64,000 bases of DNA from Desulfovibrio sp. (GCA_017528345.1 JAFXOX010000078.1:1-64000); one strand, 5' to 3'. Shown: positions 1-64,000, counted from the stretch's first letter. Notes: generated by a model from the sequence alone, not told the origin. Numbers and translations: made by a program.

Positions 1-1
1 A

Positions 2-1543
2 GCAGAAAAAACCGGAACGAAAATAGCTGCAAAGAGATCGTGCGTAGGGATGATGGAAATACTAGAGCATGTTGGCTTTGAATCATCAATTGATTCAGCT
101 ATTTACGGTTCAACTGAACTTGGAACGGCCCAAAAAACTATATCTTTAGCACGGTATTTTCTTGCAACGAATGGTCAAAGCGCACCGGGGATAACGACCT
201 GGCAACTTACGCATAAGATGCCTTACGAGTCAGGATTTACAGAAAGTGTGTATCATGAATTATTTAAAAAAATCGGATATGACGAGACTTTTCAGCAAAA
301 TTTTTTCAGATTAAGGTGCTCTAAAATTGGCAGCAATTCAGTAATTGCATACGATTCTACGACAATTTCTACGTATTCACAAAACCAAAAAGACGCAGTG
401 TATGGTTATAATAAAGATGGAGATGGCTTAAAAACTATAAAAATTTTAACGCTATATTCCATAGACAATATGCTTCCTATAGCCTTTTCAAAACAACCTG
501 GAAATATTCCGGACGTAGTTTGCATAAAAAATGCGTTAAATGAACTATCAGTATTAGGAATTGAAACTGCAGAGATAGTTACAGATAATGGGTATTATTC
601 TATATCTAATATAGCCGAGTTACTTTTTAATGGTTTTAATTTTATTACATTAATAAAAACAAATATTAAATGGGTAAAATATGAAATTGTTGAAAATTTT
701 GATGAATTAAATTCTATAGAAACATTATGCCCGTTTGATGCTAGTATCCATGGCGTAACAGTAAAATTAATGCATATTTTTACAAGAAATAAATATAATA
801 TATCTGATAATGAGATAAACAGTGAAAAAAAATTTAAAAAAGAAATTTATTTACATTTATATTTTTCTGCACAAAGACAAGCAGAAGAAAGAATGCAATT
901 TGACTTAGAGATGTATGATCTAAAGGAGCGGATAGAAAAACGGGAAGTTACTATAGATGACTTAGATGCAAATATGCAGAAAAAAGTAAACAAATATTTA
1001 AATATAATAGAAACAGACAGTGCTATAAATGTTTCATTCAAAAAAGAGCAATGTAAAGAAGCTTATAAATACGCAGGCTTCTTTGCCCTTATTTCAAATA
1101 AAGAAAAATCTACATTTGATTGTTTAAAAAAATATAGAAAAAGAAATAAAATTGAAAGTTTTTTCAAATATGAAAAAAATATTGTAGACGATAGACGTCC
1201 AAGAGTATGGGATTCGTTTACATTGAGAGGTAGGCTATTTGTTCAATTTGTATCTCTTTGCTACTATGAATATTTACACAATAAAATTGATGAAATAAAG
1301 AGAACGCTTGGCGTTGAAAATGGTGATAACAGTCATGATAAAAAAGTTATTTTAAATAGAGAACTTAAATTAAGGTCATGGCTTGAAAATACGCCAATAT
1401 ATCTTCAGCTGCAATGGTTTGATACTATAGAAAGCATAGAAATATCAAGCGAAATTAAGAAAAAAAGATGGAATCCAGAAGTGCTTTTACGAGACAGACT
1501 TTTCCTTGAAAAACTAGGAGTTACGCTGCCCAAAAATGAATAA
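2..1543 (+). CDS. IS1634/IS4-type DDE transposase (5' end outside window)
   Basis: Catalyses cut-and-paste movement of an insertion sequence. The frame is open from base 2 with no stop, so the true start lies left of the window; the first ATG inside it is at 50. Counting from that ATG, a DDE core is visible: a YDST block near residue 101, a TDNGYYS block near 179, and a C-terminal block Y-R-x-R-x-K-I-E with the Glu near 369 and a downstream Lys, as in the YREK signature of IS4-like superfamily enzymes. The 497 visible residues are a little short of the 550-600 aa usual for IS1634-type proteins, which fits a missing N-terminus. The gene is much more AT-rich than the rest of the window, a sign of recent arrival. 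The left IS end is outside the window and the right end could not be placed. Confidence 0.85.
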   Translation, partial: AEKTGTKIAAKRSCVGMMEILEHVGFESSIDSAIYGSTELGTAQKTISLARYFLATNGQSAPGITTWQLTHKMPYESGFTESVYHELFKKIGYDETFQQNFFRLRCSKIGSNSVIAYDSTTISTYSQNQKDAVYGYNKDGDGLKTIKILTLYSIDNMLPIAFSKQPGNIPDVVCIKNALNELSVLGIETAEIVTDNGYYSISNIAELLFNGFNFITLIKTNIKWVKYEIVENFDELNSIETLCPFDASIHGVTVKLMHIFTRNKYNISDNEINSEKKFKKEIYLHLYFSAQRQAEERMQFDLEMYDLKERIEKREVTIDDLDANMQKKVNKYLNIIETDSAINVSFKKEQCKEAYKYAGFFALISNKEKSTFDCLKKYRKRNKIESFFKYEKNIVDDRRPRVWDSFTLRGRLFVQFVSLCYYEYLHNKIDEIKRTLGVENGDNSHDKKVILNRELKLRSWLENTPIYLQLQWFDTIESIEISSEIKKKRWNPEVLLRDRLFLEKLGVTLPKNE

Positions 1544-1630
1544 ACGGATTTTAGTGACTATTATACAACTTTCAGGGTATAAGTAGACGGAGAGCAAGGT
1601 GTAAGCTGCCTACGTAGCCCTAGCAAAGCA

Positions 1631-1680
1631 CAAAAAAACACCCTAGGAAAGCTGACCTTCCCACTGCTTTCTTAGGGTGT
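1631..1680. terminator. 15-bp hairpin downstream of the transposase
   Basis: Arms 1638-1652 and 1666-1680 pair over 15 positions with one G-T wobble and a 13-nt loop. On the minus strand the stem is followed by a run of seven T (plus-strand A run 1632-1638), which suits a minus-strand intrinsic terminator. The single imperfect pair is G-U on plus-strand RNA but C-A on minus-strand RNA, so the strand is not certain. No minus-strand gene directly upstream of it is convincing. Confidence 0.5.
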
Positions 1681-1683
1681 ATC

Positions 1684-1735
1684 AAAAATAATAAAAGCCC
1701 TGTGAGAGCTGGATTCTCTGCCACTCTCACAGGGC
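1684..1735 (-). terminator. Intrinsic terminator, minus strand
   Basis: Arms 1697-1708 and 1724-1735 form a perfect 12-bp stem with a 15-nt loop. On the minus strand it is followed by a T-rich tail (reverse complement of 1684-1696). It would end a leftward transcript coming from the gene-poor region around 1.8-2.5 kb, possibly an RNA connected with the small toxin-like ORF. Confidence 0.6.
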
Positions 1736-1870
1736 AAAATTCATAATGGGGAGAGTTGCTCCCAGGGCGGTGGTGACACGCCGAATTTTCTTTTTAGCAC
1801 AGACACTCTCGCTGTCAACGGGACTTATTGCCATCCAACGTAGCTACTGATACAAGATCTGTGGGGCTAC

Positions 1871-1886
1871 CCTCCTGCAAAGGAGG
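1871..1886 (+). promoter_or_regulatory. Hairpin hiding the ribosome binding site of the small ORF
   Basis: CCTCCT (1871-1876) pairs perfectly with AGGAGG (1881-1886) across a GCAA loop, which is a stable GNRA tetraloop. The 3' arm is an ideal Shine-Dalgarno sequence ending 8 nt before the ATG at 1895. In the mRNA the ribosome binding site would therefore be closed, as is typical of type I toxin messages. Confidence 0.7.
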
Positions 1887-1894
1887 TGATGCCT

Positions 1895-1975
1895 ATGGCG
1901 AAAATCCTTCGCGACTTGCTTGTTGGTTTTACAGCAAGCCTGCTTGCGGGTCTTGTCTTAGTACGTCTGTACTAA
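1895..1975 (+). CDS. Candidate type I toxin-like small membrane peptide (26 aa)
   Basis: A 26-residue ORF starting MAKILRDLLVGF and ending VLVRLY. A charged N-terminus precedes one hydrophobic helix spanning most of the peptide, with an Arg near the end. ATG 1895 was chosen because AGGAGG (1881-1886) sits 8 nt upstream; an in-frame ATG at 1889 is too close. Three RNA features frame it: a perfect stem sequesters the ribosome binding site, the 10 bases 1861-1870 are exactly complementary to 2044-2053 just past the ORF, and a strong terminator follows at 2058-2088. This is the architecture of membrane-acting toxins of hok, fst or ldr type, although the peptide matches none of them that I can name. 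No antisense RNA promoter was securely found, so the call is inference from structure. Confidence 0.5.
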   Translation: MAKILRDLLVGFTASLLAGLVLVRLY

Positions 1976-1981
1976 CAAGTA

Positions 1982-2014
1982 ACCCCTGAGGGATATAAGC
2001 CATTCCTCAGGGGT
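1982..2014. repeat. Perfect 10-bp hairpin after the small ORF
   Basis: ACCCCTGAGG (1982-1991) pairs with CCTCAGGGGT (2005-2014) across 13 nt. It lies 6 nt after the stop codon of the 26-aa ORF and has no T tract on the plus strand. It probably acts as an internal structure of the small mRNA rather than as its terminator. Confidence 0.5.
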
Positions 2015-2057
2015 GAAAAACTGACCTACATTAGGCAGGACGAGTAGCCCCACCTTT

Positions 2058-2088
2058 GGGCGGTGTTCGTGCACCGCCCTTTCTTTTT
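2058..2088 (+). terminator. Strong intrinsic terminator of the small-ORF transcript
   Basis: GGGCGGTG (2058-2065) pairs with CACCGCCC (2072-2079) over a 6-nt loop and is followed by a T-rich tract at 2080-2088. It would give an mRNA of roughly 230 nt if transcription starts near 1860. Confidence 0.8.
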
Positions 2089-2215
2089 ATGTCAGGATAG
2101 CTTGGTCGTCAAGACCGTTTTTTCCGTTAAACATGGACCTTGTTACAGTTCACAGGCACCTGAGCACAAGGCCCAGGTGACGTTGAGACGCCTGTCTTGA
2201 AGGGGGATGACACGT

Positions 2216-2311
2216 ATGGAAGCCCCGGGTAGTTTTCTTCGCTCGGAGATAGTAACAACAGTGGCTCACTTTCGAGTGAGCGTTTTGCCAAAGTGGTATA
2301 CTTTGTTGTAA
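2216..2311 (+). CDS. Possible 31-aa ORF, unrecognised
   Basis: An ATG at 2216 follows a purine-rich AAGGGGG stretch (2200-2206) and opens a 31-codon frame starting MEAPGSFLRSE and ending KWYTLL. Inside it, 2264-2270 and 2275-2281 form a 7-bp stem around TTCG, a stable tetraloop. The peptide is not hydrophobic enough to be a membrane toxin and I recognise no family. It may be fortuitous. Confidence 0.2.
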   Translation: MEAPGSFLRSEIVTTVAHFRVSVLPKWYTLL

Positions 2312-2388
2312 GCGCAGATCGCCGGCAGGGGGGCAAGCAAGCGTTCGCCTTAATTTTGGTACACTTTCAGAGTAGCATTTAAATTGTG

Positions 2389-2538
2389 TTAAACCATCTC
2401 AAGCGCCTCAAAAATCTTCAACTTCTCGAAAAATTTCTTCGCCCGTGCCTCAAGCTCATTCATATTGTCCTCGTCGGTCTCAAGCAATTTACCTTCCTTC
2501 GTGATCATCTGCCCATTACCCTTCAAAATATCCCACAT
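2389..2538 (-). CDS. Possible 49-aa charged small protein, unrecognised
   Basis: A minus-strand frame from ATG 2538 to the stop at 2389. The product starts MWDILKGNGQMITKEGK and is rich in Glu and Lys with a regular heptad-like pattern of Leu and Phe toward the C-terminus (ARAKKFFEKLKIFEALEMV), which looks like real coding sequence forming an amphipathic helix. No good ribosome binding site precedes the ATG. It could be a small gene or the tail of a gene whose upstream part was deleted. Confidence 0.3.
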   Translation of the reverse strand: MWDILKGNGQMITKEGKLLETDEDNMNELEARAKKFFEKLKIFEALEMV

Positions 2539-2730
2539 GTTATGGCACTTTTAAAGGTAATTACACAATATGTCAATACTGAAACAGTATTTTTGTCCTA
2601 GGAATCGGTAATGCTTTTGCCTATACAAGTGCAGCACTTTCTTTCCGCTTCTTCACGTACCTACACAGCGTATTTAGTCCTCGGCAATCAGAGAAAGGCC
2701 GCTACTTTCCATATTGATTATTCTTGTCAA

Positions 2731-2793
2731 CTTGAACGCGATTCTCATCACACTTGAACGCAGTTCTCATCGAATTTGAACGGAAAGCTCACT
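2731..2793. repeat. Three direct repeats with 22-bp period
   Basis: Units start at 2731, 2753 and 2775 with the shared core TTGAACG followed by a variable TCTCAT- or GCTCAC-like end. Units 1 and 2 agree at 17 of 20 positions; the third is more diverged. Preceded by TGTCAA. Tandem copies of a short sequence next to a TG-type terminus are usual at IS21-family ends, so this may be an IS21 end left behind; a regulator binding array is the alternative. Confidence 0.5.
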
Positions 2794-2967
2794 CCTGTAG
2801 CCACAATGATTTCTGTCAGGGTGACAGATCCTCGGAGTGTAGTGCTAATTGCACTCCAAATCCAGACTTACCGTTACTGATCGCCATTCATGAGTGCCCC
2901 TGGGCAAGAGGTTTCAAGGTAAACGTTCCACCACCCTCCTTCCCAAGGGTCATTTTTCTATGCGCAC

Positions 2968-2994
2968 CTCCCGGTAAAAAACGGGAGTTTTTTT
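2968..2994 (+). terminator. Intrinsic terminator
   Basis: CTCCCG (2968-2973) pairs with CGGGAG (2982-2987) and is followed by seven T. It would stop rightward transcription before the end of the oppositely oriented icmB. Confidence 0.75.
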
Positions 2995-3151
2995 ATGGCC
3001 AGATATAGTTAGGAACGGAAGGTAGAACGTAAGCACCCCCGTGGGACGCTTACCCTAGATCTTTGACTGCACCTTGTGCCAGTCAACATTGCAAACCCAG
3101 CTAGCCTGCATATACCGTCGCAAGGACCTCGTGAACGGTTCATCCTTCCCG

Positions 3152-6100
3152 TCAGAGCTTTGCCAGAAGCTCATGAAAAAGCGCTTCAGCGATATCCCCC
3201 TCTTCCTCGCGCTTGAGCGTTCCCGATCGCTTTCCTGCTCCCTCTCCTTTTTCTTCTGCCAAAGCCTTTCTCCGCTCAATTTCCTCCTTAACCGAGCCCT
3301 CAGGATAGACACGTGCCAGACACGCAAGGGCCTTTGGCAAACCCACCGCATCGTAGAGGCGATTGCGCAGGCGCATATCCTCGGCTGTGGTTGAAAACGC
3401 CCAGCGCGCATAGGCGCCGGCACAATTGGTCAGATGCAGAATGCTTTCACCAAGGGCTGTCCGGTAAAGCGCTATGCAGTCAGCGCCTGCCGCACTCGGT
3501 CTCCCAATGCTTCTGAGAGCCTCATAGGCTGCCCGGTTATAGCCAAAGCGCTCGGCTATGGCCTCTGCTTCCTCGGCATTGCCACAGCCAAGGGCATAAA
3601 TAGCTGTCGCCATACTCACAAGCTCTTTGGGAAAATCCGTGAGGCGCTGACTGTAGAGACCTATGGAGAGATTGCGTTTGCGCGATTCCCGTGTGGCTGT
3701 GGTCAGATCACTGATAATCTGACGGGAGAGCGGATTTTGCATATCCTGACAGGAGGCACGGTGGAATTCATCATAGCAGAGTCGTTTGGGATCGGCCTGC
3801 AGGCTCTCAAAACGCGGTCTGTGATAGCTGCGAAAGCGCTGTGGCACCTCCTGCAGATCATCGCAGCTTATGAAGAAATGCCCTGCCCCCACAAAGCGTG
3901 CCAGCATATACATGATGCCCGACTGACGCTGCGCCTGCGGTCCGCCTCTCGGAGTCACAAGGGACAGATCAAGACCAATGACGCGGGCGCTTCCCAGCGA
4001 AAAACGTGTGGGATGGGAGAGCACAGGGTATTCCTTCAGGGCACTGATGAGATATCGCGAGCAGGCCTCAGGCACACGTTCCCCACCACTGCCAACCTGA
4101 ATGCTTTGATAGTTTTCCGCCACATTGTGCCAGGTGACAGCCTGGGCAAGATCGGCCATAAGCGGCATGGCCTGACGCTGGGCACATTGCGCAAGTTCTA
4201 TGTCCCCTAACGCAAAAAACCTTTCAACAATCTCCCACCATGTGGTCTGGCTGTCAAAAGGAAAGCCTTCGTCCACAAGCTTTTGGGTGAGATCTGGCAG
4301 GAGATAGGGATCAAAACGGCGCGGATTTGGCCCGTCTGGGGCAAGAGATCTGTAGAGCTGATCACAGGCCTCACGCAAAAGGGAGCTTATGCCGTCGGCA
4401 GGAGCTGTCTTATCAAGGGGGGTGCAGAGCAGGCTTAAGAGGTTATTCAAAAATTCCTGGTGATTGCGCAGGGGATAGGGACAACCCAAGGGGGTATCAA
4501 AGGGATTGATGGCGTGGCTGGCGAGATTTTTAAGCTGGGCAAAGACGGCCAGATGCCGTTCTTCTCTGGGCAGAGCCCAACGCAGAAGATTGACGACGCC
4601 TGCGCAGGACGGACCAATATCGATGACCGTCAGCCAGGGGAGACTTTGGCCTGAGCGCAAAAGATAGAAGAAGTTGAGGGTATTCAGAAAAAAGGATTTG
4701 CCGGCGCCCATACCGGCAAAGACCACCTCATTCCAGGAGGCCTGCAGGGAGTGAAAAAGGCCGACAGGCACGTATTTGCCATCAGGTGTGCGTAAGGGCA
4801 GATCACCTGTCTGCCAGGGAGATGCCGTGCGCGTCACAGGCAAGAGGGCAATGGCCTGGGGAAGCGGTGCAAGAGACCTGGGCGCAGGTTGTGTGGGCAT
4901 AAGACAGGGCACTGTGGCTGAGAGCCCAAGCAGCGCATCACCTGTCGTATCCTGTGTCTCACAACTTCCCCAGGCCTGCACCATACTCTGCACATGGGCT
5001 GAGTTTCTTGCAAGCGCTTCCACGTTCCCCGCCTCTCGCCAGTCCTCAACCCAAGTGCAAAACGTTGCTGAAAAGCCCACAATGCACGTGCCGCCAAGAC
5101 TCGCCGCTTCGAGCTCCTGATAGGCCTGGCTGTACATACGATTGCTGTGGCTGGCAAAGGAGAGCACCTGGCCTGCCAGTTTTTTCCATCCTGTGCGGCC
5201 AAGACCATCGCCTGTAAGCAGGAAACTTGCCCGCCAGGGAATCTCGCCTTTCAGACTCTGAAATAGGCGATTAAAGGGGAGAAGGCTCTGCGGCGGCAGC
5301 GAAAGCACAAAAGGCGCATAGATGCGATGGTCCACACGCACGTAGCGGCTGGCCACAAGCTGCACATCACAGGGCCAGATCTGGCGGGCAAGAGTTGGTA
5401 TAAGCAGATGGGAGAGGTCCGAGGGATGACTGAAAGCCTCCTTTTTGCCAAGCCAGGCGTTATCTCGCGCAAGCCTTGGCCGCCAGGTGGAAGGTGTAAG
5501 ATGGGGGCAGAGAAGCCTGCGAATATCAGCTACCGCCTGCGCTGACGAACGCAGACGCACAAGCATCTGTTTTTCTGCCAGGCATTCCACAAGCTTTCTG
5601 ACCTGAGAGATATGGCTATCTCTGAGGGCCGCAAGCACACAAGGTTTGCTCTGAAGGCTGCTTTCCGCACAAAGCCTGTGGCCGGCAAGTTTGCCTCGCT
5701 GCCTTTGCCGCTGCGCCCGGCCAAGCGCCCAGGGTCTTGTCCAGAAAGCCAGGTAGACGTCCTCTCTCGCTGTGAAGCTTGTGATTTTCTCTTCCCAGTC
5801 GTTGAGAACTGCCTGTAAATCCAGATGCAAATGGCTCGCGCTGCGCTGCATGGCCTGAAAGCTAGAAGACAGCTCCTGCTGGCTGGCTCGCGGATCATAG
5901 TTGAACACAATCTGCAGACTATGACAGGACTTGCCAAGGGGCACCGCAAGCACCGTATTCAGATGCCGCACAAGGTCAGCAAATTCCGCCTCCCCCAGGA
6001 GCTGAAGACTGCCTTCCAGACGCAAAAGGGAAACAAGGGAGGCGTCGTCACAGACCAAAACTCCATCCACATCATCACTGTAGAGTCTCGTATAGGCATG

Positions 6101-6169
6101 GGCGGTATAACCCAGGGCGGATCTGAGGGCAAAGGCTGCGCTCTGCAGCCAGGAAAACATCGCCTCCAT
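3152..6169 (-). CDS. icmB: IcmB/DotO/TraU-family type IVB secretion ATPase
   Basis: VirB4-like cytoplasmic ATPase that energises I-type (Dot/Icm, IncI Tra) secretion and conjugation. The 1005-aa product matches the roughly 1000-aa length of IcmB/DotO and of TraU from IncI plasmids. A Walker A motif AGMGAGKSFFLN lies near residue 486 and a Walker B-like LCYDEFHRA near 796. The N-terminal half has no obvious domain, as in the family. ATG 6169 was preferred over the one at 6199 because AAAGGA precedes it. It is the last gene of a minus-strand run with an unknown gene (6903-8243) and dotI (6231-6902). No other channel genes flank it, so the system looks incomplete here. Confidence 0.85.
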   Translation of the reverse strand: MEAMFSWLQSAAFALRSALGYTAHAYTRLYSDDVDGVLVCDDASLVSLLRLEGSLQLLGEAEFADLVRHLNTVLAVPLGKSCHSLQIVFNYDPRASQQELSSSFQAMQRSASHLHLDLQAVLNDWEEKITSFTAREDVYLAFWTRPWALGRAQRQRQRGKLAGHRLCAESSLQSKPCVLAALRDSHISQVRKLVECLAEKQMLVRLRSSAQAVADIRRLLCPHLTPSTWRPRLARDNAWLGKKEAFSHPSDLSHLLIPTLARQIWPCDVQLVASRYVRVDHRIYAPFVLSLPPQSLLPFNRLFQSLKGEIPWRASFLLTGDGLGRTGWKKLAGQVLSFASHSNRMYSQAYQELEAASLGGTCIVGFSATFCTWVEDWREAGNVEALARNSAHVQSMVQAWGSCETQDTTGDALLGLSATVPCLMPTQPAPRSLAPLPQAIALLPVTRTASPWQTGDLPLRTPDGKYVPVGLFHSLQASWNEVVFAGMGAGKSFFLNTLNFFYLLRSGQSLPWLTVIDIGPSCAGVVNLLRWALPREERHLAVFAQLKNLASHAINPFDTPLGCPYPLRNHQEFLNNLLSLLCTPLDKTAPADGISSLLREACDQLYRSLAPDGPNPRRFDPYLLPDLTQKLVDEGFPFDSQTTWWEIVERFFALGDIELAQCAQRQAMPLMADLAQAVTWHNVAENYQSIQVGSGGERVPEACSRYLISALKEYPVLSHPTRFSLGSARVIGLDLSLVTPRGGPQAQRQSGIMYMLARFVGAGHFFISCDDLQEVPQRFRSYHRPRFESLQADPKRLCYDEFHRASCQDMQNPLSRQIISDLTTATRESRKRNLSIGLYSQRLTDFPKELVSMATAIYALGCGNAEEAEAIAERFGYNRAAYEALRSIGRPSAAGADCIALYRTALGESILHLTNCAGAYARWAFSTTAEDMRLRNRLYDAVGLPKALACLARVYPEGSVKEEIERRKALAEEKGEGAGKRSGTLKREEEGDIAEALFHELLAKL

Positions 6170-6230
6170 GGCAATCCTTTTGACTGATAGGTCAAACATG
6201 CGTCAGGGCCAAAGCAAAGGCCCCTTTGCC

Positions 6231-6902
6231 TTAGCCGTCCATCCTGCGCTCCGCCACAATGAGCTGAGAAATGGCAATGCCCTTGACGTATTCAGCCGTT
6301 GATACGCGCTGAATGCGCATGATGATGAGAAAAGACTGGCGTGAGAGCACACGCTCTGAGGTCTCATAGGCCAGCTGAAACGGCACTTCGACTTCCCAGG
6401 TCAGACGATGGTCCAGCATCCCCTTGGCCACAATGACGGGCATACCGGAGATGATGCCATGCATGAGAGCCCGATACTGCGAGAGAATGCGCAGATGGCC
6501 CTCATCCTTAAGGGAACGTCGAAAACCAAGATAGGCCTGTTTGGTGAAAAGGCTGCGGCTTGCGGCAAGCTGCTCCCGCCAGTGCAGAAAATCGAGATTA
6601 AAGATGGTCACAGCTGTCTGGGCAGCCCAAGAGGTGAGCGCGGCATCGGTATAAAGGGGTTCACTCAAAGGATACATGGGCATGATCTGCATCTGCTGAT
6701 TGACCCCGAAATACACGGGCGGCTCCTCACGCAGCGCAAGCCAGAGAAGACCTGTAAGAGCAAGGAGAAGTGCCAAAAGCAGACAAAAACTCAGTCGCCA
6801 AAGCTTGCGGCAAAGGCTTGCGTAGTGCTGAATGCCCACAACCACCCCGTCAAGCCCAAAGAGGGGCAAAGCCCCGGCCGTCGTGCCTGTGTCGTTCTTC
6901 AC
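6231..6902 (-). CDS. dotI: DotI/IcmL/TraM-family inner-membrane secretion protein
   Basis: Inner-membrane subunit of I-type secretion channels with a periplasmic NTF2/VirB8-like domain. The 223-aa protein has one transmembrane helix at about residues 34-57 followed by the diagnostic segment QMQIMPMYPLSEP, then a Trp-Ala-x2-Ala and a FNLDFLHWREQL block as in DotI and IncI TraM. The start codon is GTG, placed directly after the TAA of the upstream 446-aa gene, so translation is probably coupled. The gap to icmB is about 60 nt. Length agrees with the family (about 210-230 aa). Confidence 0.85.
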   Translation of the reverse strand: MKNDTGTTAGALPLFGLDGVVVGIQHYASLCRKLWRLSFCLLLALLLALTGLLWLALREEPPVYFGVNQQMQIMPMYPLSEPLYTDAALTSWAAQTAVTIFNLDFLHWREQLAASRSLFTKQAYLGFRRSLKDEGHLRILSQYRALMHGIISGMPVIVAKGMLDHRLTWEVEVPFQLAYETSERVLSRQSFLIIMRIQRVSTAEYVKGIAISQLIVAERRMDG

Positions 6903-8243
6903 TTAGGCCTCCATGGCTGAAGCCTGCTTGGTGTGAACGCCATGAGCGACAATGTTCTGCACAATGAGCCAATCTGCCTTGAGGAGCTTTGTGAGACTGC
7001 CCTGGGCAGACCACAGGGCGTGCAGGGCATAGGGAGAGGTTTCAGAAAGCGTTACGGTATCCGGAAGCGCAAGATAGGAGGGAATGCAGCCGGCTTTCAG
7101 AGCGGCTGCAAACATGGTCTCAGGTGCACACGCCTCAACATGGATGCGACCATTGGCATAGCCTAAAACGCTCAGGCCATTTGCCTGAAGAGCCAAAGCC
7201 TGTTTGCACAGGAGTATTCGGTCCATGGCCCGAAAAAAGGGTGTGCAGGCATTCACAGCCACAAGTGTGCCCGAAAAGGCGGCTTTCGGACGTGCTTGCA
7301 GGGCAAGCGCATTCCAGACGTTTTCGAAAAAGATGCCGCAGCTTGGGGAAAGCATACTGGCGCTTGGAAAAAACTCGGCAAGCGCCTTTGGCCAAAGCAG
7401 TCTCTTCGATGAGGCGGGAACCAGGGCCGCATGAAGACAGAGCTCTGCCCTAGTGACGAGAAAGGACATCTCAGGCCAGCTGACCCAGATGCGCCGGCCT
7501 CGCCCAAGACGCACGCCCCGATCCAGGCCAAAGGTCAGAAGATGCTTCCAGGGTTCATCAATGTCAAAACAGCTGATCTGAAAAAAACCAGGCTGCTCTT
7601 TGAGACTGTGCACAAAGGCCTCAAGATCTGCGCGCGTGGCATCTTCGTTAGGCATTTGGGACGCCTGCAGAGGACGCAAACGGCCATAGGGCAGTGTCTG
7701 CTCAAGGATCTCGAGGCAATGCTGCCTGGGCTCTGCGATAAGAGTGAGCCTCTCACGCCCTTTTTCACGCTTGCCGAATACCTGACAGCCCGTATAGGTG
7801 ACCGTGGCTTCCTGGATGATCTTGGCCAAAGCGGCATCCACAAGCATCTCGCTTTTGCCAAGCGCATTCTGTATGCCGCAACGCAGGGATCTCGCGGGCA
7901 CAAACGACGCAAGCCCCAAAAAACACCTGCCAAGTCGAAGCACACGTGAAAGGAAGCGCGCTCCGCACTGGGCAAGGACCCGGCTATCGCTGATGTGCTG
8001 ACGCTGGGCAAAGACGGTCAGCGGTTCACGCAAATACCCTTCCGTTGTGATATTCTCCGGCAAAACCAGACTTTCGCCAAGCTCATAGCTCATATTGCTC
8101 AGCCAAAGCGCACAATGAGGAAGTTCTCGGCCCGCAAGCTTGCGCACAGCCATCTCCTCATCCCTGGCATACCAACCGGAGTCCATACATGCCGCATCAT
8201 CGTAGACGATACAGCCAACTGGCTCTTGTTGAACGTGTTCCAT
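6903..8243 (-). CDS. Unknown 446-aa protein upstream of dotI and icmB
   Basis: First gene of the dotI-icmB run. ATG 8243 is preceded by GAGGGAGG, an excellent ribosome binding site, and the stop abuts the GTG of dotI. The protein has no signal peptide or clear membrane helix and is rich in Cys, Leu and Ala. I see no nucleotide-binding or catalytic motif and recognise no family. Position and tight coupling suggest a part in the same secretion system, for instance a cytoplasmic or peripheral partner of IcmB, but that is inference only. Confidence 0.7.
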   Translation of the reverse strand: MEHVQQEPVGCIVYDDAACMDSGWYARDEEMAVRKLAGRELPHCALWLSNMSYELGESLVLPENITTEGYLREPLTVFAQRQHISDSRVLAQCGARFLSRVLRLGRCFLGLASFVPARSLRCGIQNALGKSEMLVDAALAKIIQEATVTYTGCQVFGKREKGRERLTLIAEPRQHCLEILEQTLPYGRLRPLQASQMPNEDATRADLEAFVHSLKEQPGFFQISCFDIDEPWKHLLTFGLDRGVRLGRGRRIWVSWPEMSFLVTRAELCLHAALVPASSKRLLWPKALAEFFPSASMLSPSCGIFFENVWNALALQARPKAAFSGTLVAVNACTPFFRAMDRILLCKQALALQANGLSVLGYANGRIHVEACAPETMFAAALKAGCIPSYLALPDTVTLSETSPYALHALWSAQGSLTKLLKADWLIVQNIVAHGVHTKQASAMEA

Positions 8244-8515
8244 GGCGCCTCCCTCGCCACTTCTAATAAATTTGATACATCAAGTCAATGTCCGAGGATC
8301 CATCCGCCGTCATAAACAGCGCGCTGAAAAGACCTTGCCTTTTTGGTCTTTCTGCTTCACACTAGGGATTGTGACATCCTCACAGGACTGTTTTGGCCAC
8401 AAAGCGCGATGAGGCTGTCACATGACGTTGGCTTCTCCTGGGCAAACCCATGAGAGCTTTCTTTTTTGAGCGGATTTGCCCAAGCGGCGTGGCACCTTTC
8501 CCCAAAGGAACTTTC
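8244..8515. promoter_or_regulatory. Divergent intergenic region
   Basis: A 272-nt region between the divergent starts at 8243 (minus) and 8516 (plus), so it must hold promoters for both. I could not identify clear -35/-10 pairs. Confidence 0.4.
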
Positions 8516-9076
8516 ATGTGTGCATCGGTCAAAGCAACACCCACAGTCCCTCTTCCGGCAACAGATACGTCTGGCAAGCGTCCGAGTAAAAACCCGCTCA
8601 GGGCCATTCGGCGTAAATGTTTGGACTGTAGCGGTGGCAGCACCCTCGAGGTCAAAGAATGCGTCATGAATCAGTGCGCACTCTGGCCGTTTCGCTTTGG
8701 CCGCAATCCGTATCTTGCACAAGCTCAAGAAGAACCTGAAGAGGCTTTAGAGAGCCTGGAAGAACGCTCAGCGCAGCAACCTGCCGCATCTGAGGCAGCT
8801 TGTGACCTGCCTAAAGCATCACACCTTGCAGAGCAAAATGAGGATGCAGCCGCTCCTCTGCCAGCAGAAGCTCAAACTCCTCAAAGGACAAGCAACACCA
8901 ATCTGCAGCAAAACGCCTCTGCCCCTTGTCACAAGCAGGCAACGGAAAGCACGCCAAATTCCTCTCCGCAGCCTCTTGCGCCGCAAGATTCTCTTTCCAA
9001 ACCCCATCCTGTGAAAAAGAAAAAGCCTGCTCGCGAAATCCCTGAGCAGGCCATGTCTCTTCTCGATTTTTGCTGA
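8516..9076 (+). CDS. Cys4-motif small protein with Pro/Ala/Gln-rich tail
   Basis: The N-terminal part contains NPLRAIRRKCLDCSGGS and a second Cys pair, with cysteines near residues 35, 38, 49 and 54, followed by WPFRFGRNP. This is a short conserved domain familiar from phage and integrative-element proteins of unknown function; four Cys suggest a zinc knuckle. Residues 65-186 are low-complexity (Glu, Ala, Pro, Gln, Ser) with a basic KKKKPAREIP stretch near the end. ATG 8516 was chosen over 8450 because AAAGGAAC precedes it and the longer form adds unrelated sequence. The gene is divergent from the dotI-icmB run, a possible regulatory neighbour. Confidence 0.7.
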   Translation: MCASVKATPTVPLPATDTSGKRPSKNPLRAIRRKCLDCSGGSTLEVKECVMNQCALWPFRFGRNPYLAQAQEEPEEALESLEERSAQQPAASEAACDLPKASHLAEQNEDAAAPLPAEAQTPQRTSNTNLQQNASAPCHKQATESTPNSSPQPLAPQDSLSKPHPVKKKKPAREIPEQAMSLLDFC

Positions 9077-9228
9077 GAAAGCAGTCTTTTTGGCAAAGCC
9101 TTAACTGAAGCAGCAACAGGCGGACGGCAGACCCAGGCATGCCGTAGGCGTGTCACCTTTGCCTCGATCGACACACCGCTTTGCGCGCTCTTGCCCCATC
9201 GCCGCATCACAAAAGCCATGCCCCAAAG

Positions 9229-10164
9229 CTATTTGAGATGCATCTGATCCCGATCCATCTGCATGACCCATTGTGACATGGGAGAAACACCGGCTGACTC
9301 CTTGGTCGCAAGCCATTGAATTTCCGACTTTCCTCGTTCCATCAAGGCCCAGTTGGTGAATTCCATACCGAGAATAAGGGAAGGATTTGGTCCTTCCAAG
9401 GCCCTGATATTGCAGATTTTGCAGCTGCTCCAATAGACGATCAGCGGTCTGTCCGCGGCATGGAAATAGACAAGCAGAACCGCAACCTGGCTATTTTTTT
9501 TGAATTCATGCTGCGTCTGCGCAAGCGCGTTCAGGAAAATCTGCACGGCCATGCCCGATGCCGACACATCTGAGACAAGAATGGTTTCCTGATCTGAACC
9601 ATAGCGATACTGCAAAAGCGGTGACCCAAAATCTCCGGTTTCCCGCGGCAAAGGCTGATCATCGGCAAGAGGCCACAGTGCGATGACCCGTACCCTGTCC
9701 TTGGGCGGCTCAATGCGATGAAAGAGACGGCGTTCACCGGAACCAATTTCCGCGGGAAAATCAACGATAAGCGTGGAGCGCCGTGACTGATTACGCAGTT
9801 CCCTGATCACGGAGTGAAATTTGTGAATGGCCACGCCTTCCTTGGAAATAATGCGATAAAAAACCTCCACGCCCTGATTGCAGAGATCCGGCGGCAAAAG
9901 GCTCAAAGCTTCCAATTCAAGGGTATTTGTCCCAATTCTGCCCAAAAAGCAGGAAATGGTGTGATAATGGATATCTTTATTGTGGAGATTGACTTCAAAG
10001 ACATTGTTCTGCATCTGCGCGTCCTCAAGCATCTTGCGCAGTACAGACTGCCTTTTCTGCAGCTCCTGCTGCCTGTGTCTGAACTTCAAAAAGGCCACAG
10101 TCAGCGTCACAGCTACGGCAACCGCCACCACAAGAAAAACAATATTCTGCATTTGGCTCACCAT
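9229..10164 (-). CDS. Membrane-anchored PilZ-like protein
   Basis: A 311-aa protein with an N-terminal transmembrane helix (about residues 7-26) and a short basic stretch after it. The cytoplasmic part contains RRLFHRIEPPKDRVRV followed some 50 residues later by VSDVSASGMAVQI; the Arg-rich block plus D-x-S-x-x-G is the cyclic-di-GMP binding pattern of PilZ domains. Such proteins link c-di-GMP level to envelope or motility functions. It stands alone, with no adjacent c-di-GMP enzyme. The spacing between the two motifs is somewhat longer than usual, so the assignment is moderate. Confidence 0.6.
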   Translation of the reverse strand: MVSQMQNIVFLVVAVAVAVTLTVAFLKFRHRQQELQKRQSVLRKMLEDAQMQNNVFEVNLHNKDIHYHTISCFLGRIGTNTLELEALSLLPPDLCNQGVEVFYRIISKEGVAIHKFHSVIRELRNQSRRSTLIVDFPAEIGSGERRLFHRIEPPKDRVRVIALWPLADDQPLPRETGDFGSPLLQYRYGSDQETILVSDVSASGMAVQIFLNALAQTQHEFKKNSQVAVLLVYFHAADRPLIVYWSSCKICNIRALEGPNPSLILGMEFTNWALMERGKSEIQWLATKESAGVSPMSQWVMQMDRDQMHLK

Positions 10165-10311
10165 CAGCTCTTCAGCGTGAAAACCCCGTCATGAAGGATC
10201 GGGAGGAAACGCTGCCTACATGATATTCCTTGATTAGCTACAAAGAGCCGTCTCACCTCTGGGAGAACAACAGATTTTCCAGGAAATCCCATCAGGCACG
10301 GCAAAAAAACG

Positions 10312-11361
10312 CTAGCGACCTGCCCCAAAGCGCTGCTTGATGCTGCGAACAACTTCACCCACCACAAGCGCACTCACAAAACAGCCTGTGCCGGCAACCA
10401 TGGCCTTCTCCAAGGGATCAGCGATGGGCAGCCAGGCAAGCAGGATGAGAAGTACCGGCCAGTGATAGAGATAGATATCAAAGCTTCTGCTATCGAGGTA
10501 TCTGACAAGTGAACTCTGGCTGATGACAGGGCAGTCACGAACGAGCTTGCGTGCACAGAGCACAAAAATGGCAATGAGACCGAACTGCTTGACGAGCTCG
10601 AGCAGTTGCAGCAGGAAAAGGCCGGCCTTGGGATAGCCGCTTATGTCATCGCCTGCCAGAAAACCGCAGCAGGCATCAAGCACATAGATGACAGCAACCC
10701 CAAGCACAAGCCACGGCAGGACACAGCGGCCCTGCAAGCGTGCGCAGACGGCATACTTGCCCATATTGAGAAGATAGCCGGCAAAAAAGTGCACGCCGTA
10801 AAGCGCTGAACGGTCAAGGTGAAATTGTGTGGGAAAGAGTTGGGCTGCCTGGTGTACAGCCACAAGGGCAAGAAAAATGATGGCGCAGACTTTGGGACTT
10901 GCGTAAATCTTGGCATAGCGGCAGGCCTCGCGTCCGACAAAGGCCACGATATAGGTTGTGAAGAGTGCCATGAGAAACCAGAGGGCATCGGCATTGACGC
11001 CAAAGGGATATTCCGTAAGCAGAATGGTAAGCGGATTGCGGCCCTCATAGCGCACGTCACCGGAAAGACAAAAGAGCGGTAAAAACCAGAGTACCAGCAC
11101 GCCCGCATAGGGCAGAAGCAGGCGCCGGATCTTCTTGGCGGCGAGTTCGCCGATGGATTGGTATTTGTGCAGATCGTAGAGGCAGAAGGAAAAGACAAAG
11201 CCTGAGGCAAAGAAGAGCAGTGGCACCTGAAAATCATTGGTCAGGATCTTAAACGGCGGCCACCCGTAGCGAATGCTGTGGTTGACGACAATACAGAGGA
11301 TGGCAAACAGCTTAAGCAGAGAATAGTGGCGGGTATCATAGAGCTGTGTTTTTTCGGGCAT
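10312..11361 (-). CDS. Acyltransferase 3 family integral membrane protein
   Basis: Polytopic protein with about ten hydrophobic segments. It begins with the family hallmark LLKLFAILCIVVNHSIRYG, whose His is the presumed catalytic residue of acyltransferase-3 enzymes, and ends with DIYLYHWPVLL, also typical. These enzymes transfer acyl groups to extracytoplasmic sugars. ATG 11361 was preferred to an upstream ATG at 11448 because AAGGACGG precedes it and the upstream extension is not membrane-like; length 349 aa fits the family. Substrate cannot be told; no polysaccharide genes are near. Confidence 0.8.
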   Translation of the reverse strand: MPEKTQLYDTRHYSLLKLFAILCIVVNHSIRYGWPPFKILTNDFQVPLLFFASGFVFSFCLYDLHKYQSIGELAAKKIRRLLLPYAGVLVLWFLPLFCLSGDVRYEGRNPLTILLTEYPFGVNADALWFLMALFTTYIVAFVGREACRYAKIYASPKVCAIIFLALVAVHQAAQLFPTQFHLDRSALYGVHFFAGYLLNMGKYAVCARLQGRCVLPWLVLGVAVIYVLDACCGFLAGDDISGYPKAGLFLLQLLELVKQFGLIAIFVLCARKLVRDCPVISQSSLVRYLDSRSFDIYLYHWPVLLILLAWLPIADPLEKAMVAGTGCFVSALVVGEVVRSIKQRFGAGR

Positions 11362-11599
11362 AATTGTTCCGTCCTTGAGGAGTCCTTGCCAAACGGTCAA
11401 AGTCCCGGATGGGCTTATTGTCCGCACATGGCAGCTCAAGTATAGCACAACTGCTAAAAAACGTGAACCCTAGCACTTTGGATAGCATCTGCCCCGTAAA
11501 CCCCGGCCAAAAAAGCAAACACCTTGCCATTCCAGGCGTTTCTGAGTAGTTTTTCCCAAGGTTTTCTGCCAAGGCCTGCCACTCCCAAAGCCCACGGAA

Positions 11600-12622
11600 A
11601 TGTCTGCCATGTCCAAACAACCCATATCAGCTCCGGACGCGCAAAGTTTGCGAAAACAGCATGGCAATGCCCATGTTTTGCCTCAGACCAGACTTTCTGC
11701 CCTGCTTGCAGCCTGCTGTGAGCAGATGCTCAGGCCCGAAGCCCTGCTCAAGCTGGAAGACAATGTTGCGCCATTGCCCGCCGACTTCTGCCTGATCACT
11801 CGTCAGGAGCAGGATATGCTCTACAACGAGGCCATCAGGATTCGCTATCCCAAAATCCTTGAGCTTTGTATCAAGCTCTACGGCATGCAAAGCGCAGATC
11901 TCCTGCCCAAACTCTGCACAGAGATGCTTGTCCCCCCCAGAGCTCGTGAGACCCAAAGCGTGAAATTTGCCGCCTTTGCCAGGCTCTACCATGCGGGAAT
12001 TTCCCTTTCCTGGTGGCTTTTTGGTCTGGAAAGCCCCCTGCTCACACCATTGCGGGTTGAGGAGCTGCCCTGTGAGATGTCACTGGCTGATCACATCCGT
12101 ACCATGCGCTTCAAGCAGGGGTGGAATGAGCTTGAATCCCGCTGGATGATCACCCAGACCCACAGCAATACCCAGAAAAAACTGGAACACAGAATTCTCT
12201 GCCGGCTGATGAGCGGGCTTCCGCAGATCCGACTGTTTCCCGTCATGCCTTCCGTTGTTGAAGTCTTTCAGCGCCTTGAAAATACAGTGCTCACCTATGT
12301 TCTGCCCAAAAACAGCGAGGACTGGCTCAAGGACTGCATTTCGCTTTTGCAGGCCTCTCCCTGGCGTTGCTGCGTGCTCATGCTTGTCCGCCAGGGCAGC
12401 ATTTCCCACTGGCAGGTCGTTAAGCAGCGCCCACGACGCAAATCAGAGCGTCTCGCCTATGTGCTCAACCTGCTTTTTGATCTCTTTGGGGAAAACGAAG
12501 GGCTTACGTACTACCTGCGTGTGCTCAATGAAGAGGCCAAATGCCTGGGTTTTGTCAATCTTTCTGAAGTTGTACGAGATGCTGTATGGAGCCGGGACGC
12601 AATCCTCCACGCAAAGGGCTGA
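11600..12622 (+). CDS. Unknown 340-aa protein
   Basis: A soluble protein without signal peptide, rich in Leu, Cys and Trp, with segments such as SWWLFGLESPLL and a basic KQRPRRKSERL near residue 277. I recognise no family. It is divergent from the acyltransferase and its 3' end overlaps the next gene (starting 12586) by 37 nt in another frame. Alternative start at 11609. Base usage is like its neighbours. Possibly a cargo or transfer-accessory protein of the element. Confidence 0.6.
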   Translation: MSAMSKQPISAPDAQSLRKQHGNAHVLPQTRLSALLAACCEQMLRPEALLKLEDNVAPLPADFCLITRQEQDMLYNEAIRIRYPKILELCIKLYGMQSADLLPKLCTEMLVPPRARETQSVKFAAFARLYHAGISLSWWLFGLESPLLTPLRVEELPCEMSLADHIRTMRFKQGWNELESRWMITQTHSNTQKKLEHRILCRLMSGLPQIRLFPVMPSVVEVFQRLENTVLTYVLPKNSEDWLKDCISLLQASPWRCCVLMLVRQGSISHWQVVKQRPRRKSERLAYVLNLLFDLFGENEGLTYYLRVLNEEAKCLGFVNLSEVVRDAVWSRDAILHAKG

Positions 12623-13197
12623 CGCGCTTTCGCAGTCTGCAGATCATCAACAGCCCCGATGATCCCCAGGAAGTTCATTCCATCGACTTGCTGGCACCTC
12701 GTGGCGTGCCTGGCCGGTTCACCGGTTTTTTCGGCAGCGATGCCCCCTTTATCGCCTGTATCCATAAAACCCTGCTCAAGGCCCATCAGTCCCTGCGCTT
12801 CTTCACCCTCTATGCTGAGGGTGGCGACCTGCAGCCCCATCCCCAATCTCCGGAAGAGCTTGCTCAGAAAAAGATGGTGGCCCTCGACACCTCCACAAGT
12901 CAGTTTGTCCGCTCGCTTGTGCAGACGATTCTGGGCATGCCCCTTGAACGTGACAATCTCGCAGGCCTCCTTGGCAGTCACCCTGAACTGCTCAACGTCC
13001 TTTGGGCAGACACGCGTTTTGCCCACGTCAAGGCCTTTCAATGGCGCTGTGATTTTCCACTGCCAGGTGGCACAAACTTTCCCGGCATGCGCCTGATCAC
13101 CCTTCGGGATCCCTCCTCCATTCACTACGTACAATGTGTCGACCCGCGCATTCAACGCGAGGACATTTGCGTTGTCTGCTACCCAGGCAAACGGTAG
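12586..13197 (+). CDS. Unknown 203-aa protein overlapping the upstream gene
   Basis: Follows the 340-aa unknown gene with a 37-nt overlap, so the two are probably co-expressed and may work together. No signal peptide, transmembrane helix or known motif is visible; the protein has a central segment SQFVRSLVQTILGMPLER and a C-terminal part with several aromatic and Cys residues. No strong ribosome binding site precedes 12586, in keeping with translational coupling. Confidence 0.55.
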   Translation: MEPGRNPPRKGLTRFRSLQIINSPDDPQEVHSIDLLAPRGVPGRFTGFFGSDAPFIACIHKTLLKAHQSLRFFTLYAEGGDLQPHPQSPEELAQKKMVALDTSTSQFVRSLVQTILGMPLERDNLAGLLGSHPELLNVLWADTRFAHVKAFQWRCDFPLPGGTNFPGMRLITLRDPSSIHYVQCVDPRIQREDICVVCYPGKR

Positions 13198-13524
13198 CAC
13201 GCAAAACGCTGTTTGCCGGGCCTCGGCATGCGCTGAAAAACAACCGTCACGCATCGGCTATGACGTTCACACACATCCTGCTGCCTACGGATTTCAACAA
13301 CGTATCACCGCAATGAAAAGCAGATGCACGTTGTAACAGGTGATATGGTCGTTGCCAATGCTTCCTGCAAACACAAAAAACGCAGCTCTCCAATCGCGCA
13401 GATCTTAGAAAACGTGGAACGTTTTGCTTACCAACGGTTTATGGGGAGGAGTTCTGGGACTCAAGGACGCAGTCTGCGGCAAAAAGCAGACAGCTATTTG
13501 TTTTGTTTCATCATAACATGGAGG
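13198..13524. other. Intergenic region without recognised gene
   Basis: About 330 nt between the 203-aa gene and the hairpin upstream of the secreted repeat protein. A frame at 13324-13659 overlaps the following gene and has no plausible start. The promoter of the secreted protein gene is expected here but was not resolved. Confidence 0.5.
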
Positions 13525-13565
13525 CGGCGCTTCCTCCTCAGGCCTTCCCCTGAGGCTCCGCGCCG
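13525..13565 (+). promoter_or_regulatory. Two-part hairpin in the leader of the secreted repeat protein
   Basis: Outer arms CGGCGC (13525-13530) and GCGCCG (13560-13565) enclose inner arms CCTCAGG (13536-13542) and CCTGAGG (13549-13555). The structure ends 8 nt before the ATG at 13574, a position where a ribosome binding site would be expected and none is visible. It may control translation or stabilise the mRNA. Confidence 0.5.
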
Positions 13566-13573
13566 AAAAACTT

Positions 13574-14038
13574 ATGAAAACGCTTTTGCTCTCACTTGCG
13601 TTGATGGTGATTTCCGCCTCTTCGGCATCGGCATGGTCTTTGAGAATGGATGGTGGTGACGTTCGCTATGAATGCCGGCAGCTTGGCAGTGACATCGAAT
13701 GTCGTGCCAATGGTAAAGTCTTTGGCTGGGCGAAACAGCGGGGAAGCGACATTATCTATACAGACAGTCGCAACAGCACCATTGGATCGGTTTCCCGCAT
13801 GGGGAACAAATGGCAATTCAAGGGATCTCACGGTGCAACATTAGGCTACGCGGAACGCGAAGGTCATACGATCGTCTACAAGAACGGTTCAGGCAGAATT
13901 CTCGGCTACGCAAAGCGCGAAGGTGCGAGAACAACCTATACCAACGCCGGAAACAGCCGTATCGGTACCGCAGACACAGATGCTCTGCCTCTTCGCCCCT
14001 TGCCACTGGAGACGTGGCTTAAAAACGGTGGAAGATAA
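13574..14038 (+). CDS. Small secreted repeat protein
   Basis: A 154-aa product with a clear Sec signal peptide (residues 1-20, cleavage after ASA). The mature part consists of four to five imperfect repeats of about 21-23 residues with the pattern G-x-A-x-R-x-G then Y then G (for example LGYAKREGARTTY), suggesting a small beta-solenoid or beta-barrel in the periplasm or outside. The gene is monocistronic, between a leader hairpin and a terminator. I do not recognise a named family. Confidence 0.65.
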   Translation: MKTLLLSLALMVISASSASAWSLRMDGGDVRYECRQLGSDIECRANGKVFGWAKQRGSDIIYTDSRNSTIGSVSRMGNKWQFKGSHGATLGYAEREGHTIVYKNGSGRILGYAKREGARTTYTNAGNSRIGTADTDALPLRPLPLETWLKNGGR

Positions 14039-14066
14039 GAGCTTCGCCTCTGCCAAACACGCACCC

Positions 14067-14101
14067 CCCCACAAAGCCTCAAAGGCCCTGTGGGGATTTT
14101 T
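14067..14101 (+). terminator. Intrinsic terminator of the secreted repeat protein gene
   Basis: CCCCACA (14067-14073) pairs with TGTGGGG (14089-14095), with a further GCC/GGC pair inside the loop, followed by ATTTTT. Confidence 0.75.
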
Positions 14102-14194
14102 GTACCATACAGGAAGACTGTTCCCAAAACTTGACAGACAAATCAGCCAGTCAAGCGTGTTGACATGTCTTTCATCATCCGTTTTCACGGCATC

Positions 14195-17100
14195 TCAAGC
14201 TGATTTTCTTCCTAAAAAGCGACTCACCATGGCAAAAAACAGAGGCGTCAGGTACAGACCCAACACTGTCGCAGTCAGAACACCTCCCACAACAGTTACG
14301 CCAACGGCATTCTGGGCTCCAGAGCCTGCCCCGCTATTGAAGGCCAGGGGAAGAACGCCTACAACAAAAGCCAGGGAAGTCATGATAATGGGGCGCAGTC
14401 GCTGCCGCGAGGCCCGGCGAATGGCTGTGGAAAGTTCCCATCCTTTAGCGTGAAGATCGCGTGCAAAAACAATGATAAGAATGGCATTTTTCGCCGCAAG
14501 TCCCATAACGGCCAAAAGACCTATATGAAAATACACTCCATTACTCATTGCCATAAGCCATGTTCCGGCCACTGCCCCCAAAATGCCGGATGATACAACG
14601 AGCAGCACAGCCAGGGGAACGCTCCAGCTTTCATAGAGGGCTGCAAGACAGAGAAAAACCGCCGTCAGGGAGAGCCCATAGAGCAGACCAACCTGTGAGC
14701 CTGCCTGCTTTTCCTGCCAAGACATGCCCGTCCAGGCAAAGCCAAAGCCTTCAGGCATATGGGCTGCCAGTTCCTCCATGGCCAACATGGCCGTGCCGCT
14801 GCTGCCACCGGGGGCAGCCTCTCCCATGATTTTTACCGCTGGGCCCCCCTGATAGCGTTCCAGGCGCGGCGACCCCATGGCATCACCCACAGTAAGAAAG
14901 GTCGGAAAAGGAACCATACCACCTGCGGCATTGCGCACATAATAGCGGGAGAAGTCACTGGCCTGCGCCCGATAAGGGGCGTCGGCCTGCATATAGACGC
15001 GTTTTGTGCGCCCCCTGTCGCTAAAATCATTGATATACACGCCCCCCCAGTACGCCGCAATGGCGGCGTCGATATCGCCCTTGTTCAGGCCGTGAGCCAT
15101 GGCCTTATCCACATCCACCGTCACGTTATACTGCGGCACATCATCAAGGCCGCCAGCCCGCACATTGACAAGTCCAGGATGCGCCCGGGCCCGCTCAAGC
15201 AGCTCGTCACGAGCGGCCATAAGTGCCTCGTGCCCGCGTCCGGTCAGATCCATAAGCTCGAATTCAAAACCGCCTGCCCGTGCCATTTCGCGGATGGTAG
15301 CCGGACGAAAGAATATGATGCGCGCCTCCGGCTCATCGCGAAAACGCCGTTGTAGTCTTTGCTGAATGGCGGCCACTTCCATGTCCGGTGTCGTACGTGT
15401 GTCCCAGTCGTTCAGAATGATGTAGAGCTGTCCCACATTCTGTCCTGCGCCAAAGAAGGAGTACCCGGCTACCGTGAGTAAGTTGCGCACAACGGCCTTT
15501 TCCTGCGTGAGAATGTGTTCGCGTATACTTGTCAGCACAGCTTCGGTGCGCTCCATGCTCGCCCCTGGCGGCAGTTGCACAAAACCGTAGAAAGCCCCCT
15601 GATCTTCTTCTGGCACAAAGGATGTTGGCAGTCGCAAAAGCACAACAATTGACACAGCCACAGCCACAGCAAACATGCCCAAGACCATCCATGGACGCCG
15701 CAAAAGTCCTCGCACCTGCGCCGTATAGCGTGTGGCACAGCGCTCAAAGCCCTGGTTGAATGCTGCAAAAAAACGAATATGCGTTGTGTGGGGACGCAAC
15801 AGGGCAGCGCAGAGGGCTGGAGAAAGTGTCAGAGCAACCAGAGCAGAAAGCAGCATAGCCGTGACGATAGAGATGGAAAATTGCCTGTAGATGATACCCA
15901 CAGAACCTGGCATGAAGGCCATGGGCACAAAAATGGAGGCAATAACAAGGGCAACGCCCACAAGCGCGCCACTGATTTGCCGCATGGAATGGCGAGTGGC
16001 TGCAGCCGGCGGCAAAGCCTCTTCGACCATGACCCGTTCGACGTTTTCCACAACCACAATGGCGTCATCCACCAGGAGACCTGTGGCAAGCACAATACCA
16101 AACATGGTGAGGGTATTGACGCTATACCCACAAAGCGCCAGCACGGCGAATACGCCCAACAACACAACCGGAATGGCAATCATAGGAATGAAGGTGGCCC
16201 GCCAATTCTGGAGAAAAAGGAATATCACAAGGCAGACCAAAACCACAGCTTCCATCAATGTGCGATAGACTTGCCGCAGGGAAATTTCCACAAAGGGCGT
16301 GGTGTCATAGGTGATGACGTACTCCATCCCTGGCGGGAAAAATGCCGCAAGCTCCTTGATTTTCGCCTTGATGGCCTGTGCCGTATCAACGGCATTGGCA
16401 CCCGGAGCCAATCCGAAAATAAGGGTTGCTGCTGGCTTGCCGTTGATACGAATGACATTGTCAAAACGTTCTCCGGCAAGCTCTACACGTGCTACCTGAC
16501 TGAGGCGCAGCACTGAGCCGTCGGTATCCCGCTTGAGAATAATGCGTTTGAAATCGTCAACACAGGTCAGACGCGAAGAAGCGTTGACCATGATATTGAT
16601 CTCCTGTCCTGCAGCGATAGGCCAGCCTCCCACCTGCCCGCCAGCTGTCTGACTGTTCTGCTCCCGGATGGCGCGGGCTACATCTGAAGGATTGAGGCTA
16701 TATTGTGCCATGCGGACCGGATCAAGCCACACGCGCATGGCATATTGAGAACTGAGTGTTGTCAGCTGCCCTACACCAGGCACGCGACTGAGCGGCTCCT
16801 GCAGATGACTTGCCAGATAGTCACCCAGATCTCCGGCGTCCATACCTTCGCGGGAAATAAGCGCCATAATGAGCAGAATGCCTGCCGAGGATTTGCTCAC
16901 CCGCAAGCCCTGCCTTTGCACTTCTTCCGGCAGCATGGGGGCTGCCAATTGCAGTTTGTTCTGTATTTGCACTTGCGCAATGTCGATATCGGTGCCATGA
17001 GCGAAGGTAAAGGTCAGCGTGGATGTGCCTGTGGCGTCACTTTCCGAGGCCATATACAAAAGACCGTCGATGCCGCTGATCTGTTGCTCAATGATTTGCG

Positions 17101-17284
17101 TCACCGTGTCTTCCATGGTCTTGGCCGATGCACCGGGAAACTTGGCTGTGACAATCACCTGCGGCGAAGCGATTTCCGGAAATTGCGCCACAGGTAATGT
17201 GATAAAGGCCAAACTCCCTATCAGCATGACCACGATGGCGAGCACCCAAGCAAAAACAGGGCGGCTGATAAAGAAGTCAGACAT
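14195..17284 (-). CDS. RND multidrug efflux pump, AcrB/MexB (HAE1) family
   Basis: Inner-membrane proton-driven drug exporter. The 1029-aa length is normal for the HAE1 family. It begins MSDFFISRPVFAWVLA as AcrB homologues do, has the two-fold arrangement of twelve helices with two large periplasmic loops, and carries the proton-relay pair in GLLVDDAIVVVENV near residue 405. It is the last gene of an MFS-MFP-RND operon, 6 nt after the MFP gene. No outer-membrane factor gene follows, so the pump must borrow a TolC-like channel from elsewhere. Confidence 0.93.
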   Translation of the reverse strand: MSDFFISRPVFAWVLAIVVMLIGSLAFITLPVAQFPEIASPQVIVTAKFPGASAKTMEDTVTQIIEQQISGIDGLLYMASESDATGTSTLTFTFAHGTDIDIAQVQIQNKLQLAAPMLPEEVQRQGLRVSKSSAGILLIMALISREGMDAGDLGDYLASHLQEPLSRVPGVGQLTTLSSQYAMRVWLDPVRMAQYSLNPSDVARAIREQNSQTAGGQVGGWPIAAGQEINIMVNASSRLTCVDDFKRIILKRDTDGSVLRLSQVARVELAGERFDNVIRINGKPAATLIFGLAPGANAVDTAQAIKAKIKELAAFFPPGMEYVITYDTTPFVEISLRQVYRTLMEAVVLVCLVIFLFLQNWRATFIPMIAIPVVLLGVFAVLALCGYSVNTLTMFGIVLATGLLVDDAIVVVENVERVMVEEALPPAAATRHSMRQISGALVGVALVIASIFVPMAFMPGSVGIIYRQFSISIVTAMLLSALVALTLSPALCAALLRPHTTHIRFFAAFNQGFERCATRYTAQVRGLLRRPWMVLGMFAVAVAVSIVVLLRLPTSFVPEEDQGAFYGFVQLPPGASMERTEAVLTSIREHILTQEKAVVRNLLTVAGYSFFGAGQNVGQLYIILNDWDTRTTPDMEVAAIQQRLQRRFRDEPEARIIFFRPATIREMARAGGFEFELMDLTGRGHEALMAARDELLERARAHPGLVNVRAGGLDDVPQYNVTVDVDKAMAHGLNKGDIDAAIAAYWGGVYINDFSDRGRTKRVYMQADAPYRAQASDFSRYYVRNAAGGMVPFPTFLTVGDAMGSPRLERYQGGPAVKIMGEAAPGGSSGTAMLAMEELAAHMPEGFGFAWTGMSWQEKQAGSQVGLLYGLSLTAVFLCLAALYESWSVPLAVLLVVSSGILGAVAGTWLMAMSNGVYFHIGLLAVMGLAAKNAILIIVFARDLHAKGWELSTAIRRASRQRLRPIIMTSLAFVVGVLPLAFNSGAGSGAQNAVGVTVVGGVLTATVLGLYLTPLFFAMVSRFLGRKSA

Positions 17285-17290
17285 CCTCGC

Positions 17291-18502
17291 TTACCCCTCT
17301 TTCCCGCCTGATTGTTCCGTCTTGAAGGGCCTGCCCGTGACCTTCAGGCCTGGGCGCACTTTGAGAAGCCCATCCACAAGCAGCAAATCCCCTTCCTTGA
17401 GTCCCTCGCGCACCAGCCATTTGCCTGCGTGGTCGCGTTCAATGGACACTGCGCGAGGCTGGGCAAGAAACAGGCCAGGAGTTTCGGCAGGTTCCAGGAT
17501 ATAGACCTGCGGACGGTTGCGCATGTCCCGCCCAACGCTGCGTTGCGGGATGGAGATCGCGCGTTCCATCTTTCCTTCCACCAAAGAGGCCCGCACATAC
17601 ATACCAGGCAGAAGCAGACCGTCGGGATTGTCAAAGCGTGCGCGAATGGTGACGGTGCCTGTCTCGGGATCTGTGGCGATTTCGGAGAACAAAAGCTCTC
17701 CGTCCACTGGCGTACCTGTGCGAGGGTTGACATAGGGACTGCCGTTTTCAAGCGTCAGGCGAACCCTGGCCACATCCGGACGCTGCAATCTGCCGCTTGC
17801 AAAGGCCTGGCGCAGCGTAACCAGCTCGGCACTGGATTGCGTAACGTCAACGTAGATGGGGTCAAGCTGCCGAATAACGGCCAGTGGCTGCTCCTGATTG
17901 GGGGTGAGTAAGGCGCCCTCTGTCACGTGGGATCGGCCGATGCGTCCGCCCACCGGAGCTTTGACGCTTGTGTAGCCAAGATTGATTTCCGTGGTCGCCA
18001 GTAATTTTTCACAGGCATCAATTTCTGCGCAAACCTGCTTGTAGGCGGCAATGGCATCGTCGCGTTCCTGTTTGCGCACGGCATTGCTCTGGGCCAGCAG
18101 GACGCAGCGATCCCTATGCCGCTTTGCCGCTTCCTCCTGTGCTCGCGCCTTTTCCAGATTGGCACGGGCATTGTCACGGGCAACGCGATATGGCGCTGGA
18201 TCTATTTGATAGAGAATCTGCCCGGCCTGCACAGTCATGCCTTCCTCAAAATGACGTTTCTGTAAAATGCCGCCGACTTGAGGGCGTACCTCGGCCATAC
18301 GCAGAGGAGAAACACGGCCAGGCACCTCACGCGTCAATGTCACAGGCCCAACGTTAACAGACTGGTACAGGACCGTTGGCGGTGCAACTTGCGAGGGCTT
18401 CGTCTCATGGCCACAGGCAGAAAGACAGGTAAGAGCTACGCAGGTAATGAGTATGGAGAATATGGATGTTGTCTTCAGCGTGTTTTTTGAGAACAAGGTC
18501 AT
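17291..18502 (-). CDS. RND efflux periplasmic adaptor (MFP) lipoprotein
   Basis: Membrane fusion protein linking the RND pump to an outer-membrane channel. With start ATG 18502 (preceded by AAGGAG) it is 403 aa with a lipoprotein signal ending CLSAC, so it would be anchored by Cys. Typical MFP segments are present: EVRPQVGGILQKRHFEEGMTV (first lipoyl half), a coiled-coil rich in Ala, Glu and Arg, and VKAPVGGRIGRSHVTEGALL (second half). The ATG overlaps the stop of the MFS gene as ATGA. An upstream in-frame start at 18589 would lie inside the MFS gene and destroy the signal peptide. Confidence 0.92.
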   Translation of the reverse strand: MTLFSKNTLKTTSIFSILITCVALTCLSACGHETKPSQVAPPTVLYQSVNVGPVTLTREVPGRVSPLRMAEVRPQVGGILQKRHFEEGMTVQAGQILYQIDPAPYRVARDNARANLEKARAQEEAAKRHRDRCVLLAQSNAVRKQERDDAIAAYKQVCAEIDACEKLLATTEINLGYTSVKAPVGGRIGRSHVTEGALLTPNQEQPLAVIRQLDPIYVDVTQSSAELVTLRQAFASGRLQRPDVARVRLTLENGSPYVNPRTGTPVDGELLFSEIATDPETGTVTIRARFDNPDGLLLPGMYVRASLVEGKMERAISIPQRSVGRDMRNRPQVYILEPAETPGLFLAQPRAVSIERDHAGKWLVREGLKEGDLLLVDGLLKVRPGLKVTGRPFKTEQSGGKEG

Positions 18503-19716
18503 GGTCGCTCCTTGAAAGCATGCAAAGAAACATTCAACAGAAACGGAATGGCCAGCAAAAACGCACCAGTGAGTGCAACAGCCTGCCACCCATAGCGCCC
18601 TAAAAGCCAGGGACCAAGACTTGCCCCCAAAGCCCCCCCACAGAAATTGGCCGTCACAGCGAGCGCATTGCAGCGTGCGCGAGCTTCCGGTCGGGCAGCA
18701 AGAATGGCTTGCTGCACACTGACGGTGGTCACATTGACACCGTGGTCGAGCAGCAGCGCTGCCAGCATGAGCAAGACTGTGCCATCATTGGCATAGGCCA
18801 TAAGCCAGGCGCCTGTAGCTACCCCAGTTCCCCACAGACGCAGCCCAAAGCCACGCCCCCTGTCCAAGAGACGTCCAGCGAACACAACACAAGGTGGGCT
18901 TGCCAAACCGACAAGAGCAAATAGGGCAAGCTCGGCATGGCTCAAGTGCCTATTGTACAGCAGATGCAGGGGGGCTGCTGTCCAAAACATGGTTAGCGCG
19001 GCAAAAGAAAGGCTTGAAAGCAAAAGCCAGACGGGAAGATGGGGGACAGATTGCGCTGTGGTACAGAGGGATGAGAGCGTGGCACGATAGCTCATGCCAG
19101 AAGCTGCCGGTTGTAGGCTCGGCAATTGCCGCCAAAGCGTCCAGGCCAGAAGGAGCATGGCGATGGCACTTGTCAGATAGAGCCCTCGCCAGCCCAGCAG
19201 ACCGGAGACAAGAGATGCTGTGGGCCTTGCCAAGACGATGCCGGCAAACAAGCCCGCTGTCACCATCCCCAGCACTCTTCCTCGCAAGTGGTTTGGCGCA
19301 AGGCTTACCGCAAACACGATGACAACTTGCGTCGCTGCAGAAAAGATGCCTATGCCGAGATGAAAGCCAAGAAAGAAGGGAATCGTGTGACATGCGGCTG
19401 TCAACGCCACACCTATGCCTGCGCCAAGGGTCATGCCGACAATCAGCTTGCGGTTTTCCACCACATCTCCAAGTGGCCCTAGCAAAAGAATGCCCAGGGC
19501 ATAGCCAATCTGCAGCATCGTGATCACACATCCACTTGCGTCAACCGCAAGCCCCACATCCGCTGCCATATCGAGGAGAATGGGCTGCGCATAATACATA
19601 TTTGCAAGTATCAGGTAACAGGCCGCAGCCATCAGAAAAACAGGTGGCTCTTGCTGAGATGCCGTTTGCAAGACAGTTTTTCCTGTACCATTGCGCTTTT
19701 GATCTTGGGTATGCAT
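18499..19716 (-). CDS. MFS transporter at head of efflux operon
   Basis: Major facilitator superfamily protein of about 405 aa with twelve predicted helices. The loop GPLGDVVENRKLIVG between helices 2 and 3 is the MFS signature-A site. Its 3' end overlaps the adaptor gene by 4 nt (ATGA), so MFS, MFP and RND are translated as a unit. Start at 19716 gives a normal cytoplasmic N-terminus; the upstream extension to 19788 runs into the divergent regulator's promoter region. Substrate unknown; the context suggests drug or toxic-metabolite export. Confidence 0.85.
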   Translation of the reverse strand: MHTQDQKRNGTGKTVLQTASQQEPPVFLMAAACYLILANMYYAQPILLDMAADVGLAVDASGCVITMLQIGYALGILLLGPLGDVVENRKLIVGMTLGAGIGVALTAACHTIPFFLGFHLGIGIFSAATQVVIVFAVSLAPNHLRGRVLGMVTAGLFAGIVLARPTASLVSGLLGWRGLYLTSAIAMLLLAWTLWRQLPSLQPAASGMSYRATLSSLCTTAQSVPHLPVWLLLSSLSFAALTMFWTAAPLHLLYNRHLSHAELALFALVGLASPPCVVFAGRLLDRGRGFGLRLWGTGVATGAWLMAYANDGTVLLMLAALLLDHGVNVTTVSVQQAILAARPEARARCNALAVTANFCGGALGASLGPWLLGRYGWQAVALTGAFLLAIPFLLNVSLHAFKERP

Positions 19717-19843
19717 GAGGCTAGCATAGTCCAAAGCCAACAAAGACGCTTTGCATGATACTGGCTTTTTTTTGCCTAATCCTGGCATCTACTACACTTA
19801 TTTGCGAATCTGGGCTATGTTCTCTGCACAGCAAGGAAGGAAG
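19717..19843. promoter_or_regulatory. Divergent promoter region of efflux operon and AraC regulator
   Basis: A 127-nt region between divergent starts. Regulation of the efflux operon by the adjacent AraC-type protein from here is the usual arrangement. No exact operator was resolved. Confidence 0.45.
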
Positions 19844-20746
19844 ATGATGCGGGATGAATGCTCTGAGCGGGATTGGTTGCGGGAAGAGACAGTACGCCTC
19901 TTATCGCGGCATTTGCCAAAATCTGGCGATTATCCTGGCCCTGTGGCGGGCATGACAATATACCGCCGGGATGCCAGCGAACGCGTCACAGGCTGCATCT
20001 ACGGGGCGCAAATCATTGCTATTGTTCAAGGGAGGAAGCGTGCGCTCGTCGCCGGGCAGCGCGTGGCGTATGGGGCTGGTCAGTATTTGCTGACAGGGGT
20101 GGATTTGCCGGCCCAGGCCCGGGCCGTAGAGGTTGAGGCGGGGAGACCCTTTTTCTCCATGCTCATAGCATTGGACAAAGCTTTGCTTGATCAGTTGCTC
20201 ATGGAAACAGACAACTGCCATATGCCAGAGGCTGAGCAGACGGCTTTAGGGGTGGCTGAGGCCGATGTCCGCATGTGGCGTGTGTTTCACAGCCTAGCGG
20301 AATTGTTCGAAAATCCGCAAGATGTGCCAGTCATCGCCCCGCTCTGCCTCAAAGCCTTGCACTACCGTCTGCTTACCGGTCCCTTGGGCGGACAATTGCG
20401 ACAACTCTATCTCCCAGGCACAACGTCGCGGCATATCGCAGGTGCCATTGCGTGGCTGAGGCAGAACTTTACCGCGCCTCTCCGGATCAGTGACCTGGCA
20501 CAACGGGTGAATCTTTCCGAATCCATGCTCTTTCGACAATTCAAAAAGGTCACCTCACTGACGCCCTTGCAATTCCAGAAGCAGCTTCGTTTACAGGAGG
20601 CGCAGCGGCTCATGATCACAGAACACATGGACGCCAATACCGCCAGTCTGTCCGTTGGCTATGAAAGCCCACATCAGTTCAGCCGTGAATATAAACGTTT
20701 TTTCGGACAGCCTCCGTTGCGAGACGCCAATCAGTGGCGAGCCTAA
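19844..20746 (+). CDS. AraC-family transcriptional regulator
   Basis: About 300 aa. The N-terminal half resembles the AraC_N domain found in YqhC-type regulators (segment GCIYGAQIIAIVQGRKRALV and LTGVDLPAQARAVE). The C-terminus has two helix-turn-helix motifs: ISDLAQRVNLSESMLFRQFK and ANTASLSVGYESPHQFSREYKRF split by a linker, ending in the usual FGQPPLRD. Start 19844 (or 19847) follows AAGGAAGG; the longer frame from 19751 lacks a ribosome binding site. Divergent from the efflux operon, which it most likely controls. Confidence 0.88.
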   Translation: MMRDECSERDWLREETVRLLSRHLPKSGDYPGPVAGMTIYRRDASERVTGCIYGAQIIAIVQGRKRALVAGQRVAYGAGQYLLTGVDLPAQARAVEVEAGRPFFSMLIALDKALLDQLLMETDNCHMPEAEQTALGVAEADVRMWRVFHSLAELFENPQDVPVIAPLCLKALHYRLLTGPLGGQLRQLYLPGTTSRHIAGAIAWLRQNFTAPLRISDLAQRVNLSESMLFRQFKKVTSLTPLQFQKQLRLQEAQRLMITEHMDANTASLSVGYESPHQFSREYKRFFGQPPLRDANQWRA

Positions 20747-21136
20747 AACGGGTTTGGGTCTGACGCCCCTACAGAGAATCATGCAAAAGCGTTGAAAATT
20801 GTTGTTGCTGTTTTGTTGTTGTTTTGTTGCGGAATATGTGCCAGGCAGCTTTGTCCAAAGCCACCTCAAACTCTGTCTCAAGTGCACACATAGCAAATCA
20901 GTCACGAAAGATCAGACATTCTCACGCAAAGATTCCCTGATGCCAATTCAGAGAGAGAGAAACATTGTTTATGGAAATGGTGCAAACAGCGGAAAGACAG
21001 GGGGAAAGATGTGTCTCGCATCTGCGAGATGGTTCCTACAAGAAAAAGAGGAAAAAAGAAGCTTTGTGGAGAGAACATCTCCAGCAGACGAATACATCGG
21101 TGAAGAAAAATATTTTATCAATCAACGAATAATGTA
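20747..21136. other. Intergenic region, no gene recognised
   Basis: Contains a TTG-rich microsatellite-like stretch around 20790-20830 and a long open frame (20799-21140) without ribosome binding site and with a composition unlike coding DNA. Marks the boundary between the GC-richer efflux region and AT-rich decayed genes. Confidence 0.5.
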
Positions 21137-22150
21137 TTAGATATTAATATCCATTTTTGTTGCAATTTTTTGAGCAAGCTTACGAAAATCTTCACGAGCA
21201 CTACGAACAGCTTGTGCATTACTACCAATTGCCCCATCAGCAATGGTTAAACTAAAAATTGGTTTACGACTTTCTAAGTACATTGGAACAAGACTGCGAT
21301 AATGTCTCATGATAGCAAGGCAGTAAGGATCGTTTTCTTGCCTCATCTCTAAAATCGGTAATTCTTCTAAAACATATTCACGATATACAGAAGGTATATG
21401 TTGAACCTATCTATCGTCTATCCTTATGGGGTTTTCTAAAATTACCGTATGTTGTTGGCAAATATAACCTAATGGTTTCATAGTACCCTGAGGCAGCAAA
21501 CAATTTGAAAAATGGTTTTGATCATCATTTTTCCAATTCTCACATCTCTGTTTCCATTCTTTATGCCAGTATCTCAATGTTGGTCCAAGACCTTTAAGAC
21601 CTTGCAATGAAAAGAGATTCGTAGCAAGAGGTATAATGACAGCATCGGAAGCAATGAGAACGGAACGATTAATGGCTCCCAGGTTTGAACCAGTGTCCAC
21701 AAGAATCAAGTCTGCCTGGACTTTTTGTGCCGCCGCCTGCATGACCAGCCAGAAAGCACTCATCATCTGTAAGGGGAGAAAATCCTTTGTACAACCTAGG
21801 CTTCTAGACCAAGCATCAGATAGTTTATCCTCAAAAGTTGCTAAATGTATATCACCTGAGATAAAAAATAAATTATTACCTACTGAGCAAAGTTGAGGTT
21901 GAAGGATAGTATTACCTTCAAAAACAGGCCTTACACACCTAAAAACTGTTGTTCCATCACAGCTATTATTCCATATATGATTAATTTTATCGTCTTTTAA
22001 GAACAAATTTGTTAAATTTGATTGCGGATCAAGGTCAACACAAACAACAGTTTTTTGCAATTATGCAAACATCCATGCAAGATGGTAAACCAGTGATGTC
22101 TTACCAACTCCGGCTTTATTGTTAAAAAAAGTCAAAACGGGGCAGGTCAT
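21137..22150 (-). pseudogene. ParA-type ATPase interrupted by two in-frame stop codons
   Basis: Read through, the frame encodes 337 aa of a ParA/Soj-type partition ATPase. From ATG 22150 it has a deviant Walker A NNKAGVGKTSLVYHLA, then an in-frame TAA at 22061-22063, then VVCVDLDPQSNLTNLF (Walker A') and a DLILVDTGSNLGA Walker B region, then an in-frame TAG at 21407-21409, and finally a ParA-like tail beginning VQHIPSVYREYVLEEL. There is no frameshift, so only point mutations broke it. The ATG overlaps the stop of the upstream AlbA-like gene (ATGA). AT-rich relative to neighbours. Either a recent pseudogene or, less likely, a readthrough gene. Confidence 0.8.
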
Positions 22151-23357
22151 GCTCGTTTCCTCAATATACTCAAGACATTGTGAGAAGCGGGAACAAATTC
22201 AGGCTCAGGGTGATTTTCTTGGGCCATAGCTCTGCGCGCGGTAGCAATTCCTCGTCCGAATTGTTGGATGAAACCAAGAGTTTTCAGAGCTGAAGCCAAA
22301 TTGGGATTGCGATAATCGGTTATGCCAGGTTTTCCAAAATTTTCACAACTTACACACCCATAGGGTCCGCCAGGGCTGGTAATTTCAATACGATCATTGT
22401 ACCAGTATACTCGTACAGGAGTTATTTGTGCCTTCATACACACGATGAAGCACAGCGTTGTAAAGCAGCTGTTCAATAGCTGCCATGGGATACGTATTTT
22501 CTATTCTGTGTGTCGGACCAGAAAGTATATCAACAGAAGTCCAATTATGAGCCATAATCTTTTCACGAATTATCCGTAATTGTTCAGATATATTACCTTG
22601 AGCTAAAGTTTCATCAACAATATCATCTGCAAGTTCAATGCCATTAATTCGCAAAAACTGTATTCCTGCTCCATGAATAAAATCTTGTGGCGTGATACCT
22701 AATACAAGTAGCCCCATGACAGTTGGTGTTGGATCATCAGGAGATACTACCATTCTACAAGAGGCCAATTGTTCTTCATAACTACGTCCATTAGCTTCAA
22801 GAACATCTGGTGCAAAAGCCGCCGGTAAAAAAAACATTTTCGAAGTAAAGACGTGAGATGTTTTGGAGGCTTGACGATGCCACTGGCTTAATGTCAAAGG
22901 GAATATCGTTATAGCGACGTTTTTCATTAAGGATGCGTTCTTCCTGTGCACTGGCGATGGCTCGTCGAGGTCCTGTTCGTATCCAAATGCGTCCATCATA
23001 TCGCACTGGTGGCATATCCGATGGCATAACTGTCACAACGACCATCTCGCTTCCTTTAACGTGACGTTTTTCTACGGTCATTGCTGGCAGAGGTACAATT
23101 TTTCCATCGCTTCGGATATGCGCAATTTCCAGCAAGAGTTCTTCAGTTACCTGTAAGCCTGAGGCAGAACCATCGTCTTTTGCTCCTATAAAAAGGACTC
23201 CTGGCGTTTGATGGTTGGGCAAATCATTCGCAAAAGCGCAAACAGCCTGACATATTTTTTCCTTCACATTCTTGAAGGATTCTTTTCGCTCAACCTGATC
23301 AGACGCTAAATCTGTCAGAAGAGCTTCAAGTTCTCTATCCGAATAGCTTTGCTTCAT
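22147..23357 (-). pseudogene. AlbA_2/Schlafen-like ATP-binding protein broken by two frameshifts
   Basis: Three consecutive frames join into one protein of about 400 aa of the AlbA-2/RecG-like family (putative DNA- or ATP-binding regulators). Part 1 (23357 to about 22830) has the AlbA-2 block ESFKNVKEKICQAVCAFAN, then VLFIGAKDDG and RIWIRTGPRRA. The first shift is in a run of eight A (22827-22834); removing one restores YFENVFLPAAF. Part 2 runs to about 22425, where one extra base breaks YEGTN-TPVRVYWYND. Part 3 holds SPGGPYG and the family C-terminus FIQQFGRGIATARRA. It starts only 20 nt after jetC on the same strand and overlaps parA by ATGA. Confidence 0.8.
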
Positions 23358-23377
23358 TGTTTTGAACGTTTCTGCAT

Positions 23378-26300
23378 TTAGATCTTGGCCAGGGCATTAC
23401 CTGAGGTATCAAGGTCAATATCCTCAGTAAAGAGGCTAATCAGCGAATTTTCATCAGCAACCTGCAGACGCGCCAAGGAAAGCACTGCGGGATTATCCCC
23501 TTTTTCCTTGCTACTGCGTACAAAGGTGACACCGCTTTCGGCTGCAGGAATGAGGTTGAGCACATAAATATTGTCAAAGCGGTCGTAAATGGAGTCTCCA
23601 CCAAGACCTGTAAGACAAATAAGCTGCAGATTGTTCTTCTTGGCCATTTCCATAAGTGGCTTGAGCAGATGGCTGGCATTGGTCTTGCCAAAGGGATTGT
23701 CCATAATCAGGGTTTTGCCCTCACTCATGGCTGCGCGGAAGCTGTTGCCCTCATCATGGCGCATGTAGCTGAGCAGGGAGCTTAACACGATAAAGGAGGA
23801 CAAAAAGCCTTCACCGCCTGAATTGGTGGTTACGCTCTTCCAGGGAATAACAATTTCTCGCTGAGCCTCAACCTTGATCAGTTCAATGGCAATATTGCCA
23901 ATCCCCACGATCTTGTCGTAGAGCTCACGCGTGGTCAGGCGGCTAGCCACAAGATCGTGGACAGGCTTACCCTGGTGCAGCTCCTCAAGACAGAGTGTGC
24001 GCACGGTATCCATGAGATCCCGAATCTTGTGGCGATAGACATCTCTGTTTTCATCCCAGCTTGGCACCTTGATCTGCAGGGTCTTGCGTGATTTATCGCG
24101 GATCCTGATGGAAGAGTTGTTGTCAATGAGATTCATCTGCACATTGACGCGCTCAAGATAGTCATAGAAGAGATCTGTGAGGACGTCCTTTTCCTCGTCG
24201 ATCTTGGAAATATCCTTTTCAAGCTTGCCGGCCATGCTTTCAAGAATGGAAAGCTTCAGTGGCAGTTCACGCAGAAGCGTGGCTGAAGAATGCATCAGCG
24301 ACAACAGATCCGGCAAAATCTTGCGGATGGGGTCAAAGACCGGCTGACTCAAGGTCGTCGTCACAAGCTGGCTTAAGGCGGACCTTTCCCTGTGGCAAGT
24401 AGCCATAGCCTGACTGTAGTCTTCCTTCTTTCCCTTGATGAAGAGCGTCATTTTGGGAATGGAAATCGCGTCAAGGCTAAAATAGTCCGGCAAAGGCGGC
24501 AGATTATCAGGCATTTCTCCCGTACTGCCAAATTCTGCCTCATTATTGGCCACAATGGCATGCAGGCCTTCTTCCTCCTTGCGTGTCACATCGAGCTCTG
24601 CCTGGGCGTTTTCCCTGGCCTTGGCCAGTTCTGCCTGCTGATAGGCAAAATCCTTATGTAAAAAGCCTTCCTGCTCCAGGCGCTCGCGCTCCATGGCCTG
24701 ACTCTGACCGCAGGTCTGGCTGATTTCGGCAAGGATATGCTCCATCTGTGCTTGCGCAGCCGAGCATTTGCCGGTCAAATCCATGAGAACGGCATTTTCC
24801 TCTACCCTTTTCTTCTGAAGCCGTGCCTGTTCCTGCTTACACACGGCAAGCTCGCTTTCACTGATCTGGCTCTGGGCGATCTCCTCATCGGTGATACCAG
24901 CGCCATCCCGGGTATTTTTCAGCTCTCCTGCCCAGGATTCCATGGAGGCCCTGTGTCTTTTCAGATCTTCCTCAATGGCTGTGATATTGATCTGGGTCTC
25001 CGTCTCCATGGTCCTCACAATAGCCGAGTACGCCCCCTTGGCTGTGACAATATCAAAGTCCTCAGACAGGGCTTCCGTATCCTCATATTTGCCAAAGGTA
25101 ACGTCGAGCTCATTGTGCAGGCGCTGCTGCTCAGACTCAGCAATTTTTCTGTTTTCCTGGGCAAGCTGCACGCTCTGCTGAAGCCTGCTTTGCGCCTCAG
25201 CAAGCTCTGCCTGCTGCTTTTGGCAGCTTTGACACTCGCGGGTACAGTGTTCTGCCTCTTTTTTCTCCTCGCGATAGCGCTCATACTGCCTAGTAAGTTC
25301 GGAAAAATCACTGATCTGCTGGGCAAGACGACTTTTGGCGAGCAAAAGTTTTGTCAGCTCTTCCTGGCAAGAGGCTTCATCCTGCCGCATCTTCTGCAGC
25401 CGCTGCCGACTTTCCGCCTGCCCGGCCTTCAGGCGTGCAAGGAGCGCCCGGTCGTGGTCAAGTGTCTTCTGACAGTTTGTGTAGCTCTCATGGCTCACCT
25501 TATGACCGCAAAGACGTGTGAGGCGGTCGCGGTAGCCTGCAAGCTCCTGCATCCGCTCCTCTTTGAGATCCATAAGCTTCTGCATCTCCCGGGCAAGATC
25601 CGCAAGCCTTGCCTGACACTTCTCCTCATCAAAAATCTCACGATCAATGTGCGTATAAAAGGCAAGACCTGCTGTTTGCGACTCTGTGGGCTGAGCGGCG
25701 TCCTCGGTCAAATATTCACGGTTGATCAGGGGAATAGGCGCATAGCACTCCACCTTGTCCTGGCTTTCGGCAAGACGCGTGAAGTCCCCCGGCTCAAGCA
25801 AAAGCGCATAGGGAAGGAAACGGTTGCGCGCAAGCAGCTCAAGTTTTTTGCTCAATGGCAAAGGATGCCGGCGCAGCCACTCCATGCCGTAGACCACAGG
25901 GATTTCATGCCGACGAAAAAACTCCAAAAGCTTGCCCGAAAGGGAGAGAAAGCCCTTTTCATAGCGCTCTTTGCGCGTGGCAAGCTCACGCAGCGAAGAA
26001 TCGATGCGGGCAATTTCCGTCTCATGCTCGCTGATGCGCAGCCTTGAGCGTGCCTCAAGCTTTGGCGTGTCAAAAATCGCCCCTTCATCCAGATCCAGGT
26101 ACTTGGCAATGGCCCTGCGCTCATCAAGCTCTCGCTCAAGCTCTTCAAGCTCACGCTGATGCATGTTGAGAGCGATCTCTGTCTGCTTGACCTGCTCCTG
26201 ACTGTCCTCAAGACTGCGCTCAAGCAGGGCTGCCTCCTTGCGCAGATTAAGTGCTTCACCCTCCTTGCGATTGCGGCTGCTTTCGAGCTTTTCGTGTTTT

Positions 26301-27865
26301 TGGGCGAGCTCTGCGGCATGGCGTTCAAACATCTCAAGGGGAAAGGCGTATTTTGTCTGGAACAGCGAGGTTTCAAAAACCACGCCATAGCCTGCAAAAT
26401 AACTGTCTTCAAGACGTTCATAGTTCTGACAGAGACTTGAAAGCTCACCCAAACGCTTGTTCATGGTCAAAAGCGTGCTTTCAAGGGCCTCACGCTGACT
26501 GGCTTTGGCTGCAAGCTCCCTGCGCGCCTCTTCCTCAGCCTCCTTGGCTGAGGCCTCGCGCACTTTTGCCCTGTCCATGGCATCCAGACAGAAACGTTTG
26601 ATCTGGGCTCCCAGTCTAAAAAGCTCATTATTAAAGTCTTTGGCCTTGGAATGCGCCATTTCCGCCTGTTTCTCGAGTTTACTGATCTCTGCGCGCTCAT
26701 TGTCAAGGGCATGCTTCAGAACCTGACAGGTACGAATCTGCTGAATTTTCACCTGGGCAGATAGCTCGTGCCCAATCTGCTCGAGCAGGCCTTTTTGCGC
26801 CTCAAGGCGGTTGCTCAACGCCTCATAGTCCGCAAGCCTGGCATAATAGCCCACAGAGAGCTGAGCATAGGTAACATAGGCAATCTGTGCGTTGATCTCT
26901 GCAAGTCTTTGGTCAATGCCCTCTCGCCTCTCGCTCAGACAGGGGAAGAGCCCTTCAATGGCCAAAAGCGCCTGACGCACACTGTACAGAGCCTCATCGC
27001 GTTGGTCTTCGGCCTTTTTGAGAACCCCCGTCATCTCTAGGATAGCTGTGGCATCCTGCTGGAACTGCACAATGGCGCTCTTCTGCTCAATGCTCGCCTC
27101 CATCTCATGGTAATGGCGCACATATTGCTCAAAGCTGTCCTGCAGCTGTGAAACCAGACTCTGTTCACGGTTGAGCTTGGTTTCAATCTGCGGCAGAAGC
27201 CATTTTTCAATCAGCCGGCGTTCGTCCTTGCATTCGGAAAAGATCTTGGAGAGCCCGCCCTCCTCCTTATTCACCGTGCGAATAATGGTCTGCCATTCCT
27301 TGGAATTGATGCCGTATTCCCTGAGCTTGGCAAAATAGCTGGAGGACTGATTGCTATTCATGTCATAGAGGAAAAACTTCTGACCTTTTTCCTTTTTATA
27401 GGCCTCAAAGAGGGCACGGCACTCGGCAAAACTCTTGAGCTGGGTTCGGCCACGACTTTTTTCAACCACAGGCAGATGATAGATGTCGTGGTCGCATTGC
27501 CCACTGTATTCACTCATGAAATTGAGGATTTCAAGCTCGTCCTCATTGTTTTCATCCACATGCTGATTTCTGCGCACCATCATGCCTGTGAGCAGATAGC
27601 TGCCTCCGTCGAGAAGCCATTCCACAAGGATAAAGGAAGGCTGCGCTGTATGAAAATAGCCGGAGAATTTGCGATCGGCGAGATCACGGTAGCTTTTGGC
27701 CACAAAGGGTGCCATGAGCATCTGGATCATGACGCTCTTGCCGCCACCGTTTTCCAGGGAAATAAGCGTGCTGGCCCCCTTGAAATAGAGGTATTCGTCA
27801 TTGATGCGGATGGTGTCATTATTGTAATTGACGTTGATAAAACGAATAGCATTGATCTTGCTCAT
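23378..27865 (-). CDS. jetC: Wadjet SMC-like ATPase JetC
   Basis: MksB/SMC-like motor of the Wadjet anti-plasmid complex, which extrudes DNA loops and presents small circular DNA to the JetD nuclease. The 1495-aa protein has an N-terminal Walker A LENGGGKSVM (residues 37-46), very long coiled coils rich in Glu, Gln, Leu and Arg through most of its length with a globular hinge-like part around residues 640-720, and a C-terminal ABC half with NSGGEGFLSSF (signature-like) and TLIMDNPFGKTNASHL (Walker B, near 1387). Its ATG overlaps the stop of jetB (ATGA). Length and architecture fit JetC proteins. Confidence 0.9.
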   Translation of the reverse strand: MSKINAIRFINVNYNNDTIRINDEYLYFKGASTLISLENGGGKSVMIQMLMAPFVAKSYRDLADRKFSGYFHTAQPSFILVEWLLDGGSYLLTGMMVRRNQHVDENNEDELEILNFMSEYSGQCDHDIYHLPVVEKSRGRTQLKSFAECRALFEAYKKEKGQKFFLYDMNSNQSSSYFAKLREYGINSKEWQTIIRTVNKEEGGLSKIFSECKDERRLIEKWLLPQIETKLNREQSLVSQLQDSFEQYVRHYHEMEASIEQKSAIVQFQQDATAILEMTGVLKKAEDQRDEALYSVRQALLAIEGLFPCLSERREGIDQRLAEINAQIAYVTYAQLSVGYYARLADYEALSNRLEAQKGLLEQIGHELSAQVKIQQIRTCQVLKHALDNERAEISKLEKQAEMAHSKAKDFNNELFRLGAQIKRFCLDAMDRAKVREASAKEAEEEARRELAAKASQREALESTLLTMNKRLGELSSLCQNYERLEDSYFAGYGVVFETSLFQTKYAFPLEMFERHAAELAQKHEKLESSRNRKEGEALNLRKEAALLERSLEDSQEQVKQTEIALNMHQRELEELERELDERRAIAKYLDLDEGAIFDTPKLEARSRLRISEHETEIARIDSSLRELATRKERYEKGFLSLSGKLLEFFRRHEIPVVYGMEWLRRHPLPLSKKLELLARNRFLPYALLLEPGDFTRLAESQDKVECYAPIPLINREYLTEDAAQPTESQTAGLAFYTHIDREIFDEEKCQARLADLAREMQKLMDLKEERMQELAGYRDRLTRLCGHKVSHESYTNCQKTLDHDRALLARLKAGQAESRQRLQKMRQDEASCQEELTKLLLAKSRLAQQISDFSELTRQYERYREEKKEAEHCTRECQSCQKQQAELAEAQSRLQQSVQLAQENRKIAESEQQRLHNELDVTFGKYEDTEALSEDFDIVTAKGAYSAIVRTMETETQINITAIEEDLKRHRASMESWAGELKNTRDGAGITDEEIAQSQISESELAVCKQEQARLQKKRVEENAVLMDLTGKCSAAQAQMEHILAEISQTCGQSQAMERERLEQEGFLHKDFAYQQAELAKARENAQAELDVTRKEEEGLHAIVANNEAEFGSTGEMPDNLPPLPDYFSLDAISIPKMTLFIKGKKEDYSQAMATCHRERSALSQLVTTTLSQPVFDPIRKILPDLLSLMHSSATLLRELPLKLSILESMAGKLEKDISKIDEEKDVLTDLFYDYLERVNVQMNLIDNNSSIRIRDKSRKTLQIKVPSWDENRDVYRHKIRDLMDTVRTLCLEELHQGKPVHDLVASRLTTRELYDKIVGIGNIAIELIKVEAQREIVIPWKSVTTNSGGEGFLSSFIVLSSLLSYMRHDEGNSFRAAMSEGKTLIMDNPFGKTNASHLLKPLMEMAKKNNLQLICLTGLGGDSIYDRFDNIYVLNLIPAAESGVTFVRSSKEKGDNPAVLSLARLQVADENSLISLFTEDIDLDTSGNALAKI

Positions 27866-28719
27866 CGCCCGCTCTCCCCTGCCGTTGTCTCCACATCATC
27901 CTCCGGGTTCGCTGCCGCTTCCATCTCTTCGTCTTCCACAAACTCTTCAGATTCTTCCATATCCTCTTGTCCCTCACCGGCCAGCGACGTCTGCTCAGTT
28001 GGCTCCTGTGCAAGCTCATCCATGACGCTGAGCACACGGCTGTAATTATTGCGGTCAAGAAGATTCCAGTCCATGAAATGGTCAAATTTACGGGTGGTTT
28101 TGATCATTTCATCCTTTTCAATATAGATGATCAGCCCCTGGGCCTGCAGAAAACGGATCACGGCGTATAAAAAGCCTTCCTTGGTGGTCTTGCGCCGTGT
28201 CAGCCTTTCATCGGAGCGCAAACTCTCATAGGCCTGGCTCATGGCCGTAAAGAGCAGACCGCTGGCATTCTGGGCATCCTCGTCATAACGGGAACTGCCG
28301 CGTTTGAGGTATTCGGCAATACTGTTCTGCCACTCGCCAAAACGCAGATAATCGCGAATCTTACTGCTGTTGCCGTAGCCGTCATAAAACTTCAAAATGA
28401 GCACCATGATGGCAAAAAGAGCAAGATAGTACTCGGCTTCAGGGGTATTGCTGCGACACAGATGCCGTCGCAGCTCGGACTTGGAAAAGCCGAGAAAATA
28501 ATTGTCTTCCGCGGGAAAGAGATAGATGACATCGTCGTAGCGGGCGATATCTACCCCAAGATAGGAGGCCTGATGCTGTAAAAGCACCTGCACAGCCTCG
28601 CTGTCGAGAAAGCTGCGGTAGAGCTCCTGCTCACGGCTCTGCTCAAGTTCATGGTGTTCCAGAAGATAGGCAAAAATCGCCTGACTCTGCTCGATCTCTT
28701 CAAGACTGTAGCTCATCAC
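27862..28719 (-). CDS. jetB: Wadjet subunit JetB
   Basis: MksE-like winged-helix subunit (DUF4194-type) that bridges the kleisin and the SMC heads. The 285-aa protein has an N-terminal helical part, a middle segment with YAVIRFLQAQGLIIYIE typical of JetB winged helices, and a strongly acidic C-terminal tail of about 45 residues (Glu/Asp-rich). It overlaps jetA upstream and jetC downstream by 4 nt each, so expression is tightly coupled. Identification rests on position in the operon plus sequence character. Confidence 0.85.
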   Translation of the reverse strand: MMSYSLEEIEQSQAIFAYLLEHHELEQSREQELYRSFLDSEAVQVLLQHQASYLGVDIARYDDVIYLFPAEDNYFLGFSKSELRRHLCRSNTPEAEYYLALFAIMVLILKFYDGYGNSSKIRDYLRFGEWQNSIAEYLKRGSSRYDEDAQNASGLLFTAMSQAYESLRSDERLTRRKTTKEGFLYAVIRFLQAQGLIIYIEKDEMIKTTRKFDHFMDWNLLDRNNYSRVLSVMDELAQEPTEQTSLAGEGQEDMEESEEFVEDEEMEAAANPEDDVETTAGESGR

Positions 28720-30356
28720 AGCTCCTTTTTGACACGAAAGCAGATATCTGTGCAGGCAAGCTGTTTTGGCCGGCCTTCCTCATCCATCAGGCCGCGAAAG
28801 AGCACATCCGGTACCTGGGAAATTTTGCGCACAGTCAGTTCTTCAAGACTGTGCCAGCCGGCCTCCTGGTCGACGATGGACAGGACAAGCTCGCCGATCT
28901 TCAGGCCCTCCAGAGGCGCTGTCTGAGAGGTATCCCTGACCTGCAGGGTCTCCTCATGCTCCTCGCGCAGATGGGCAACGGAAAACTGTGCGGTACGAAT
29001 GAGATCCACCATGATTTCCTTGAATATGCTGATACTGGGAATAAGACGTTCCTGAAAGGCCGGCTCATCCACACAGCGCGCACACAACGCGGCAAGCGTC
29101 GTTGAACCGGTCTCTGCACACGCCTCAAGGATGGCCAAGAGCGTGCTGCGATAGCGCGTATTTTTGATTGCGGCCTTCTGCCGCTGCTCAGCCAACCAGC
29201 CGGCTTCGTCAAAATCCAGGGATTCGACGCTCTCTTCCTGCTGGTGTTCCTCACGCTTGCGCTGTGGCGTAAAGACCTTGTTCACATTGAAGATCTTCTT
29301 GGGATTGCGGTTGAAAAGGGGGTGCAGAAAGAGGTGGGTACGGGAGAGAAGTGTCGCGTCATCAAGAATTTTTTCAAAGATATCCTGGGAAAACGAAAAG
29401 CGCTCAACGCGCGTCATGCGCAAAAAGTTTTCCATTTCACGGGCACAGATCTCACGGTAGTCGTTATAGCTGTGCATAATGCCCATATGGCAGTCAATGG
29501 TGCGGTCGAGATAGCTGACAATCTCACGCAGCTTCTCAAGCTTGCCGGCGTCTTCTTCGCTGATATGCTCAATATCAATATGCTCACTTTCGATGACCTT
29601 GACGCGGTCATTGACCATATTCTTGTACTTTTCCAGTTTCGCGCGGGTTTCCCTGATGGTGCCGAAGGTCTCGTCGACGCGCCTGCTGTACTCTTCCACG
29701 GAGAAATTCAGGATATTCTGGCGCACACGGGAAATGGCCTCGTCGTTTTTGAGTTTCTCTATGCGCATCAGCTCGAAGATATTTTTGATGTCATCAAGCG
29801 CCTTATCAAAATTGCGCTTCTTTAAATGCTCATTAAAAATGATCTCCTGAATGGTCAGGCGCATATTGTTTTCCACTTCCAGGGTACCAAGCAGCAGAGA
29901 ATAGCCGTTTTCGGTCAGATAATAGGAAGTGCGGCGGTTTTCCAGAGCATCGTAGACAATTTTATTGGCCACATAGCTGATATAGACTTCCTGATAGGCT
30001 CCCTTCGCAAAATCATAGGCATCAAAATGCATCTGCAGGCCATCGTTGGAAAGCACCGTATTCACAAGAAAGTCGCCCAGATCATGGCAGTCCTCAATGC
30101 TCATGGACTTGTGAAAATAGTCACCGTTGAGATCGTCAATAAAGGTCGCAACCTCATCGAGGGTGCAGTTTTCCTCCCTGAGCGACTGCTCCATGATAAA
30201 GAGCAGGGTTGCGAAGAGCATGGTGATCTGCTCGTCCTCTTTGTCAAAGCCGTACTGTTTCCACTTCTGCTTCTGCCCACTGTTGGAGAGGAGCACAGCG
30301 TACATGCCAACGACTTTCATGCGCCGTGAAAATTCACGTAAAAACGGATATTTCAT
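28716..30356 (-). CDS. jetA: Wadjet kleisin-like subunit JetA
   Basis: MksF-like kleisin of the Wadjet complex. With start ATG 30356 (GGAAG upstream) it is 546 aa and begins MKYPFLREFSRR. It is largely helical with a central coiled-coil region and the phrase YYLTENGYSLLLGTLEVEN near residue 160, as in JetA proteins. It ends with the segment VRKISQVPDVLFRGLMDEEG, which looks like a winged-helix. The next ATG of jetB overlaps its stop. The gene follows jetD after about 66 nt. Confidence 0.85.
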   Translation of the reverse strand: MKYPFLREFSRRMKVVGMYAVLLSNSGQKQKWKQYGFDKEDEQITMLFATLLFIMEQSLREENCTLDEVATFIDDLNGDYFHKSMSIEDCHDLGDFLVNTVLSNDGLQMHFDAYDFAKGAYQEVYISYVANKIVYDALENRRTSYYLTENGYSLLLGTLEVENNMRLTIQEIIFNEHLKKRNFDKALDDIKNIFELMRIEKLKNDEAISRVRQNILNFSVEEYSRRVDETFGTIRETRAKLEKYKNMVNDRVKVIESEHIDIEHISEEDAGKLEKLREIVSYLDRTIDCHMGIMHSYNDYREICAREMENFLRMTRVERFSFSQDIFEKILDDATLLSRTHLFLHPLFNRNPKKIFNVNKVFTPQRKREEHQQEESVESLDFDEAGWLAEQRQKAAIKNTRYRSTLLAILEACAETGSTTLAALCARCVDEPAFQERLIPSISIFKEIMVDLIRTAQFSVAHLREEHEETLQVRDTSQTAPLEGLKIGELVLSIVDQEAGWHSLEELTVRKISQVPDVLFRGLMDEEGRPKQLACTDICFRVKKEL

Positions 30357-30422
30357 AGACTTCCATCGCAAAACCGCAGTCACGCATATCGACAAACGCG
30401 GCTTCCCAGCTCCATAGAGCGC

Positions 30423-31427
30423 TTAGGGTAAAGCTTCGGGAAGACTGCGCCACTGCGCTGCGGTCAGAATTTCCTGGGGAATATAACATCCACTTTCGAG
30501 AACCGCCTCCATGGCACGCACAAGTTCAGGCGGAAAAAAGCTCAAAAAATGCCCACTGTGATGCTTATGCTGACCTAGCCGTGCTTTGGGCAGAGAAAGC
30601 GATCTTGCCATAGCCAGCATGCTGGCATAGGCCGGGATAAAGGGCTCAATGGGACTCTGGCTGAAATGCCTGGCAAAGGCTTCAAAAATGAGGATGCCTT
30701 CATAGTCGAGATCACCGGCATAGAAAAAGCGGTTACCAGGATCCAGAAGATAGCTTTCAGCGCTCACAGCAAACTGCTGAAAGCTTGGTATTTTACTTTT
30801 TCCCGCGCCATAGATCAATGTGCCAAACGTGTGTCCAAGAAGCGGAATCTGACTCTCACCAAGGAGCCTGCGCAAGGTATAGAAGGTGTCGAGATTTTCA
30901 ATGATCAAAACAGCCTGAGGTGTTGTACGCATAAGGGTAAAGGCAGGAAGGGGCTCTGCCGTCTCATAGAAATTGAGGAGGGAGGGAGCAAGGCCACAGT
31001 GGCTAAGCAGACGGCCTCCGCCCTTATCGTCGAGAAATTTCTCATCCTGCCAGATCTGAAAGCTGCGCTCATTGCAGGAGACGGCTGTGGCAAGCAGGTC
31101 TTTGTGCTGATGGAGAAAGGCACTCAGGGCCAGGACGTGTTCGCGCTCGCGCCCGTAGATGGCAAGATGTTTGCGATAATAGTTAAGGCGGATAGCGGGA
31201 TGGAGATCATAGGCAAGCTCCCGCAGAAGCCTGGCATCATCGCGCATCTGCTCGGGCTGAAAATAGGCACTTGGCAGAGGGGGTTTTTTGCCGTTGGAAG
31301 GTGCGGCCTTGATGGGCTTAAGCGCCCCTTTGGCACAGAGGTCTTCAATATAGGCATATTGACGTGCATACGGGGCCTTGAGAAGGCCTGCCTCGTCAAG
31401 AATGGCATCAAGCGTACGTTTTTTCAC
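30423..31427 (-). CDS. jetD: Wadjet nuclease subunit JetD (Toprim, topo VI-like)
   Basis: MksG-like nuclease that cleaves plasmid DNA. The 334-aa product contains the two Toprim elements: Glu in AVLIIENLDTFYTL (near 175) and the D-x-D in FYAGDLDYEGI (near 236), with KHHSGHFLSFF further on, matching the DUF2220-type C-terminal domain of JetD. The start is GTG 31427 with a poor ribosome binding site. First gene of the jetD-A-B-C order, which fits one of the described Wadjet subtypes (type II is my best guess). No catalytic residue looks lost, so the system may be active. Confidence 0.88.
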   Translation of the reverse strand: MKKRTLDAILDEAGLLKAPYARQYAYIEDLCAKGALKPIKAAPSNGKKPPLPSAYFQPEQMRDDARLLRELAYDLHPAIRLNYYRKHLAIYGREREHVLALSAFLHQHKDLLATAVSCNERSFQIWQDEKFLDDKGGGRLLSHCGLAPSLLNFYETAEPLPAFTLMRTTPQAVLIIENLDTFYTLRRLLGESQIPLLGHTFGTLIYGAGKSKIPSFQQFAVSAESYLLDPGNRFFYAGDLDYEGILIFEAFARHFSQSPIEPFIPAYASMLAMARSLSLPKARLGQHKHHSGHFLSFFPPELVRAMEAVLESGCYIPQEILTAAQWRSLPEALP

Positions 31428-31510
31428 ATGTATTCATCAGTTTTTCGGCAAATGGCAGTGCTTTGCCAGTTGAGCAAGAGTAACGCCAAAAATCAGGCAA
31501 AACGACACAC

Positions 31511-32260
31511 TCAGGGCTTCGCATCCGCTTGTTCCGCCACATGCTTTGCATACTCATCCTTGGCCCTGGCCAGGGCTTCCTGGAACTCGACATTGGCATG
31601 AAGCTGGGCCATCAGGGCACTTGCAAGCACTCTTGCAACATCCACATCACTTTGCCAGTGATAGCCACAGATCACACGGCTCTGCCCATACTCTACGCCT
31701 CTTGCGAGAATCTTGTCTGCCCGCCCGGGATTAATTTCACTCAAAAGCAGGGCCACGGCAAAACCACAGGCACTGTGCCCTGAAGGGTACGAGCTTTGCA
31801 GCTTGTGAGAGGCTTCCTTTGCCGGATAGCACGTCTCATCCCCATACAGGACAAAGGGGCGCATCCGCCAGTAGGCGCGCTTCAGCTTGTGCGTGGCACT
31901 GCTGACCGTTTTGCGCACACGCTGGATCAAGGTATACAATTCAGGCAACTGCTCTCTGCTGATTGATGTGCCAAAGGCTTCAGAAAAAAGCTCGGGTAAG
32001 ATCTTGGTATTGGCGTCTTCAGCAGCTTTCAGGGCACGCGTTGTGCCCCGCAGCGACCTTCCCTGCTCATAGCGCGCCCGATCCTGCAGAAAAAGGACAC
32101 TGTCAAAGGCAGGCGGCTCAGGCAAAAAAGCCGATGCATCAAGCTCAGGCTGCGCAAAAGCCTGAATTTTTTCCGACGGAACGGCATCGCGGGCAAGGAC
32201 AGATGTGGAGAGAGCAAGAAGGACAAGGACAAAACGGGAAAAACCAAGCGCTCTTGCCAT
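31511..32260 (-). CDS. Class A PAP2-type acid phosphatase, secreted
   Basis: Periplasmic non-specific phosphatase of the PhoN/PAP2 superfamily. From ATG 32260 the 249-aa product has a signal peptide (cleaved near LARDA). The three catalytic motifs are all present: KRAYWRMRP (K-x6-R-P), SYPSGHSACGF (PSGH near 158) and SRVICGYHWQSDVD (S-R-x5-H-x3-D near 194). The length suits class A enzymes. It starts 2 nt after the stop of the ABC transporter gene, so it belongs to the envelope cluster and probably acts on phosphorylated substrates in the periplasm. Confidence 0.9.
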   Translation of the reverse strand: MARALGFSRFVLVLLALSTSVLARDAVPSEKIQAFAQPELDASAFLPEPPAFDSVLFLQDRARYEQGRSLRGTTRALKAAEDANTKILPELFSEAFGTSISREQLPELYTLIQRVRKTVSSATHKLKRAYWRMRPFVLYGDETCYPAKEASHKLQSSYPSGHSACGFAVALLLSEINPGRADKILARGVEYGQSRVICGYHWQSDVDVARVLASALMAQLHANVEFQEALARAKDEYAKHVAEQADAKP

Positions 32261-32262
32261 AC

Positions 32263-33987
32263 TCAGGCTCCGGATACTTGCGGCGCAATGGGGCCAAGCT
32301 GCCACATTGTGCCTGACATTTTCAGCTCAGTTTTGTGCAAGGCAAAGAGTGTGGATCTGTGACACACACTCACGATGCCGCAGGTGGGCAAATGCGTATG
32401 GAGAAGACCATACATGGCCCGTTCACGTTCTTCATCAAGGGCTGAGGTCGCCTCGTCGAGAAAAACCCACTGTGGTTTGACGAGCAAGACGCGAGCAAAG
32501 GCCAGACGCTGCTGCTCACCGAGAGAGAGAATACGACTCCAGTCATCCACGTCATCCAGGCGTTCAATCAGCTGTGCAAGCTCAACAGCCTGAAGAACCT
32601 CAACGATCTGCGTATTGTCCAGCTCCTGCAAAGGGTAGCAGACGGCACGCCGCAGGCTTCCCAGTGGCAGATAGGGTCGCTGCGGCAAAAAAAGCATCTG
32701 CGCATCTCCGCCATAGGCCACAGTTCCCTGCCCAAAGGGCCAGATACCTGAAATGGAACGCAAAAAAGTGCTTTTACCACAGCCTGAAGGACCTGTAAGC
32801 AAAAGCCGCTCACACGGCTTAAGGGTCAGGTTGCACTTTTCCAGGAGCAGACGCCCGTCTGGCAGCTCAACACGCAAATCCTGCACGGCAAAGTGATCGG
32901 AGGCATCGGCCCTTCTTGTGACGCCATTTTTCAGAGCATGGGCCTGATCGATGTGCTCGGTAAAAAGTCCCAAGCGTTGTACCACAGCGGCCAAGGAGGC
33001 AATAGTACTGTAGGAGGAGACAAAGAAGGAAAGCGCGTCCTTGACGCTGGCAAAAGCGTGGGTCAGCTGCATGAACTGTCCGATCTGGAAGGTGCCGGCA
33101 AAAAGACGCGGAGCACTCATTAAAATGGGCATGAGTGCTGCTGTCTGATCGTAGGTATTTGTGTAGAAGCTCAACAACTTATGCCTGTGAATAAGCTGGA
33201 GATAGTTGCTCACACAATGCCCGAAATATTCGCCAAAACTCACCTTTTCCATGGCTTCACCGCCGTAGAAGGCGATGCTTTCACTGTTCTCGCGCACGCG
33301 CATCATGCTGAAACGGAAATTGGCCTCATACTTCTGCTGATCGTATTTCAGAGGAATGAGCTTCTGACCCACAAGATGGGCCAGATACGTCCCTAAAATA
33401 CAGTAGATAAGACAGGCCCAGAACATATAGCCGTGGATCTGAAAGGTCGTCTGACCAAGAGTGATGGTCAGAACCCCCGAGAGATTCCAGAGAATCAGCG
33501 AAAAGGCCACAAGACTTGTGACCTTGCGCAAAAAACCGATGAGCAGCTCAAGCGTGAGACGGGCAAAACTGCCCACATCTTCGGAAATACGCTGATCAGG
33601 GTTGTCGGTGTCACTGCCTAAGACCTGCAGACGGTAGTAGGACTGCCTGTCCATCCATTTGGCAAGATAGACCTCCGTCAGCCAGATTCGCCAGCGTAGA
33701 CGCAAAAGCTCCTGCAGATAGAGGGAATTGGCGGCAATGAAGATAAAAAGAAAGGCAATAACGGCAAATTCACCGATAAAGGGCCAGAACTGACTGTAGT
33801 CGGCGATCTCAAACATGCCAAAGAACTCTTTCTGCCAGGTGTTGAAACGCACCAGAAGATAGACCAGCGCAAAGTTCAAGAGCACCACAGTGCCGAGAAG
33901 CCCTCGTGCCTCCCATTTTTTTTCGGAACACCAGTAGCCACGAAAAATGGACCAGAACATTTTCCAGGTTGATGTTTTCTTCGGCAT
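32263..33987 (-). CDS. SbmA/YddA-like ABC transporter (fused permease-ATPase)
   Basis: A half-transporter of 574 aa. An N-terminal domain with about six helices resembles the SbmA/BacA permease (segments FNTWQKEFFGMFE and FRFSMMRVRENSESIAFYGGE are characteristic), followed by an ABC ATPase with Walker A GPSGCGKST near 396, signature LSLGEQQRLAFAR and Walker B WVFLDEATSALDE. The family (YddA, bacterial ABCD-like proteins) moves peptides, cobalamin-like compounds or lipids. ATG 33987 has GGGAG upstream; an extension to 34077 has none. It sits between a secreted Cys-rich protein and a PAP2 phosphatase in one run. Confidence 0.88.
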   Translation of the reverse strand: MPKKTSTWKMFWSIFRGYWCSEKKWEARGLLGTVVLLNFALVYLLVRFNTWQKEFFGMFEIADYSQFWPFIGEFAVIAFLFIFIAANSLYLQELLRLRWRIWLTEVYLAKWMDRQSYYRLQVLGSDTDNPDQRISEDVGSFARLTLELLIGFLRKVTSLVAFSLILWNLSGVLTITLGQTTFQIHGYMFWACLIYCILGTYLAHLVGQKLIPLKYDQQKYEANFRFSMMRVRENSESIAFYGGEAMEKVSFGEYFGHCVSNYLQLIHRHKLLSFYTNTYDQTAALMPILMSAPRLFAGTFQIGQFMQLTHAFASVKDALSFFVSSYSTIASLAAVVQRLGLFTEHIDQAHALKNGVTRRADASDHFAVQDLRVELPDGRLLLEKCNLTLKPCERLLLTGPSGCGKSTFLRSISGIWPFGQGTVAYGGDAQMLFLPQRPYLPLGSLRRAVCYPLQELDNTQIVEVLQAVELAQLIERLDDVDDWSRILSLGEQQRLAFARVLLVKPQWVFLDEATSALDEERERAMYGLLHTHLPTCGIVSVCHRSTLFALHKTELKMSGTMWQLGPIAPQVSGA

Positions 33988-34046
33988 GACAGCTCCCGCA
34001 GGGCAAAGCCCCGGCTCCTTAAGAGAAAGGCGATGGTTGGACACAG

Positions 34047-34406
34047 TCAGCGTCGGGCAAAACCCATGGACTGACAATAGCCGTCAGGATCATAGATGCA
34101 GCGTTCCCGCAGCATCCTTCCATGGGCTTCAAAAAGCGATCTGCTTTTGGTATCTCCGGCCAGAATCGACTCCCTGTGACGCACTTCCGACAGATCAAGG
34201 GCTGAGCCGCAAAAGGATGCTGCAAAATCCCGCTCAGCTAGCCACTCGACAAGATGGGCCGCATGGAGACTGAGGCCAAATTGCTTTGCGTTTTCACAGG
34301 TTGCCCGCTGGCTCAGCTCATAGGTTTCACAGTTCAGAGATTCCTGGGCTGTGACAGGCATCGCACAACAACACATCCAAAGTATCAGTACAAAAGCTTT
34401 GGGCAC
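34047..34406 (-). CDS. Small Cys-rich secreted protein, unknown
   Basis: About 119 aa from a GTG at 34406 that follows AAGGATGG; this start gives a clean signal peptide (PKAFVLILWMCCCAMPVTA). An ATG at 34430 is also possible but overlaps the previous gene and adds charged residues. The mature part has four Cys (in LNCETYE, ATCEN, SFCGS, ERCIYDPDGYC) and an R-x-S-I-L-A-type helix, suggesting a small disulfide-bonded lysozyme-inhibitor-like or LprI-like fold (guess). Co-directional with the protease and ABC genes. Confidence 0.6.
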   Translation of the reverse strand: MPKAFVLILWMCCCAMPVTAQESLNCETYELSQRATCENAKQFGLSLHAAHLVEWLAERDFAASFCGSALDLSEVRHRESILAGDTKSRSLFEAHGRMLRERCIYDPDGYCQSMGFARR

Positions 34407-34410
34407 AGCG

Positions 34411-35412
34411 CTACCATCCTTGACGCACATAGGGAATGGGATCCTGATCAGGCATGACGAAGATCAACAGACGATTTTGACTGAGCTGAAAACCCAAAAC
34501 ATCGGTTTTCCCAGCATCTGGTCCTGTCTCATGATGCATGACAAGCTGAGGTCCGCTGATCTGAAAGGTTCCGCGGCTTTTCTCGGCATTGTTCCACAGC
34601 GAGATAAAACGATTTCCAGAGAAGATAAAACCAAAGGTCACAGGCCCATTCTTGGCCCAGACCCAGCGTCCTTCCAATGGCGACTGGGCCGAAGGCGTCG
34701 GTGTCGCATTGACCTCACGCTGATAGGTGAGAGCGCTTCCGTCAGGCCAGGACATTGTCAGTGTCTGCCCCTGCAAAAACACACGGTTTTCTCCACTTTG
34801 GCCCGCATAGGGGCCAGAGGTCACACGATAGAAAAAACGCCCATCAGGAGAAAGAGAGAACTGCCCTTCCTCCATAACCTGGCCGTTCAGAAGCTGCGCA
34901 TAGAAATTCCCCTGAAAACGGAAGGCACGTGCACCCTGGGGTGTCTGGGCAAACCACAGTCCATCAAGCGGGGAAGTCTGGCTTCCGCCGAAATCCATAC
35001 CTGGCATGGGCTGAGAATGTGGCATGGTACGCATAAGCCGCAAAGTCCCATCCAGTGTCAATGTCTGTCCATCAAAAGAGACCTGATAGCGAACATTTTT
35101 GCCATTGGCAAAATGCATGATGAGTTGATTGCCGGCAAGAGACCAGACGCCAGAAAGGGTTTGGCCGTTCAACGTCAGGGCACAGGATTGCCCCTGCAAC
35201 ACAAGGGTGAGGGAATTCTGACCATTGCTGCCCTGCCAGGTTCCCTGGATGGAAATGGCATTGAGCTCCTGCGCCTGAACTTCGGCAGGTAAGCAACAAA
35301 AGAGCATAAGGAGACCCATGAGAAGACAGGTGCTCTGCAAAGCTGCGAGCCTCAAGGATTTTTTGAGCGTCTTGAGCTGGTATGGCAGCGCGAACATCTG
35401 AGGCGTATTCAT
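34411..35412 (-). CDS. Secreted protein with three beta-repeat domains
   Basis: A 333-aa exported protein (signal peptide about residues 1-47, cleavage after VQA). The mature part holds three copies of a 70-90-residue domain starting G-x-W (IQGTWQG, LDGLWFA, LEGRWVW) and ending in a strand plus L-x-L-x-x-G-x-x-L-x-R. The first copy contains LNGQTLSGVWSLAGNQL and HFANGK, phrases that recur in the proteins at 35665-38634 and 38672-40036. The pattern resembles short lipocalin-like beta-sheets. Start ATG 35412 has AAGGAG upstream. Function unknown; shared domains tie it to the clostripain-type protease. Confidence 0.7.
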   Translation of the reverse strand: MNTPQMFALPYQLKTLKKSLRLAALQSTCLLMGLLMLFCCLPAEVQAQELNAISIQGTWQGSNGQNSLTLVLQGQSCALTLNGQTLSGVWSLAGNQLIMHFANGKNVRYQVSFDGQTLTLDGTLRLMRTMPHSQPMPGMDFGGSQTSPLDGLWFAQTPQGARAFRFQGNFYAQLLNGQVMEEGQFSLSPDGRFFYRVTSGPYAGQSGENRVFLQGQTLTMSWPDGSALTYQREVNATPTPSAQSPLEGRWVWAKNGPVTFGFIFSGNRFISLWNNAEKSRGTFQISGPQLVMHHETGPDAGKTDVLGFQLSQNRLLIFVMPDQDPIPYVRQGW

Positions 35413-35608
35413 CACAAAGAAACTCCTTGGTGAGTAGTCATGTGCGTTGATCCTGACCGACAGAGCTTGAGAGATTGGGCTCATTTTCAAGGCTCAGGGA
35501 AGGCAATGATCCGCCTTCTGCCTGCCTTGCAAGCGCAGATCAGGTGTCGCAAAGCGTTTCAGGTATGGGCATTGATCACATGTGCACAATCTCTTCACGG
35601 TGAACGTA

Positions 35609-35627
35609 CTCCCGCCAGAGGCGGGAG
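35609..35627. repeat. 8-bp perfect hairpin in the protease/repeat-protein gap
   Basis: CTCCCGCC (35609-35616) pairs with GGCGGGAG (35620-35627) around AGA and is followed on the plus strand by ACTTCTTG. There is no T tract. The sequence and its flank resemble the end hairpin of IS200/IS605-type elements, of which no transposase remains here. It could instead be a REP-like element or mRNA processing site between two operon segments. Confidence 0.45.
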
Positions 35628-35664
35628 ACTTCTTGCAGGTTAGGTTAACAAATGCCGGCCTGTA

Positions 35665-38634
35665 TCAGCGTGCCTGCGGCAACAAACGCAAGGGGGCACT
35701 CTGCGGGAAATGAAGGATAAGCTCTCCCTGGCGAAATTCGTAACCGATAATCATCTTTTGCCCATTGGCAAAGGTGGCATAGAGGGCATTGCCCTGTACC
35801 GCGAACGTACAACGGCTTTCCTGACCTGGCCTGAGCAGTCGGAGCGTATAACAGGCACTTGCGGGAACACTGCGTATCTCACAGCGTATGCCTGTCTCAG
35901 GGCTCAACCAATTGCCCTGAAAATGCTGCGGATCTCGCTGTCCACCCTCGCGTGTGAGTATGGAGGCTTCGCCCTTGCGACTCATCAGGGTAAGCTTGCC
36001 AAATCGCGGTTCAAGGTAAACCGCGTAGCTGTCTCTGGGCATACCAGTCACGTGGAGGATATGGCCCTTGAGCTCAAAACGCCCACGTCCAGTATGACCA
36101 TCACGACTCAGCTGCACACTATTCCCGCGAAATTCCCAGCGTTCTGTCTTACTTGTCCAGACCCCCTCAAGGGATGCCGGCTGATAGCGCTCAAGGGGCA
36201 CAAAGGCCCAGCGCGTGCCATTGCCCATACCGATCATATACCACGTGCGTTCCAACCCTGCGCCGTCAAGAAAGGCATACCATGTTTCAATGGTCTCACC
36301 AAAGGGCACATTGTTCATTTTCGGCTGCTTGTGCAAGGAAAGCTGCGGCATACCTGTGGGCAGCCAGTGAACAAGGCCCCTGCCCTGCTCTTTTTCGCCA
36401 TCATGAATGGCAAAGGAAAAAGCCGGGCGAGTGGCACTGAGGGTGATGGTCTGAAACGTTGGCAGAGCAAGGTTTTCTTCCCTTCCACTGGAAGCAAACT
36501 GGACCATGGCATAGGTGCCAAAGAGATTGCCCAATCCATTGGCTTGAGCATTGCTGCGCATACTGTCCTGTTCGGGCTTATGGCGCACAGGGTAGCTCTT
36601 GCTCATGGCCATGGCCGTTTTGCCGTTCATCGTCTGAGCCTGAATGAGATAGCCGACCTTACGCCCGCTATCGAGCATATCCACCGTCAGAAGAAAAACG
36701 CCGTGGGAAAGCGGCATGGGCTGACCAAAGACGCGGCGCTGCTGGCCTTGCCTGTCAATGAGAACACGGGCAGGTCTGAAGATGCCATCGGTGCGTGGCA
36801 TCATCTGTCTGATACTTGTGATCCTGCCCTGGGCGTCCAGCGTAAAACCGAGCATGGTTACAGGCATACGCAACAGATTGGAAAACTGCACCTGCACCAG
36901 AAGATCCTGACCACCTGTGGTCGCATCCCGATAGAGCCCCCAGCCCACGGAGATATTCTGCCCAATATCACGTGCTGTGGACAAATTGGTGATGGTGATA
37001 TCTTCAAGCTGTGTGCCGTTACTCACCTTGTACTTGGCCGAAAGCTCACGCATCAGGGTCGTTGTGCCGTCATTGTAGCGTGGTGAGATTTCGCTGAAAG
37101 ACGATTCTTTGCCTGTGGCCTTCTTGCTGTGATCGCCCACAAGCTGCTCAAAATTGACCATGCGCTCCTGTCCCATCTCTTCAAACTGAATAAGCTTGGT
37201 CAAAAGGATGCCTGTCCCTGTGACATCATAACGGACCACATTGTGGGCAAAGGGCTGAATGTGGTCTATGGGCAGGATGTCAAAATCTGTGGCCTCTAAG
37301 CCGTCTCGACCTTCTTTAAGCTGTGGAAGGCCAATGACCACATGGTCAATACGCGGCTTTTCATCACCCAGGGTCTCCTGAGCCATATAGAGAGCCTGCA
37401 GATAGTCGGCAAAGCCACTGACTTTGGCAAAGCTTGAATGTCGGTAGCCAGGCTGTTCAAATTCACGTCTGAGCGGCAAATACATGCTGATGCCCTGGCA
37501 TTCCGGCAGATTGGGTGTCGACTTGGCATGGTAGACAAGACGGGCAAGGGCTTCACGCAGCTCTTTGAGGAGAACGGTGTCGATACCCAGATCCTCCTGT
37601 GTCAGGCGCCCAAGCCAATCATAGACTTCCACACTGCTTGTGGCTTTCTGTCCACTTTTCAGATCTTCGAGAAGATTGCCGTGATGCGTGGCAAAACAGG
37701 TGGCCCGGGTCAAAGCCTTAAACTGTGTGGGAGCCAATTCCTTGAGCTTCTGGCTGAGACGCAGAAGCTTCACATTTACTTCGGCCATGGCCGAAAGATC
37801 ATAGGCGGAAAAGGCCGCAGGCCGTCCGAGATCCGTGTAGTAGGCGATATTCATATCCACCATGTGTGCCAATAGATCTCGCGTTGTGACATCCTTGCGA
37901 AACATGGGGAGGATAGAGAGATAATCCGAACCCTGACAGGGTTCCACCGGTGGGCTGGCAAAGGCGTAATCGGCCAGAGGCACTGTCTCATAGAGAACAT
38001 CGAGCTGTCCCATCAGGCAGAGTTCGTACTTCACAAGGTCAAAACGTTTCCGTGGCAAAAACTGAGCCCCCTGGTGCACAGCCCGGGCAAAATCTCGCAA
38101 AGACATACTGCCCTTGCCACCGTCCTCGTCGTTGAGCATGCCGGCAAGCGCGGCACCGCTGCCGTGATCCCAGGGAATCAACGCATAGCGCTTGGCCGGA
38201 AAATGCTCGGCAACGGTTCTGATAAAACGCACCAAGGTTGCCGGGTCTGCCATATCGGCTTCTCCCCAGTCTTCGAGAAGCTCTGAAGCAAAATCCTTGG
38301 GGAGCGGAACATTCAGTCCCATAGCTGCTTTTTTGATATCAAAAGGCTCGCCTCTGCGCACACGGTAGAGACGTGTTCCGCTCCAATTGCCCAGAACGTC
38401 ACTATGCGCCTTGTGACGATCAACAAGAACCACAACTTCCACGTCCTCGGGAAGCGACTGCTCCATCTCGAGCATATCCATAAGTGCCGAATGCTCGAGA
38501 TTATTGTCACCATCCAAATAGACCATGACGGTCCATTCAACAGGCTGTTTTTGAGCGCTTGCCGTTGCGCCAACGCTCACAAGAGCCAGGAGGAGAGAGA
38601 CGAGGAAAAGCAAACGGAAAAGATCTACGCGCAT
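35665..38634 (-). CDS. Clostripain (C11) family secreted cysteine protease
   Basis: An exported 989-aa protease from ATG 38634, with signal peptide (about residues 1-27). The N-terminal clostripain domain begins WTVMVYLDGDNNLE and has the catalytic His in PWDHGSG (H157) and Cys in YELCLMGQLD (C206), spaced as expected. After about 420 residues an unassigned middle region follows, and at the C-terminus are two copies of the G-x-W beta-repeat (LEGVWTS and FQGNWLS) that also make up the neighbouring secreted proteins. C11 proteases cleave after basic residues and are often self-activated. Shares a 37-nt gap with the upstream repeat protein gene. Confidence 0.9.
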   Translation of the reverse strand: MRVDLFRLLFLVSLLLALVSVGATASAQKQPVEWTVMVYLDGDNNLEHSALMDMLEMEQSLPEDVEVVVLVDRHKAHSDVLGNWSGTRLYRVRRGEPFDIKKAAMGLNVPLPKDFASELLEDWGEADMADPATLVRFIRTVAEHFPAKRYALIPWDHGSGAALAGMLNDEDGGKGSMSLRDFARAVHQGAQFLPRKRFDLVKYELCLMGQLDVLYETVPLADYAFASPPVEPCQGSDYLSILPMFRKDVTTRDLLAHMVDMNIAYYTDLGRPAAFSAYDLSAMAEVNVKLLRLSQKLKELAPTQFKALTRATCFATHHGNLLEDLKSGQKATSSVEVYDWLGRLTQEDLGIDTVLLKELREALARLVYHAKSTPNLPECQGISMYLPLRREFEQPGYRHSSFAKVSGFADYLQALYMAQETLGDEKPRIDHVVIGLPQLKEGRDGLEATDFDILPIDHIQPFAHNVVRYDVTGTGILLTKLIQFEEMGQERMVNFEQLVGDHSKKATGKESSFSEISPRYNDGTTTLMRELSAKYKVSNGTQLEDITITNLSTARDIGQNISVGWGLYRDATTGGQDLLVQVQFSNLLRMPVTMLGFTLDAQGRITSIRQMMPRTDGIFRPARVLIDRQGQQRRVFGQPMPLSHGVFLLTVDMLDSGRKVGYLIQAQTMNGKTAMAMSKSYPVRHKPEQDSMRSNAQANGLGNLFGTYAMVQFASSGREENLALPTFQTITLSATRPAFSFAIHDGEKEQGRGLVHWLPTGMPQLSLHKQPKMNNVPFGETIETWYAFLDGAGLERTWYMIGMGNGTRWAFVPLERYQPASLEGVWTSKTERWEFRGNSVQLSRDGHTGRGRFELKGHILHVTGMPRDSYAVYLEPRFGKLTLMSRKGEASILTREGGQRDPQHFQGNWLSPETGIRCEIRSVPASACYTLRLLRPGQESRCTFAVQGNALYATFANGQKMIIGYEFRQGELILHFPQSAPLRLLPQAR

Positions 38635-38671
38635 AGTGACGCTCCTCACATTTGGCAACATCAAAAATCCC

Positions 38672-40036
38672 TTAAGAAGCACGCGTCAGTTGCAGAGCAC
38701 TGCCATTGGGGAACGTCAGAATCAGGATATTGCCCTGTATCTGCCAGGTATTGACCCCCTTCTGCCCAGCTGTCTGACCGGCCGTTGTCTGGTATTCGAG
38801 ACGTTGGCCATCAAGACGGAAAATGCCGGCCTCGCTCTGCTGACCATTGGCCAGAACCATGTACTGGTTGCCCTTGAACACAAAAACCATTTGCACACCA
38901 TTGGGCAACTGAGCTGACCAGGCACCCTCAAGAGCGGAAACAGCCTGGCTTGGCCTCGCCGATTCCGGACTCGCTGGTCCCCAGGGGACATTGGGACCGT
39001 TTGAGGACTGCGGAGCAGGCTGTGGCATGGGCTGCGGTGCAGGCTGTGGCATGGGCTGCGGTGCAGGCTGTGGCATGGGCTGCGGTGCAGGCTGTGGCAT
39101 GGGCTGCGGTGCAGGCTGTGGCATGGGCTGACGCTGTAAAACAGTACCATCAGAAAAGCGCAGGGTATTTCCTTCAATGGTAAAGGTGATATCCATGACC
39201 TTGCCATTGGAAAATTGCACATGGAGTTGATTGCCCCGCACGACATAGGGACCATAGACCTGCTGACCATTGAAGTTCAAAGCACAGATGCCGTTCATGA
39301 AAGCCATGACAAGCATCTGCCGGCCATCATTGGCAGCCCAGAAACCTTCAAGAGAACCTGCCTGAGCAGGGCTGGTGGGAAAGGATGCCGTACTCTGCGG
39401 CATATCACCCTTGCGCATAAGTCGCGATCCGTCAGAAAGCACAAGCATGCGCCCCTGAATACTGTAGATCAAACGACACTTCTGCCCGTTGGAGAACATC
39501 AGCAGCAGTTCCTGTCCCCGAGCCTGCCAACGTCCATTGATTTTCCGGCCATTGGCCTCAAGAACGCAGGTACCAGATGGATCAAAAGACAACTGTAAAT
39601 TGTTCGCACCCCAGCTGCCAATCAAGGGGTTCTGGGCAGTGGCGCTGGCTTCAGGTCCCGCATAGAAAGGCGGAAATCCATCCATGCTGCCAAAGGAGGA
39701 AATGCCGCCGAGAGGCAGCTGGCCATCTTCCAAGCCACCCATGCTCGTAACAGGCATGCCAATACCAGGCAGATTCATCACTGGTGGTTGACTGCCGCCC
39801 TGACCTTGTAGCAAGTCTGGGCTCACAGATTTTCCCAAAAGGCCGGTTCCTTCTGGAATCAGCGCCTGAGCTGCATGATCCTTGGATGAGACAAGACCCC
39901 CAAGCGAAAGACCGAGGACCGAGGTCTCATGCTGATCCTGTAAGACTTGTGCAGCCTCTGCGGCAAAACCCGATGAAGTCGAAAAAAGAGACATACAAAG
40001 GACAAAACAAGCCATTGACCGAAAAACACGTGGCAT
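38672..40036 (-). CDS. Secreted beta-repeat protein with Pro/Gln linker
   Basis: A 454-aa exported protein: signal peptide 1-25, a Gly-rich N-terminal stretch, three G-x-W beta-repeat domains (IGSWGAN, LEGFWAA, LEGAWSA) each with a NG-x-x-x-x-G core and F-x-N/S-G-x-x-L end, and between the second and third a linker made of five PMPQPAPQ units coded by a 24-bp tandem repeat. It is the first gene before the clostripain gene (ribosome binding site AAGGAGG before ATG 40036) and is probably co-transcribed with it. Possible substrate, partner or surface platform of the protease. Confidence 0.7.
   Translation of the reverse strand: MPRVFRSMACFVLCMSLFSTSSGFAAEAAQVLQDQHETSVLGLSLGGLVSSKDHAAQALIPEGTGLLGKSVSPDLLQGQGGSQPPVMNLPGIGMPVTSMGGLEDGQLPLGGISSFGSMDGFPPFYAGPEASATAQNPLIGSWGANNLQLSFDPSGTCVLEANGRKINGRWQARGQELLLMFSNGQKCRLIYSIQGRMLVLSDGSRLMRKGDMPQSTASFPTSPAQAGSLEGFWAANDGRQMLVMAFMNGICALNFNGQQVYGPYVVRGNQLHVQFSNGKVMDITFTIEGNTLRFSDGTVLQRQPMPQPAPQPMPQPAPQPMPQPAPQPMPQPAPQPMPQPAPQSSNGPNVPWGPASPESARPSQAVSALEGAWSAQLPNGVQMVFVFKGNQYMVLANGQQSEAGIFRLDGQRLEYQTTAGQTAGQKGVNTWQIQGNILILTFPNGSALQLTRAS
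39015..39130. repeat. 24-bp tandem repeat, about 4.8 copies
   Basis: Units begin at 39015, 39039, 39063, 39087 and 39111 (last one partial) and are nearly identical, starting GCAGGCTGTGGC. They code in frame for the PMPQPAPQ linker. Copy-number change would alter linker length by 8 residues without a frameshift. Confidence 0.9.
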
Positions 40037-40641
40037 GGATGCCTCCTTGGATACGCAAAAAAGTTTGCAAAGTATGCAAAACGGGCAAAAAACATGCTTT
40101 TATCTGAATTAAGACGCAGGGATTAGCAGGGATTAAAGGACAGTGTTCCTTCTGGCTGAGGAGGGAGATTGAGGAGGATGTGTGGCACCAGGAAAACACA
40201 GGGACAGCTGAAGAATACAGCATAATGGCAAAGGTGAGAAGTTTTTTGGAAAGGCCAGGAAAAAATTTGAACAATTTGCAGTGAGCTCTCCGAAATGCCA
40301 GCAGTCTGACAAGCACGAGTAAAAAGCACGTTCTGCTTGTCATGAAAACCCTGAAAGTCTCCAATATACCAGCTTCTGCACCTAAAGTGAAATGGCGATT
40401 TGTCGCGTCAGCGCAACGATTGCCTTGAATAAGCCAAACGGAGCGGCCACGAGCTCGCAAGGCAGATCAACGACACATGCACACGAAGATCATTTCACCC
40501 TGGGTCCGTGGGCTAATAGTCAACAAAAGTAGAGACGGGGTCTCGTAACTATTATTAATCATTGACTTTTTTGTCTGGTCCTTTCGTCCGATTTTTTCAC
40601 CCGACTTTCAGTTTTTTTAACATCTTATAGTTTGGATCCTT
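40037..40641. other. 600-bp region without a recognised gene
   Basis: Minus-strand frames here (for example 39927-40460) overlap the start of the upstream gene and lack initiation signals. Must contain the promoter of the repeat-protein/protease run. Around 40562-40618 there are three T-rich blocks spaced about 20-25 nt; a small hairpin GAGAC/GTCTC lies near 40531. Likely scar DNA of past insertions. Confidence 0.5.
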
Positions 40642-40666
40642 AGACGCGGTAGAGACGGACATTACT
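40642..40666. repeat. 25-bp direct repeat, copy 1
   Basis: Begins AGACGCGGTAGAGACGG and ends ATTACT. An identical copy lies at 41016-41040. The two copies flank the Rpn fragment. Confidence 0.85.
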
Positions 40667-40720
40667 GGCCGCCCCCCGCACAGAATCCGGACGTGCAGAT
40701 TTCCCGCATCCGGCTCTTCA
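40667..40720 (-). other. Group II intron-like RNA motif (remnant)
   Basis: Read on the minus strand this has GAGCCGGATGCGGG, a short loop, then GCACGTCCGG and CTGTGCGGGGGGCGG. Such a GAGCCG..CGTCCGG hairpin followed by a G-run is familiar from bacterial group II introns near the maturase gene. No reverse transcriptase remains nearby, so this is at most a fragment; the assignment is from memory of the pattern. Confidence 0.4.
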
Positions 40721-40754
40721 TTGAGGTATATCACCACTGGACATTGCATCCTCA

Positions 40755-41012
40755 GTGATCCAGTATCGCAAAGCAGAGCTCATGTCTGCATATGACTGGG
40801 CTGAGAAGGATCGTCTTGATAGATATGCTCACCAGGCATTTTGGGGAGATAAGGTGAAGAAGGGGGAAATGATAGGCGAACAAAAAGGTGACAGAGAAAG
40901 ACAGATCAAGGTTGCTCGCAAAGTGCTTGCTAAGAACGTTCCAATTGAAGATATTGCTGACTTCACAGACCTTCCTATTTCAAAGAGTAAAGAACTGTCC
41001 TCGAAACGCTAA
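40755..41012 (+). pseudogene. C-terminal fragment of Rpn-type PD-(D/E)XK nuclease/transposase
   Basis: An 85-aa frame whose sequence (YRKAELMSAYDWAEKDR, then EMIGEQKGDRERQIKVARKVLAKNVPIEDI and the ending LPISKSKEL) matches the C-terminal helical tail of Rpn family recombination-promoting nucleases, which run to about 300 aa. The nuclease core is missing, so this is a 5'-truncated remnant. It lies between two identical 25-bp repeats. Confidence 0.75.
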
Positions 41013-41015
41013 CAA

Positions 41016-41040
41016 AGACGCGGTAGAGACGGACATTACT
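41016..41040. repeat. 25-bp direct repeat, copy 2
   Basis: Identical to 40642-40666; 374 bp apart start to start. It ends 7 bp before the stop codon of the truncated dotL/icmO. Confidence 0.85.
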
Positions 41041-41047
41041 TAAAAGT

Positions 41048-42748
41048 CTAGGCGTTCTTGCGCACCCCTTTCTCATTGCAACACAGGCCCGCCACAATGT
41101 CATCAAGTTCTTGTGCGACGTTTTTCCGTGACCTTTCTTGCCTGTCCCATGTATATGCATTGGCATGCTCACGCGATTCTGCATGCGTGCCATGAGCGCT
41201 ATCAGCCTTTGCTTGGTTGCCCAAGGCTTTTTCTGTGCTTTTTCCATACGCAGTCTTCCCGACGGCTCTCGCGCTTGCATTGTCATCATCACGCAATGGC
41301 CTCTGTTCCGGCAAAAGCCTTGGCCCCTCAGCCTGCCGACGCTTTTGCTGAATCTCCCTCATGGTCTTTTGCGGCTCACAGCGCGCATCCTGCTCGCAAA
41401 GTTCAGTATCTCCTAGCCCTGCAGTCGGCAGAAAGCACTGAGCCTCCCCAAAGCAGATCTCTCGGTCAAGAGCCTCCAGGGCTTCTTCTGCAACTGCCTC
41501 GCACGCACAATCACATGTTTCTTCCCGAGATGCCGATGGTGTTTTCTGGCGACAATCTCTTTCAGACGGCTTTGTCCCCATCTCTCCAGGCTCATCCCCC
41601 AAGAAAGGCTGTGCACGCTGCTCTTCTGTGTCCGGCACAGTCCAAAGAGCCACAATAGCCCGACTGGAGGCCATTTGGCCAAGATCCCTGCGACGTAAAA
41701 TTCGCTCAAGAGCCTCAAAAAGTCGCCTCGTCTTTTGCTCTTCCGACGCTTCTCGCTCTTGCGGGCATGGACTTTTGCGTATTTCCTCTTCAGCACTTGC
41801 CACGCACCCCGTACGCGCAAAAGGCCTCATCTCGGCATTTTCCCAACCTTCCGTCCCGGCTGCAGGTTCCGCAGTGTCGCTCTTCGCCCTCGCTTCCCGT
41901 ATGCCTCTCTTCACAAAGGCCTCAAGCAAATGTTTCACACAGCCAACGTCGGCCAGAAGATAGTCAAGATTGGGTTGTGCCAACGCCAACTGATAGTTCA
42001 GACGCACACTCTGGTGCGCAGCCAGGGGAGGATTGGCAAAAAACGTATAGCCCCGGATAATGTCACCGCGAAAGGCGATGGTCACCTGTCCTTCTACCTG
42101 TCTTTGCAGATCCCTGAAATCCACTCTCTGCATGCTCTCGGCATGGACGGAGAGATTGTCCTGATAGGCAGAGGACTGTCTGAGGTTTACAGAATAGCCT
42201 GAACTTTTGAGCACAAAACCTTTACCGGCCAGCTTCTGGGCAAGATCTGTGGTCTGCCTGGGGTCTTCTGTGGCCATAAAGAGCTTGACCTTGCAGTTGG
42301 AGATAATCTGCTCAGCCGCCCCTTCCGAAGACCTGCGAATCCCCGCAAAATCCTGACTTGCCACGACAACACTCATACCAAGACCTCTGCCCTGGGTCAG
42401 TAAAATCTCAAAGCCCGGCGTTTCAATGGCTGCGTACTCATCGACAATGATCCCGAAGGGAACCTTGCTTTCCGTGGGAAGCGCCTGTAAGACCTCAGCC
42501 AAAGTTCCCTGCACCGTATCGCCAAGACCTACGGCACAGGCATTGCGCACCTGTGCCAGGCAAATCTGCCCAAGGCTTTTTAATTCCTTGGGATCCTTAT
42601 CCATGGAGGGAATGAGGCTGACAAAGATACGGCGATTGGTGATGACATCTATGGCATCCACCTCGCCAAGCTGTGGCCCAAAAATGCGACCATAGTTATC
42701 CACAAAAAAGGGAGGAAGACGGGAAGCGGATTTGCCGACGCGGATCTC
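41048..42748 (-). pseudogene. dotL: N-terminally truncated DotL/IcmO (TrbC-type) coupling protein
   Basis: Coupling ATPases of I-type systems feed DNA or protein to the channel. Only the C-terminal part is left, about 565 aa. It is recognised by FFVDNYGRIFG, NRRIFVSLIPSMDKDPKEL, the Walker B-like IIVDEYAAIET, and GRGLGMSVVVASQDFAGI. The first several hundred residues, including the membrane helices and Walker A, are absent: coding similarity starts near 42748 (EIRVGKSAS) and a stop lies at 42770-42772 in AT-rich DNA. A GTG at 42703 could start a shorter product. After residue ~260 the protein is a charged, Glu/Lys/Arg-rich tail, as DotL tails often are. Its I-type partners lie 35 kb away at 3.15-8.24 kb. 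Confidence 0.8.
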
Positions 42749-42861
42749 TAAAAAGAGATATAAAAAAGTTTAGAAAAAGACAAAAACGACACAAATTGAA
42801 TGCAAATAATATGCCATAATGTAAAACAAACACGTTCCTTATAGCTGTTACCTAATATATA

Positions 42862-42875
42862 TTCTTAAATAAGAA
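42862..42875. promoter_or_regulatory. Inverted repeat upstream of the 187-aa gene
   Basis: TTCTTA-AA-TAAGAA, a 6-bp arm inverted repeat in the AT-rich 42.75-42.96 kb spacer, 87 nt before the ATG at 42962. A plausible operator. The rest of the spacer (42754-42961) must hold the promoter of the plasmid-type gene run; no clear -35/-10 pair was fixed. Confidence 0.4.
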
Positions 42876-42961
42876 CAATGTCAATAGATCCGAGGACATT
42901 TTCAATGTGTTTGAATGATTTTATCCGGCTTAAAATCAACAACCCCGGTGAAGGATAGGCC

Positions 42962-43525
42962 ATGCAAGGCGAACTCGAACTTGGAATCTATGCCTACAAC
43001 GAACATCCAGACCTAACAGAAGTTCCATTAAAGGATTATATCATCATCCGTGGCAACTGGGCTCAAGAAGAAATAAATCATTTTCTTAAAAATAAAGACT
43101 TTGATTTCACAAGACAGATGTTCCGAATTGAGTCACATCACAATGATGAAGAAATGTCTCATGACTTTCGCTACAACTTCAGGCTGATTTCACAGTATAA
43201 AAATCAGATGGCTGAGATTCTCGGAGCAACGCTCCCCTTTGGGTACGTGGCAACTATTTGCGATGAGTTCGAGATCAATTCTAAAAAATTGCTGGCTCTG
43301 GCCTTCTGCTTCAAGTACCGCCGCTATCTGACCGGAGCTGAAGAAAGGATGCTCTACAGGGCGTTCCCCTTTGATGAGACCGATAAAAAGTATCTGAGCC
43401 GTCGCAGATCCTGCCGTATCTGGCCTATGGACATGGTTCACTACAAAACGAAAGAAGAACGTGGTGAGTTTGACGACCCAAAAGTCAGCTATACGCCACA
43501 GGATAACGACTTTCTGTATCAGTAA
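42962..43525 (+). CDS. Unknown 187-aa protein before the replicon
   Basis: First gene of the plus-strand plasmid-like region, preceded by GAAGGATAG. The product is acidic and mixed alpha/beta with segments PLKDYIIIRGNWAQEEINHF and FCFKYRRYLTGAEERMLYRAF; no signal peptide or membrane helix. I recognise no family. Its place just before an antisense-controlled replication gene suggests a replicon accessory or regulator, by context only. Confidence 0.65.
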   Translation: MQGELELGIYAYNEHPDLTEVPLKDYIIIRGNWAQEEINHFLKNKDFDFTRQMFRIESHHNDEEMSHDFRYNFRLISQYKNQMAEILGATLPFGYVATICDEFEINSKKLLALAFCFKYRRYLTGAEERMLYRAFPFDETDKKYLSRRRSCRIWPMDMVHYKTKEERGEFDDPKVSYTPQDNDFLYQ

Positions 43526-43568
43526 GCTGGTCTTACACAGCTGATTTGACACTCCCAAAGGAGTTTTC

Positions 43569-43577
43569 ATGGTGTAA
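43569..43577 (+). other. Two-codon minigene (ATG GTG TAA) with strong ribosome binding site
   Basis: AAAGGAG (43557-43563) is followed after 5 nt by ATG GTG TAA. It lies at the 5' side of the rep leader, upstream of the antisense RNA target. Such a site would load ribosomes that stop at once; it may be the start of a leader-peptide control device or a leftover. Confidence 0.4.
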
Positions 43578-43612
43578 CTGGTTCGAACAGCCTAACAATC
43601 TTGGAATTAGGC

Positions 43613-43689
43613 AAAAAAAAAGCCGCGCTTTGAATTGCACTTCAAAGCACGGTATAGCTCTCAGAGAGCAAGAGTCTGTAAGCTCTTCA
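43613..43689 (-). ncRNA. Candidate antisense copy-number RNA (about 77 nt)
   Basis: Predicted minus-strand RNA running from about 43689 to the T tract at 43613. It ends in a strong intrinsic terminator: arms 43641-43652 and 43623-43634 pair over 12 bp (one G-U), followed by a short GC step and nine T. On the plus strand the same position is a C-A mismatch, so the structure favours the minus-strand RNA. Its promoter is at 43696-43723. It is fully complementary to the leader of the replication gene starting at 43771, the layout of IncI- and IncFII-type copy control. Confidence 0.65.
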
Positions 43690-43695
43690 GACCCT

Positions 43696-43723
43696 TGTAT
43701 CTCAGCACTTGTCCGGCTGTCAA
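43696..43723 (-). promoter_or_regulatory. Promoter of the antisense RNA
   Basis: On the minus strand TTGACA (43723-43718) is a perfect -35 box, separated by 16 bp from GATACA (43701-43696). Initiation would fall about 7 nt further, near 43689. Confidence 0.6.
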
Positions 43724-43770
43724 GCACGGAGGGCACTTTTTTTGTCTTTTTCTGCTCCAGGGGTAATACC

Positions 43771-46122
43771 GTGGCAGAGATGCAAAATATTTTGCCCCCA
43801 TCCAAGTTCTTCTTTTCCATTCATGACCGACAGGACTGCAGCAGATGGACACAGTTTGACCGTGAACTCAAAAGCGGTCCTGCCGCAACCTATGCCGTAC
43901 TTTTCAAGGCCGCCTATCACACAGGCAAGGTCTCTCTCTCCCTCCGTGATCTTTCCGCACAGTGTCACGGTCTCTCCACACGCACCATCCAGAATCACAC
44001 AGCTTTCCTGAAGAAGCTCAACTTCATCGGCATCACACGCATCTCCAATCAGGTTAATACCTATTCCCTGATCCTGTCTCCACGCGTTGCCGGTCTCATC
44101 GACTACGCCAATATCCCCATCAATCCCGGTTTCCCCGATTACCTTGCAGACGAAGAGCGCAGTCTTACCGAGCAGTGTGCCCGTGAAGCCTTCCCCGACG
44201 ACTATCAGGATTGTGATGCTTCGGAAAAGGCACGTGAAAGCTATGAGATTCCTGAAGCAAGCGGAAAAAATTGCGTCAACGAAGAAAACCAGACGGCGGG
44301 CAAAATAGAAAAGCCGCGTTCAACACGCAAAAAGAACGGAAAGCCGCTTACCATGCGGCAATTAGGCATGCCCATGACGAAAAATTTTCGTCATGACGAC
44401 GAAAAAAATGCGTCGCCTGCAAAGTGCTCTGCGAACACGAAAAAATTTCGTCATGATGACGAAAAAATTGCGCATCCATCATCTATAGCAAAGAAGAAAA
44501 CAGAAGACACCCCCCAAAGCCCCCCAGACGCATGGGAACCCTGGCAGTCAGGTGTCTGTGAGATCGACGAAAGGCATGGGGGGGGGGGCGCTTACGCTTC
44601 CCGGAAAAAGGCAAAGCAAGAAGGCTCTGTGATCTCTGAGAGCAATGCGTGGGCTTCTGAGACTCAGCCTTCAAAGGCTGTGAAGAGAAATGCCAATGCT
44701 CAACAAAGCGCAAATACTTATAGCAAGAGCTGCAACACTGGCCAACGCAGTCAGGCAGCTTGTTCACACCATGGGGAAAGCAACGGTTGCGTCGTAAGCG
44801 TTGCGAACTTCGGAGGCGCTTTGCTGATCTCCCTTCCCTTCACACTCCCTCAGGGGGATGTGCAGCTGATCACACAGGGGTATCCCTTGCCGTATCTCAC
44901 CACTCAGGCCGTTTTCGCCTTCAGGGCAGAAAATTGCGCCTCTGTCCACGGGGATGGCCCTGTGAGTATCCAGATCCTGCAGGATGCCGTTGGCTCTCAG
45001 GCTCAGAAATCCGCTCAGAAGCCTGTGGCGGCACACGTTTTGCCGGAAACTCAGGCAAGCACGAATACGCCAAAACAATCGGCACATGGTTCTGCAGCAG
45101 CAAAGCCAAATGTTGGAACTTTTCAAAGCGGCACGGCAAGCCAGACTTGTCAGACAGGTCAGGCTTCAGCTTCCGGCACAAGTGTTCCGTTAAAAGCTCA
45201 TGAAGCCAGGGGCGCAAATGGAGCGCAACAGGCTCAGACAAAGACTGCCTCCAATGCTCCGAAAGTTTTACCGCCTCGTCCCAGAGGTATCTCCGAACGC
45301 ATCTGGTACGAAATGGCGACGAAAATTTCCGACAATGAGCGTCGTGATGATTTTGCAGCTCTTTGGCTTCGTTATCCCAAAAAGTCAAATATCATTCAGG
45401 CTATCAGAGCATGGAAACAGCAGCTGCAGTCTCAGGATATTCCTTCCATAGAAATCATTTTTGCTGATATCTCAGAACTTGAAAAAAATAACTTTACTTG
45501 GCGAATAACGTCTGATCGTGGAGATCGTCGTTTCATGCCAAGCTTAGATCAGTTTATTCTGTATAAGTCATGGCTGGACAACAATAATGATAAAGCACCA
45601 GAAGAAGTCTCTCAGATTACCTATATCTCAGAACGTGATGTGCAATGTCAGGCACAGAAGCCTCAGATGACCAAAAACACAAATACACTTGCTCATTATA
45701 CAGAAATATTTACGCCTTTCTGCGAATCATTGTCCAAACGGGAAATCTGCACGGCCATATCTCTTTCGGCAACCATAGACAAGCCTTTCAGCATTGCCAT
45801 GCAGACTGATGAAGAACTGACAAATGCGCTTTCAGCGCACGGAACCTTCGCTACAGTCAGGGAGCTGTCCGCTTTCTGCAACAGTATCGTTCAGCGCAAC
45901 AGAGCCAGTATCAGCGCAGCAGAACTGCTCATCGCAAGCTGCCCTTTTGCTGCCGACACCATGACACTTGCAAGACTTCTTCAGTCCATGACGGACGAAA
46001 GCGTGCTCAGAATGAACCAGGAAAACCTTGCTGCCTGTCTTGAAAAGAACAAGCCCAGCTTTGCTGCTCCTGAAGAGCTTGCAAACTGGGTTCGCGAAGC
46101 GGAACTGAAGATGGCGGTTTAG
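43771..46122 (+). CDS. Replication initiator-type protein with winged helix and long linker
   Basis: About 783 aa. Near the N-terminus FDRELKSGPAATYAVLFKAAYHTG, then SLRDLSAQCHGLSTRTIQNHTAFLKKLNF is a winged-helix domain like those of plasmid and phage initiators. Residues ~150-520 are low-complexity (Ser, Ala, Gln, Lys), and the C-terminal 280 residues form a second folded part starting near ISERIWYEMATKI. Start is GTG 43771 (or ATG 43780); a frame open back to 43546 is only leader DNA, since an antisense RNA and minigene lie there. Start region has a weak ribosome binding site and a 14-bp palindrome, as in translation-controlled rep genes. Its linker DNA carries origin-like repeats. Exact family not recognised. 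Confidence 0.65.
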   Translation: MAEMQNILPPSKFFFSIHDRQDCSRWTQFDRELKSGPAATYAVLFKAAYHTGKVSLSLRDLSAQCHGLSTRTIQNHTAFLKKLNFIGITRISNQVNTYSLILSPRVAGLIDYANIPINPGFPDYLADEERSLTEQCAREAFPDDYQDCDASEKARESYEIPEASGKNCVNEENQTAGKIEKPRSTRKKNGKPLTMRQLGMPMTKNFRHDDEKNASPAKCSANTKKFRHDDEKIAHPSSIAKKKTEDTPQSPPDAWEPWQSGVCEIDERHGGGGAYASRKKAKQEGSVISESNAWASETQPSKAVKRNANAQQSANTYSKSCNTGQRSQAACSHHGESNGCVVSVANFGGALLISLPFTLPQGDVQLITQGYPLPYLTTQAVFAFRAENCASVHGDGPVSIQILQDAVGSQAQKSAQKPVAAHVLPETQASTNTPKQSAHGSAAAKPNVGTFQSGTASQTCQTGQASASGTSVPLKAHEARGANGAQQAQTKTASNAPKVLPPRPRGISERIWYEMATKISDNERRDDFAALWLRYPKKSNIIQAIRAWKQQLQSQDIPSIEIIFADISELEKNNFTWRITSDRGDRRFMPSLDQFILYKSWLDNNNDKAPEEVSQITYISERDVQCQAQKPQMTKNTNTLAHYTEIFTPFCESLSKREICTAISLSATIDKPFSIAMQTDEELTNALSAHGTFATVRELSAFCNSIVQRNRASISAAELLIASCPFAADTMTLARLLQSMTDESVLRMNQENLAACLEKNKPSFAAPEELANWVREAELKMAV
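43782..43795 (+). promoter_or_regulatory. Palindrome at the start of the replication gene
   Basis: GCAAAATATTTTGC is a perfect 14-bp palindrome overlapping the third base of ATG 43780. UGCAA (43781-43785) is also complementary to the loop UUGCA (43635-43639) of the first leader hairpin, so the two could pair as a pseudoknot. Confidence 0.45.
44373..44412. repeat. Palindromic origin-like repeat A inside rep
   Basis: CATGACGAAAA (44373-44383) and its exact inverse (44385-44395) form 11-bp arms around one base; another GACGAAAA follows at 44397-44404. The 36-bp unit starting 44377 recurs at 44437 with 33 of 36 matches, exactly 60 bp later. Confidence 0.75.
44437..44472. repeat. Palindromic origin-like repeat B inside rep
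   Basis: Second copy of the unit with GACGAAAA/TTTTCGTC elements. Surrounded by A-rich sequence. A further GACGAAAA occurs near 45314 in the same gene. Confidence 0.75.
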
Positions 46123-46162
46123 AACCAAATCAGATTTTTCTGAAAAACGACAGGGTCACACT

Positions 46163-47164
46163 ATGCTTTCACGCAATCCCGAAGTCCGGGAACGCTTCAT
46201 CCGACAGATCTCCAGCAATGCGGGAGATGCCGTGCTCCAGGCTCTCAGTGAGCCGGGAACCATTGAGGTCATGCTCAATCCCGACGGACACCTCTGGCAC
46301 GAAAAGCTCGGCAAAGACATCTGCGAGATCATGCGGAGAAACCCTGACGGAAGTCTTTCTCCGGCTACCATGACCTCTGCTCAGGCTGCCGGCATGATCA
46401 AGGTGATCGCAAGCTATCTTGACAAGACCGTCACCGCCGAAAACCCGATTCTCGACAATGCCGAGTTTCCCCTCGACGGCAGCCGTTTTTCGGCAGCCTT
46501 GCCGCCGGTTGTGAGTAATCCCACCTTCTGCATCCGTCGTCGACCCGAACGCATCTACCCCCTCGACGACTACGTGAAAGACGGGATCATGTCCCCCAGA
46601 CAGCGAGATCTCATCTGCCGGGCAGTCTCTGAACGCAAGAACATCGTTGTCATCGGCTCAACCTCAAGCGGCAAGACGACCCTGACCAACGCCATCATCA
46701 ACGAGATCGTCAGACAGTTTCCGCTCGACCGTGTCTTCATCTTCGAAGATACCGCTGAAATTCAGTGTGAAGGCAAAAACGCTCTTTTTTTTCACACAAG
46801 CCAGAACGTCGGACTGATCCATCTGCTCAAGCTTGCTCTGCGAATGCGCCCCGACCGCATCTGTGTCGGTGAGGTGCGTGACCACGCAGCCCTTGATCTC
46901 TGCGACTGCTGGAATACGGGACACCCCGGCGGCATCTGCACCATCCACGCCGATGACGCAACCAGAGGTCTTATGCGCCTGTGCTCAATGATCTCAAGGC
47001 ATCCCAATAAGCCCGGCAATATTCAGGAGATTGTCGCTGATGCTGTGAATATTGTCATTTTTATTCGCAAGACTCCTGATCACGGGCGCAAAATTGAAGA
47101 AATTCTTGAAGTTGATCGCTGGGACAGCAAAGAAGTCCGCTTCAGAGGGCGGCGGCTGAACTGA
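46163..47164 (+). CDS. trbB: TrbB/VirB11-type conjugation ATPase
   Basis: Hexameric traffic ATPase at the base of the transfer channel. The 333-aa protein is the usual size for P-type TrbB. Features in order: N-terminal domain with EVMLNPDGHLWHEKLG, Walker A IGSTSSGKTTL near residue 164, an Asp box FIFEDTAEIQ, Walker B-like RICVGEVRDHAAL and a His box GHPGGICTIHAD. Starts 40 nt after the initiator gene and heads the transfer gene run. Confidence 0.9.
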   Translation: MLSRNPEVRERFIRQISSNAGDAVLQALSEPGTIEVMLNPDGHLWHEKLGKDICEIMRRNPDGSLSPATMTSAQAAGMIKVIASYLDKTVTAENPILDNAEFPLDGSRFSAALPPVVSNPTFCIRRRPERIYPLDDYVKDGIMSPRQRDLICRAVSERKNIVVIGSTSSGKTTLTNAIINEIVRQFPLDRVFIFEDTAEIQCEGKNALFFHTSQNVGLIHLLKLALRMRPDRICVGEVRDHAALDLCDCWNTGHPGGICTIHADDATRGLMRLCSMISRHPNKPGNIQEIVADAVNIVIFIRKTPDHGRKIEEILEVDRWDSKEVRFRGRRLN

Positions 47165-47173
47165 GGTGGCACG

Positions 47174-47521
47174 GTGGCAAAACTCATTGACATACACAGG
47201 AACGATCCGAGCAAGGATGCTGACAATGCGTCCGAAAACCTGAGCCGCGCCGTTACCGAAGCCAATGCTCTCTATGTTCTCACACGAAAGATGACGCAAG
47301 GCCTGGCCAGAAACAATGATTTTGAAAAATACAGGGCTATCGAAGATGTGCTTTCCACACTTGAAATCAAGGAATCTGAGATCGCAGACAGATCTCTTTC
47401 GGTTTCCGGTCTTTCCGGAAACAGAGACTCCGATATCTGCGAGATGTGGGAAATGCTCACCTTCGTCGGTTTTCAGTGCACACTTTTGCTTCTGAAAACC
47501 ATGCATGCTGAAAAAAACTGA
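47174..47521 (+). CDS. Unknown 115-aa protein in the trb operon
   Basis: Starts 10 nt after trbB. A soluble helical protein with no signal peptide; charged N-terminal half, C-terminal WEMLTFVGFQCTLLLLKTM. Similar in size and general pattern to the next gene (helices, then a hydrophobic LLGYISCECFGM-like end), so the two may be distant paralogues. No family recognised. Translation probably coupled with trbB. Confidence 0.65.
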   Translation: MAKLIDIHRNDPSKDADNASENLSRAVTEANALYVLTRKMTQGLARNNDFEKYRAIEDVLSTLEIKESEIADRSLSVSGLSGNRDSDICEMWEMLTFVGFQCTLLLLKTMHAEKN

Positions 47522-47601
47522 CCCTGTCAGTCATAACGCCGGTCATTCCTGATCTTGGAGAGGATCAGCCATGACCATATTACCGGACAACGGAGGAAAC
47601 C

Positions 47602-47940
47602 ATGTCAGAAATCCACGACACCCAAAACCATGAATGTCTGGCCATTGATCGCCCCTATCTGCTCTATTCGCTGCAGAGAGTGGAAAATATCCTGAACTAC
47701 ACAGGAAACGTCATCGACAGACGCGGAAGTAAATCAAACAGTGATTCCCGTGAACGACTCAATGAACTGAGAAATGTGATGGGTGTCGTGCGCAAAACGT
47801 GCGATTCATCCAGTCAAGATCTCAACCACGATGAAATTCTCAATTTCTTCGTGCTGCTCGGCTACATCTCATGCGAGTGCTTCGGCATGGTCAGGCCTGA
47901 TCATTACAGAAAAGTCAGGGAAGCAGAGAGCGTTGCCTGA
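47602..47940 (+). CDS. Unknown 112-aa protein in the trb operon
   Basis: Preceded by GGAGG at good spacing before ATG 47602. A soluble, helical protein with the segments YLLYSLQRVENILNY and ILNFFVLLGYISCECFG. No motif known to me. In the 80-nt gap before it there is a small hairpin (GATC-containing arms around 47549-47567). Operon position suggests an accessory transfer role. Confidence 0.65.
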   Translation: MSEIHDTQNHECLAIDRPYLLYSLQRVENILNYTGNVIDRRGSKSNSDSRERLNELRNVMGVVRKTCDSSSQDLNHDEILNFFVLLGYISCECFGMVRPDHYRKVREAESVA

Positions 47941-47949
47941 AGGCCTGAT

Positions 47950-48273
47950 ATGGAAAGCTACAGAAATCCCCTGCAGTTCATCTTTTTCGGGGCTGGAACC
48001 GAACTTGCGCTTTTCTGCCTTTCAGCACTGCTCTGCCGGCAGCTTCTGCTGATCAAAGGGCAGTCCGAACCTGTGCTGATTCTGCTTATGGCATTTCTTG
48101 TCGTGCGCACGGCAAAACTGTTCGTTAACTTCATTGATCCCGATTTTTATTCGGCTCTCAGGAAAAAGGAGATGAGTTCAGGCTTCTGCGTACTTTCCCT
48201 TGTCACGGCAATTATCCTTGCCTTCATTCTCGCAAAATATCTCATACCTGTCGGCTTTGTTGCCGCAAACTGA
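47950..48273 (+). CDS. Small membrane protein before trbC
   Basis: A 107-aa protein with three hydrophobic segments (about residues 15-35, 40-60 and 78-100) and a charged loop FIDPDFYSALRKKEMSS. It lies 9 nt after the preceding gene and 31 nt before the pilin gene. Not recognised. Likely an inner-membrane accessory of the transfer channel. Confidence 0.65.
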   Translation: MESYRNPLQFIFFGAGTELALFCLSALLCRQLLLIKGQSEPVLILLMAFLVVRTAKLFVNFIDPDFYSALRKKEMSSGFCVLSLVTAIILAFILAKYLIPVGFVAAN

Positions 48274-48304
48274 TTAGTACCCCGAACCTCCAAGGAGATT
48301 TTTC

Positions 48305-48658
48305 ATGACCAAAGGAACTTTTGTGCTGCTTCTCTTTGTCTGCACATGTGTGGTTCTGTCAGCCACAGATGTGCTGGCAAGCGATGGCACAGGCGGCATG
48401 CCCTTCGACGATGTACTCACGAAAATCAAACAGTCTGTCACCGGTCGTTTTGCCACAGTTGCATCTTTGATCGGTATTGTGGCAGCCGGCGCGACCCTGA
48501 TCTTCGGCGGCGATCTGAACGGCTTCTTCAGAAGCATGCTCTTTGTCGTCATGGTTGTGGCCATAATCATTCTTGCCAATAACCTTCTGACCGCCGTCGG
48601 TTCCAGTGCTCTTGTGACACCTGATATGTCTCAGGGTGCTGCCATCGGCACAAAATAG
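48305..48658 (+). CDS. trbC: VirB2/TrbC-type conjugative pilin
   Basis: A 117-aa precursor with a signal peptide (about 1-25, cleavage after VLA) and two long hydrophobic helices separated by the short turn GGDLNGFFRS, the hallmark layout of VirB2/TrbC pilins. The pre-helical part DDVLTKIKQSVTGRFA also fits. Preceded by AAGGAG. Followed directly by trbD and trbE in the canonical order. Confidence 0.85.
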   Translation: MTKGTFVLLLFVCTCVVLSATDVLASDGTGGMPFDDVLTKIKQSVTGRFATVASLIGIVAAGATLIFGGDLNGFFRSMLFVVMVVAIIILANNLLTAVGSSALVTPDMSQGAAIGTK

Positions 48659-48679
48659 TTCATGGGGGAAGGAGCAGTC

Positions 48680-48979
48680 ATGGCTCTCAGAACCATTCCG
48701 TTTCATCGCAGCCTCACCCGAGACAATCTGTTCATGGGGGGAGACCGAGAGCTTGTGATGTTCGTCGGCCTCTGCTCCTTTGCCCTGGTTTTCACGGCAC
48801 TTTCGTTTATCGCGTTTGTATACGGTCTCTTCCTGTGGCTCATCTGCCTCTACTTTCTTCGGAAGATGGCCAAATCTGACCCGAAAATGCGCGACGTCTA
48901 TATCAGACACATTAAGTACGCAGCCTGGTATCCGGCCAAATCAAGTCCGCTCAGAGAAAACAAAAAGGATTACCAATGA
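48680..48979 (+). CDS. trbD: VirB3/TrbD-type channel protein
   Basis: About 99 aa. ATG 48680 follows AAGGAG; an earlier ATG at 48662 overlaps that site. Segments IPFHRSLTRDNLFMGGDREL and two adjacent transmembrane helices are characteristic of TrbD/VirB3, which assists the VirB4 ATPase at the inner membrane. Its stop overlaps the ATG of trbE (ATGA). Confidence 0.85.
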   Translation: MALRTIPFHRSLTRDNLFMGGDRELVMFVGLCSFALVFTALSFIAFVYGLFLWLICLYFLRKMAKSDPKMRDVYIRHIKYAAWYPAKSSPLRENKKDYQ

Positions 48980-51546
48980 TACGGTCGCTTGAAGGCTATC
49001 TGATCATTCTCTTCTGCGTGATCGCTGTCGTGGGCTTTCTGCTTCTGCTCATGATCTACCTCAGACTCCGTGAAACGGAAAAGTCTCTGCGGATCAGGAA
49101 GGCCTCCAAGGCAGCAGGTGTCGTTGATCTTCTGAACTACGGAGCCATGGTCGAAGACGGGATCATCGCCTGTAAGAACGGTGCCCTGATGGCTGCCTGG
49201 TATTACACGGGTGACGACAACGCAAGCCGAACCGACGCCGAAAAGGAGCGTGTTTCTGCCATTATCAACGGTGCTTTGGCCGGTCTTGGCGACGGCTGGA
49301 TGGTTCATGTGGATGCCGTCCGTCGTGAGACGCCAAAATATATTCCGGCAGAACTCTCCCACTTCCCTGATCCCGTGACTCGCGCCATCGACGAGGAACG
49401 GCGCAACTATTTCGAAAATCGGGGAACGCTCTTTGAAGGCTATTTCATTCTGACCGTCACCTGGCTTCCGCCGCTTATCGCCGAGCAGCGGTTTGTCCAA
49501 CTGATGTTTGACGATGATTCTGCTCCACGCACAAAGTCAGAATTTTTTCAGGAACTCCTCAATACCTTCAAGCGCGAAATTGAAACTCTGGAAAGCCGCC
49601 TTTCTGCCATCTTTCGACTCGACAGACTTCGCAGCACAGTTCGGGAAGATGTCGACGGTACAACACACAGATACGACCATTTTCTTGAGCATCTCCAGTT
49701 CTGCATCACTGGCATTCGCCAGCCCGTGATGCTCCCTAAATCTCCTGTCTGCCTGGATGCCCTGCTCTGCGGTCAGGAACTCTGGGGAGGTGTCATTCCG
49801 AAAATCGGTGACAAATATATCGGCTGCGTCGGCATCGAGGGCTATCCCGTGGAAAGCTATCCGGGCATGCTCGCGATTCTTACTGATCTCGACATCGAAT
49901 ACCGCTGGAGCAACCGCTTTATCTTTCTGGATCCTCACACGGCATGCGCCCACATGGAAAAATACCAGAAGAAATGGAAGCAGAAGCAGCGCGGCATCAT
50001 CGCTCAGGTGCTCAATAACACCAACGCCAATGTGGATCAGGACGCGGTGAACATGACCGAGGACGCTGAAGAAGCCATCAGCGAAATCAAAAGCGGTCTG
50101 ATCGGAGCTGGCTACTACACAAGCGTACTCGTGCTCATGCACGAAAACCGTTCACATCTTGAGGACATGTGCCGCAAGCTTCAGAAGACCATCTTCAACC
50201 TTGGCTTTGCTGCACGCATTGAGTCCATCAACTGCATTGAGGCCTGGCTTGGCTCCTTGCCGGGCCATGGCCACGAGAACGTAAGACGGCCTCTTGTTTC
50301 AACCATGAACCTTGCGGATCTTTTGCCTTCAAGCTCCATCTGGACCGGCGAAGACCGTGCACCATGTCCGTTTTATCCGCCGTCAAGCCCGGCTCTCATG
50401 TACTGTGTGACGACAGGTTATTCCCCGTTCAGGCTCAATCTTCACACACGCGACCTTGGCCACTCGCTGCTCTTCGGGCCTACAGGCTCGGGTAAATCAG
50501 TCGCCCTTGGCATCATGGTCGCACAGTTCATGCGCTATAACGGCACAGTCTACGTTTTTGACAAAGGCATGAGCATGTACGCGCTGACATGCGCAACAGG
50601 CGGCGACCATTTTGAAATTGCCGGTGACGAATCAAAGCTGAACTTCTGTCCGCTCCAGTTTCTTGAAACAACGTCTGATCAGGCCTGGGCACAGGACTGG
50701 ATCGAGACTCTGATCAACCTGAACCACAAGGAGATGGCCGTTACTCCCGGCCAGCGCAAGGAAATCGGCGAAGCCATCACACTCATGCACCAGAACGGCG
50801 GCAAGACCATCACCGATTTTCTCGCCTACGTTCAGGATCGTGAGATCCGTGAAGTGCTCGAAGCCTATTCCATTAACGGTAAAATGGGCAGTCTTCTTGA
50901 CGCCGACGAAGATGGTCTCTCGCTCAGAGAATCAGGCATCACCTGCTTTGAAATGGAAGAGGTCATGAATCTTGGCGAACGCTGGGCACTTCCCATTCTC
51001 CTCTACCTTTTCAGACGCATTGAAAAATCATTCCACGGGCAACCCGGTCTCATCGTTCTCGACGAAGCCTGGCTTCTGCTCTCGCACCCGGTCTTCGAAA
51101 GCAAGATCAAGGAATGGCTCAAGGTCATGCGCAAGGCCAATGTCGCCGTCGTCATGGCCACACAGTCTCTGTCCGATGCCGAACGCAGCGACATCTTCGA
51201 CGTCATCATCGAAAGTGCCGCAACCAAGATCTTTCTGCCCAATGTCTACGCCAGAGGCACAGCTGCTGAATCCTACAAACGTATGGGGCTTAATGAGCAA
51301 CAACGGGAAATCATATCAGATGCCATACCCAAGCGCGAATATTACCTTGTGAGCGAAAGAGGAAGTCGACTTTTCTCCTTTGCGTTAGGTCCTCTGACCC
51401 TTGCCTTCATCGGCGCAAGCGACAAGGACAGCGTCGCCAAAATCAAGGAACTCCAGAAAATCTACGGGGATACCTGGGTTGTTGAATGGCTGAAAATCAA
51501 GGGAATATACAATGCTCCTGAAGAATCTCAAAAAAATGCCGCCTGA
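48976..51546 (+). CDS. trbE: TrbE/VirB4-type conjugation ATPase
   Basis: Large ATPase of the transfer channel, 856 aa, the size typical of TrbE. An N-terminal membrane segment (about 5-28) precedes a CagE/TrbE/VirB family N-domain and a C-terminal RecA-like domain with Walker A LFGPTGSGKSVALG (near 502), FDKGMSMYALT, Walker B LIVLDEAWLLL, and VVMATQSLSDAERSDIF. Overlaps trbD by 4 nt. The operon is broken after it by a 166-nt spacer that contains a 10-bp tandem repeat array. Confidence 0.93.
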   Translation: MIRSLEGYLIILFCVIAVVGFLLLLMIYLRLRETEKSLRIRKASKAAGVVDLLNYGAMVEDGIIACKNGALMAAWYYTGDDNASRTDAEKERVSAIINGALAGLGDGWMVHVDAVRRETPKYIPAELSHFPDPVTRAIDEERRNYFENRGTLFEGYFILTVTWLPPLIAEQRFVQLMFDDDSAPRTKSEFFQELLNTFKREIETLESRLSAIFRLDRLRSTVREDVDGTTHRYDHFLEHLQFCITGIRQPVMLPKSPVCLDALLCGQELWGGVIPKIGDKYIGCVGIEGYPVESYPGMLAILTDLDIEYRWSNRFIFLDPHTACAHMEKYQKKWKQKQRGIIAQVLNNTNANVDQDAVNMTEDAEEAISEIKSGLIGAGYYTSVLVLMHENRSHLEDMCRKLQKTIFNLGFAARIESINCIEAWLGSLPGHGHENVRRPLVSTMNLADLLPSSSIWTGEDRAPCPFYPPSSPALMYCVTTGYSPFRLNLHTRDLGHSLLFGPTGSGKSVALGIMVAQFMRYNGTVYVFDKGMSMYALTCATGGDHFEIAGDESKLNFCPLQFLETTSDQAWAQDWIETLINLNHKEMAVTPGQRKEIGEAITLMHQNGGKTITDFLAYVQDREIREVLEAYSINGKMGSLLDADEDGLSLRESGITCFEMEEVMNLGERWALPILLYLFRRIEKSFHGQPGLIVLDEAWLLLSHPVFESKIKEWLKVMRKANVAVVMATQSLSDAERSDIFDVIIESAATKIFLPNVYARGTAAESYKRMGLNEQQREIISDAIPKREYYLVSERGSRLFSFALGPLTLAFIGASDKDSVAKIKELQKIYGDTWVVEWLKIKGIYNAPEESQKNAA

Positions 51547-51576
51547 CCATTTTGAAAAATAACAATGTACAAAGTC

Positions 51577-51626
51577 TGTACTCAGTTGTATTCGACTATA
51601 CTCAAGTATACTTAATTATACTTTTT
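51577..51626. repeat. Five tandem 10-bp repeats upstream of trbF
   Basis: Units start at 51577, 51587, 51597, 51607 and 51617 with consensus TRTAYTYAAK (units 3-5 begin TATACT). The period equals one helical turn, so a protein could bind in line along one face. A TTGACA box follows at 51632-51637, suggesting a promoter for trbF and the pil genes under control of this array. Confidence 0.7.
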
Positions 51627-51712
51627 GCCTGTTGACACCATACTATTTTTATGACATTGCATACAATAGCTGAAATATATAGTCATGTTATTCATGCCAT
51701 AAGGACTAAAAG

Positions 51713-52432
51713 ATGAGCGATAAACTGGTAATGCCGGAAGCGCGTCCTGATAAGGGAAAAACAAAAAATGAAAAATTTCACCCATGGGTCAATGCCCGTC
51801 AGGAATGGAACGCCCATGAGGGCTATGTTGTCGCAAGCAAACGCCGCTGGCAGATCGTGGGACTCTTCTTCGGTTTTCTGGCGCTCTCGGCCATTGCCGG
51901 TGTGATCTACATCGGCAGCCAAAGCAAGTTCATTCCTTATGTCGTGACAGTGGACAGTCTTGGTCAGGCCGTTGCCGTCAAACGCGCCGACATCATGGCT
52001 CCTGTTGACAAGCGTGTGATCATGGCAACGCTTGCCAGTTTCATCAATGATCTGCGCATTGTGACACCGGACATCATTGTTCAGAAAAATGCCGTTCTCA
52101 ATATTTACGCTTATTTCAACAGCACCGATCCGGCAACACGTAAGACCAACGAATTTTTTGCCAATAAGGAAATAAATCCTTTTAAACGTGCAGAAACTGA
52201 AACCGTCAATGTGAACATCACCTCGGTCATTCAGCAGAGCCAGGAAACCTGGCAGGTTTTCTGGACTGAGGAAGTTCGTGACCGAAAAGGCAGAATCAAG
52301 GCTAAACCTAAATTCCGTGCCAATATCAATATCTATGTCATGCCACCGTCAACTTCCAGAACAGATGACGACATTCAGAAAAATCCCCTGGGCATTATTA
52401 TCAAGGATTATTTCATAGCTTCTCAGCTGTAA
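51713..52432 (+). CDS. trbF: TrbF/VirB8-type channel protein
   Basis: Inner-membrane channel subunit of 239 aa. A cytoplasmic N-terminus (PWVNARQEWNAHEGYVVASKRRW) precedes one transmembrane helix (about 46-66) and a periplasmic NTF2-like domain opening with SKFIPYVVTVDSLGQAV, the TrbF signature, and containing WQVFWTEEVRDRKG. First gene after the spacer with 10-bp repeats. Confidence 0.9.
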   Translation: MSDKLVMPEARPDKGKTKNEKFHPWVNARQEWNAHEGYVVASKRRWQIVGLFFGFLALSAIAGVIYIGSQSKFIPYVVTVDSLGQAVAVKRADIMAPVDKRVIMATLASFINDLRIVTPDIIVQKNAVLNIYAYFNSTDPATRKTNEFFANKEINPFKRAETETVNVNITSVIQQSQETWQVFWTEEVRDRKGRIKAKPKFRANINIYVMPPSTSRTDDDIQKNPLGIIIKDYFIASQL

Positions 52433-52476
52433 GACACTTCAAAGATATTAACTATTCAGATCAAAGGCAAAATTTC

Positions 52477-54000
52477 ATGAAACGCTTGAGCTTTCTTCTG
52501 GCCCCCCTGCTTGTCTGCGGCTGTGTGCTGCATAAAAGCCATGACGCCTCATTCGACGGTCTTTCCGACGACTACGGCGGTGATGCCACCGTTTTTGCCT
52601 CACGTGTTGTTGATGAGCTGGGGCTTCGCTATGCCCCGGCCAGAACCAATGTCAGCCTGAGCCGCGCACCGGGCGTCTTTGGTGATGCCCTCGAACAGGA
52701 ACTGCGCAAGCGTGGTTTCGGGCTTTCTCCCGACAGTGGTCTGGGTCTCGTCTATCATATTGATATTGTTGACGATTCTCAGCCCGTTATGGGCTATGTC
52801 CAGGTAAAGACAAGCGACGGCAGAATTTTCAGTTTCTCACGTGAGATCTTCAAAGGCACAGCCCCAAAGGATCCCGTGCCTGATACCTCAAGCGTCAGCG
52901 AACGCAGTCTTCCTCCGTCTGAGCCATATCCGCCCATGCAGAAAGCCGATGAAGGTGAAACCCTCACTCGCGGCGGCACTGCCAAACAGATTGCCAGACG
53001 CTACAAGATTCCCGTCGACAAATTCTGCGCCTGGAACAACGTGACCCCTCAGACCAGGCTTCCCAAAGGCGTCACGGTCTATCTGCACGAGCCGGTCGGT
53101 TTTGTGGATACTGCCGCACTTTCCACTCCTGCTTCGACTCCCGTTTCAACGGCTGTGTCTGAGAAGAAAGTGGAACCAGCTCCTGTGCCCCCGAAGAAGA
53201 ATCCTGAACCCGTTAAAGAGTCGGCAAAAAGCAAAGCTAAGACTGATGAAATACCGGCCACAAAACCAGCTTCAGTTCCGGCTCCGACACCGGCTCCTGA
53301 GCCTCAGAAGATTGATACCGGCACCATGAATCTTGCCGCAAACACCAAAGGGACAAGCAGTGTCAATCAGAACGGTGCCAGAACCTATACGGTCAAGAAA
53401 CCCACCAAGGCCGGAAAGCTTGCCGACCGCCTTGGTCTCAGGCGTCGGGATTTCTTTGACTGGAATAATTTCGGAGCCAACGCCGAACTCGGCGAAGGTT
53501 ATGTCGTCTTTGTGAGCAAGCCTGATCCCGGAACCATTCCGGTTGCTCAGGGAAATTCTACGCCTCCCCTGCCCGCACCGATGGAGGCGAAGTCGCCCAA
53601 GAGTGGTTCTTCGGTGACAACACCGCAGCCGTCGGCAACCGCTTCGACGCCTCTTACCGGAACCCCGGCTGCGGTGACAACTTCTGCACCTCTGCCCGTC
53701 GAGGACATGAGCGCAAAGAACAACCCTCTCTTCAGTGTTGCGCCCACTGATTACGCCAAGTCCTGGGAGATTCTCGGCGGCACCATGCTCAAGACCAATA
53801 TGGAAAACTGGGCGGCTCTTGCCGGCTACTCACTCGTCTGGAATCCGGCAAATGACTACGAGCTGCGCAGCAGCGCAACCTTTTACGGAGACTACATTCA
53901 GGCCATGAAGGAATTCTTCGCACAGCTTCAGGCAAGCGGCCTTGCCCTTCGCGTGAACATCTATCAGGGCAATCACGTCACTGAAATCTCAGACAATTAA
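52477..54000 (+). CDS. TcpQ/PilL-like lipoprotein with LysM-like repeats
   Basis: Pilus-assembly lipoprotein of 507 aa. The signal ends in LLVCGC, so it is probably acylated on Cys. Two LysM-like segments (IARRYKIPVDKFCAWNN and LADRLGLRRRDFFDWNN) suggest peptidoglycan binding; they are separated by Pro/Ser/Thr-rich linkers. The last 85 residues, WEILGGTMLKTNMENW to the end, match the TcpQ domain that in type IVb pili stabilises the secretin. In IncI plasmids the pil cluster begins with PilL, the likely equivalent. Followed by pilN after 8 nt. Confidence 0.8.
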   Translation: MKRLSFLLAPLLVCGCVLHKSHDASFDGLSDDYGGDATVFASRVVDELGLRYAPARTNVSLSRAPGVFGDALEQELRKRGFGLSPDSGLGLVYHIDIVDDSQPVMGYVQVKTSDGRIFSFSREIFKGTAPKDPVPDTSSVSERSLPPSEPYPPMQKADEGETLTRGGTAKQIARRYKIPVDKFCAWNNVTPQTRLPKGVTVYLHEPVGFVDTAALSTPASTPVSTAVSEKKVEPAPVPPKKNPEPVKESAKSKAKTDEIPATKPASVPAPTPAPEPQKIDTGTMNLAANTKGTSSVNQNGARTYTVKKPTKAGKLADRLGLRRRDFFDWNNFGANAELGEGYVVFVSKPDPGTIPVAQGNSTPPLPAPMEAKSPKSGSSVTTPQPSATASTPLTGTPAAVTTSAPLPVEDMSAKNNPLFSVAPTDYAKSWEILGGTMLKTNMENWAALAGYSLVWNPANDYELRSSATFYGDYIQAMKEFFAQLQASGLALRVNIYQGNHVTEISDN

Positions 54001-54008
54001 GGACAAAG

Positions 54009-55508
54009 ATGATGTCGTTCAAACATGTTCCCCTGCTCTGCCTGACTCTGCTCTTTGCCATGCTCTGCGCGTGCGCGGAAAAAGGCATTCCGACGGAAGA
54101 GGAAATGGATAAGAAAGCCAAAGACTTTCAGAATATTTCCAGAAGCCGCCGGGTTAATGTCCTCAGCAACAATTATCTCGGCACTCGCCCCGTGCCCATC
54201 CGTGGCGAAGAAAAAGGCCGTGCTGCTCTCCAGGGTCATGTCCTGCTCAAGATCCACGGCGACATCAATGCCATCTGCGCATCCCTGGGTGCCGTCACCC
54301 CCCTGAATGTTCAGGCCGGAAGCGGAACGCAGAGCAAGACCGAAGCTGTCTCCATTTCCTACGAAGGCCCCCTGGAAGGCCTCCTTGAACAGATAGCTCA
54401 GTCAACAGGCTTTGGCTGGGAATACGACGAAAGAAGCAAGACCATCACCTTCTCCCGGCTCGTTGTTCGCACCTTCACGATCCTGAGTGCTCCGGGCGTG
54501 CGAAAGTTTGAGGACAACATCACGAACAAGTCCAAAGAATCAACGTCATCCAGTTCAAGCGGCAACAGCAATGTCGGCTCAACCGTGCAGACGGCTGACA
54601 CCGAGTCTCAGACGGCACAGTCAAACTCATCGTCTCTTTCCTTTGACGTGTGGGCTTCGGCTGAAAACAACATCAAAAACCTCATCTCTCAGGAAGGTAA
54701 GGTTGTCTCCAACCCCGTTGCCGGCACCATCACCGTCCGTGACAGATACCCCAATATCAAGGCCATTGAACGCTACGTCGCGGACATGAACGTGCGTCTC
54801 TCACGCCAGGTTGCCCTGACCGTCCATGTCTGGATGCTCGACATCACAAATAACGTCGACACCGGTATTGATCTCTCTGTCCTTTTCAGCTCTCCCGATG
54901 TCTCGGTTGTTGCCGGAGCACTCCAGACAGTCATGGGATCTGCCGGAACGGCTTCTGCCACCATCGTCAAGGGCAAGCTCAAGGACAGCGTGGGCATTGC
55001 CAAAGCGCTTAAGGAATGGGGAAACGCCACACAGGTGACAAGCGGAGGCGGTGTCACGCTCTCCAATCAGCCCGTGCCTATTCAGGCCATATCACGCACT
55101 GCATACCTGGCCTCGTCAAGCACAAGTCAGAGCGAATATCAGCAGACAACGACGCTCACCCCCGGCGAAGTGACCACTGGCTTTGCCATGACGCTCATTC
55201 CGCACATTCTTGAACGCCGTCGTGTCATCCTTCAGTACACCATCAACCTCAGCAAGCTTGATGACATGGTCGAATTCTCAAGCAACGATGTCACAGTTCA
55301 GCTTCCCAAAACAAGCAACAGAAGCTTTTCGCAACGATCTACGCTGCAAATGGGCGAGACTCTGATTCTTGCCGGATTCCAGCATCAGCTTCAGGATATC
55401 AATAACACCGTAGGTCTGCTCAATCTCGGTCGCAACAAGGACTACACCAAGACGATGCTCATCATCACCATCGAGACCGAAGAAGCTGGCGGCGGCACCG
55501 AAGACTAA
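54009..55508 (+). CDS. pilN: PilN-type secretin lipoprotein of thin pilus
   Basis: Outer-membrane secretin of type IVb/IncI thin pili, 499 aa. Lipobox LLCAC-like (AMLCAC) gives a lipoprotein. Typical PilN points: a RPVPIRGEEKGR-type N-region, a secretin N1-like domain, a Ser-rich linker (about residues 175-210), then the C-terminal secretin core with VTTGFAMTLIPHILERRRVILQY and MGETLILAGFQ. Length fits IncI PilN (about 550 aa). Confidence 0.9.
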   Translation: MMSFKHVPLLCLTLLFAMLCACAEKGIPTEEEMDKKAKDFQNISRSRRVNVLSNNYLGTRPVPIRGEEKGRAALQGHVLLKIHGDINAICASLGAVTPLNVQAGSGTQSKTEAVSISYEGPLEGLLEQIAQSTGFGWEYDERSKTITFSRLVVRTFTILSAPGVRKFEDNITNKSKESTSSSSSGNSNVGSTVQTADTESQTAQSNSSSLSFDVWASAENNIKNLISQEGKVVSNPVAGTITVRDRYPNIKAIERYVADMNVRLSRQVALTVHVWMLDITNNVDTGIDLSVLFSSPDVSVVAGALQTVMGSAGTASATIVKGKLKDSVGIAKALKEWGNATQVTSGGGVTLSNQPVPIQAISRTAYLASSSTSQSEYQQTTTLTPGEVTTGFAMTLIPHILERRRVILQYTINLSKLDDMVEFSSNDVTVQLPKTSNRSFSQRSTLQMGETLILAGFQHQLQDINNTVGLLNLGRNKDYTKTMLIITIETEEAGGGTED

Positions 55509-55528
55509 TTCATTCCAAGGACCGGCTC

Positions 55529-56872
55529 ATGGAACTTACAGAAATCAACGGAAAAAAATGGTGCGTCGGCTTTCGCTGGACGGAATCTCGCAGCGCACGC
55601 GAGTATTCCCATAAGAAGCTTCAGGAGGATGCCGGGGAGAAATACGACTGCTTCACAACCCGAAAGGGGCGTGTCGGCACACAGTACGGCTTTGCCATGA
55701 TCGGGCACAAATACAGCGAGTATGTGCAGTCCTTTGCGCTGGTGACAGCCCTTAAGGAACTGGAAACCGTGACTCCGGACAACAGCATCATTGATTCCAA
55801 TGTGTTCCTGGGTCTCTTCAAGCTCGTCAATACGAACGGGGATGAATTCTGGTGGATTCACGCACGCATCAACGGCGAAGTGCCGTTGATCGGAGACTCT
55901 GTCTACTATTCTCAGGAAGATGCCTTCAAGAAGCTTGCGCTCCTTGAAAAAATGACAGGCCTTTCCAAAGGCCTCTGCGTCCATCTCGAAGATCCGACGG
56001 AAAGTGCTGAATATCTCGCCCGTTTCATCAGATATGACTTCAGGGACAAATATCTGACCTCTGCCGGCAGTATCTCAAGAATCAATCAGTACATTTCTCG
56101 CGGCATGATCATCAAGGCTGCGGCTGCAGCAGTTCTCGGTCTCATTATTCTTGCGGCCTTCACCGTTCCCAAACAGATACAGCAGTATCTGGCAACGCTG
56201 ACCTATTCAGAGGCCAAAAAACAGGAATTCAGGCAGCTCCAGGAAGCCAGACAACACCCCGAAAAACTCTTCACAATGACCTGGCAGACGGCACTGCTTC
56301 CGGCTGACACGTCATACGTCTGTCTCCGGGAAATGATGACCATTCCCCTCGTCAGCAACGGCTGGGAGTTTGAAAACGCAAGCTGTGACGGCTCAAAGAT
56401 CAATATTTCCTGGCGCTTCACCGATGTGGCCAATTTTCTCAACCTTCCGGAAAACGCCGTGCTCAATACGCGTGATCTGAAAACCGCAACAAGCACAAAA
56501 GCCATCAAGCTTGATCCGTCCGAAAGAACACCACGAGCTGACGGCCCCGGAACAAAATACACCATGCTCCACAAGAGCAATGAGATCATTGCCATGATGA
56601 GCGACCTAACTCAGCACACCTCAAGTCTGCTCAAACCCATTCGCTTTGATCATCCTGAAACGAGAACGCTCCTTGATCAGAAGATCACGTGTCCCTGGAG
56701 TAAGGGAACATGGGAGCTGACACAGATTCCTGATCTGCTCATGTACAGCGTGAAAGACGGAACAAGCCTCTTTGACATGGTCTCCAAAATTCCCGGCATC
56801 ACGCTGAACAACATCACTTTTAACGTCGGCCATGGCTGGACCATCAAGGGAAATATCTATGTCAAACAGTGA
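55529..56872 (+). CDS. pilO: PilO-type pilus assembly protein
   Basis: Inner-membrane protein of the pilus alignment complex, 447 aa. N-terminal cytoplasmic part with GKKWCVGFRWTES and DEFWWIHARINGEVPLIGD, a transmembrane helix around residues 191-212, then a periplasmic coiled coil and a globular end. These features and gene order match PilO of IncI (pilO2 family). Overlaps pilP. Confidence 0.85.
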   Translation: MELTEINGKKWCVGFRWTESRSAREYSHKKLQEDAGEKYDCFTTRKGRVGTQYGFAMIGHKYSEYVQSFALVTALKELETVTPDNSIIDSNVFLGLFKLVNTNGDEFWWIHARINGEVPLIGDSVYYSQEDAFKKLALLEKMTGLSKGLCVHLEDPTESAEYLARFIRYDFRDKYLTSAGSISRINQYISRGMIIKAAAAAVLGLIILAAFTVPKQIQQYLATLTYSEAKKQEFRQLQEARQHPEKLFTMTWQTALLPADTSYVCLREMMTIPLVSNGWEFENASCDGSKINISWRFTDVANFLNLPENAVLNTRDLKTATSTKAIKLDPSERTPRADGPGTKYTMLHKSNEIIAMMSDLTQHTSSLLKPIRFDHPETRTLLDQKITCPWSKGTWELTQIPDLLMYSVKDGTSLFDMVSKIPGITLNNITFNVGHGWTIKGNIYVKQ

Positions 56873-57716
56873 GAATTCAGGAAAGACATTCGTTGAAAAC
56901 GCCCTGGACAGCGCCCTCTCTATGGAGAGGACTCCTGAAGGCCCGACAGGTGACAGAACTGAGAGTTCAGGTCTGGATCTCAGGGATGCTGTTCCTGATC
57001 ACAGTCCGGCAGTATCTCCAAAACGCAAGGTTATCCGGGCCATCAAGATTGTGGGCACGCTGCTTTTCCTCGGAAGTATCGGAGCCTGTGGCTGGTTTTA
57101 CGGCTATCCCTTTGTCAAAAGCTACCTTGAGCCTAAACCCGTACCCCCGAAGATGACGCTTGAACAGTTCAGACGCCAACAGGCAGCCGAAGCCGCAAAA
57201 AACGGCGGCAAGGGCAGTTCCGGCTCTGTGTCTGCGCAACGCCCTCAGCAGAGACAGGCAAGTCAGGTTCAGGGCTTCGAAAAGCCAGAACCCCGCTACT
57301 ACAACAGTACCGGAAACCTTGGGACGTTATCCCAGCAACGCGGTCAGAGGCTTTTGCTTGAACAGAGCGTGAAGATCGCCGAACTCCAGAAGCGACTCGA
57401 AGAACTCAAGGAACCCCCGGAAATGAAGCTTGCCCCCGTGCAGCCACTCCAGCTTCCCCAGGTGGCCCCGCCTCCTCCGGCTCCTCAGGCGTCTCCGGCT
57501 CCTGAGCTTCCGGATCTCGGTGTGCCGGAAAACAGACCATCGGTAGTTTCCATTCAGGGAAGCGGCGGAAGGCTTTCCGCGACGTTCCGCACAAGCCAGG
57601 GCAAGTATGTGACCGTCAAACACGGTGGCACCTATAACGGCGGTATCGTCTTTGTCTCCAAAACAGGCGTCCAGCTCAGAAAAGACGGCAAGATTCAGAA
57701 TATCCCCTTTGAATGA
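56859..57716 (+). CDS. pilP: PilP-type pilus assembly protein
   Basis: A bitopic protein of 285 aa with one transmembrane helix near residue 60-80 (IVGTLLFLGSIGACGWF) and a periplasmic part with a coiled coil (LLLEQSVKIAELQKRLEEL), a Pro-rich stretch and a small C-terminal beta domain. ATG 56859 has AAGGGAA upstream and overlaps pilO by 14 nt. Assigned from position between pilO and pilQ plus this architecture. Confidence 0.8.
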   Translation: MSNSENSGKTFVENALDSALSMERTPEGPTGDRTESSGLDLRDAVPDHSPAVSPKRKVIRAIKIVGTLLFLGSIGACGWFYGYPFVKSYLEPKPVPPKMTLEQFRRQQAAEAAKNGGKGSSGSVSAQRPQQRQASQVQGFEKPEPRYYNSTGNLGTLSQQRGQRLLLEQSVKIAELQKRLEELKEPPEMKLAPVQPLQLPQVAPPPPAPQASPAPELPDLGVPENRPSVVSIQGSGGRLSATFRTSQGKYVTVKHGGTYNGGIVFVSKTGVQLRKDGKIQNIPFE

Positions 57717-57746
57717 TCTGCCAATGCATCATAAGGAGTCCAGCCC

Positions 57747-59405
57747 ATGGATGAGGAACTCACCAGTAAACTCAACGAACTGCCTGAAAATATTCGCAGT
57801 AAAATCGCCATCCGTGAACACGACAATATCATCGAAATCACGGCCAGCGAAGAACTGAAGAATGACACCAGAGCCATCAATCTTATCACGCAGATTGATG
57901 AAAATGGCGACTGCACCATTCGTTATGTCTCTCCCAGCCGTTTTGAGTCCGAATTTGCCAAATACGCATCGCGTACCGCTGTCGGTGAAAACGAAATCCA
58001 GCAGCTGGCCATCGACATGATTGCCCGTGCCTTCCATCAGGGGGCTACCGATATTCATATCGCCAACTTCGGAACCTATGCCAAAATTCGCTTCCGCATT
58101 CTTGGCATGCTCAAAGATGACCGCGAACTCGACGTGGATACCGCCGAACGCATGATCCGCACCATCTACGAACATCTTGGCGCAGCCCAGGACGCTCCGG
58201 CCTTTGACTCCATCTCCCGGCTGGACGGTCGTATCGTCAACCGCGACTACCTCCCCCAGGGCCTCTACTCGATCCGTATTCACGTCGAACCCATTGAGGC
58301 CGACGGCGTGGTCACGGGCAAAGGCACATTTATGCCGCTGCGTCTCATGCATGACAGCAGCGGTGCTTCGGGAACTCTCGAAGAGCGGCTCGCCCAGCTT
58401 GGTTACACCTCTGAGGACGTCACCATTCCCGTTGTCGGCTTTGCGACAAAAACAGCAACCGCACAGACGAGACTTTTCCGGCAGCTCGCCAACCGCACAG
58501 GCATTGTCTTTATTTCAGGCCCGACCGGTTCAGGCAAGTCAACAGCACTTTCACACTGTATGGAAGCCCTCATTGAAGAGCGCCCCACGGATAATTTCAT
58601 CTCCGTGGAAGATCCCCCGGAAAAACCCATCAGGGGCATGTACCAGATACCCGTTGTCTCCAAGGAAGGCGCAGACCGCTCCGCTGCCTACACAGACGCC
58701 ATCGCCGGTACAAACCGCGATGACCCCGACACCATCATGATCGGCGAAATCCGGTACGCTGAAGCGGCTCTTGCAACCATTGAAGCAGCTCTTTCCGGAA
58801 ACGCCGTGTGGAGCACCATTCACGCCCCGGACGCTCTTGGCATCATTCAGCGACTTGCCGTGCTTCTCCGTGACAAACTCTCTGAACCTCTGGACACCAT
58901 CTGCGACCCCATCGTGCTTTCAGGTCTGGTCTTCCAGAGACTGATTCCGAGACTCTGTCCCTACTGCAAAAAGTCCATCCTTGATGATCCGCTCGACGAT
59001 GATCTCATGAAACGCCTTGAACGCGTCATTCCCTACGAAATGATCTGGGGAACCGACGGCAAACACGAAGGACTTTTCCGACGCAACTTTGAAGGGTGCC
59101 CACATTGTCTCTCCTCTGGCCACCCGGGCCTCTACCGGCAGACCGTGGTCAGTGAAGTCATCGCCGTTGACAATATGCTGCTTTCGCTCCTTCGGGCACA
59201 CAAACCTCAGGAGGCACGCTCCTACTGGCTGACGGAACTTCACGGCATGAGCTACTTCGAGCATGCCAGACACCTCATCGTCGAAGGCATCATCGCTCCC
59301 GACATGGCCGAAGAAATGCTCTGTGTGCCCATAGACAACGACCTTTCCACATACGCGGCCAATAAAAAGGCCGGCGTTGGCCGGGTTCTTTCAGAGGCGG
59401 TTTAG
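57747..59405 (+). CDS. pilQ: PilQ, GspE/PilB-type pilus ATPase
   Basis: Secretion ATPase that powers pilus extension, 552 aa. Walker A ISGPTGSGKSTAL near residue 256, Asp box VEDPPE, Walker B-like TIMIGEIRYAEAA, His box STIHAPDA, and a four-Cys zinc site CPYC...CPHC near the C-terminus are all present. The name PilQ follows IncI usage and is not the secretin PilQ of other species. Starts 30 nt after pilP behind AAGGAG. Confidence 0.92.
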   Translation: MDEELTSKLNELPENIRSKIAIREHDNIIEITASEELKNDTRAINLITQIDENGDCTIRYVSPSRFESEFAKYASRTAVGENEIQQLAIDMIARAFHQGATDIHIANFGTYAKIRFRILGMLKDDRELDVDTAERMIRTIYEHLGAAQDAPAFDSISRLDGRIVNRDYLPQGLYSIRIHVEPIEADGVVTGKGTFMPLRLMHDSSGASGTLEERLAQLGYTSEDVTIPVVGFATKTATAQTRLFRQLANRTGIVFISGPTGSGKSTALSHCMEALIEERPTDNFISVEDPPEKPIRGMYQIPVVSKEGADRSAAYTDAIAGTNRDDPDTIMIGEIRYAEAALATIEAALSGNAVWSTIHAPDALGIIQRLAVLLRDKLSEPLDTICDPIVLSGLVFQRLIPRLCPYCKKSILDDPLDDDLMKRLERVIPYEMIWGTDGKHEGLFRRNFEGCPHCLSSGHPGLYRQTVVSEVIAVDNMLLSLLRAHKPQEARSYWLTELHGMSYFEHARHLIVEGIIAPDMAEEMLCVPIDNDLSTYAANKKAGVGRVLSEAV

Positions 59406-59407
59406 TC

Positions 59408-60460
59408 ATGACCACGACAGTACGCATCCTGTGCCTGATGTTTTTCGGCGCTGCCGAAAGACAACGGGTCTGGAACAAGCTCTCCGTCCAGATTGATAAC
59501 CGTATGAGCCTTGATGACAGTCTGGTTCAGCTCTACCGGCATGCCAAGGAAACCAAAAGCCCGTTGGAGGAAATCTACGACCACATTCTGAAAACCATTG
59601 CCCGTGGCCACACCCTTGGTGAGGCTTTGAAAAACGCCGCAACCATGGACGAAATCACGCTCATCAACTCTGCCCAGACTTCAGGCAAACTCGCTGAAGG
59701 CCTGAAATTTGCGGCCAAGGTTCTTGACGCCAAGGGAAAGATCAAGAAGGCACTGCTTGAGAACCTGACTAGCCCGATTCTCATGTTCATTGCCTGTCTG
59801 GCCATGCTGATCCTCATCAGCGTTCAGGTCATCCCTCAGCTTGCCATGGTCTCCGATCCCTCAACCTGGGAAGGCTCGAGCTGGCTGCTCTATACTATCT
59901 GCAGTTTTGTCACCTCACCCTTTGGCATAGGTTTTGGCATTTTCCTGCTTGTTGCCCTGGTTCTCATCTGCATTTCCTTCACACGCTGCACAGGGCGTCT
60001 CAGGCGTTTTCTCGACAATCATCTGCCCTGGTCCATCTACCGCATGAGCGTCGGAACCGGCTGGCTCTACACCATCTCCATCCGCATGAGTGCCGGCCAC
60101 CAGCTTGCAAAAATTCTCGAAAGCATGGCTCAGACTCCCTCACGCTATCTCAGGGAGATCGTCAACGAAATTCTCAAACACAGCCGTCACGGCGAAAACT
60201 TCGGTTTTGCCCTGACCAAGAGCGGCATGAATTTTCCCAGCAAGGAGGTCGTCGACGACCTTCAGATCTACGCATCCATGCCGGGTTTTCAGGATCAGCT
60301 GATCAAGCTTGCCGACACATGGCTCAATCAGGGCGTTGTCGAAGTCCAGAAACTTGCCAGCAAAATCGGCACAGCCGTCTATCTGATCATTATTGCCCAG
60401 ATGGCTCTTGTGTCTCTCGTTGCCAGCAATTTCCAGGACCAGGTTCAGATGGGCATGTAG
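59408..60460 (+). CDS. pilR: PilR, GspF-type pilus membrane platform protein
   Basis: Polytopic inner-membrane platform of 350 aa. Two GspF domains, the first with GHTLGEALKNAATMDEITLINSAQTSG and the second with GAG-like FGFALTKSGMNFPSKEV, surround three hydrophobic segments. Follows pilQ with 2 nt between stop and ATG. Gene order pilQ-pilR-pilS is that of IncI plasmids. Confidence 0.9.
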   Translation: MTTTVRILCLMFFGAAERQRVWNKLSVQIDNRMSLDDSLVQLYRHAKETKSPLEEIYDHILKTIARGHTLGEALKNAATMDEITLINSAQTSGKLAEGLKFAAKVLDAKGKIKKALLENLTSPILMFIACLAMLILISVQVIPQLAMVSDPSTWEGSSWLLYTICSFVTSPFGIGFGIFLLVALVLICISFTRCTGRLRRFLDNHLPWSIYRMSVGTGWLYTISIRMSAGHQLAKILESMAQTPSRYLREIVNEILKHSRHGENFGFALTKSGMNFPSKEVVDDLQIYASMPGFQDQLIKLADTWLNQGVVEVQKLASKIGTAVYLIIIAQMALVSLVASNFQDQVQMGM

Positions 60461-60578
60461 TTATGCAATCATTCCGGCATGTTCCGTACTCAGAATACGT
60501 AAGAACTCACCGGAAAGCGGCTCAGACCGCATAACCTCTTACGCGTGCTGATAAGGCCGCACAGTTAAGGAGCTTTTT

Positions 60579-61085
60579 ATGGGTCACATTTTAGGCGCAC
60601 TTGGCGGTATCCTTGTGGGTCTGATCGTGCTCGGCGGTGCCGCCGGCGGTCTGTACTCATCCTTCTCGAAATCCAACGTGGGCAGTACGGAAGAAAATCT
60701 CATTCTTACCCGTATGCAGATTCAGCAGTTCTATGCCGGCACCAACTACGAAGGACTGACCAATGAAATGGCCATCAAGGCCGGACTTTTCCCCAAGGCC
60801 TTTCTGAGAGGTACAGGCGGCAATGCTTCGGCCATCAACTCCTTCGGCGGTGCCATCACCCTTGAAGCTGACACGACAAACTCCCGTTTTTCCATCAAGC
60901 TTGATGCCATTCCTCAGGAAGAATGCGTCCAGCTTGCCCGTTTCCAGAGTGACGCCTGGGATCAGGTCGATGTCAACGGCACAACCGTCATTGAGGCCAA
61001 CACCACAAAGACGGCTGATCCCACGACAGTCAGCAATGCCTGTCAGAACAGCAAAACCAACTACATCACCTATTACGCCCGTTAA
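60579..61085 (+). CDS. pilS: PilS-type major pilin with very short leader
   Basis: Major subunit of a type IVb pilus, 168 aa. Starts MGHILGALGGILVGLIVLGG with a ribosome binding site AAGGAG; the whole hydrophobic helix is at the very N-terminus, with no charged leader of the usual 20-25 residues. An in-frame upstream extension is blocked by a stop at 60552. Processing after Gly2 or Gly6 is possible. The C-terminal globular part has two Cys (QEECVQ and SNACQN) for the D-region disulfide. A gap of 118 nt precedes it and a strong hairpin follows. Confidence 0.8.
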   Translation: MGHILGALGGILVGLIVLGGAAGGLYSSFSKSNVGSTEENLILTRMQIQQFYAGTNYEGLTNEMAIKAGLFPKAFLRGTGGNASAINSFGGAITLEADTTNSRFSIKLDAIPQEECVQLARFQSDAWDQVDVNGTTVIEANTTKTADPTTVSNACQNSKTNYITYYAR

Positions 61086-61094
61086 CAAAACGGA

Positions 61095-61125
61095 GGGCCG
61101 TGCGGCTTAACAAGTCGCACGGCCC
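61095..61125 (+). terminator. 10-bp hairpin between pilS and pilM
   Basis: GGGCCGTGCG (61095-61104) pairs perfectly with CGCACGGCCC (61116-61125) around 11 nt. No T tract follows; instead GGAG, the ribosome binding site of pilM, comes directly after. Likely protects pilS mRNA from 3' decay or lowers expression of downstream genes. Confidence 0.6.
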
Positions 61126-61135
61126 GGAGATGATT

Positions 61136-61621
61136 ATGAGAGCCATGGCCATTCTCACCTTCCTCGTGAGCCTGACAGCCTTTCTCTACCGCGACGACCA
61201 GACCGAATACCTGGATTCTCTGGCCGATGTGGTGGCCGCAAACTACGTTGCCTATCGCAATGCTTCATGGCGGTATGTCTACAATAACAAAAGCGTCTCC
61301 GGTGAAATTCCTACAACAGTCAATAATGGCGTACTCTATATCGGCGATGTGCTTCTCATCAACAATTTTCATTTTATCAATGATCGCATCTGGCATACCT
61401 ATGTCAATGACGGCGTCTGCTATATTTACGGTGCTCTTTCCATTAAGGAAATCAACGCCGCCAAAGCTAAGCTTAAGGATTCCTACGGCCTTGGCTTCGC
61501 CAATAACGGATACCTTGTGAACAACAAGGGCGGTGGCAGCATACGCTTGCCGGATTATGTGACACAGACGGCAGTACCGGCTGGTAAATACCTGTTTGTT
61601 TCTGTATCAAATCTTGATTAG
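61136..61621 (+). CDS. pilM: PilM-type pilus protein
   Basis: A 161-aa protein with a single N-terminal hydrophobic segment (MAILTFLVSLTAFLY) and a pattern AANYVAYRNASWRYV, then SGEIPTTVNNG and YIYGAL, which resembles the IncI PilM family (about 145 aa). ATG 61136 lies 7 nt after GGAG. In IncI plasmids pilM stands earlier in the cluster; here it is between pilS and pilV. Confidence 0.65.
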   Translation: MRAMAILTFLVSLTAFLYRDDQTEYLDSLADVVAANYVAYRNASWRYVYNNKSVSGEIPTTVNNGVLYIGDVLLINNFHFINDRIWHTYVNDGVCYIYGALSIKEINAAKAKLKDSYGLGFANNGYLVNNKGGGSIRLPDYVTQTAVPAGKYLFVSVSNLD

Positions 61622-61647
61622 CAGGATAACTCAGAAAGGAAATATCC

Positions 61648-62829
61648 ATGCATCTCTTAGGTACTATCGGAGCCACAATCATCATGATTCTGATGATTCC
61701 ACAGCTTCTCGACTGGTGGACTGCCGGCAATATTCATCAGCAGCAGAAACTTGCCGCCGACCACATGACAAAAGTCGTTGACGCAACTCAGCAGTACATC
61801 ATGGCCAATCAGGGCGATCTCCTGGGCGGTGCAAGTGCACCGACCACAACCTCAGGCCCTCAGCTGAGCATCGCCGATCTTCGCAATGACCATTTTCTGC
61901 CGGCCAATTTCAGCAACGTCAACGTCTGGCGACAGGGCTACAGAATTTATATCCGCCAGCCCCAAGAAGGAACTCTCCAGGGCATTGTCGTCACAACAGG
62001 CGGTATCCACAGCACAAGCAATCCTGCAAACGGAAGCCAGGCAGATAAATTTCACAACGCAACCGTACCCGGTGCCGCAACGCTTGTTGGCGGAGCCGGC
62101 GGATTCACGGGTTCCGGTCAGGGCGGCAAAGCCGCGACGACACTCTACGGTGCTTCCAACGGCTGGAACATTCCCCTTGCCTCGGTCGGGATCACATCTC
62201 CCGGTGCCGGTCAGCTCGGTGCCGTCACCTGGTACAGCTCAAGCGCTCTTGGTCAGGACTTTCTCTACCGTGTGAGCATCCCGGGGCTACCCGAACTCAA
62301 TCAGATGCAGACCGCTCTTGATATGACCGACCACTCCATCAATAACGTCCATGATCTCCAGTTCACGGAACGCGAGATCAACTCCGAGACATGCTCCTCA
62401 GCCGATGACTATGGCCGCGTCTTTCTCGACAAAAATTTTGGTCTCTACATCTGTCGCAATGGCAAACAGGAAATCATCAGCGATTCCGGAAACACGTCCC
62501 AGGTCAAGACAACAACCATTGCCTCCAACGGTGACAGGATCACTAAACCTACCTGTGCCACCAATACCGAGACCGTTCCCGTGATCTTCACAAGTCCGAC
62601 CATCTTTGAAGCCGGCCCTCAGGCTCCCAGTATGACATCTGTCCAGTCCTGGGCCGAAGACAACAATACCTACTGGACCGTGCGCATGCGCGTCCAGACA
62701 GCCGATAAAAACCTCTCCTATGCCGGAGCAAGCGCAGATTCAGACGGCTGGATTTACCCGACCGCCAATTACGGCAAGATCTTTGTCATGACCTTATGTC
62801 AGAAGAGCGACGATCCTAACATTCAATAG
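61648..62829 (+). CDS. pilV: PilV-type minor pilin / tip adhesin
   Basis: A 393-aa protein that starts MHLLGTIGATIIMILMIPQLLDWW, again a pilin-like hydrophobic N-terminus without charged leader, followed by an extracellular beta-rich domain with DMTDHSINNVHDLQF and DYGRVFLDKNFGLYICRNG; these fit the shufflon-type PilV N- and C-terminal regions. In IncI plasmids PilV decides the recipient. No inverted 19-bp shufflon repeats or rci recombinase gene are visible, so the C-terminus appears fixed. Confidence 0.8.
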   Translation: MHLLGTIGATIIMILMIPQLLDWWTAGNIHQQQKLAADHMTKVVDATQQYIMANQGDLLGGASAPTTTSGPQLSIADLRNDHFLPANFSNVNVWRQGYRIYIRQPQEGTLQGIVVTTGGIHSTSNPANGSQADKFHNATVPGAATLVGGAGGFTGSGQGGKAATTLYGASNGWNIPLASVGITSPGAGQLGAVTWYSSSALGQDFLYRVSIPGLPELNQMQTALDMTDHSINNVHDLQFTEREINSETCSSADDYGRVFLDKNFGLYICRNGKQEIISDSGNTSQVKTTTIASNGDRITKPTCATNTETVPVIFTSPTIFEAGPQAPSMTSVQSWAEDNNTYWTVRMRVQTADKNLSYAGASADSDGWIYPTANYGKIFVMTLCQKSDDPNIQ

Positions 62830-62847
62830 TCAGCAAAAGGCTTCAGT

Positions 62848-64000
62848 ATGAGACACGGCTTGCGCAAATGCCTCCTTGGTCTTCTTTGTGGGTTATGTAT
62901 TGTTTTTCGGACACCTCAGGGAACCGATGCCAATAATATTTACCTTCGCCAGGAATCCTTCGCACAAATGCTTGATGAACCCTGCCGGAAATATCATCTG
63001 CCTAAGCTGCTCGTCATGGCCATTGCACGCCAGGAATCGGGCTATAATCCCTGGGTGATAAATATTGAAGGCCGCGATTATTACGCCAGAAACCGTGAAG
63101 AGGCTCTGCAGATCGCTTCCTGGGCACTTCGGAACGACAGAAGCTTCGATGTCGGTCTCATGCAGATCAACAGCTACTGGATCAAAAAGTACAACTGGCC
63201 GCTGCTAAGCGTCATTGAACCCAAATACAATATCCTGATCGGCTGCTGGATTCTGGCCGGTGAAATCCGGAAACACGGCTACAACTGGAAGGCGATTGCC
63301 TACTATCACACGCCCCTGCACAGGAATCCCGAACGCGGTATTCGCTACGCCAGAAGCGTGGTCGGGCATATTCACACCATTCACAGTGAACTGCAGTTCA
63401 GACGGCCTGTCATGCCTGTTCCCGATTTCAACCAGTCTGCGCCCATCGCCATGCAGGTTGCCTACACCCAGACGCAGAGCGGAGTGCTCATCCGCGATCT
63501 GCCGGGTGAAAACGTCAAAGCAACACTGATTTCCGACAGACTTCTCGGACGAAAGACAAATCCCCCGAAAAAGCCTGAGAAAACTCCTGAAAAGGCCATT
63601 GACACCAAGAAGCCACGCACCCTCGGCGAACTGATTGCCGAACGCAAGGCAGCAGAAAAAAAGACCGAAGCTCTCAAAAAAGAAGCCAGACGCACGGTCG
63701 TTGCGGAGACCATGCTTCAGAAGATGCGTGAAGCCGAAGCCTCTGCAAAACGCAGAGCGGTTGTCTGCGAAGTCGCTCAGACCCTTTCTCAGCCTTCTGC
63801 CCAGGCCACGCGCACGGTAGTCGCTGAAACCATGCTTCACAAAATGCGTGAAGCAGAAGCCAGAGCAAAACAGAAAGCTGCTCTTCCAGAGCCTCCACGC
63901 ACGGTCTGCGATAAGGCATTTTCGGAAAAAGGCTCGGTCGTCGCGGAAACCATGCTTCATAAAATACGCGATCAGAAAAGTCCTGAACCGGCCAGAAAAA
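62848..64000 (+). CDS. pilT: PilT/VirB1-type lytic transglycosylase, runs off window
   Basis: Peptidoglycan-cutting enzyme that opens the wall for the pilus or channel. The frame starts at ATG 62848 (AAAGG upstream) and continues to the window end, so at least 384 aa. A signal peptide (about 1-28) precedes the lysozyme-like domain with the catalytic Glu in ARQESGYNPW and VGLMQINSYW, then GCWILAGEI and AIAYYHTP. After residue ~220 a long Lys/Glu/Ala-rich tail follows with three copies of VVAETMLxKMREAEA at 40-residue spacing. IncI PilT is about 190 aa, so this tail is an addition. Confidence 0.85.
   Translation, partial: MRHGLRKCLLGLLCGLCIVFRTPQGTDANNIYLRQESFAQMLDEPCRKYHLPKLLVMAIARQESGYNPWVINIEGRDYYARNREEALQIASWALRNDRSFDVGLMQINSYWIKKYNWPLLSVIEPKYNILIGCWILAGEIRKHGYNWKAIAYYHTPLHRNPERGIRYARSVVGHIHTIHSELQFRRPVMPVPDFNQSAPIAMQVAYTQTQSGVLIRDLPGENVKATLISDRLLGRKTNPPKKPEKTPEKAIDTKKPRTLGELIAERKAAEKKTEALKKEARRTVVAETMLQKMREAEASAKRRAVVCEVAQTLSQPSAQATRTVVAETMLHKMREAEARAKQKAALPEPPRTVCDKAFSEKGSVVAETMLHKIRDQKSPEPARK
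63691..64000 (+). repeat. 120-bp period repeats in the transglycosylase tail
   Basis: Highly similar segments begin at 63691, 63811 and 63931, exactly 120 bp apart, coding for VVAETMLQKMREAEA-like blocks. The third is slightly diverged and runs toward the window edge. Confidence 0.8.

Follow-up and report, generated by a model that had tools for sequence, protein, structure and literature searches.

A predicted antisense-RNA expression switch in the leader of an initiator-like gene heading the conjugation cluster of a Desulfovibrio mobile element

Antisense control of a rep-type gene is of a general kind known from several plasmid groups. In pSK41 a two-stem RNAI of ~83 nt lies opposite the rep leader, which it is proposed to turn into a form that hides the RBS; in pT181 antisense control is combined with pre-emptor pairing (PMC5703833). 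Small antisense stem-loop RNAs are also found in the rep leaders of the I-complex plasmids (IncI/IncB/IncK), and in IncK plasmids changes in the loop of the antisense RNA decide compatibility (PMC10724649). Type II hammerhead ribozymes, which recur at many of the loci compared here, have been reported in bacteria near integrases and prophages (PMC3088659). The open literature searched contains no description of replication control in Desulfovibrio plasmids or integrative elements.

The locus analysed lies in a stretch of 64,000 nucleotides from Desulfovibrio sp. (GCA_017528345.1 JAFXOX010000078.1:1-64000), termed the window. On the reading favoured here, with a probability of about 0.8, the locus uses an antisense RNA to switch expression of a replication initiator whose gene stands first in the conjugation cluster of a Desulfovibrio mobile element. 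The features of the gene and of the minus-strand unit opposite its leader are as follows.

43771..46122, plus strand: rep-type gene of 783 aa, starting at ATG 43780 or GTG 43771, defined by the family profile and structure model
Complement of 43718-43723, minus strand: predicted antisense -35 box TTGACA, from a base-by-base sequence check, reading on the plus strand as the H3 loop UGUCAA
Complement of 43696-43701, minus strand: predicted antisense -10 box GATACA, after a 16-bp spacer and preceded by TGA (extended -10)
43690 to 43613, minus strand: predicted antisense RNA of ~77 nt, with two hairpins and a small third hairpin at 43657-43669
43623-43634 with 43641-43652, minus strand: H1, the 12-bp terminator hairpin of the antisense RNA, with loop 43635-43640, followed by nine T at 43621-43613

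A sequence-only reading of the window had reported the TTGACA and GATACA boxes at 16-bp spacing, and both are present, with a weak -10 that matches TATAAT at 3 of 6 positions and falls below those of the relatives (TAnnnT, 17 bp); a simple consensus promoter scan of the window does not list the pair. The ~77-nt RNA ending in a 12-bp stem and nine T is likewise borne out, H1 being the sole terminator found in a scan of 500 bp, and the H1 pair described as G-U on the minus strand only is C43626/A43649. A second pair that is G-U on the minus strand only, A43673/C43693, lies in the upstream hairpin H2. The predicted antisense RNA (z -3.5, 0/200) and the sense leader (z -4.2, 0/200) both fold more stably than their shuffles, and an Rfam search of the window leader gives chance matches only and no curated RNA family. 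Either start of the rep-type gene is possible, since ATG 43780 is the start aligned with the relatives and GTG 43771 has the better-spaced AGGGG (43759-43763). The chance argument from the window sequence alone is modest, and comparison with relatives is therefore needed.

The 783-aa protein on its own has no match in PLSDB (E 0.01) or in the GTDB contig collection. Weak matches to it occur in 14 of 149 related genomes, mostly with proteins of 340-470 aa, and a profile built from 12 weak-match proteins found within the genus (A2) matches both the N-terminal (9.2e-15) and the C-terminal part (7.6e-11) of the window protein and finds some 50 full-length members in a search of the class. Some 65 relatives were recovered in Desulfovibrionaceae, giving 37 non-redundant leaders (<=85% identity); those with named records belong to Desulfovibrio, Mailhella and Desulfovibrionaceae and are largely metagenome-assembled. 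Single-protein scans of viral contigs give one close relative, and rep homologues were not detected in the plasmid collection. The window protein is strongly diverged, with 17-25% identity to its relatives in alignment A8. Its structure model has an N-terminal winged helix, a long disordered middle and a C-terminal YPKK..W domain, with pLDDT <50 across most of 141 to 491, and the length of 783 aa is due to this disordered middle.

The sequence-only reading had also suggested a search against rep profiles. This is positive for the relatives, which match PHROG 270 "replication initiation protein" (E 1e-8 to 5.5e-35), the replication/primosomal families PHROG 9474/9327 and Pfam HTH_36 (PF13730); the window protein is reached only via the family profile. 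For the predicted fold of one relative (L037) the four best solved structures are RepA_N-kind plasmid initiators (4pql, 4pt7, 5kbj; E 1.1e-3 to 3.5e-3). The N-domain fold of the initiator of pSK41, a RepA_N plasmid, is the best structural match, and the hybrid initiator pPR9 carries HTH_36 as the relatives here do. A Pfam search of the window protein and its relatives gives no RepA_N match, and a structure search with the window model finds generic winged helices only. Taken from profile matches and models, a replication role for the rep-type protein is likely.

The genes around rep are those of a conjugative element.

21410-22060: ParA-like gene
46163..47164, plus strand: trbB-like ATPase gene, the first T4SS gene downstream of rep (TIGR02782, 361.6 bits, cut-off 304.55)
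46163..64000, plus strand: conjugation region with trbB, trbC/D/E/F-like, secretin, pilP, pilus ATPase and shufflon genes

The conjugation region runs past the window end to trbG/I/L/M-like genes. No end overlap is present in the 79-kb contig of the window, so that both a plasmid and an integrated element are possible. Wherever the neighbours of a relative were examined, rep is the first gene of a conjugation cluster: the order in L106 is rep, DotH/IcmK-like, TrbI-like, L105 having a DotH/IcmK-like gene too, and in L108 it is rep, ParA-like, VirB11-like, TrbE-like, with a similar order in L102, where TrbE was not seen. A tyrosine integrase lies near rep in L105 and L106. Given that conjugation clusters, in some cases with an integrase, surround the relatives, what was called "copy control" may chiefly be regulation of how rep and the conjugation genes are expressed. 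The leading position in T4SS clusters would also suit a regulator of the conjugation operon that is no initiator, the RNA then controlling transfer and not copy number, and HTH_36 occurs outside initiators too; we regard this as unlikely, since PHROG 270, 9474 and 9327 are replication/primosome families and the nearest folds, with weak E-values, are plasmid initiators.

The minus-strand unit recurs throughout the family. Defined as a minus-strand TTGAC that has a TA-hexamer at 16-18-bp spacing, precedes the rep ATG by 30-75 nt and has an intrinsic terminator after it, it is found in 60 of 65 leaders (36/37 non-redundant) compared with 2 of 413 control regions upstream of other ORFs in the same loci, and one of these two is probably the rep gene itself. 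Such recurrence of a predicted promoter and terminator at the same place in the leader is not chance. In nearly every relative the TTGAC lies between -42 and -66 relative to the rep ATG, and the predicted antisense RNA is 58-80 nt long in most. The observation that promoter, RNA and terminator lie wholly inside the leader of a replication-type gene is thus confirmed, and comparison with the relatives supports the proposal of a predicted antisense RNA in the rep-type leader of an uncatalogued replicon. Across the family, H1 contains 28 pairs that are G-U in the antisense RNA only (A.C mismatches in the sense strand) compared with 3 sense-only G-U pairs, whereas the bias in H2 is opposite, 22 to 10 favouring sense G-U, which indicates that H1 is maintained as a hairpin of the antisense RNA and H2 chiefly as one of the sense strand. 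The tolerance of the terminator stem for antisense-only pairs argues that both strands are under selection.

The sense strand of the leader has a predicted fold of its own, with the following elements in the window.

43557..43577, plus strand: possible 2-codon leader ORF of putative role (AAAGGAG, then ATG GTG TAA), upstream of P1
43600..43619, plus strand: A-arm of P1, 43600-43605 pairing with 43756-43761 and 43610-43619 with 43737-43746 in the MFE and centroid folds
43657..43662, plus strand: 5' strand of P2, GCUCUC, pairing with GAGGGC at 43729-43734
43669..43697, no strand assigned: H2, a 10-pair hairpin with loop 43679-43687, overlapped by the antisense RNA's 5' end
43713..43729, plus strand: H3, a hairpin with UGUCAA in its loop and a stem that varies among relatives
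43729..43734, plus strand: 3' strand of P2, GAGGGC, from the own versus swapped complementarity test
43737..43761, plus strand: U-arm of P1, family consensus TTTGYCTTTTTTC, just 5' of the rep start and overlapping AGGGG 43759-43763

Short leader ORFs were seen by eye at a comparable place in some relatives and are inconsistent across the family. Single-sequence folds of the 37 leaders mostly share one common plan, in which the linker separating the antisense-covered H1 and H2 pairs, as P2, with the element that directly follows the GUCAA hairpin, and P2 is enclosed by P1, the helix of A-arm and U-arm. In an alignment-free comparison of the 37 leaders P2 pairs better within than between leaders (z -6.0, p<=2e-5), the corresponding value for P1 being weaker (z -2.9, p 0.002). 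The window's own predicted fold contains P1; its P2 faces competition from a local GCUCU/AGAGC hairpin. When 20 leaders are aligned by sequence only, 85% of cells are paired, compared with <=50% after sliding, and covariation scores 0.417, compared with 0.211 when shuffled (0/500). In the model-based alignment of 35 leaders, which leans to the model, 31 of 35 pairs vary in both partners and the score is 0.487 compared with 0.171 shuffled and <=0.116 slid. Covariance in homologues, another check that had been suggested, is therefore positive, as the sense leader fold covaries. Taken across the whole set of leaders, pairing of the U-arm with the SD does not reach significance (z -1.3, p 0.09), and for this reason no universal SD-hairpin switch is claimed.

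A covariance model of 20 leaders (R1; group 2 and L012/L073, with the window left out) finds the window leader at 43601-43769 with 20 bits, corresponding to E 0.0038 in 201 kb and 1.5e-5 in 801 nt. Genome-wide the score is not significant (E 0.054), with chance matches of like score elsewhere in the genome, and membership of the window in this RNA family is carried by position and the other evidence, not by the genome-wide score. Beyond the class, in other parts of the phylum, R1 detects further leaders that lie 5' of a different HTH protein and have TTGAC and a U-tract. Comparison within the family shows that the predicted promoter and terminator, both predicted RNA folds and the initiator-like gene are conserved.

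In 16-17 of 37 relatives there is a clear repeat of the rep RBS in the leader stretch from which the 5' part of the antisense RNA would be transcribed, so that the antisense RNA would be complementary to the RBS itself. Repeats of this kind are AAGTAAGGACGGTC (L012), AAAACAAAAGGAC (L073), CTATAAAGGAAA (L090), AACAGGATGTTG (L093) and AAGGCACCGAA (L094), and in L095 the repeated stretch is 22 nt long, with 20 identical, and includes the start codon. The own versus swapped comparison gives z about 11 for the repeat and -0.8 for an upstream control, and in four relatives (L052, L055, L056, L082) the repeat GGAG(CG/TA/TG)ATC changes at both places together. A clear copy is not significant in the window (rank 0.22) and is also missing in the remaining relatives; in the weak-copy subset of leaders the repeat has p 0.04. 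An RBS repeat inside the antisense template would be an unusual antisense design, and as an alternative the repeat may be a decoy, or pre-emptor. The repeats also bear on the idea that what is conserved belongs to a replication origin, as a primer or initiator-binding structure of DNA or RNA, with the minus-strand RNA as primer or by-product. The structure does adjoin the rep gene, and replication-origin RNAs can be antisense-transcribed, but the nine-T intrinsic terminator, the leader ending at the RBS, the RBS copies in the antisense template and the RNA-strand-specific wobble pairs all point to mRNA control and make an origin element distinctly improbable.

In the antisense switch favoured here, the minus-strand promoter in the rep leader would produce an RNA of ~77 nt ended by the intrinsic terminator, in proportion to the copies of the element. 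The leader of the rep mRNA would fold with P1 and P2 closing on H1, H2 and H3 in a structure that ends beside the RBS. Pairing of the antisense RNA with H1, the linker and H2 of the nascent rep mRNA would break P1/P2 and reduce access to the rep RBS, and Rep, probably with the co-transcribed genes, would be made only at low copy. For roughly half of the relatives, complementarity of the antisense RNA extends to the rep RBS, and the RNA could block that site directly. That the RNA is made, pairs with the rep mRNA and represses is predicted from these features. When the antisense-covered stretch is blocked in silico, RBS access falls in 13 of the 37 leaders and rises in 3 (p 0.005); for the window leader the values are 0.34 and 0.34, a change of zero.

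The layout is closer to pSK41 and pT181 than to the loop-to-start pseudoknot of IncI/IncB. As in pSK41, the predicted antisense RNA has two stem-loops and a spacer (~80 nt here) and lies opposite the rep leader, in pSK41 ~100 nt upstream of the start. The present family differs in belonging to Desulfovibrionaceae and not to staphylococci, in an RNA without sequence relation, in the C-terminal domain of the protein, and in the conserved P1/P2, the GUCAA hairpin, the RBS copies and, often, an upstream hammerhead. With pT181 and pIP501 it shares an antisense RNA in the leader and a competing long-range pairing of pre-emptor kind. Attenuation as in these plasmids, in which antisense binding would let a terminator form at H3 and the U-arm, 5' of rep, fits this long-range pairing and the U-rich tract that follows H3 in nearly all relatives. 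However, the window scan detects no intrinsic terminator on the sense strand, and the U-tract of many relatives is broken by GYC, with GGGGGCT or TCTGCT between it and H3, so that control of this type, too, seems rather unlikely.

The sequence-only reading had instead assigned the locus the IncI/IncB logic, in which rep is activated by a pseudoknot between the terminator-hairpin loop and the rep start, and the antisense RNA prevents this pairing. The element does have IncI-like pilus and shufflon genes, and the complementarity between loop UUGCA (43635-43639) and UGCAA (43781-43785) exists in the window. UGCAA overlaps the start codon at 43780, however, where pairing would hide the start, and the proposed pairing role is unsupported; UGCA is self-complementary, which makes a 5-nt match of loop and start cheap. 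Loop-to-start complementarity is not conserved over the leaders (own versus swapped z -0.3), the pseudoknot is rejected as a conserved feature, and we find this mechanism scarcely credible. The family also departs from the I-complex in having two main hairpins rather than one and in the lack of rep homology detected in the plasmid collection. The earlier interpretation as a whole is thus partly supported.

Loop changes decide compatibility in IncK, and in one genome here the H1 loop is where three co-resident copies differ. The single-contig complete genome G078 has three near-identical leaders (L083, L084, L085) that differ mainly in this loop. Between L083 and L084, whose genes are 99% alike, 3 of 9 loop columns differ compared with 1 of 192 elsewhere (Fisher p 2.5e-4); the protein of L085 is only 57% identical. 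In 37 close pairs, which are not independent, the loop differs only twice as often as the remainder (12.5% compared with 6.3%). The genomes G048 and G020, however, have co-resident copies with equal H1 loops, and one fragmented assembly contains identical leaders (L044/L004), which strict incompatibility would not predict. The evidence for the H1 loop as a compatibility determinant is for this reason only suggestive, and integrated copies need not exclude one another. The ~65 loci offer a defined predicted antisense RNA, a leader that covaries and a loop predicted to govern compatibility, which makes it possible to test directly the control and compatibility of these elements in common gut sulfate reducers and to predict both from sequence.

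In clearly more than half of the scanned loci the rep strand carries a Type II hammerhead ribozyme (RF02276), typically 205-290 nt before the ATG and farther upstream in L035, L036, L038, L040 and L045; an Rfam scan finds none in the window. In many loci tRNA genes lie still farther upstream. These ribozymes resemble the reported Type II hammerheads near mobile genes and differ from them in where they recur, ahead of a rep leader predicted to be under antisense control. The open papers searched, a set with most subscription journals outside it, do not describe this combination, and a family with this leader fold, RBS copies and hammerhead appears new. A wider reading, which we hold tentatively and at less than even odds, would make the whole an undescribed Desulfobacterota-wide module in which the hammerhead trims the transcript, H2 is a decoy copy of the RBS, the antisense RNA binds leader and RBS and thereby governs the copy number of integrative conjugative elements or their induction, with the H1 loop as a compatibility code. 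A recurrent hammerhead before such a leader would give the ribozyme a concrete context.

Upstream of the antisense-controlled leader, the rep strand encodes a Type II hammerhead ribozyme at the five loci below, which carry relatives of the leader or rep gene, and at about 20 others; the matches to RF02276 score 38-74 bits.

Type II hammerhead ribozymes (RF02276), in locus coordinates
L035 3251-3315, minus strand, Type II hammerhead
L038 580-644, plus strand, Type II hammerhead
L012 783-845, plus strand, Type II hammerhead
L055 1217-1290, plus strand, Type II hammerhead
L095 807-873, plus strand, Type II hammerhead

The distance from the ribozyme to the rep ATG is most often 205-290 nt, and many of these loci have tRNA genes farther upstream. 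In the window itself, a strong ribosome site followed by a two-codon open reading frame (AAAGGAG TTTTC ATG GTG TAA, 43557-43577, plus strand) sits 5' of the leader fold.

The leader architecture is shared by three loci outside Desulfovibrionia (L139, L140 and L141), but the gene behind it encodes a different HTH protein (425 amino acids in L140); the start region is repeated in the antisense template, for instance as AGGAAATAAATGC in L140. One single-contig genome holds four rep-family copies (L083, L084, L085 and L051), and the spacing of L051 and L084, at most 4 kb, suggests tandem or nested elements.

A shufflon-type pilin (PF04917, 61648-62826, plus strand) with PilN/PilP-like genes forms an R64-like pilus set adjoining the Trb-type T4SS in the window. 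A short way downstream of a TraG-like gene (41048-42703), the minus strand at 40644-40718 matches the end of a Group II intron (42.5 bits to RF00029). The contig that bears the conjugation genes also carries a Wadjet-like defence operon.

23378-31427, minus strand, Wadjet-like operon: 1494-aa protein, DUF6063, 559-aa protein, JetD_C protein

The 1494-aa protein is SMC-sized and has no Pfam match. A 1005-aa protein (35665-38682, minus strand) has a domain of clostripain-like type, which TIGR02806 matches at 2.5e-13, short of its cut-off.
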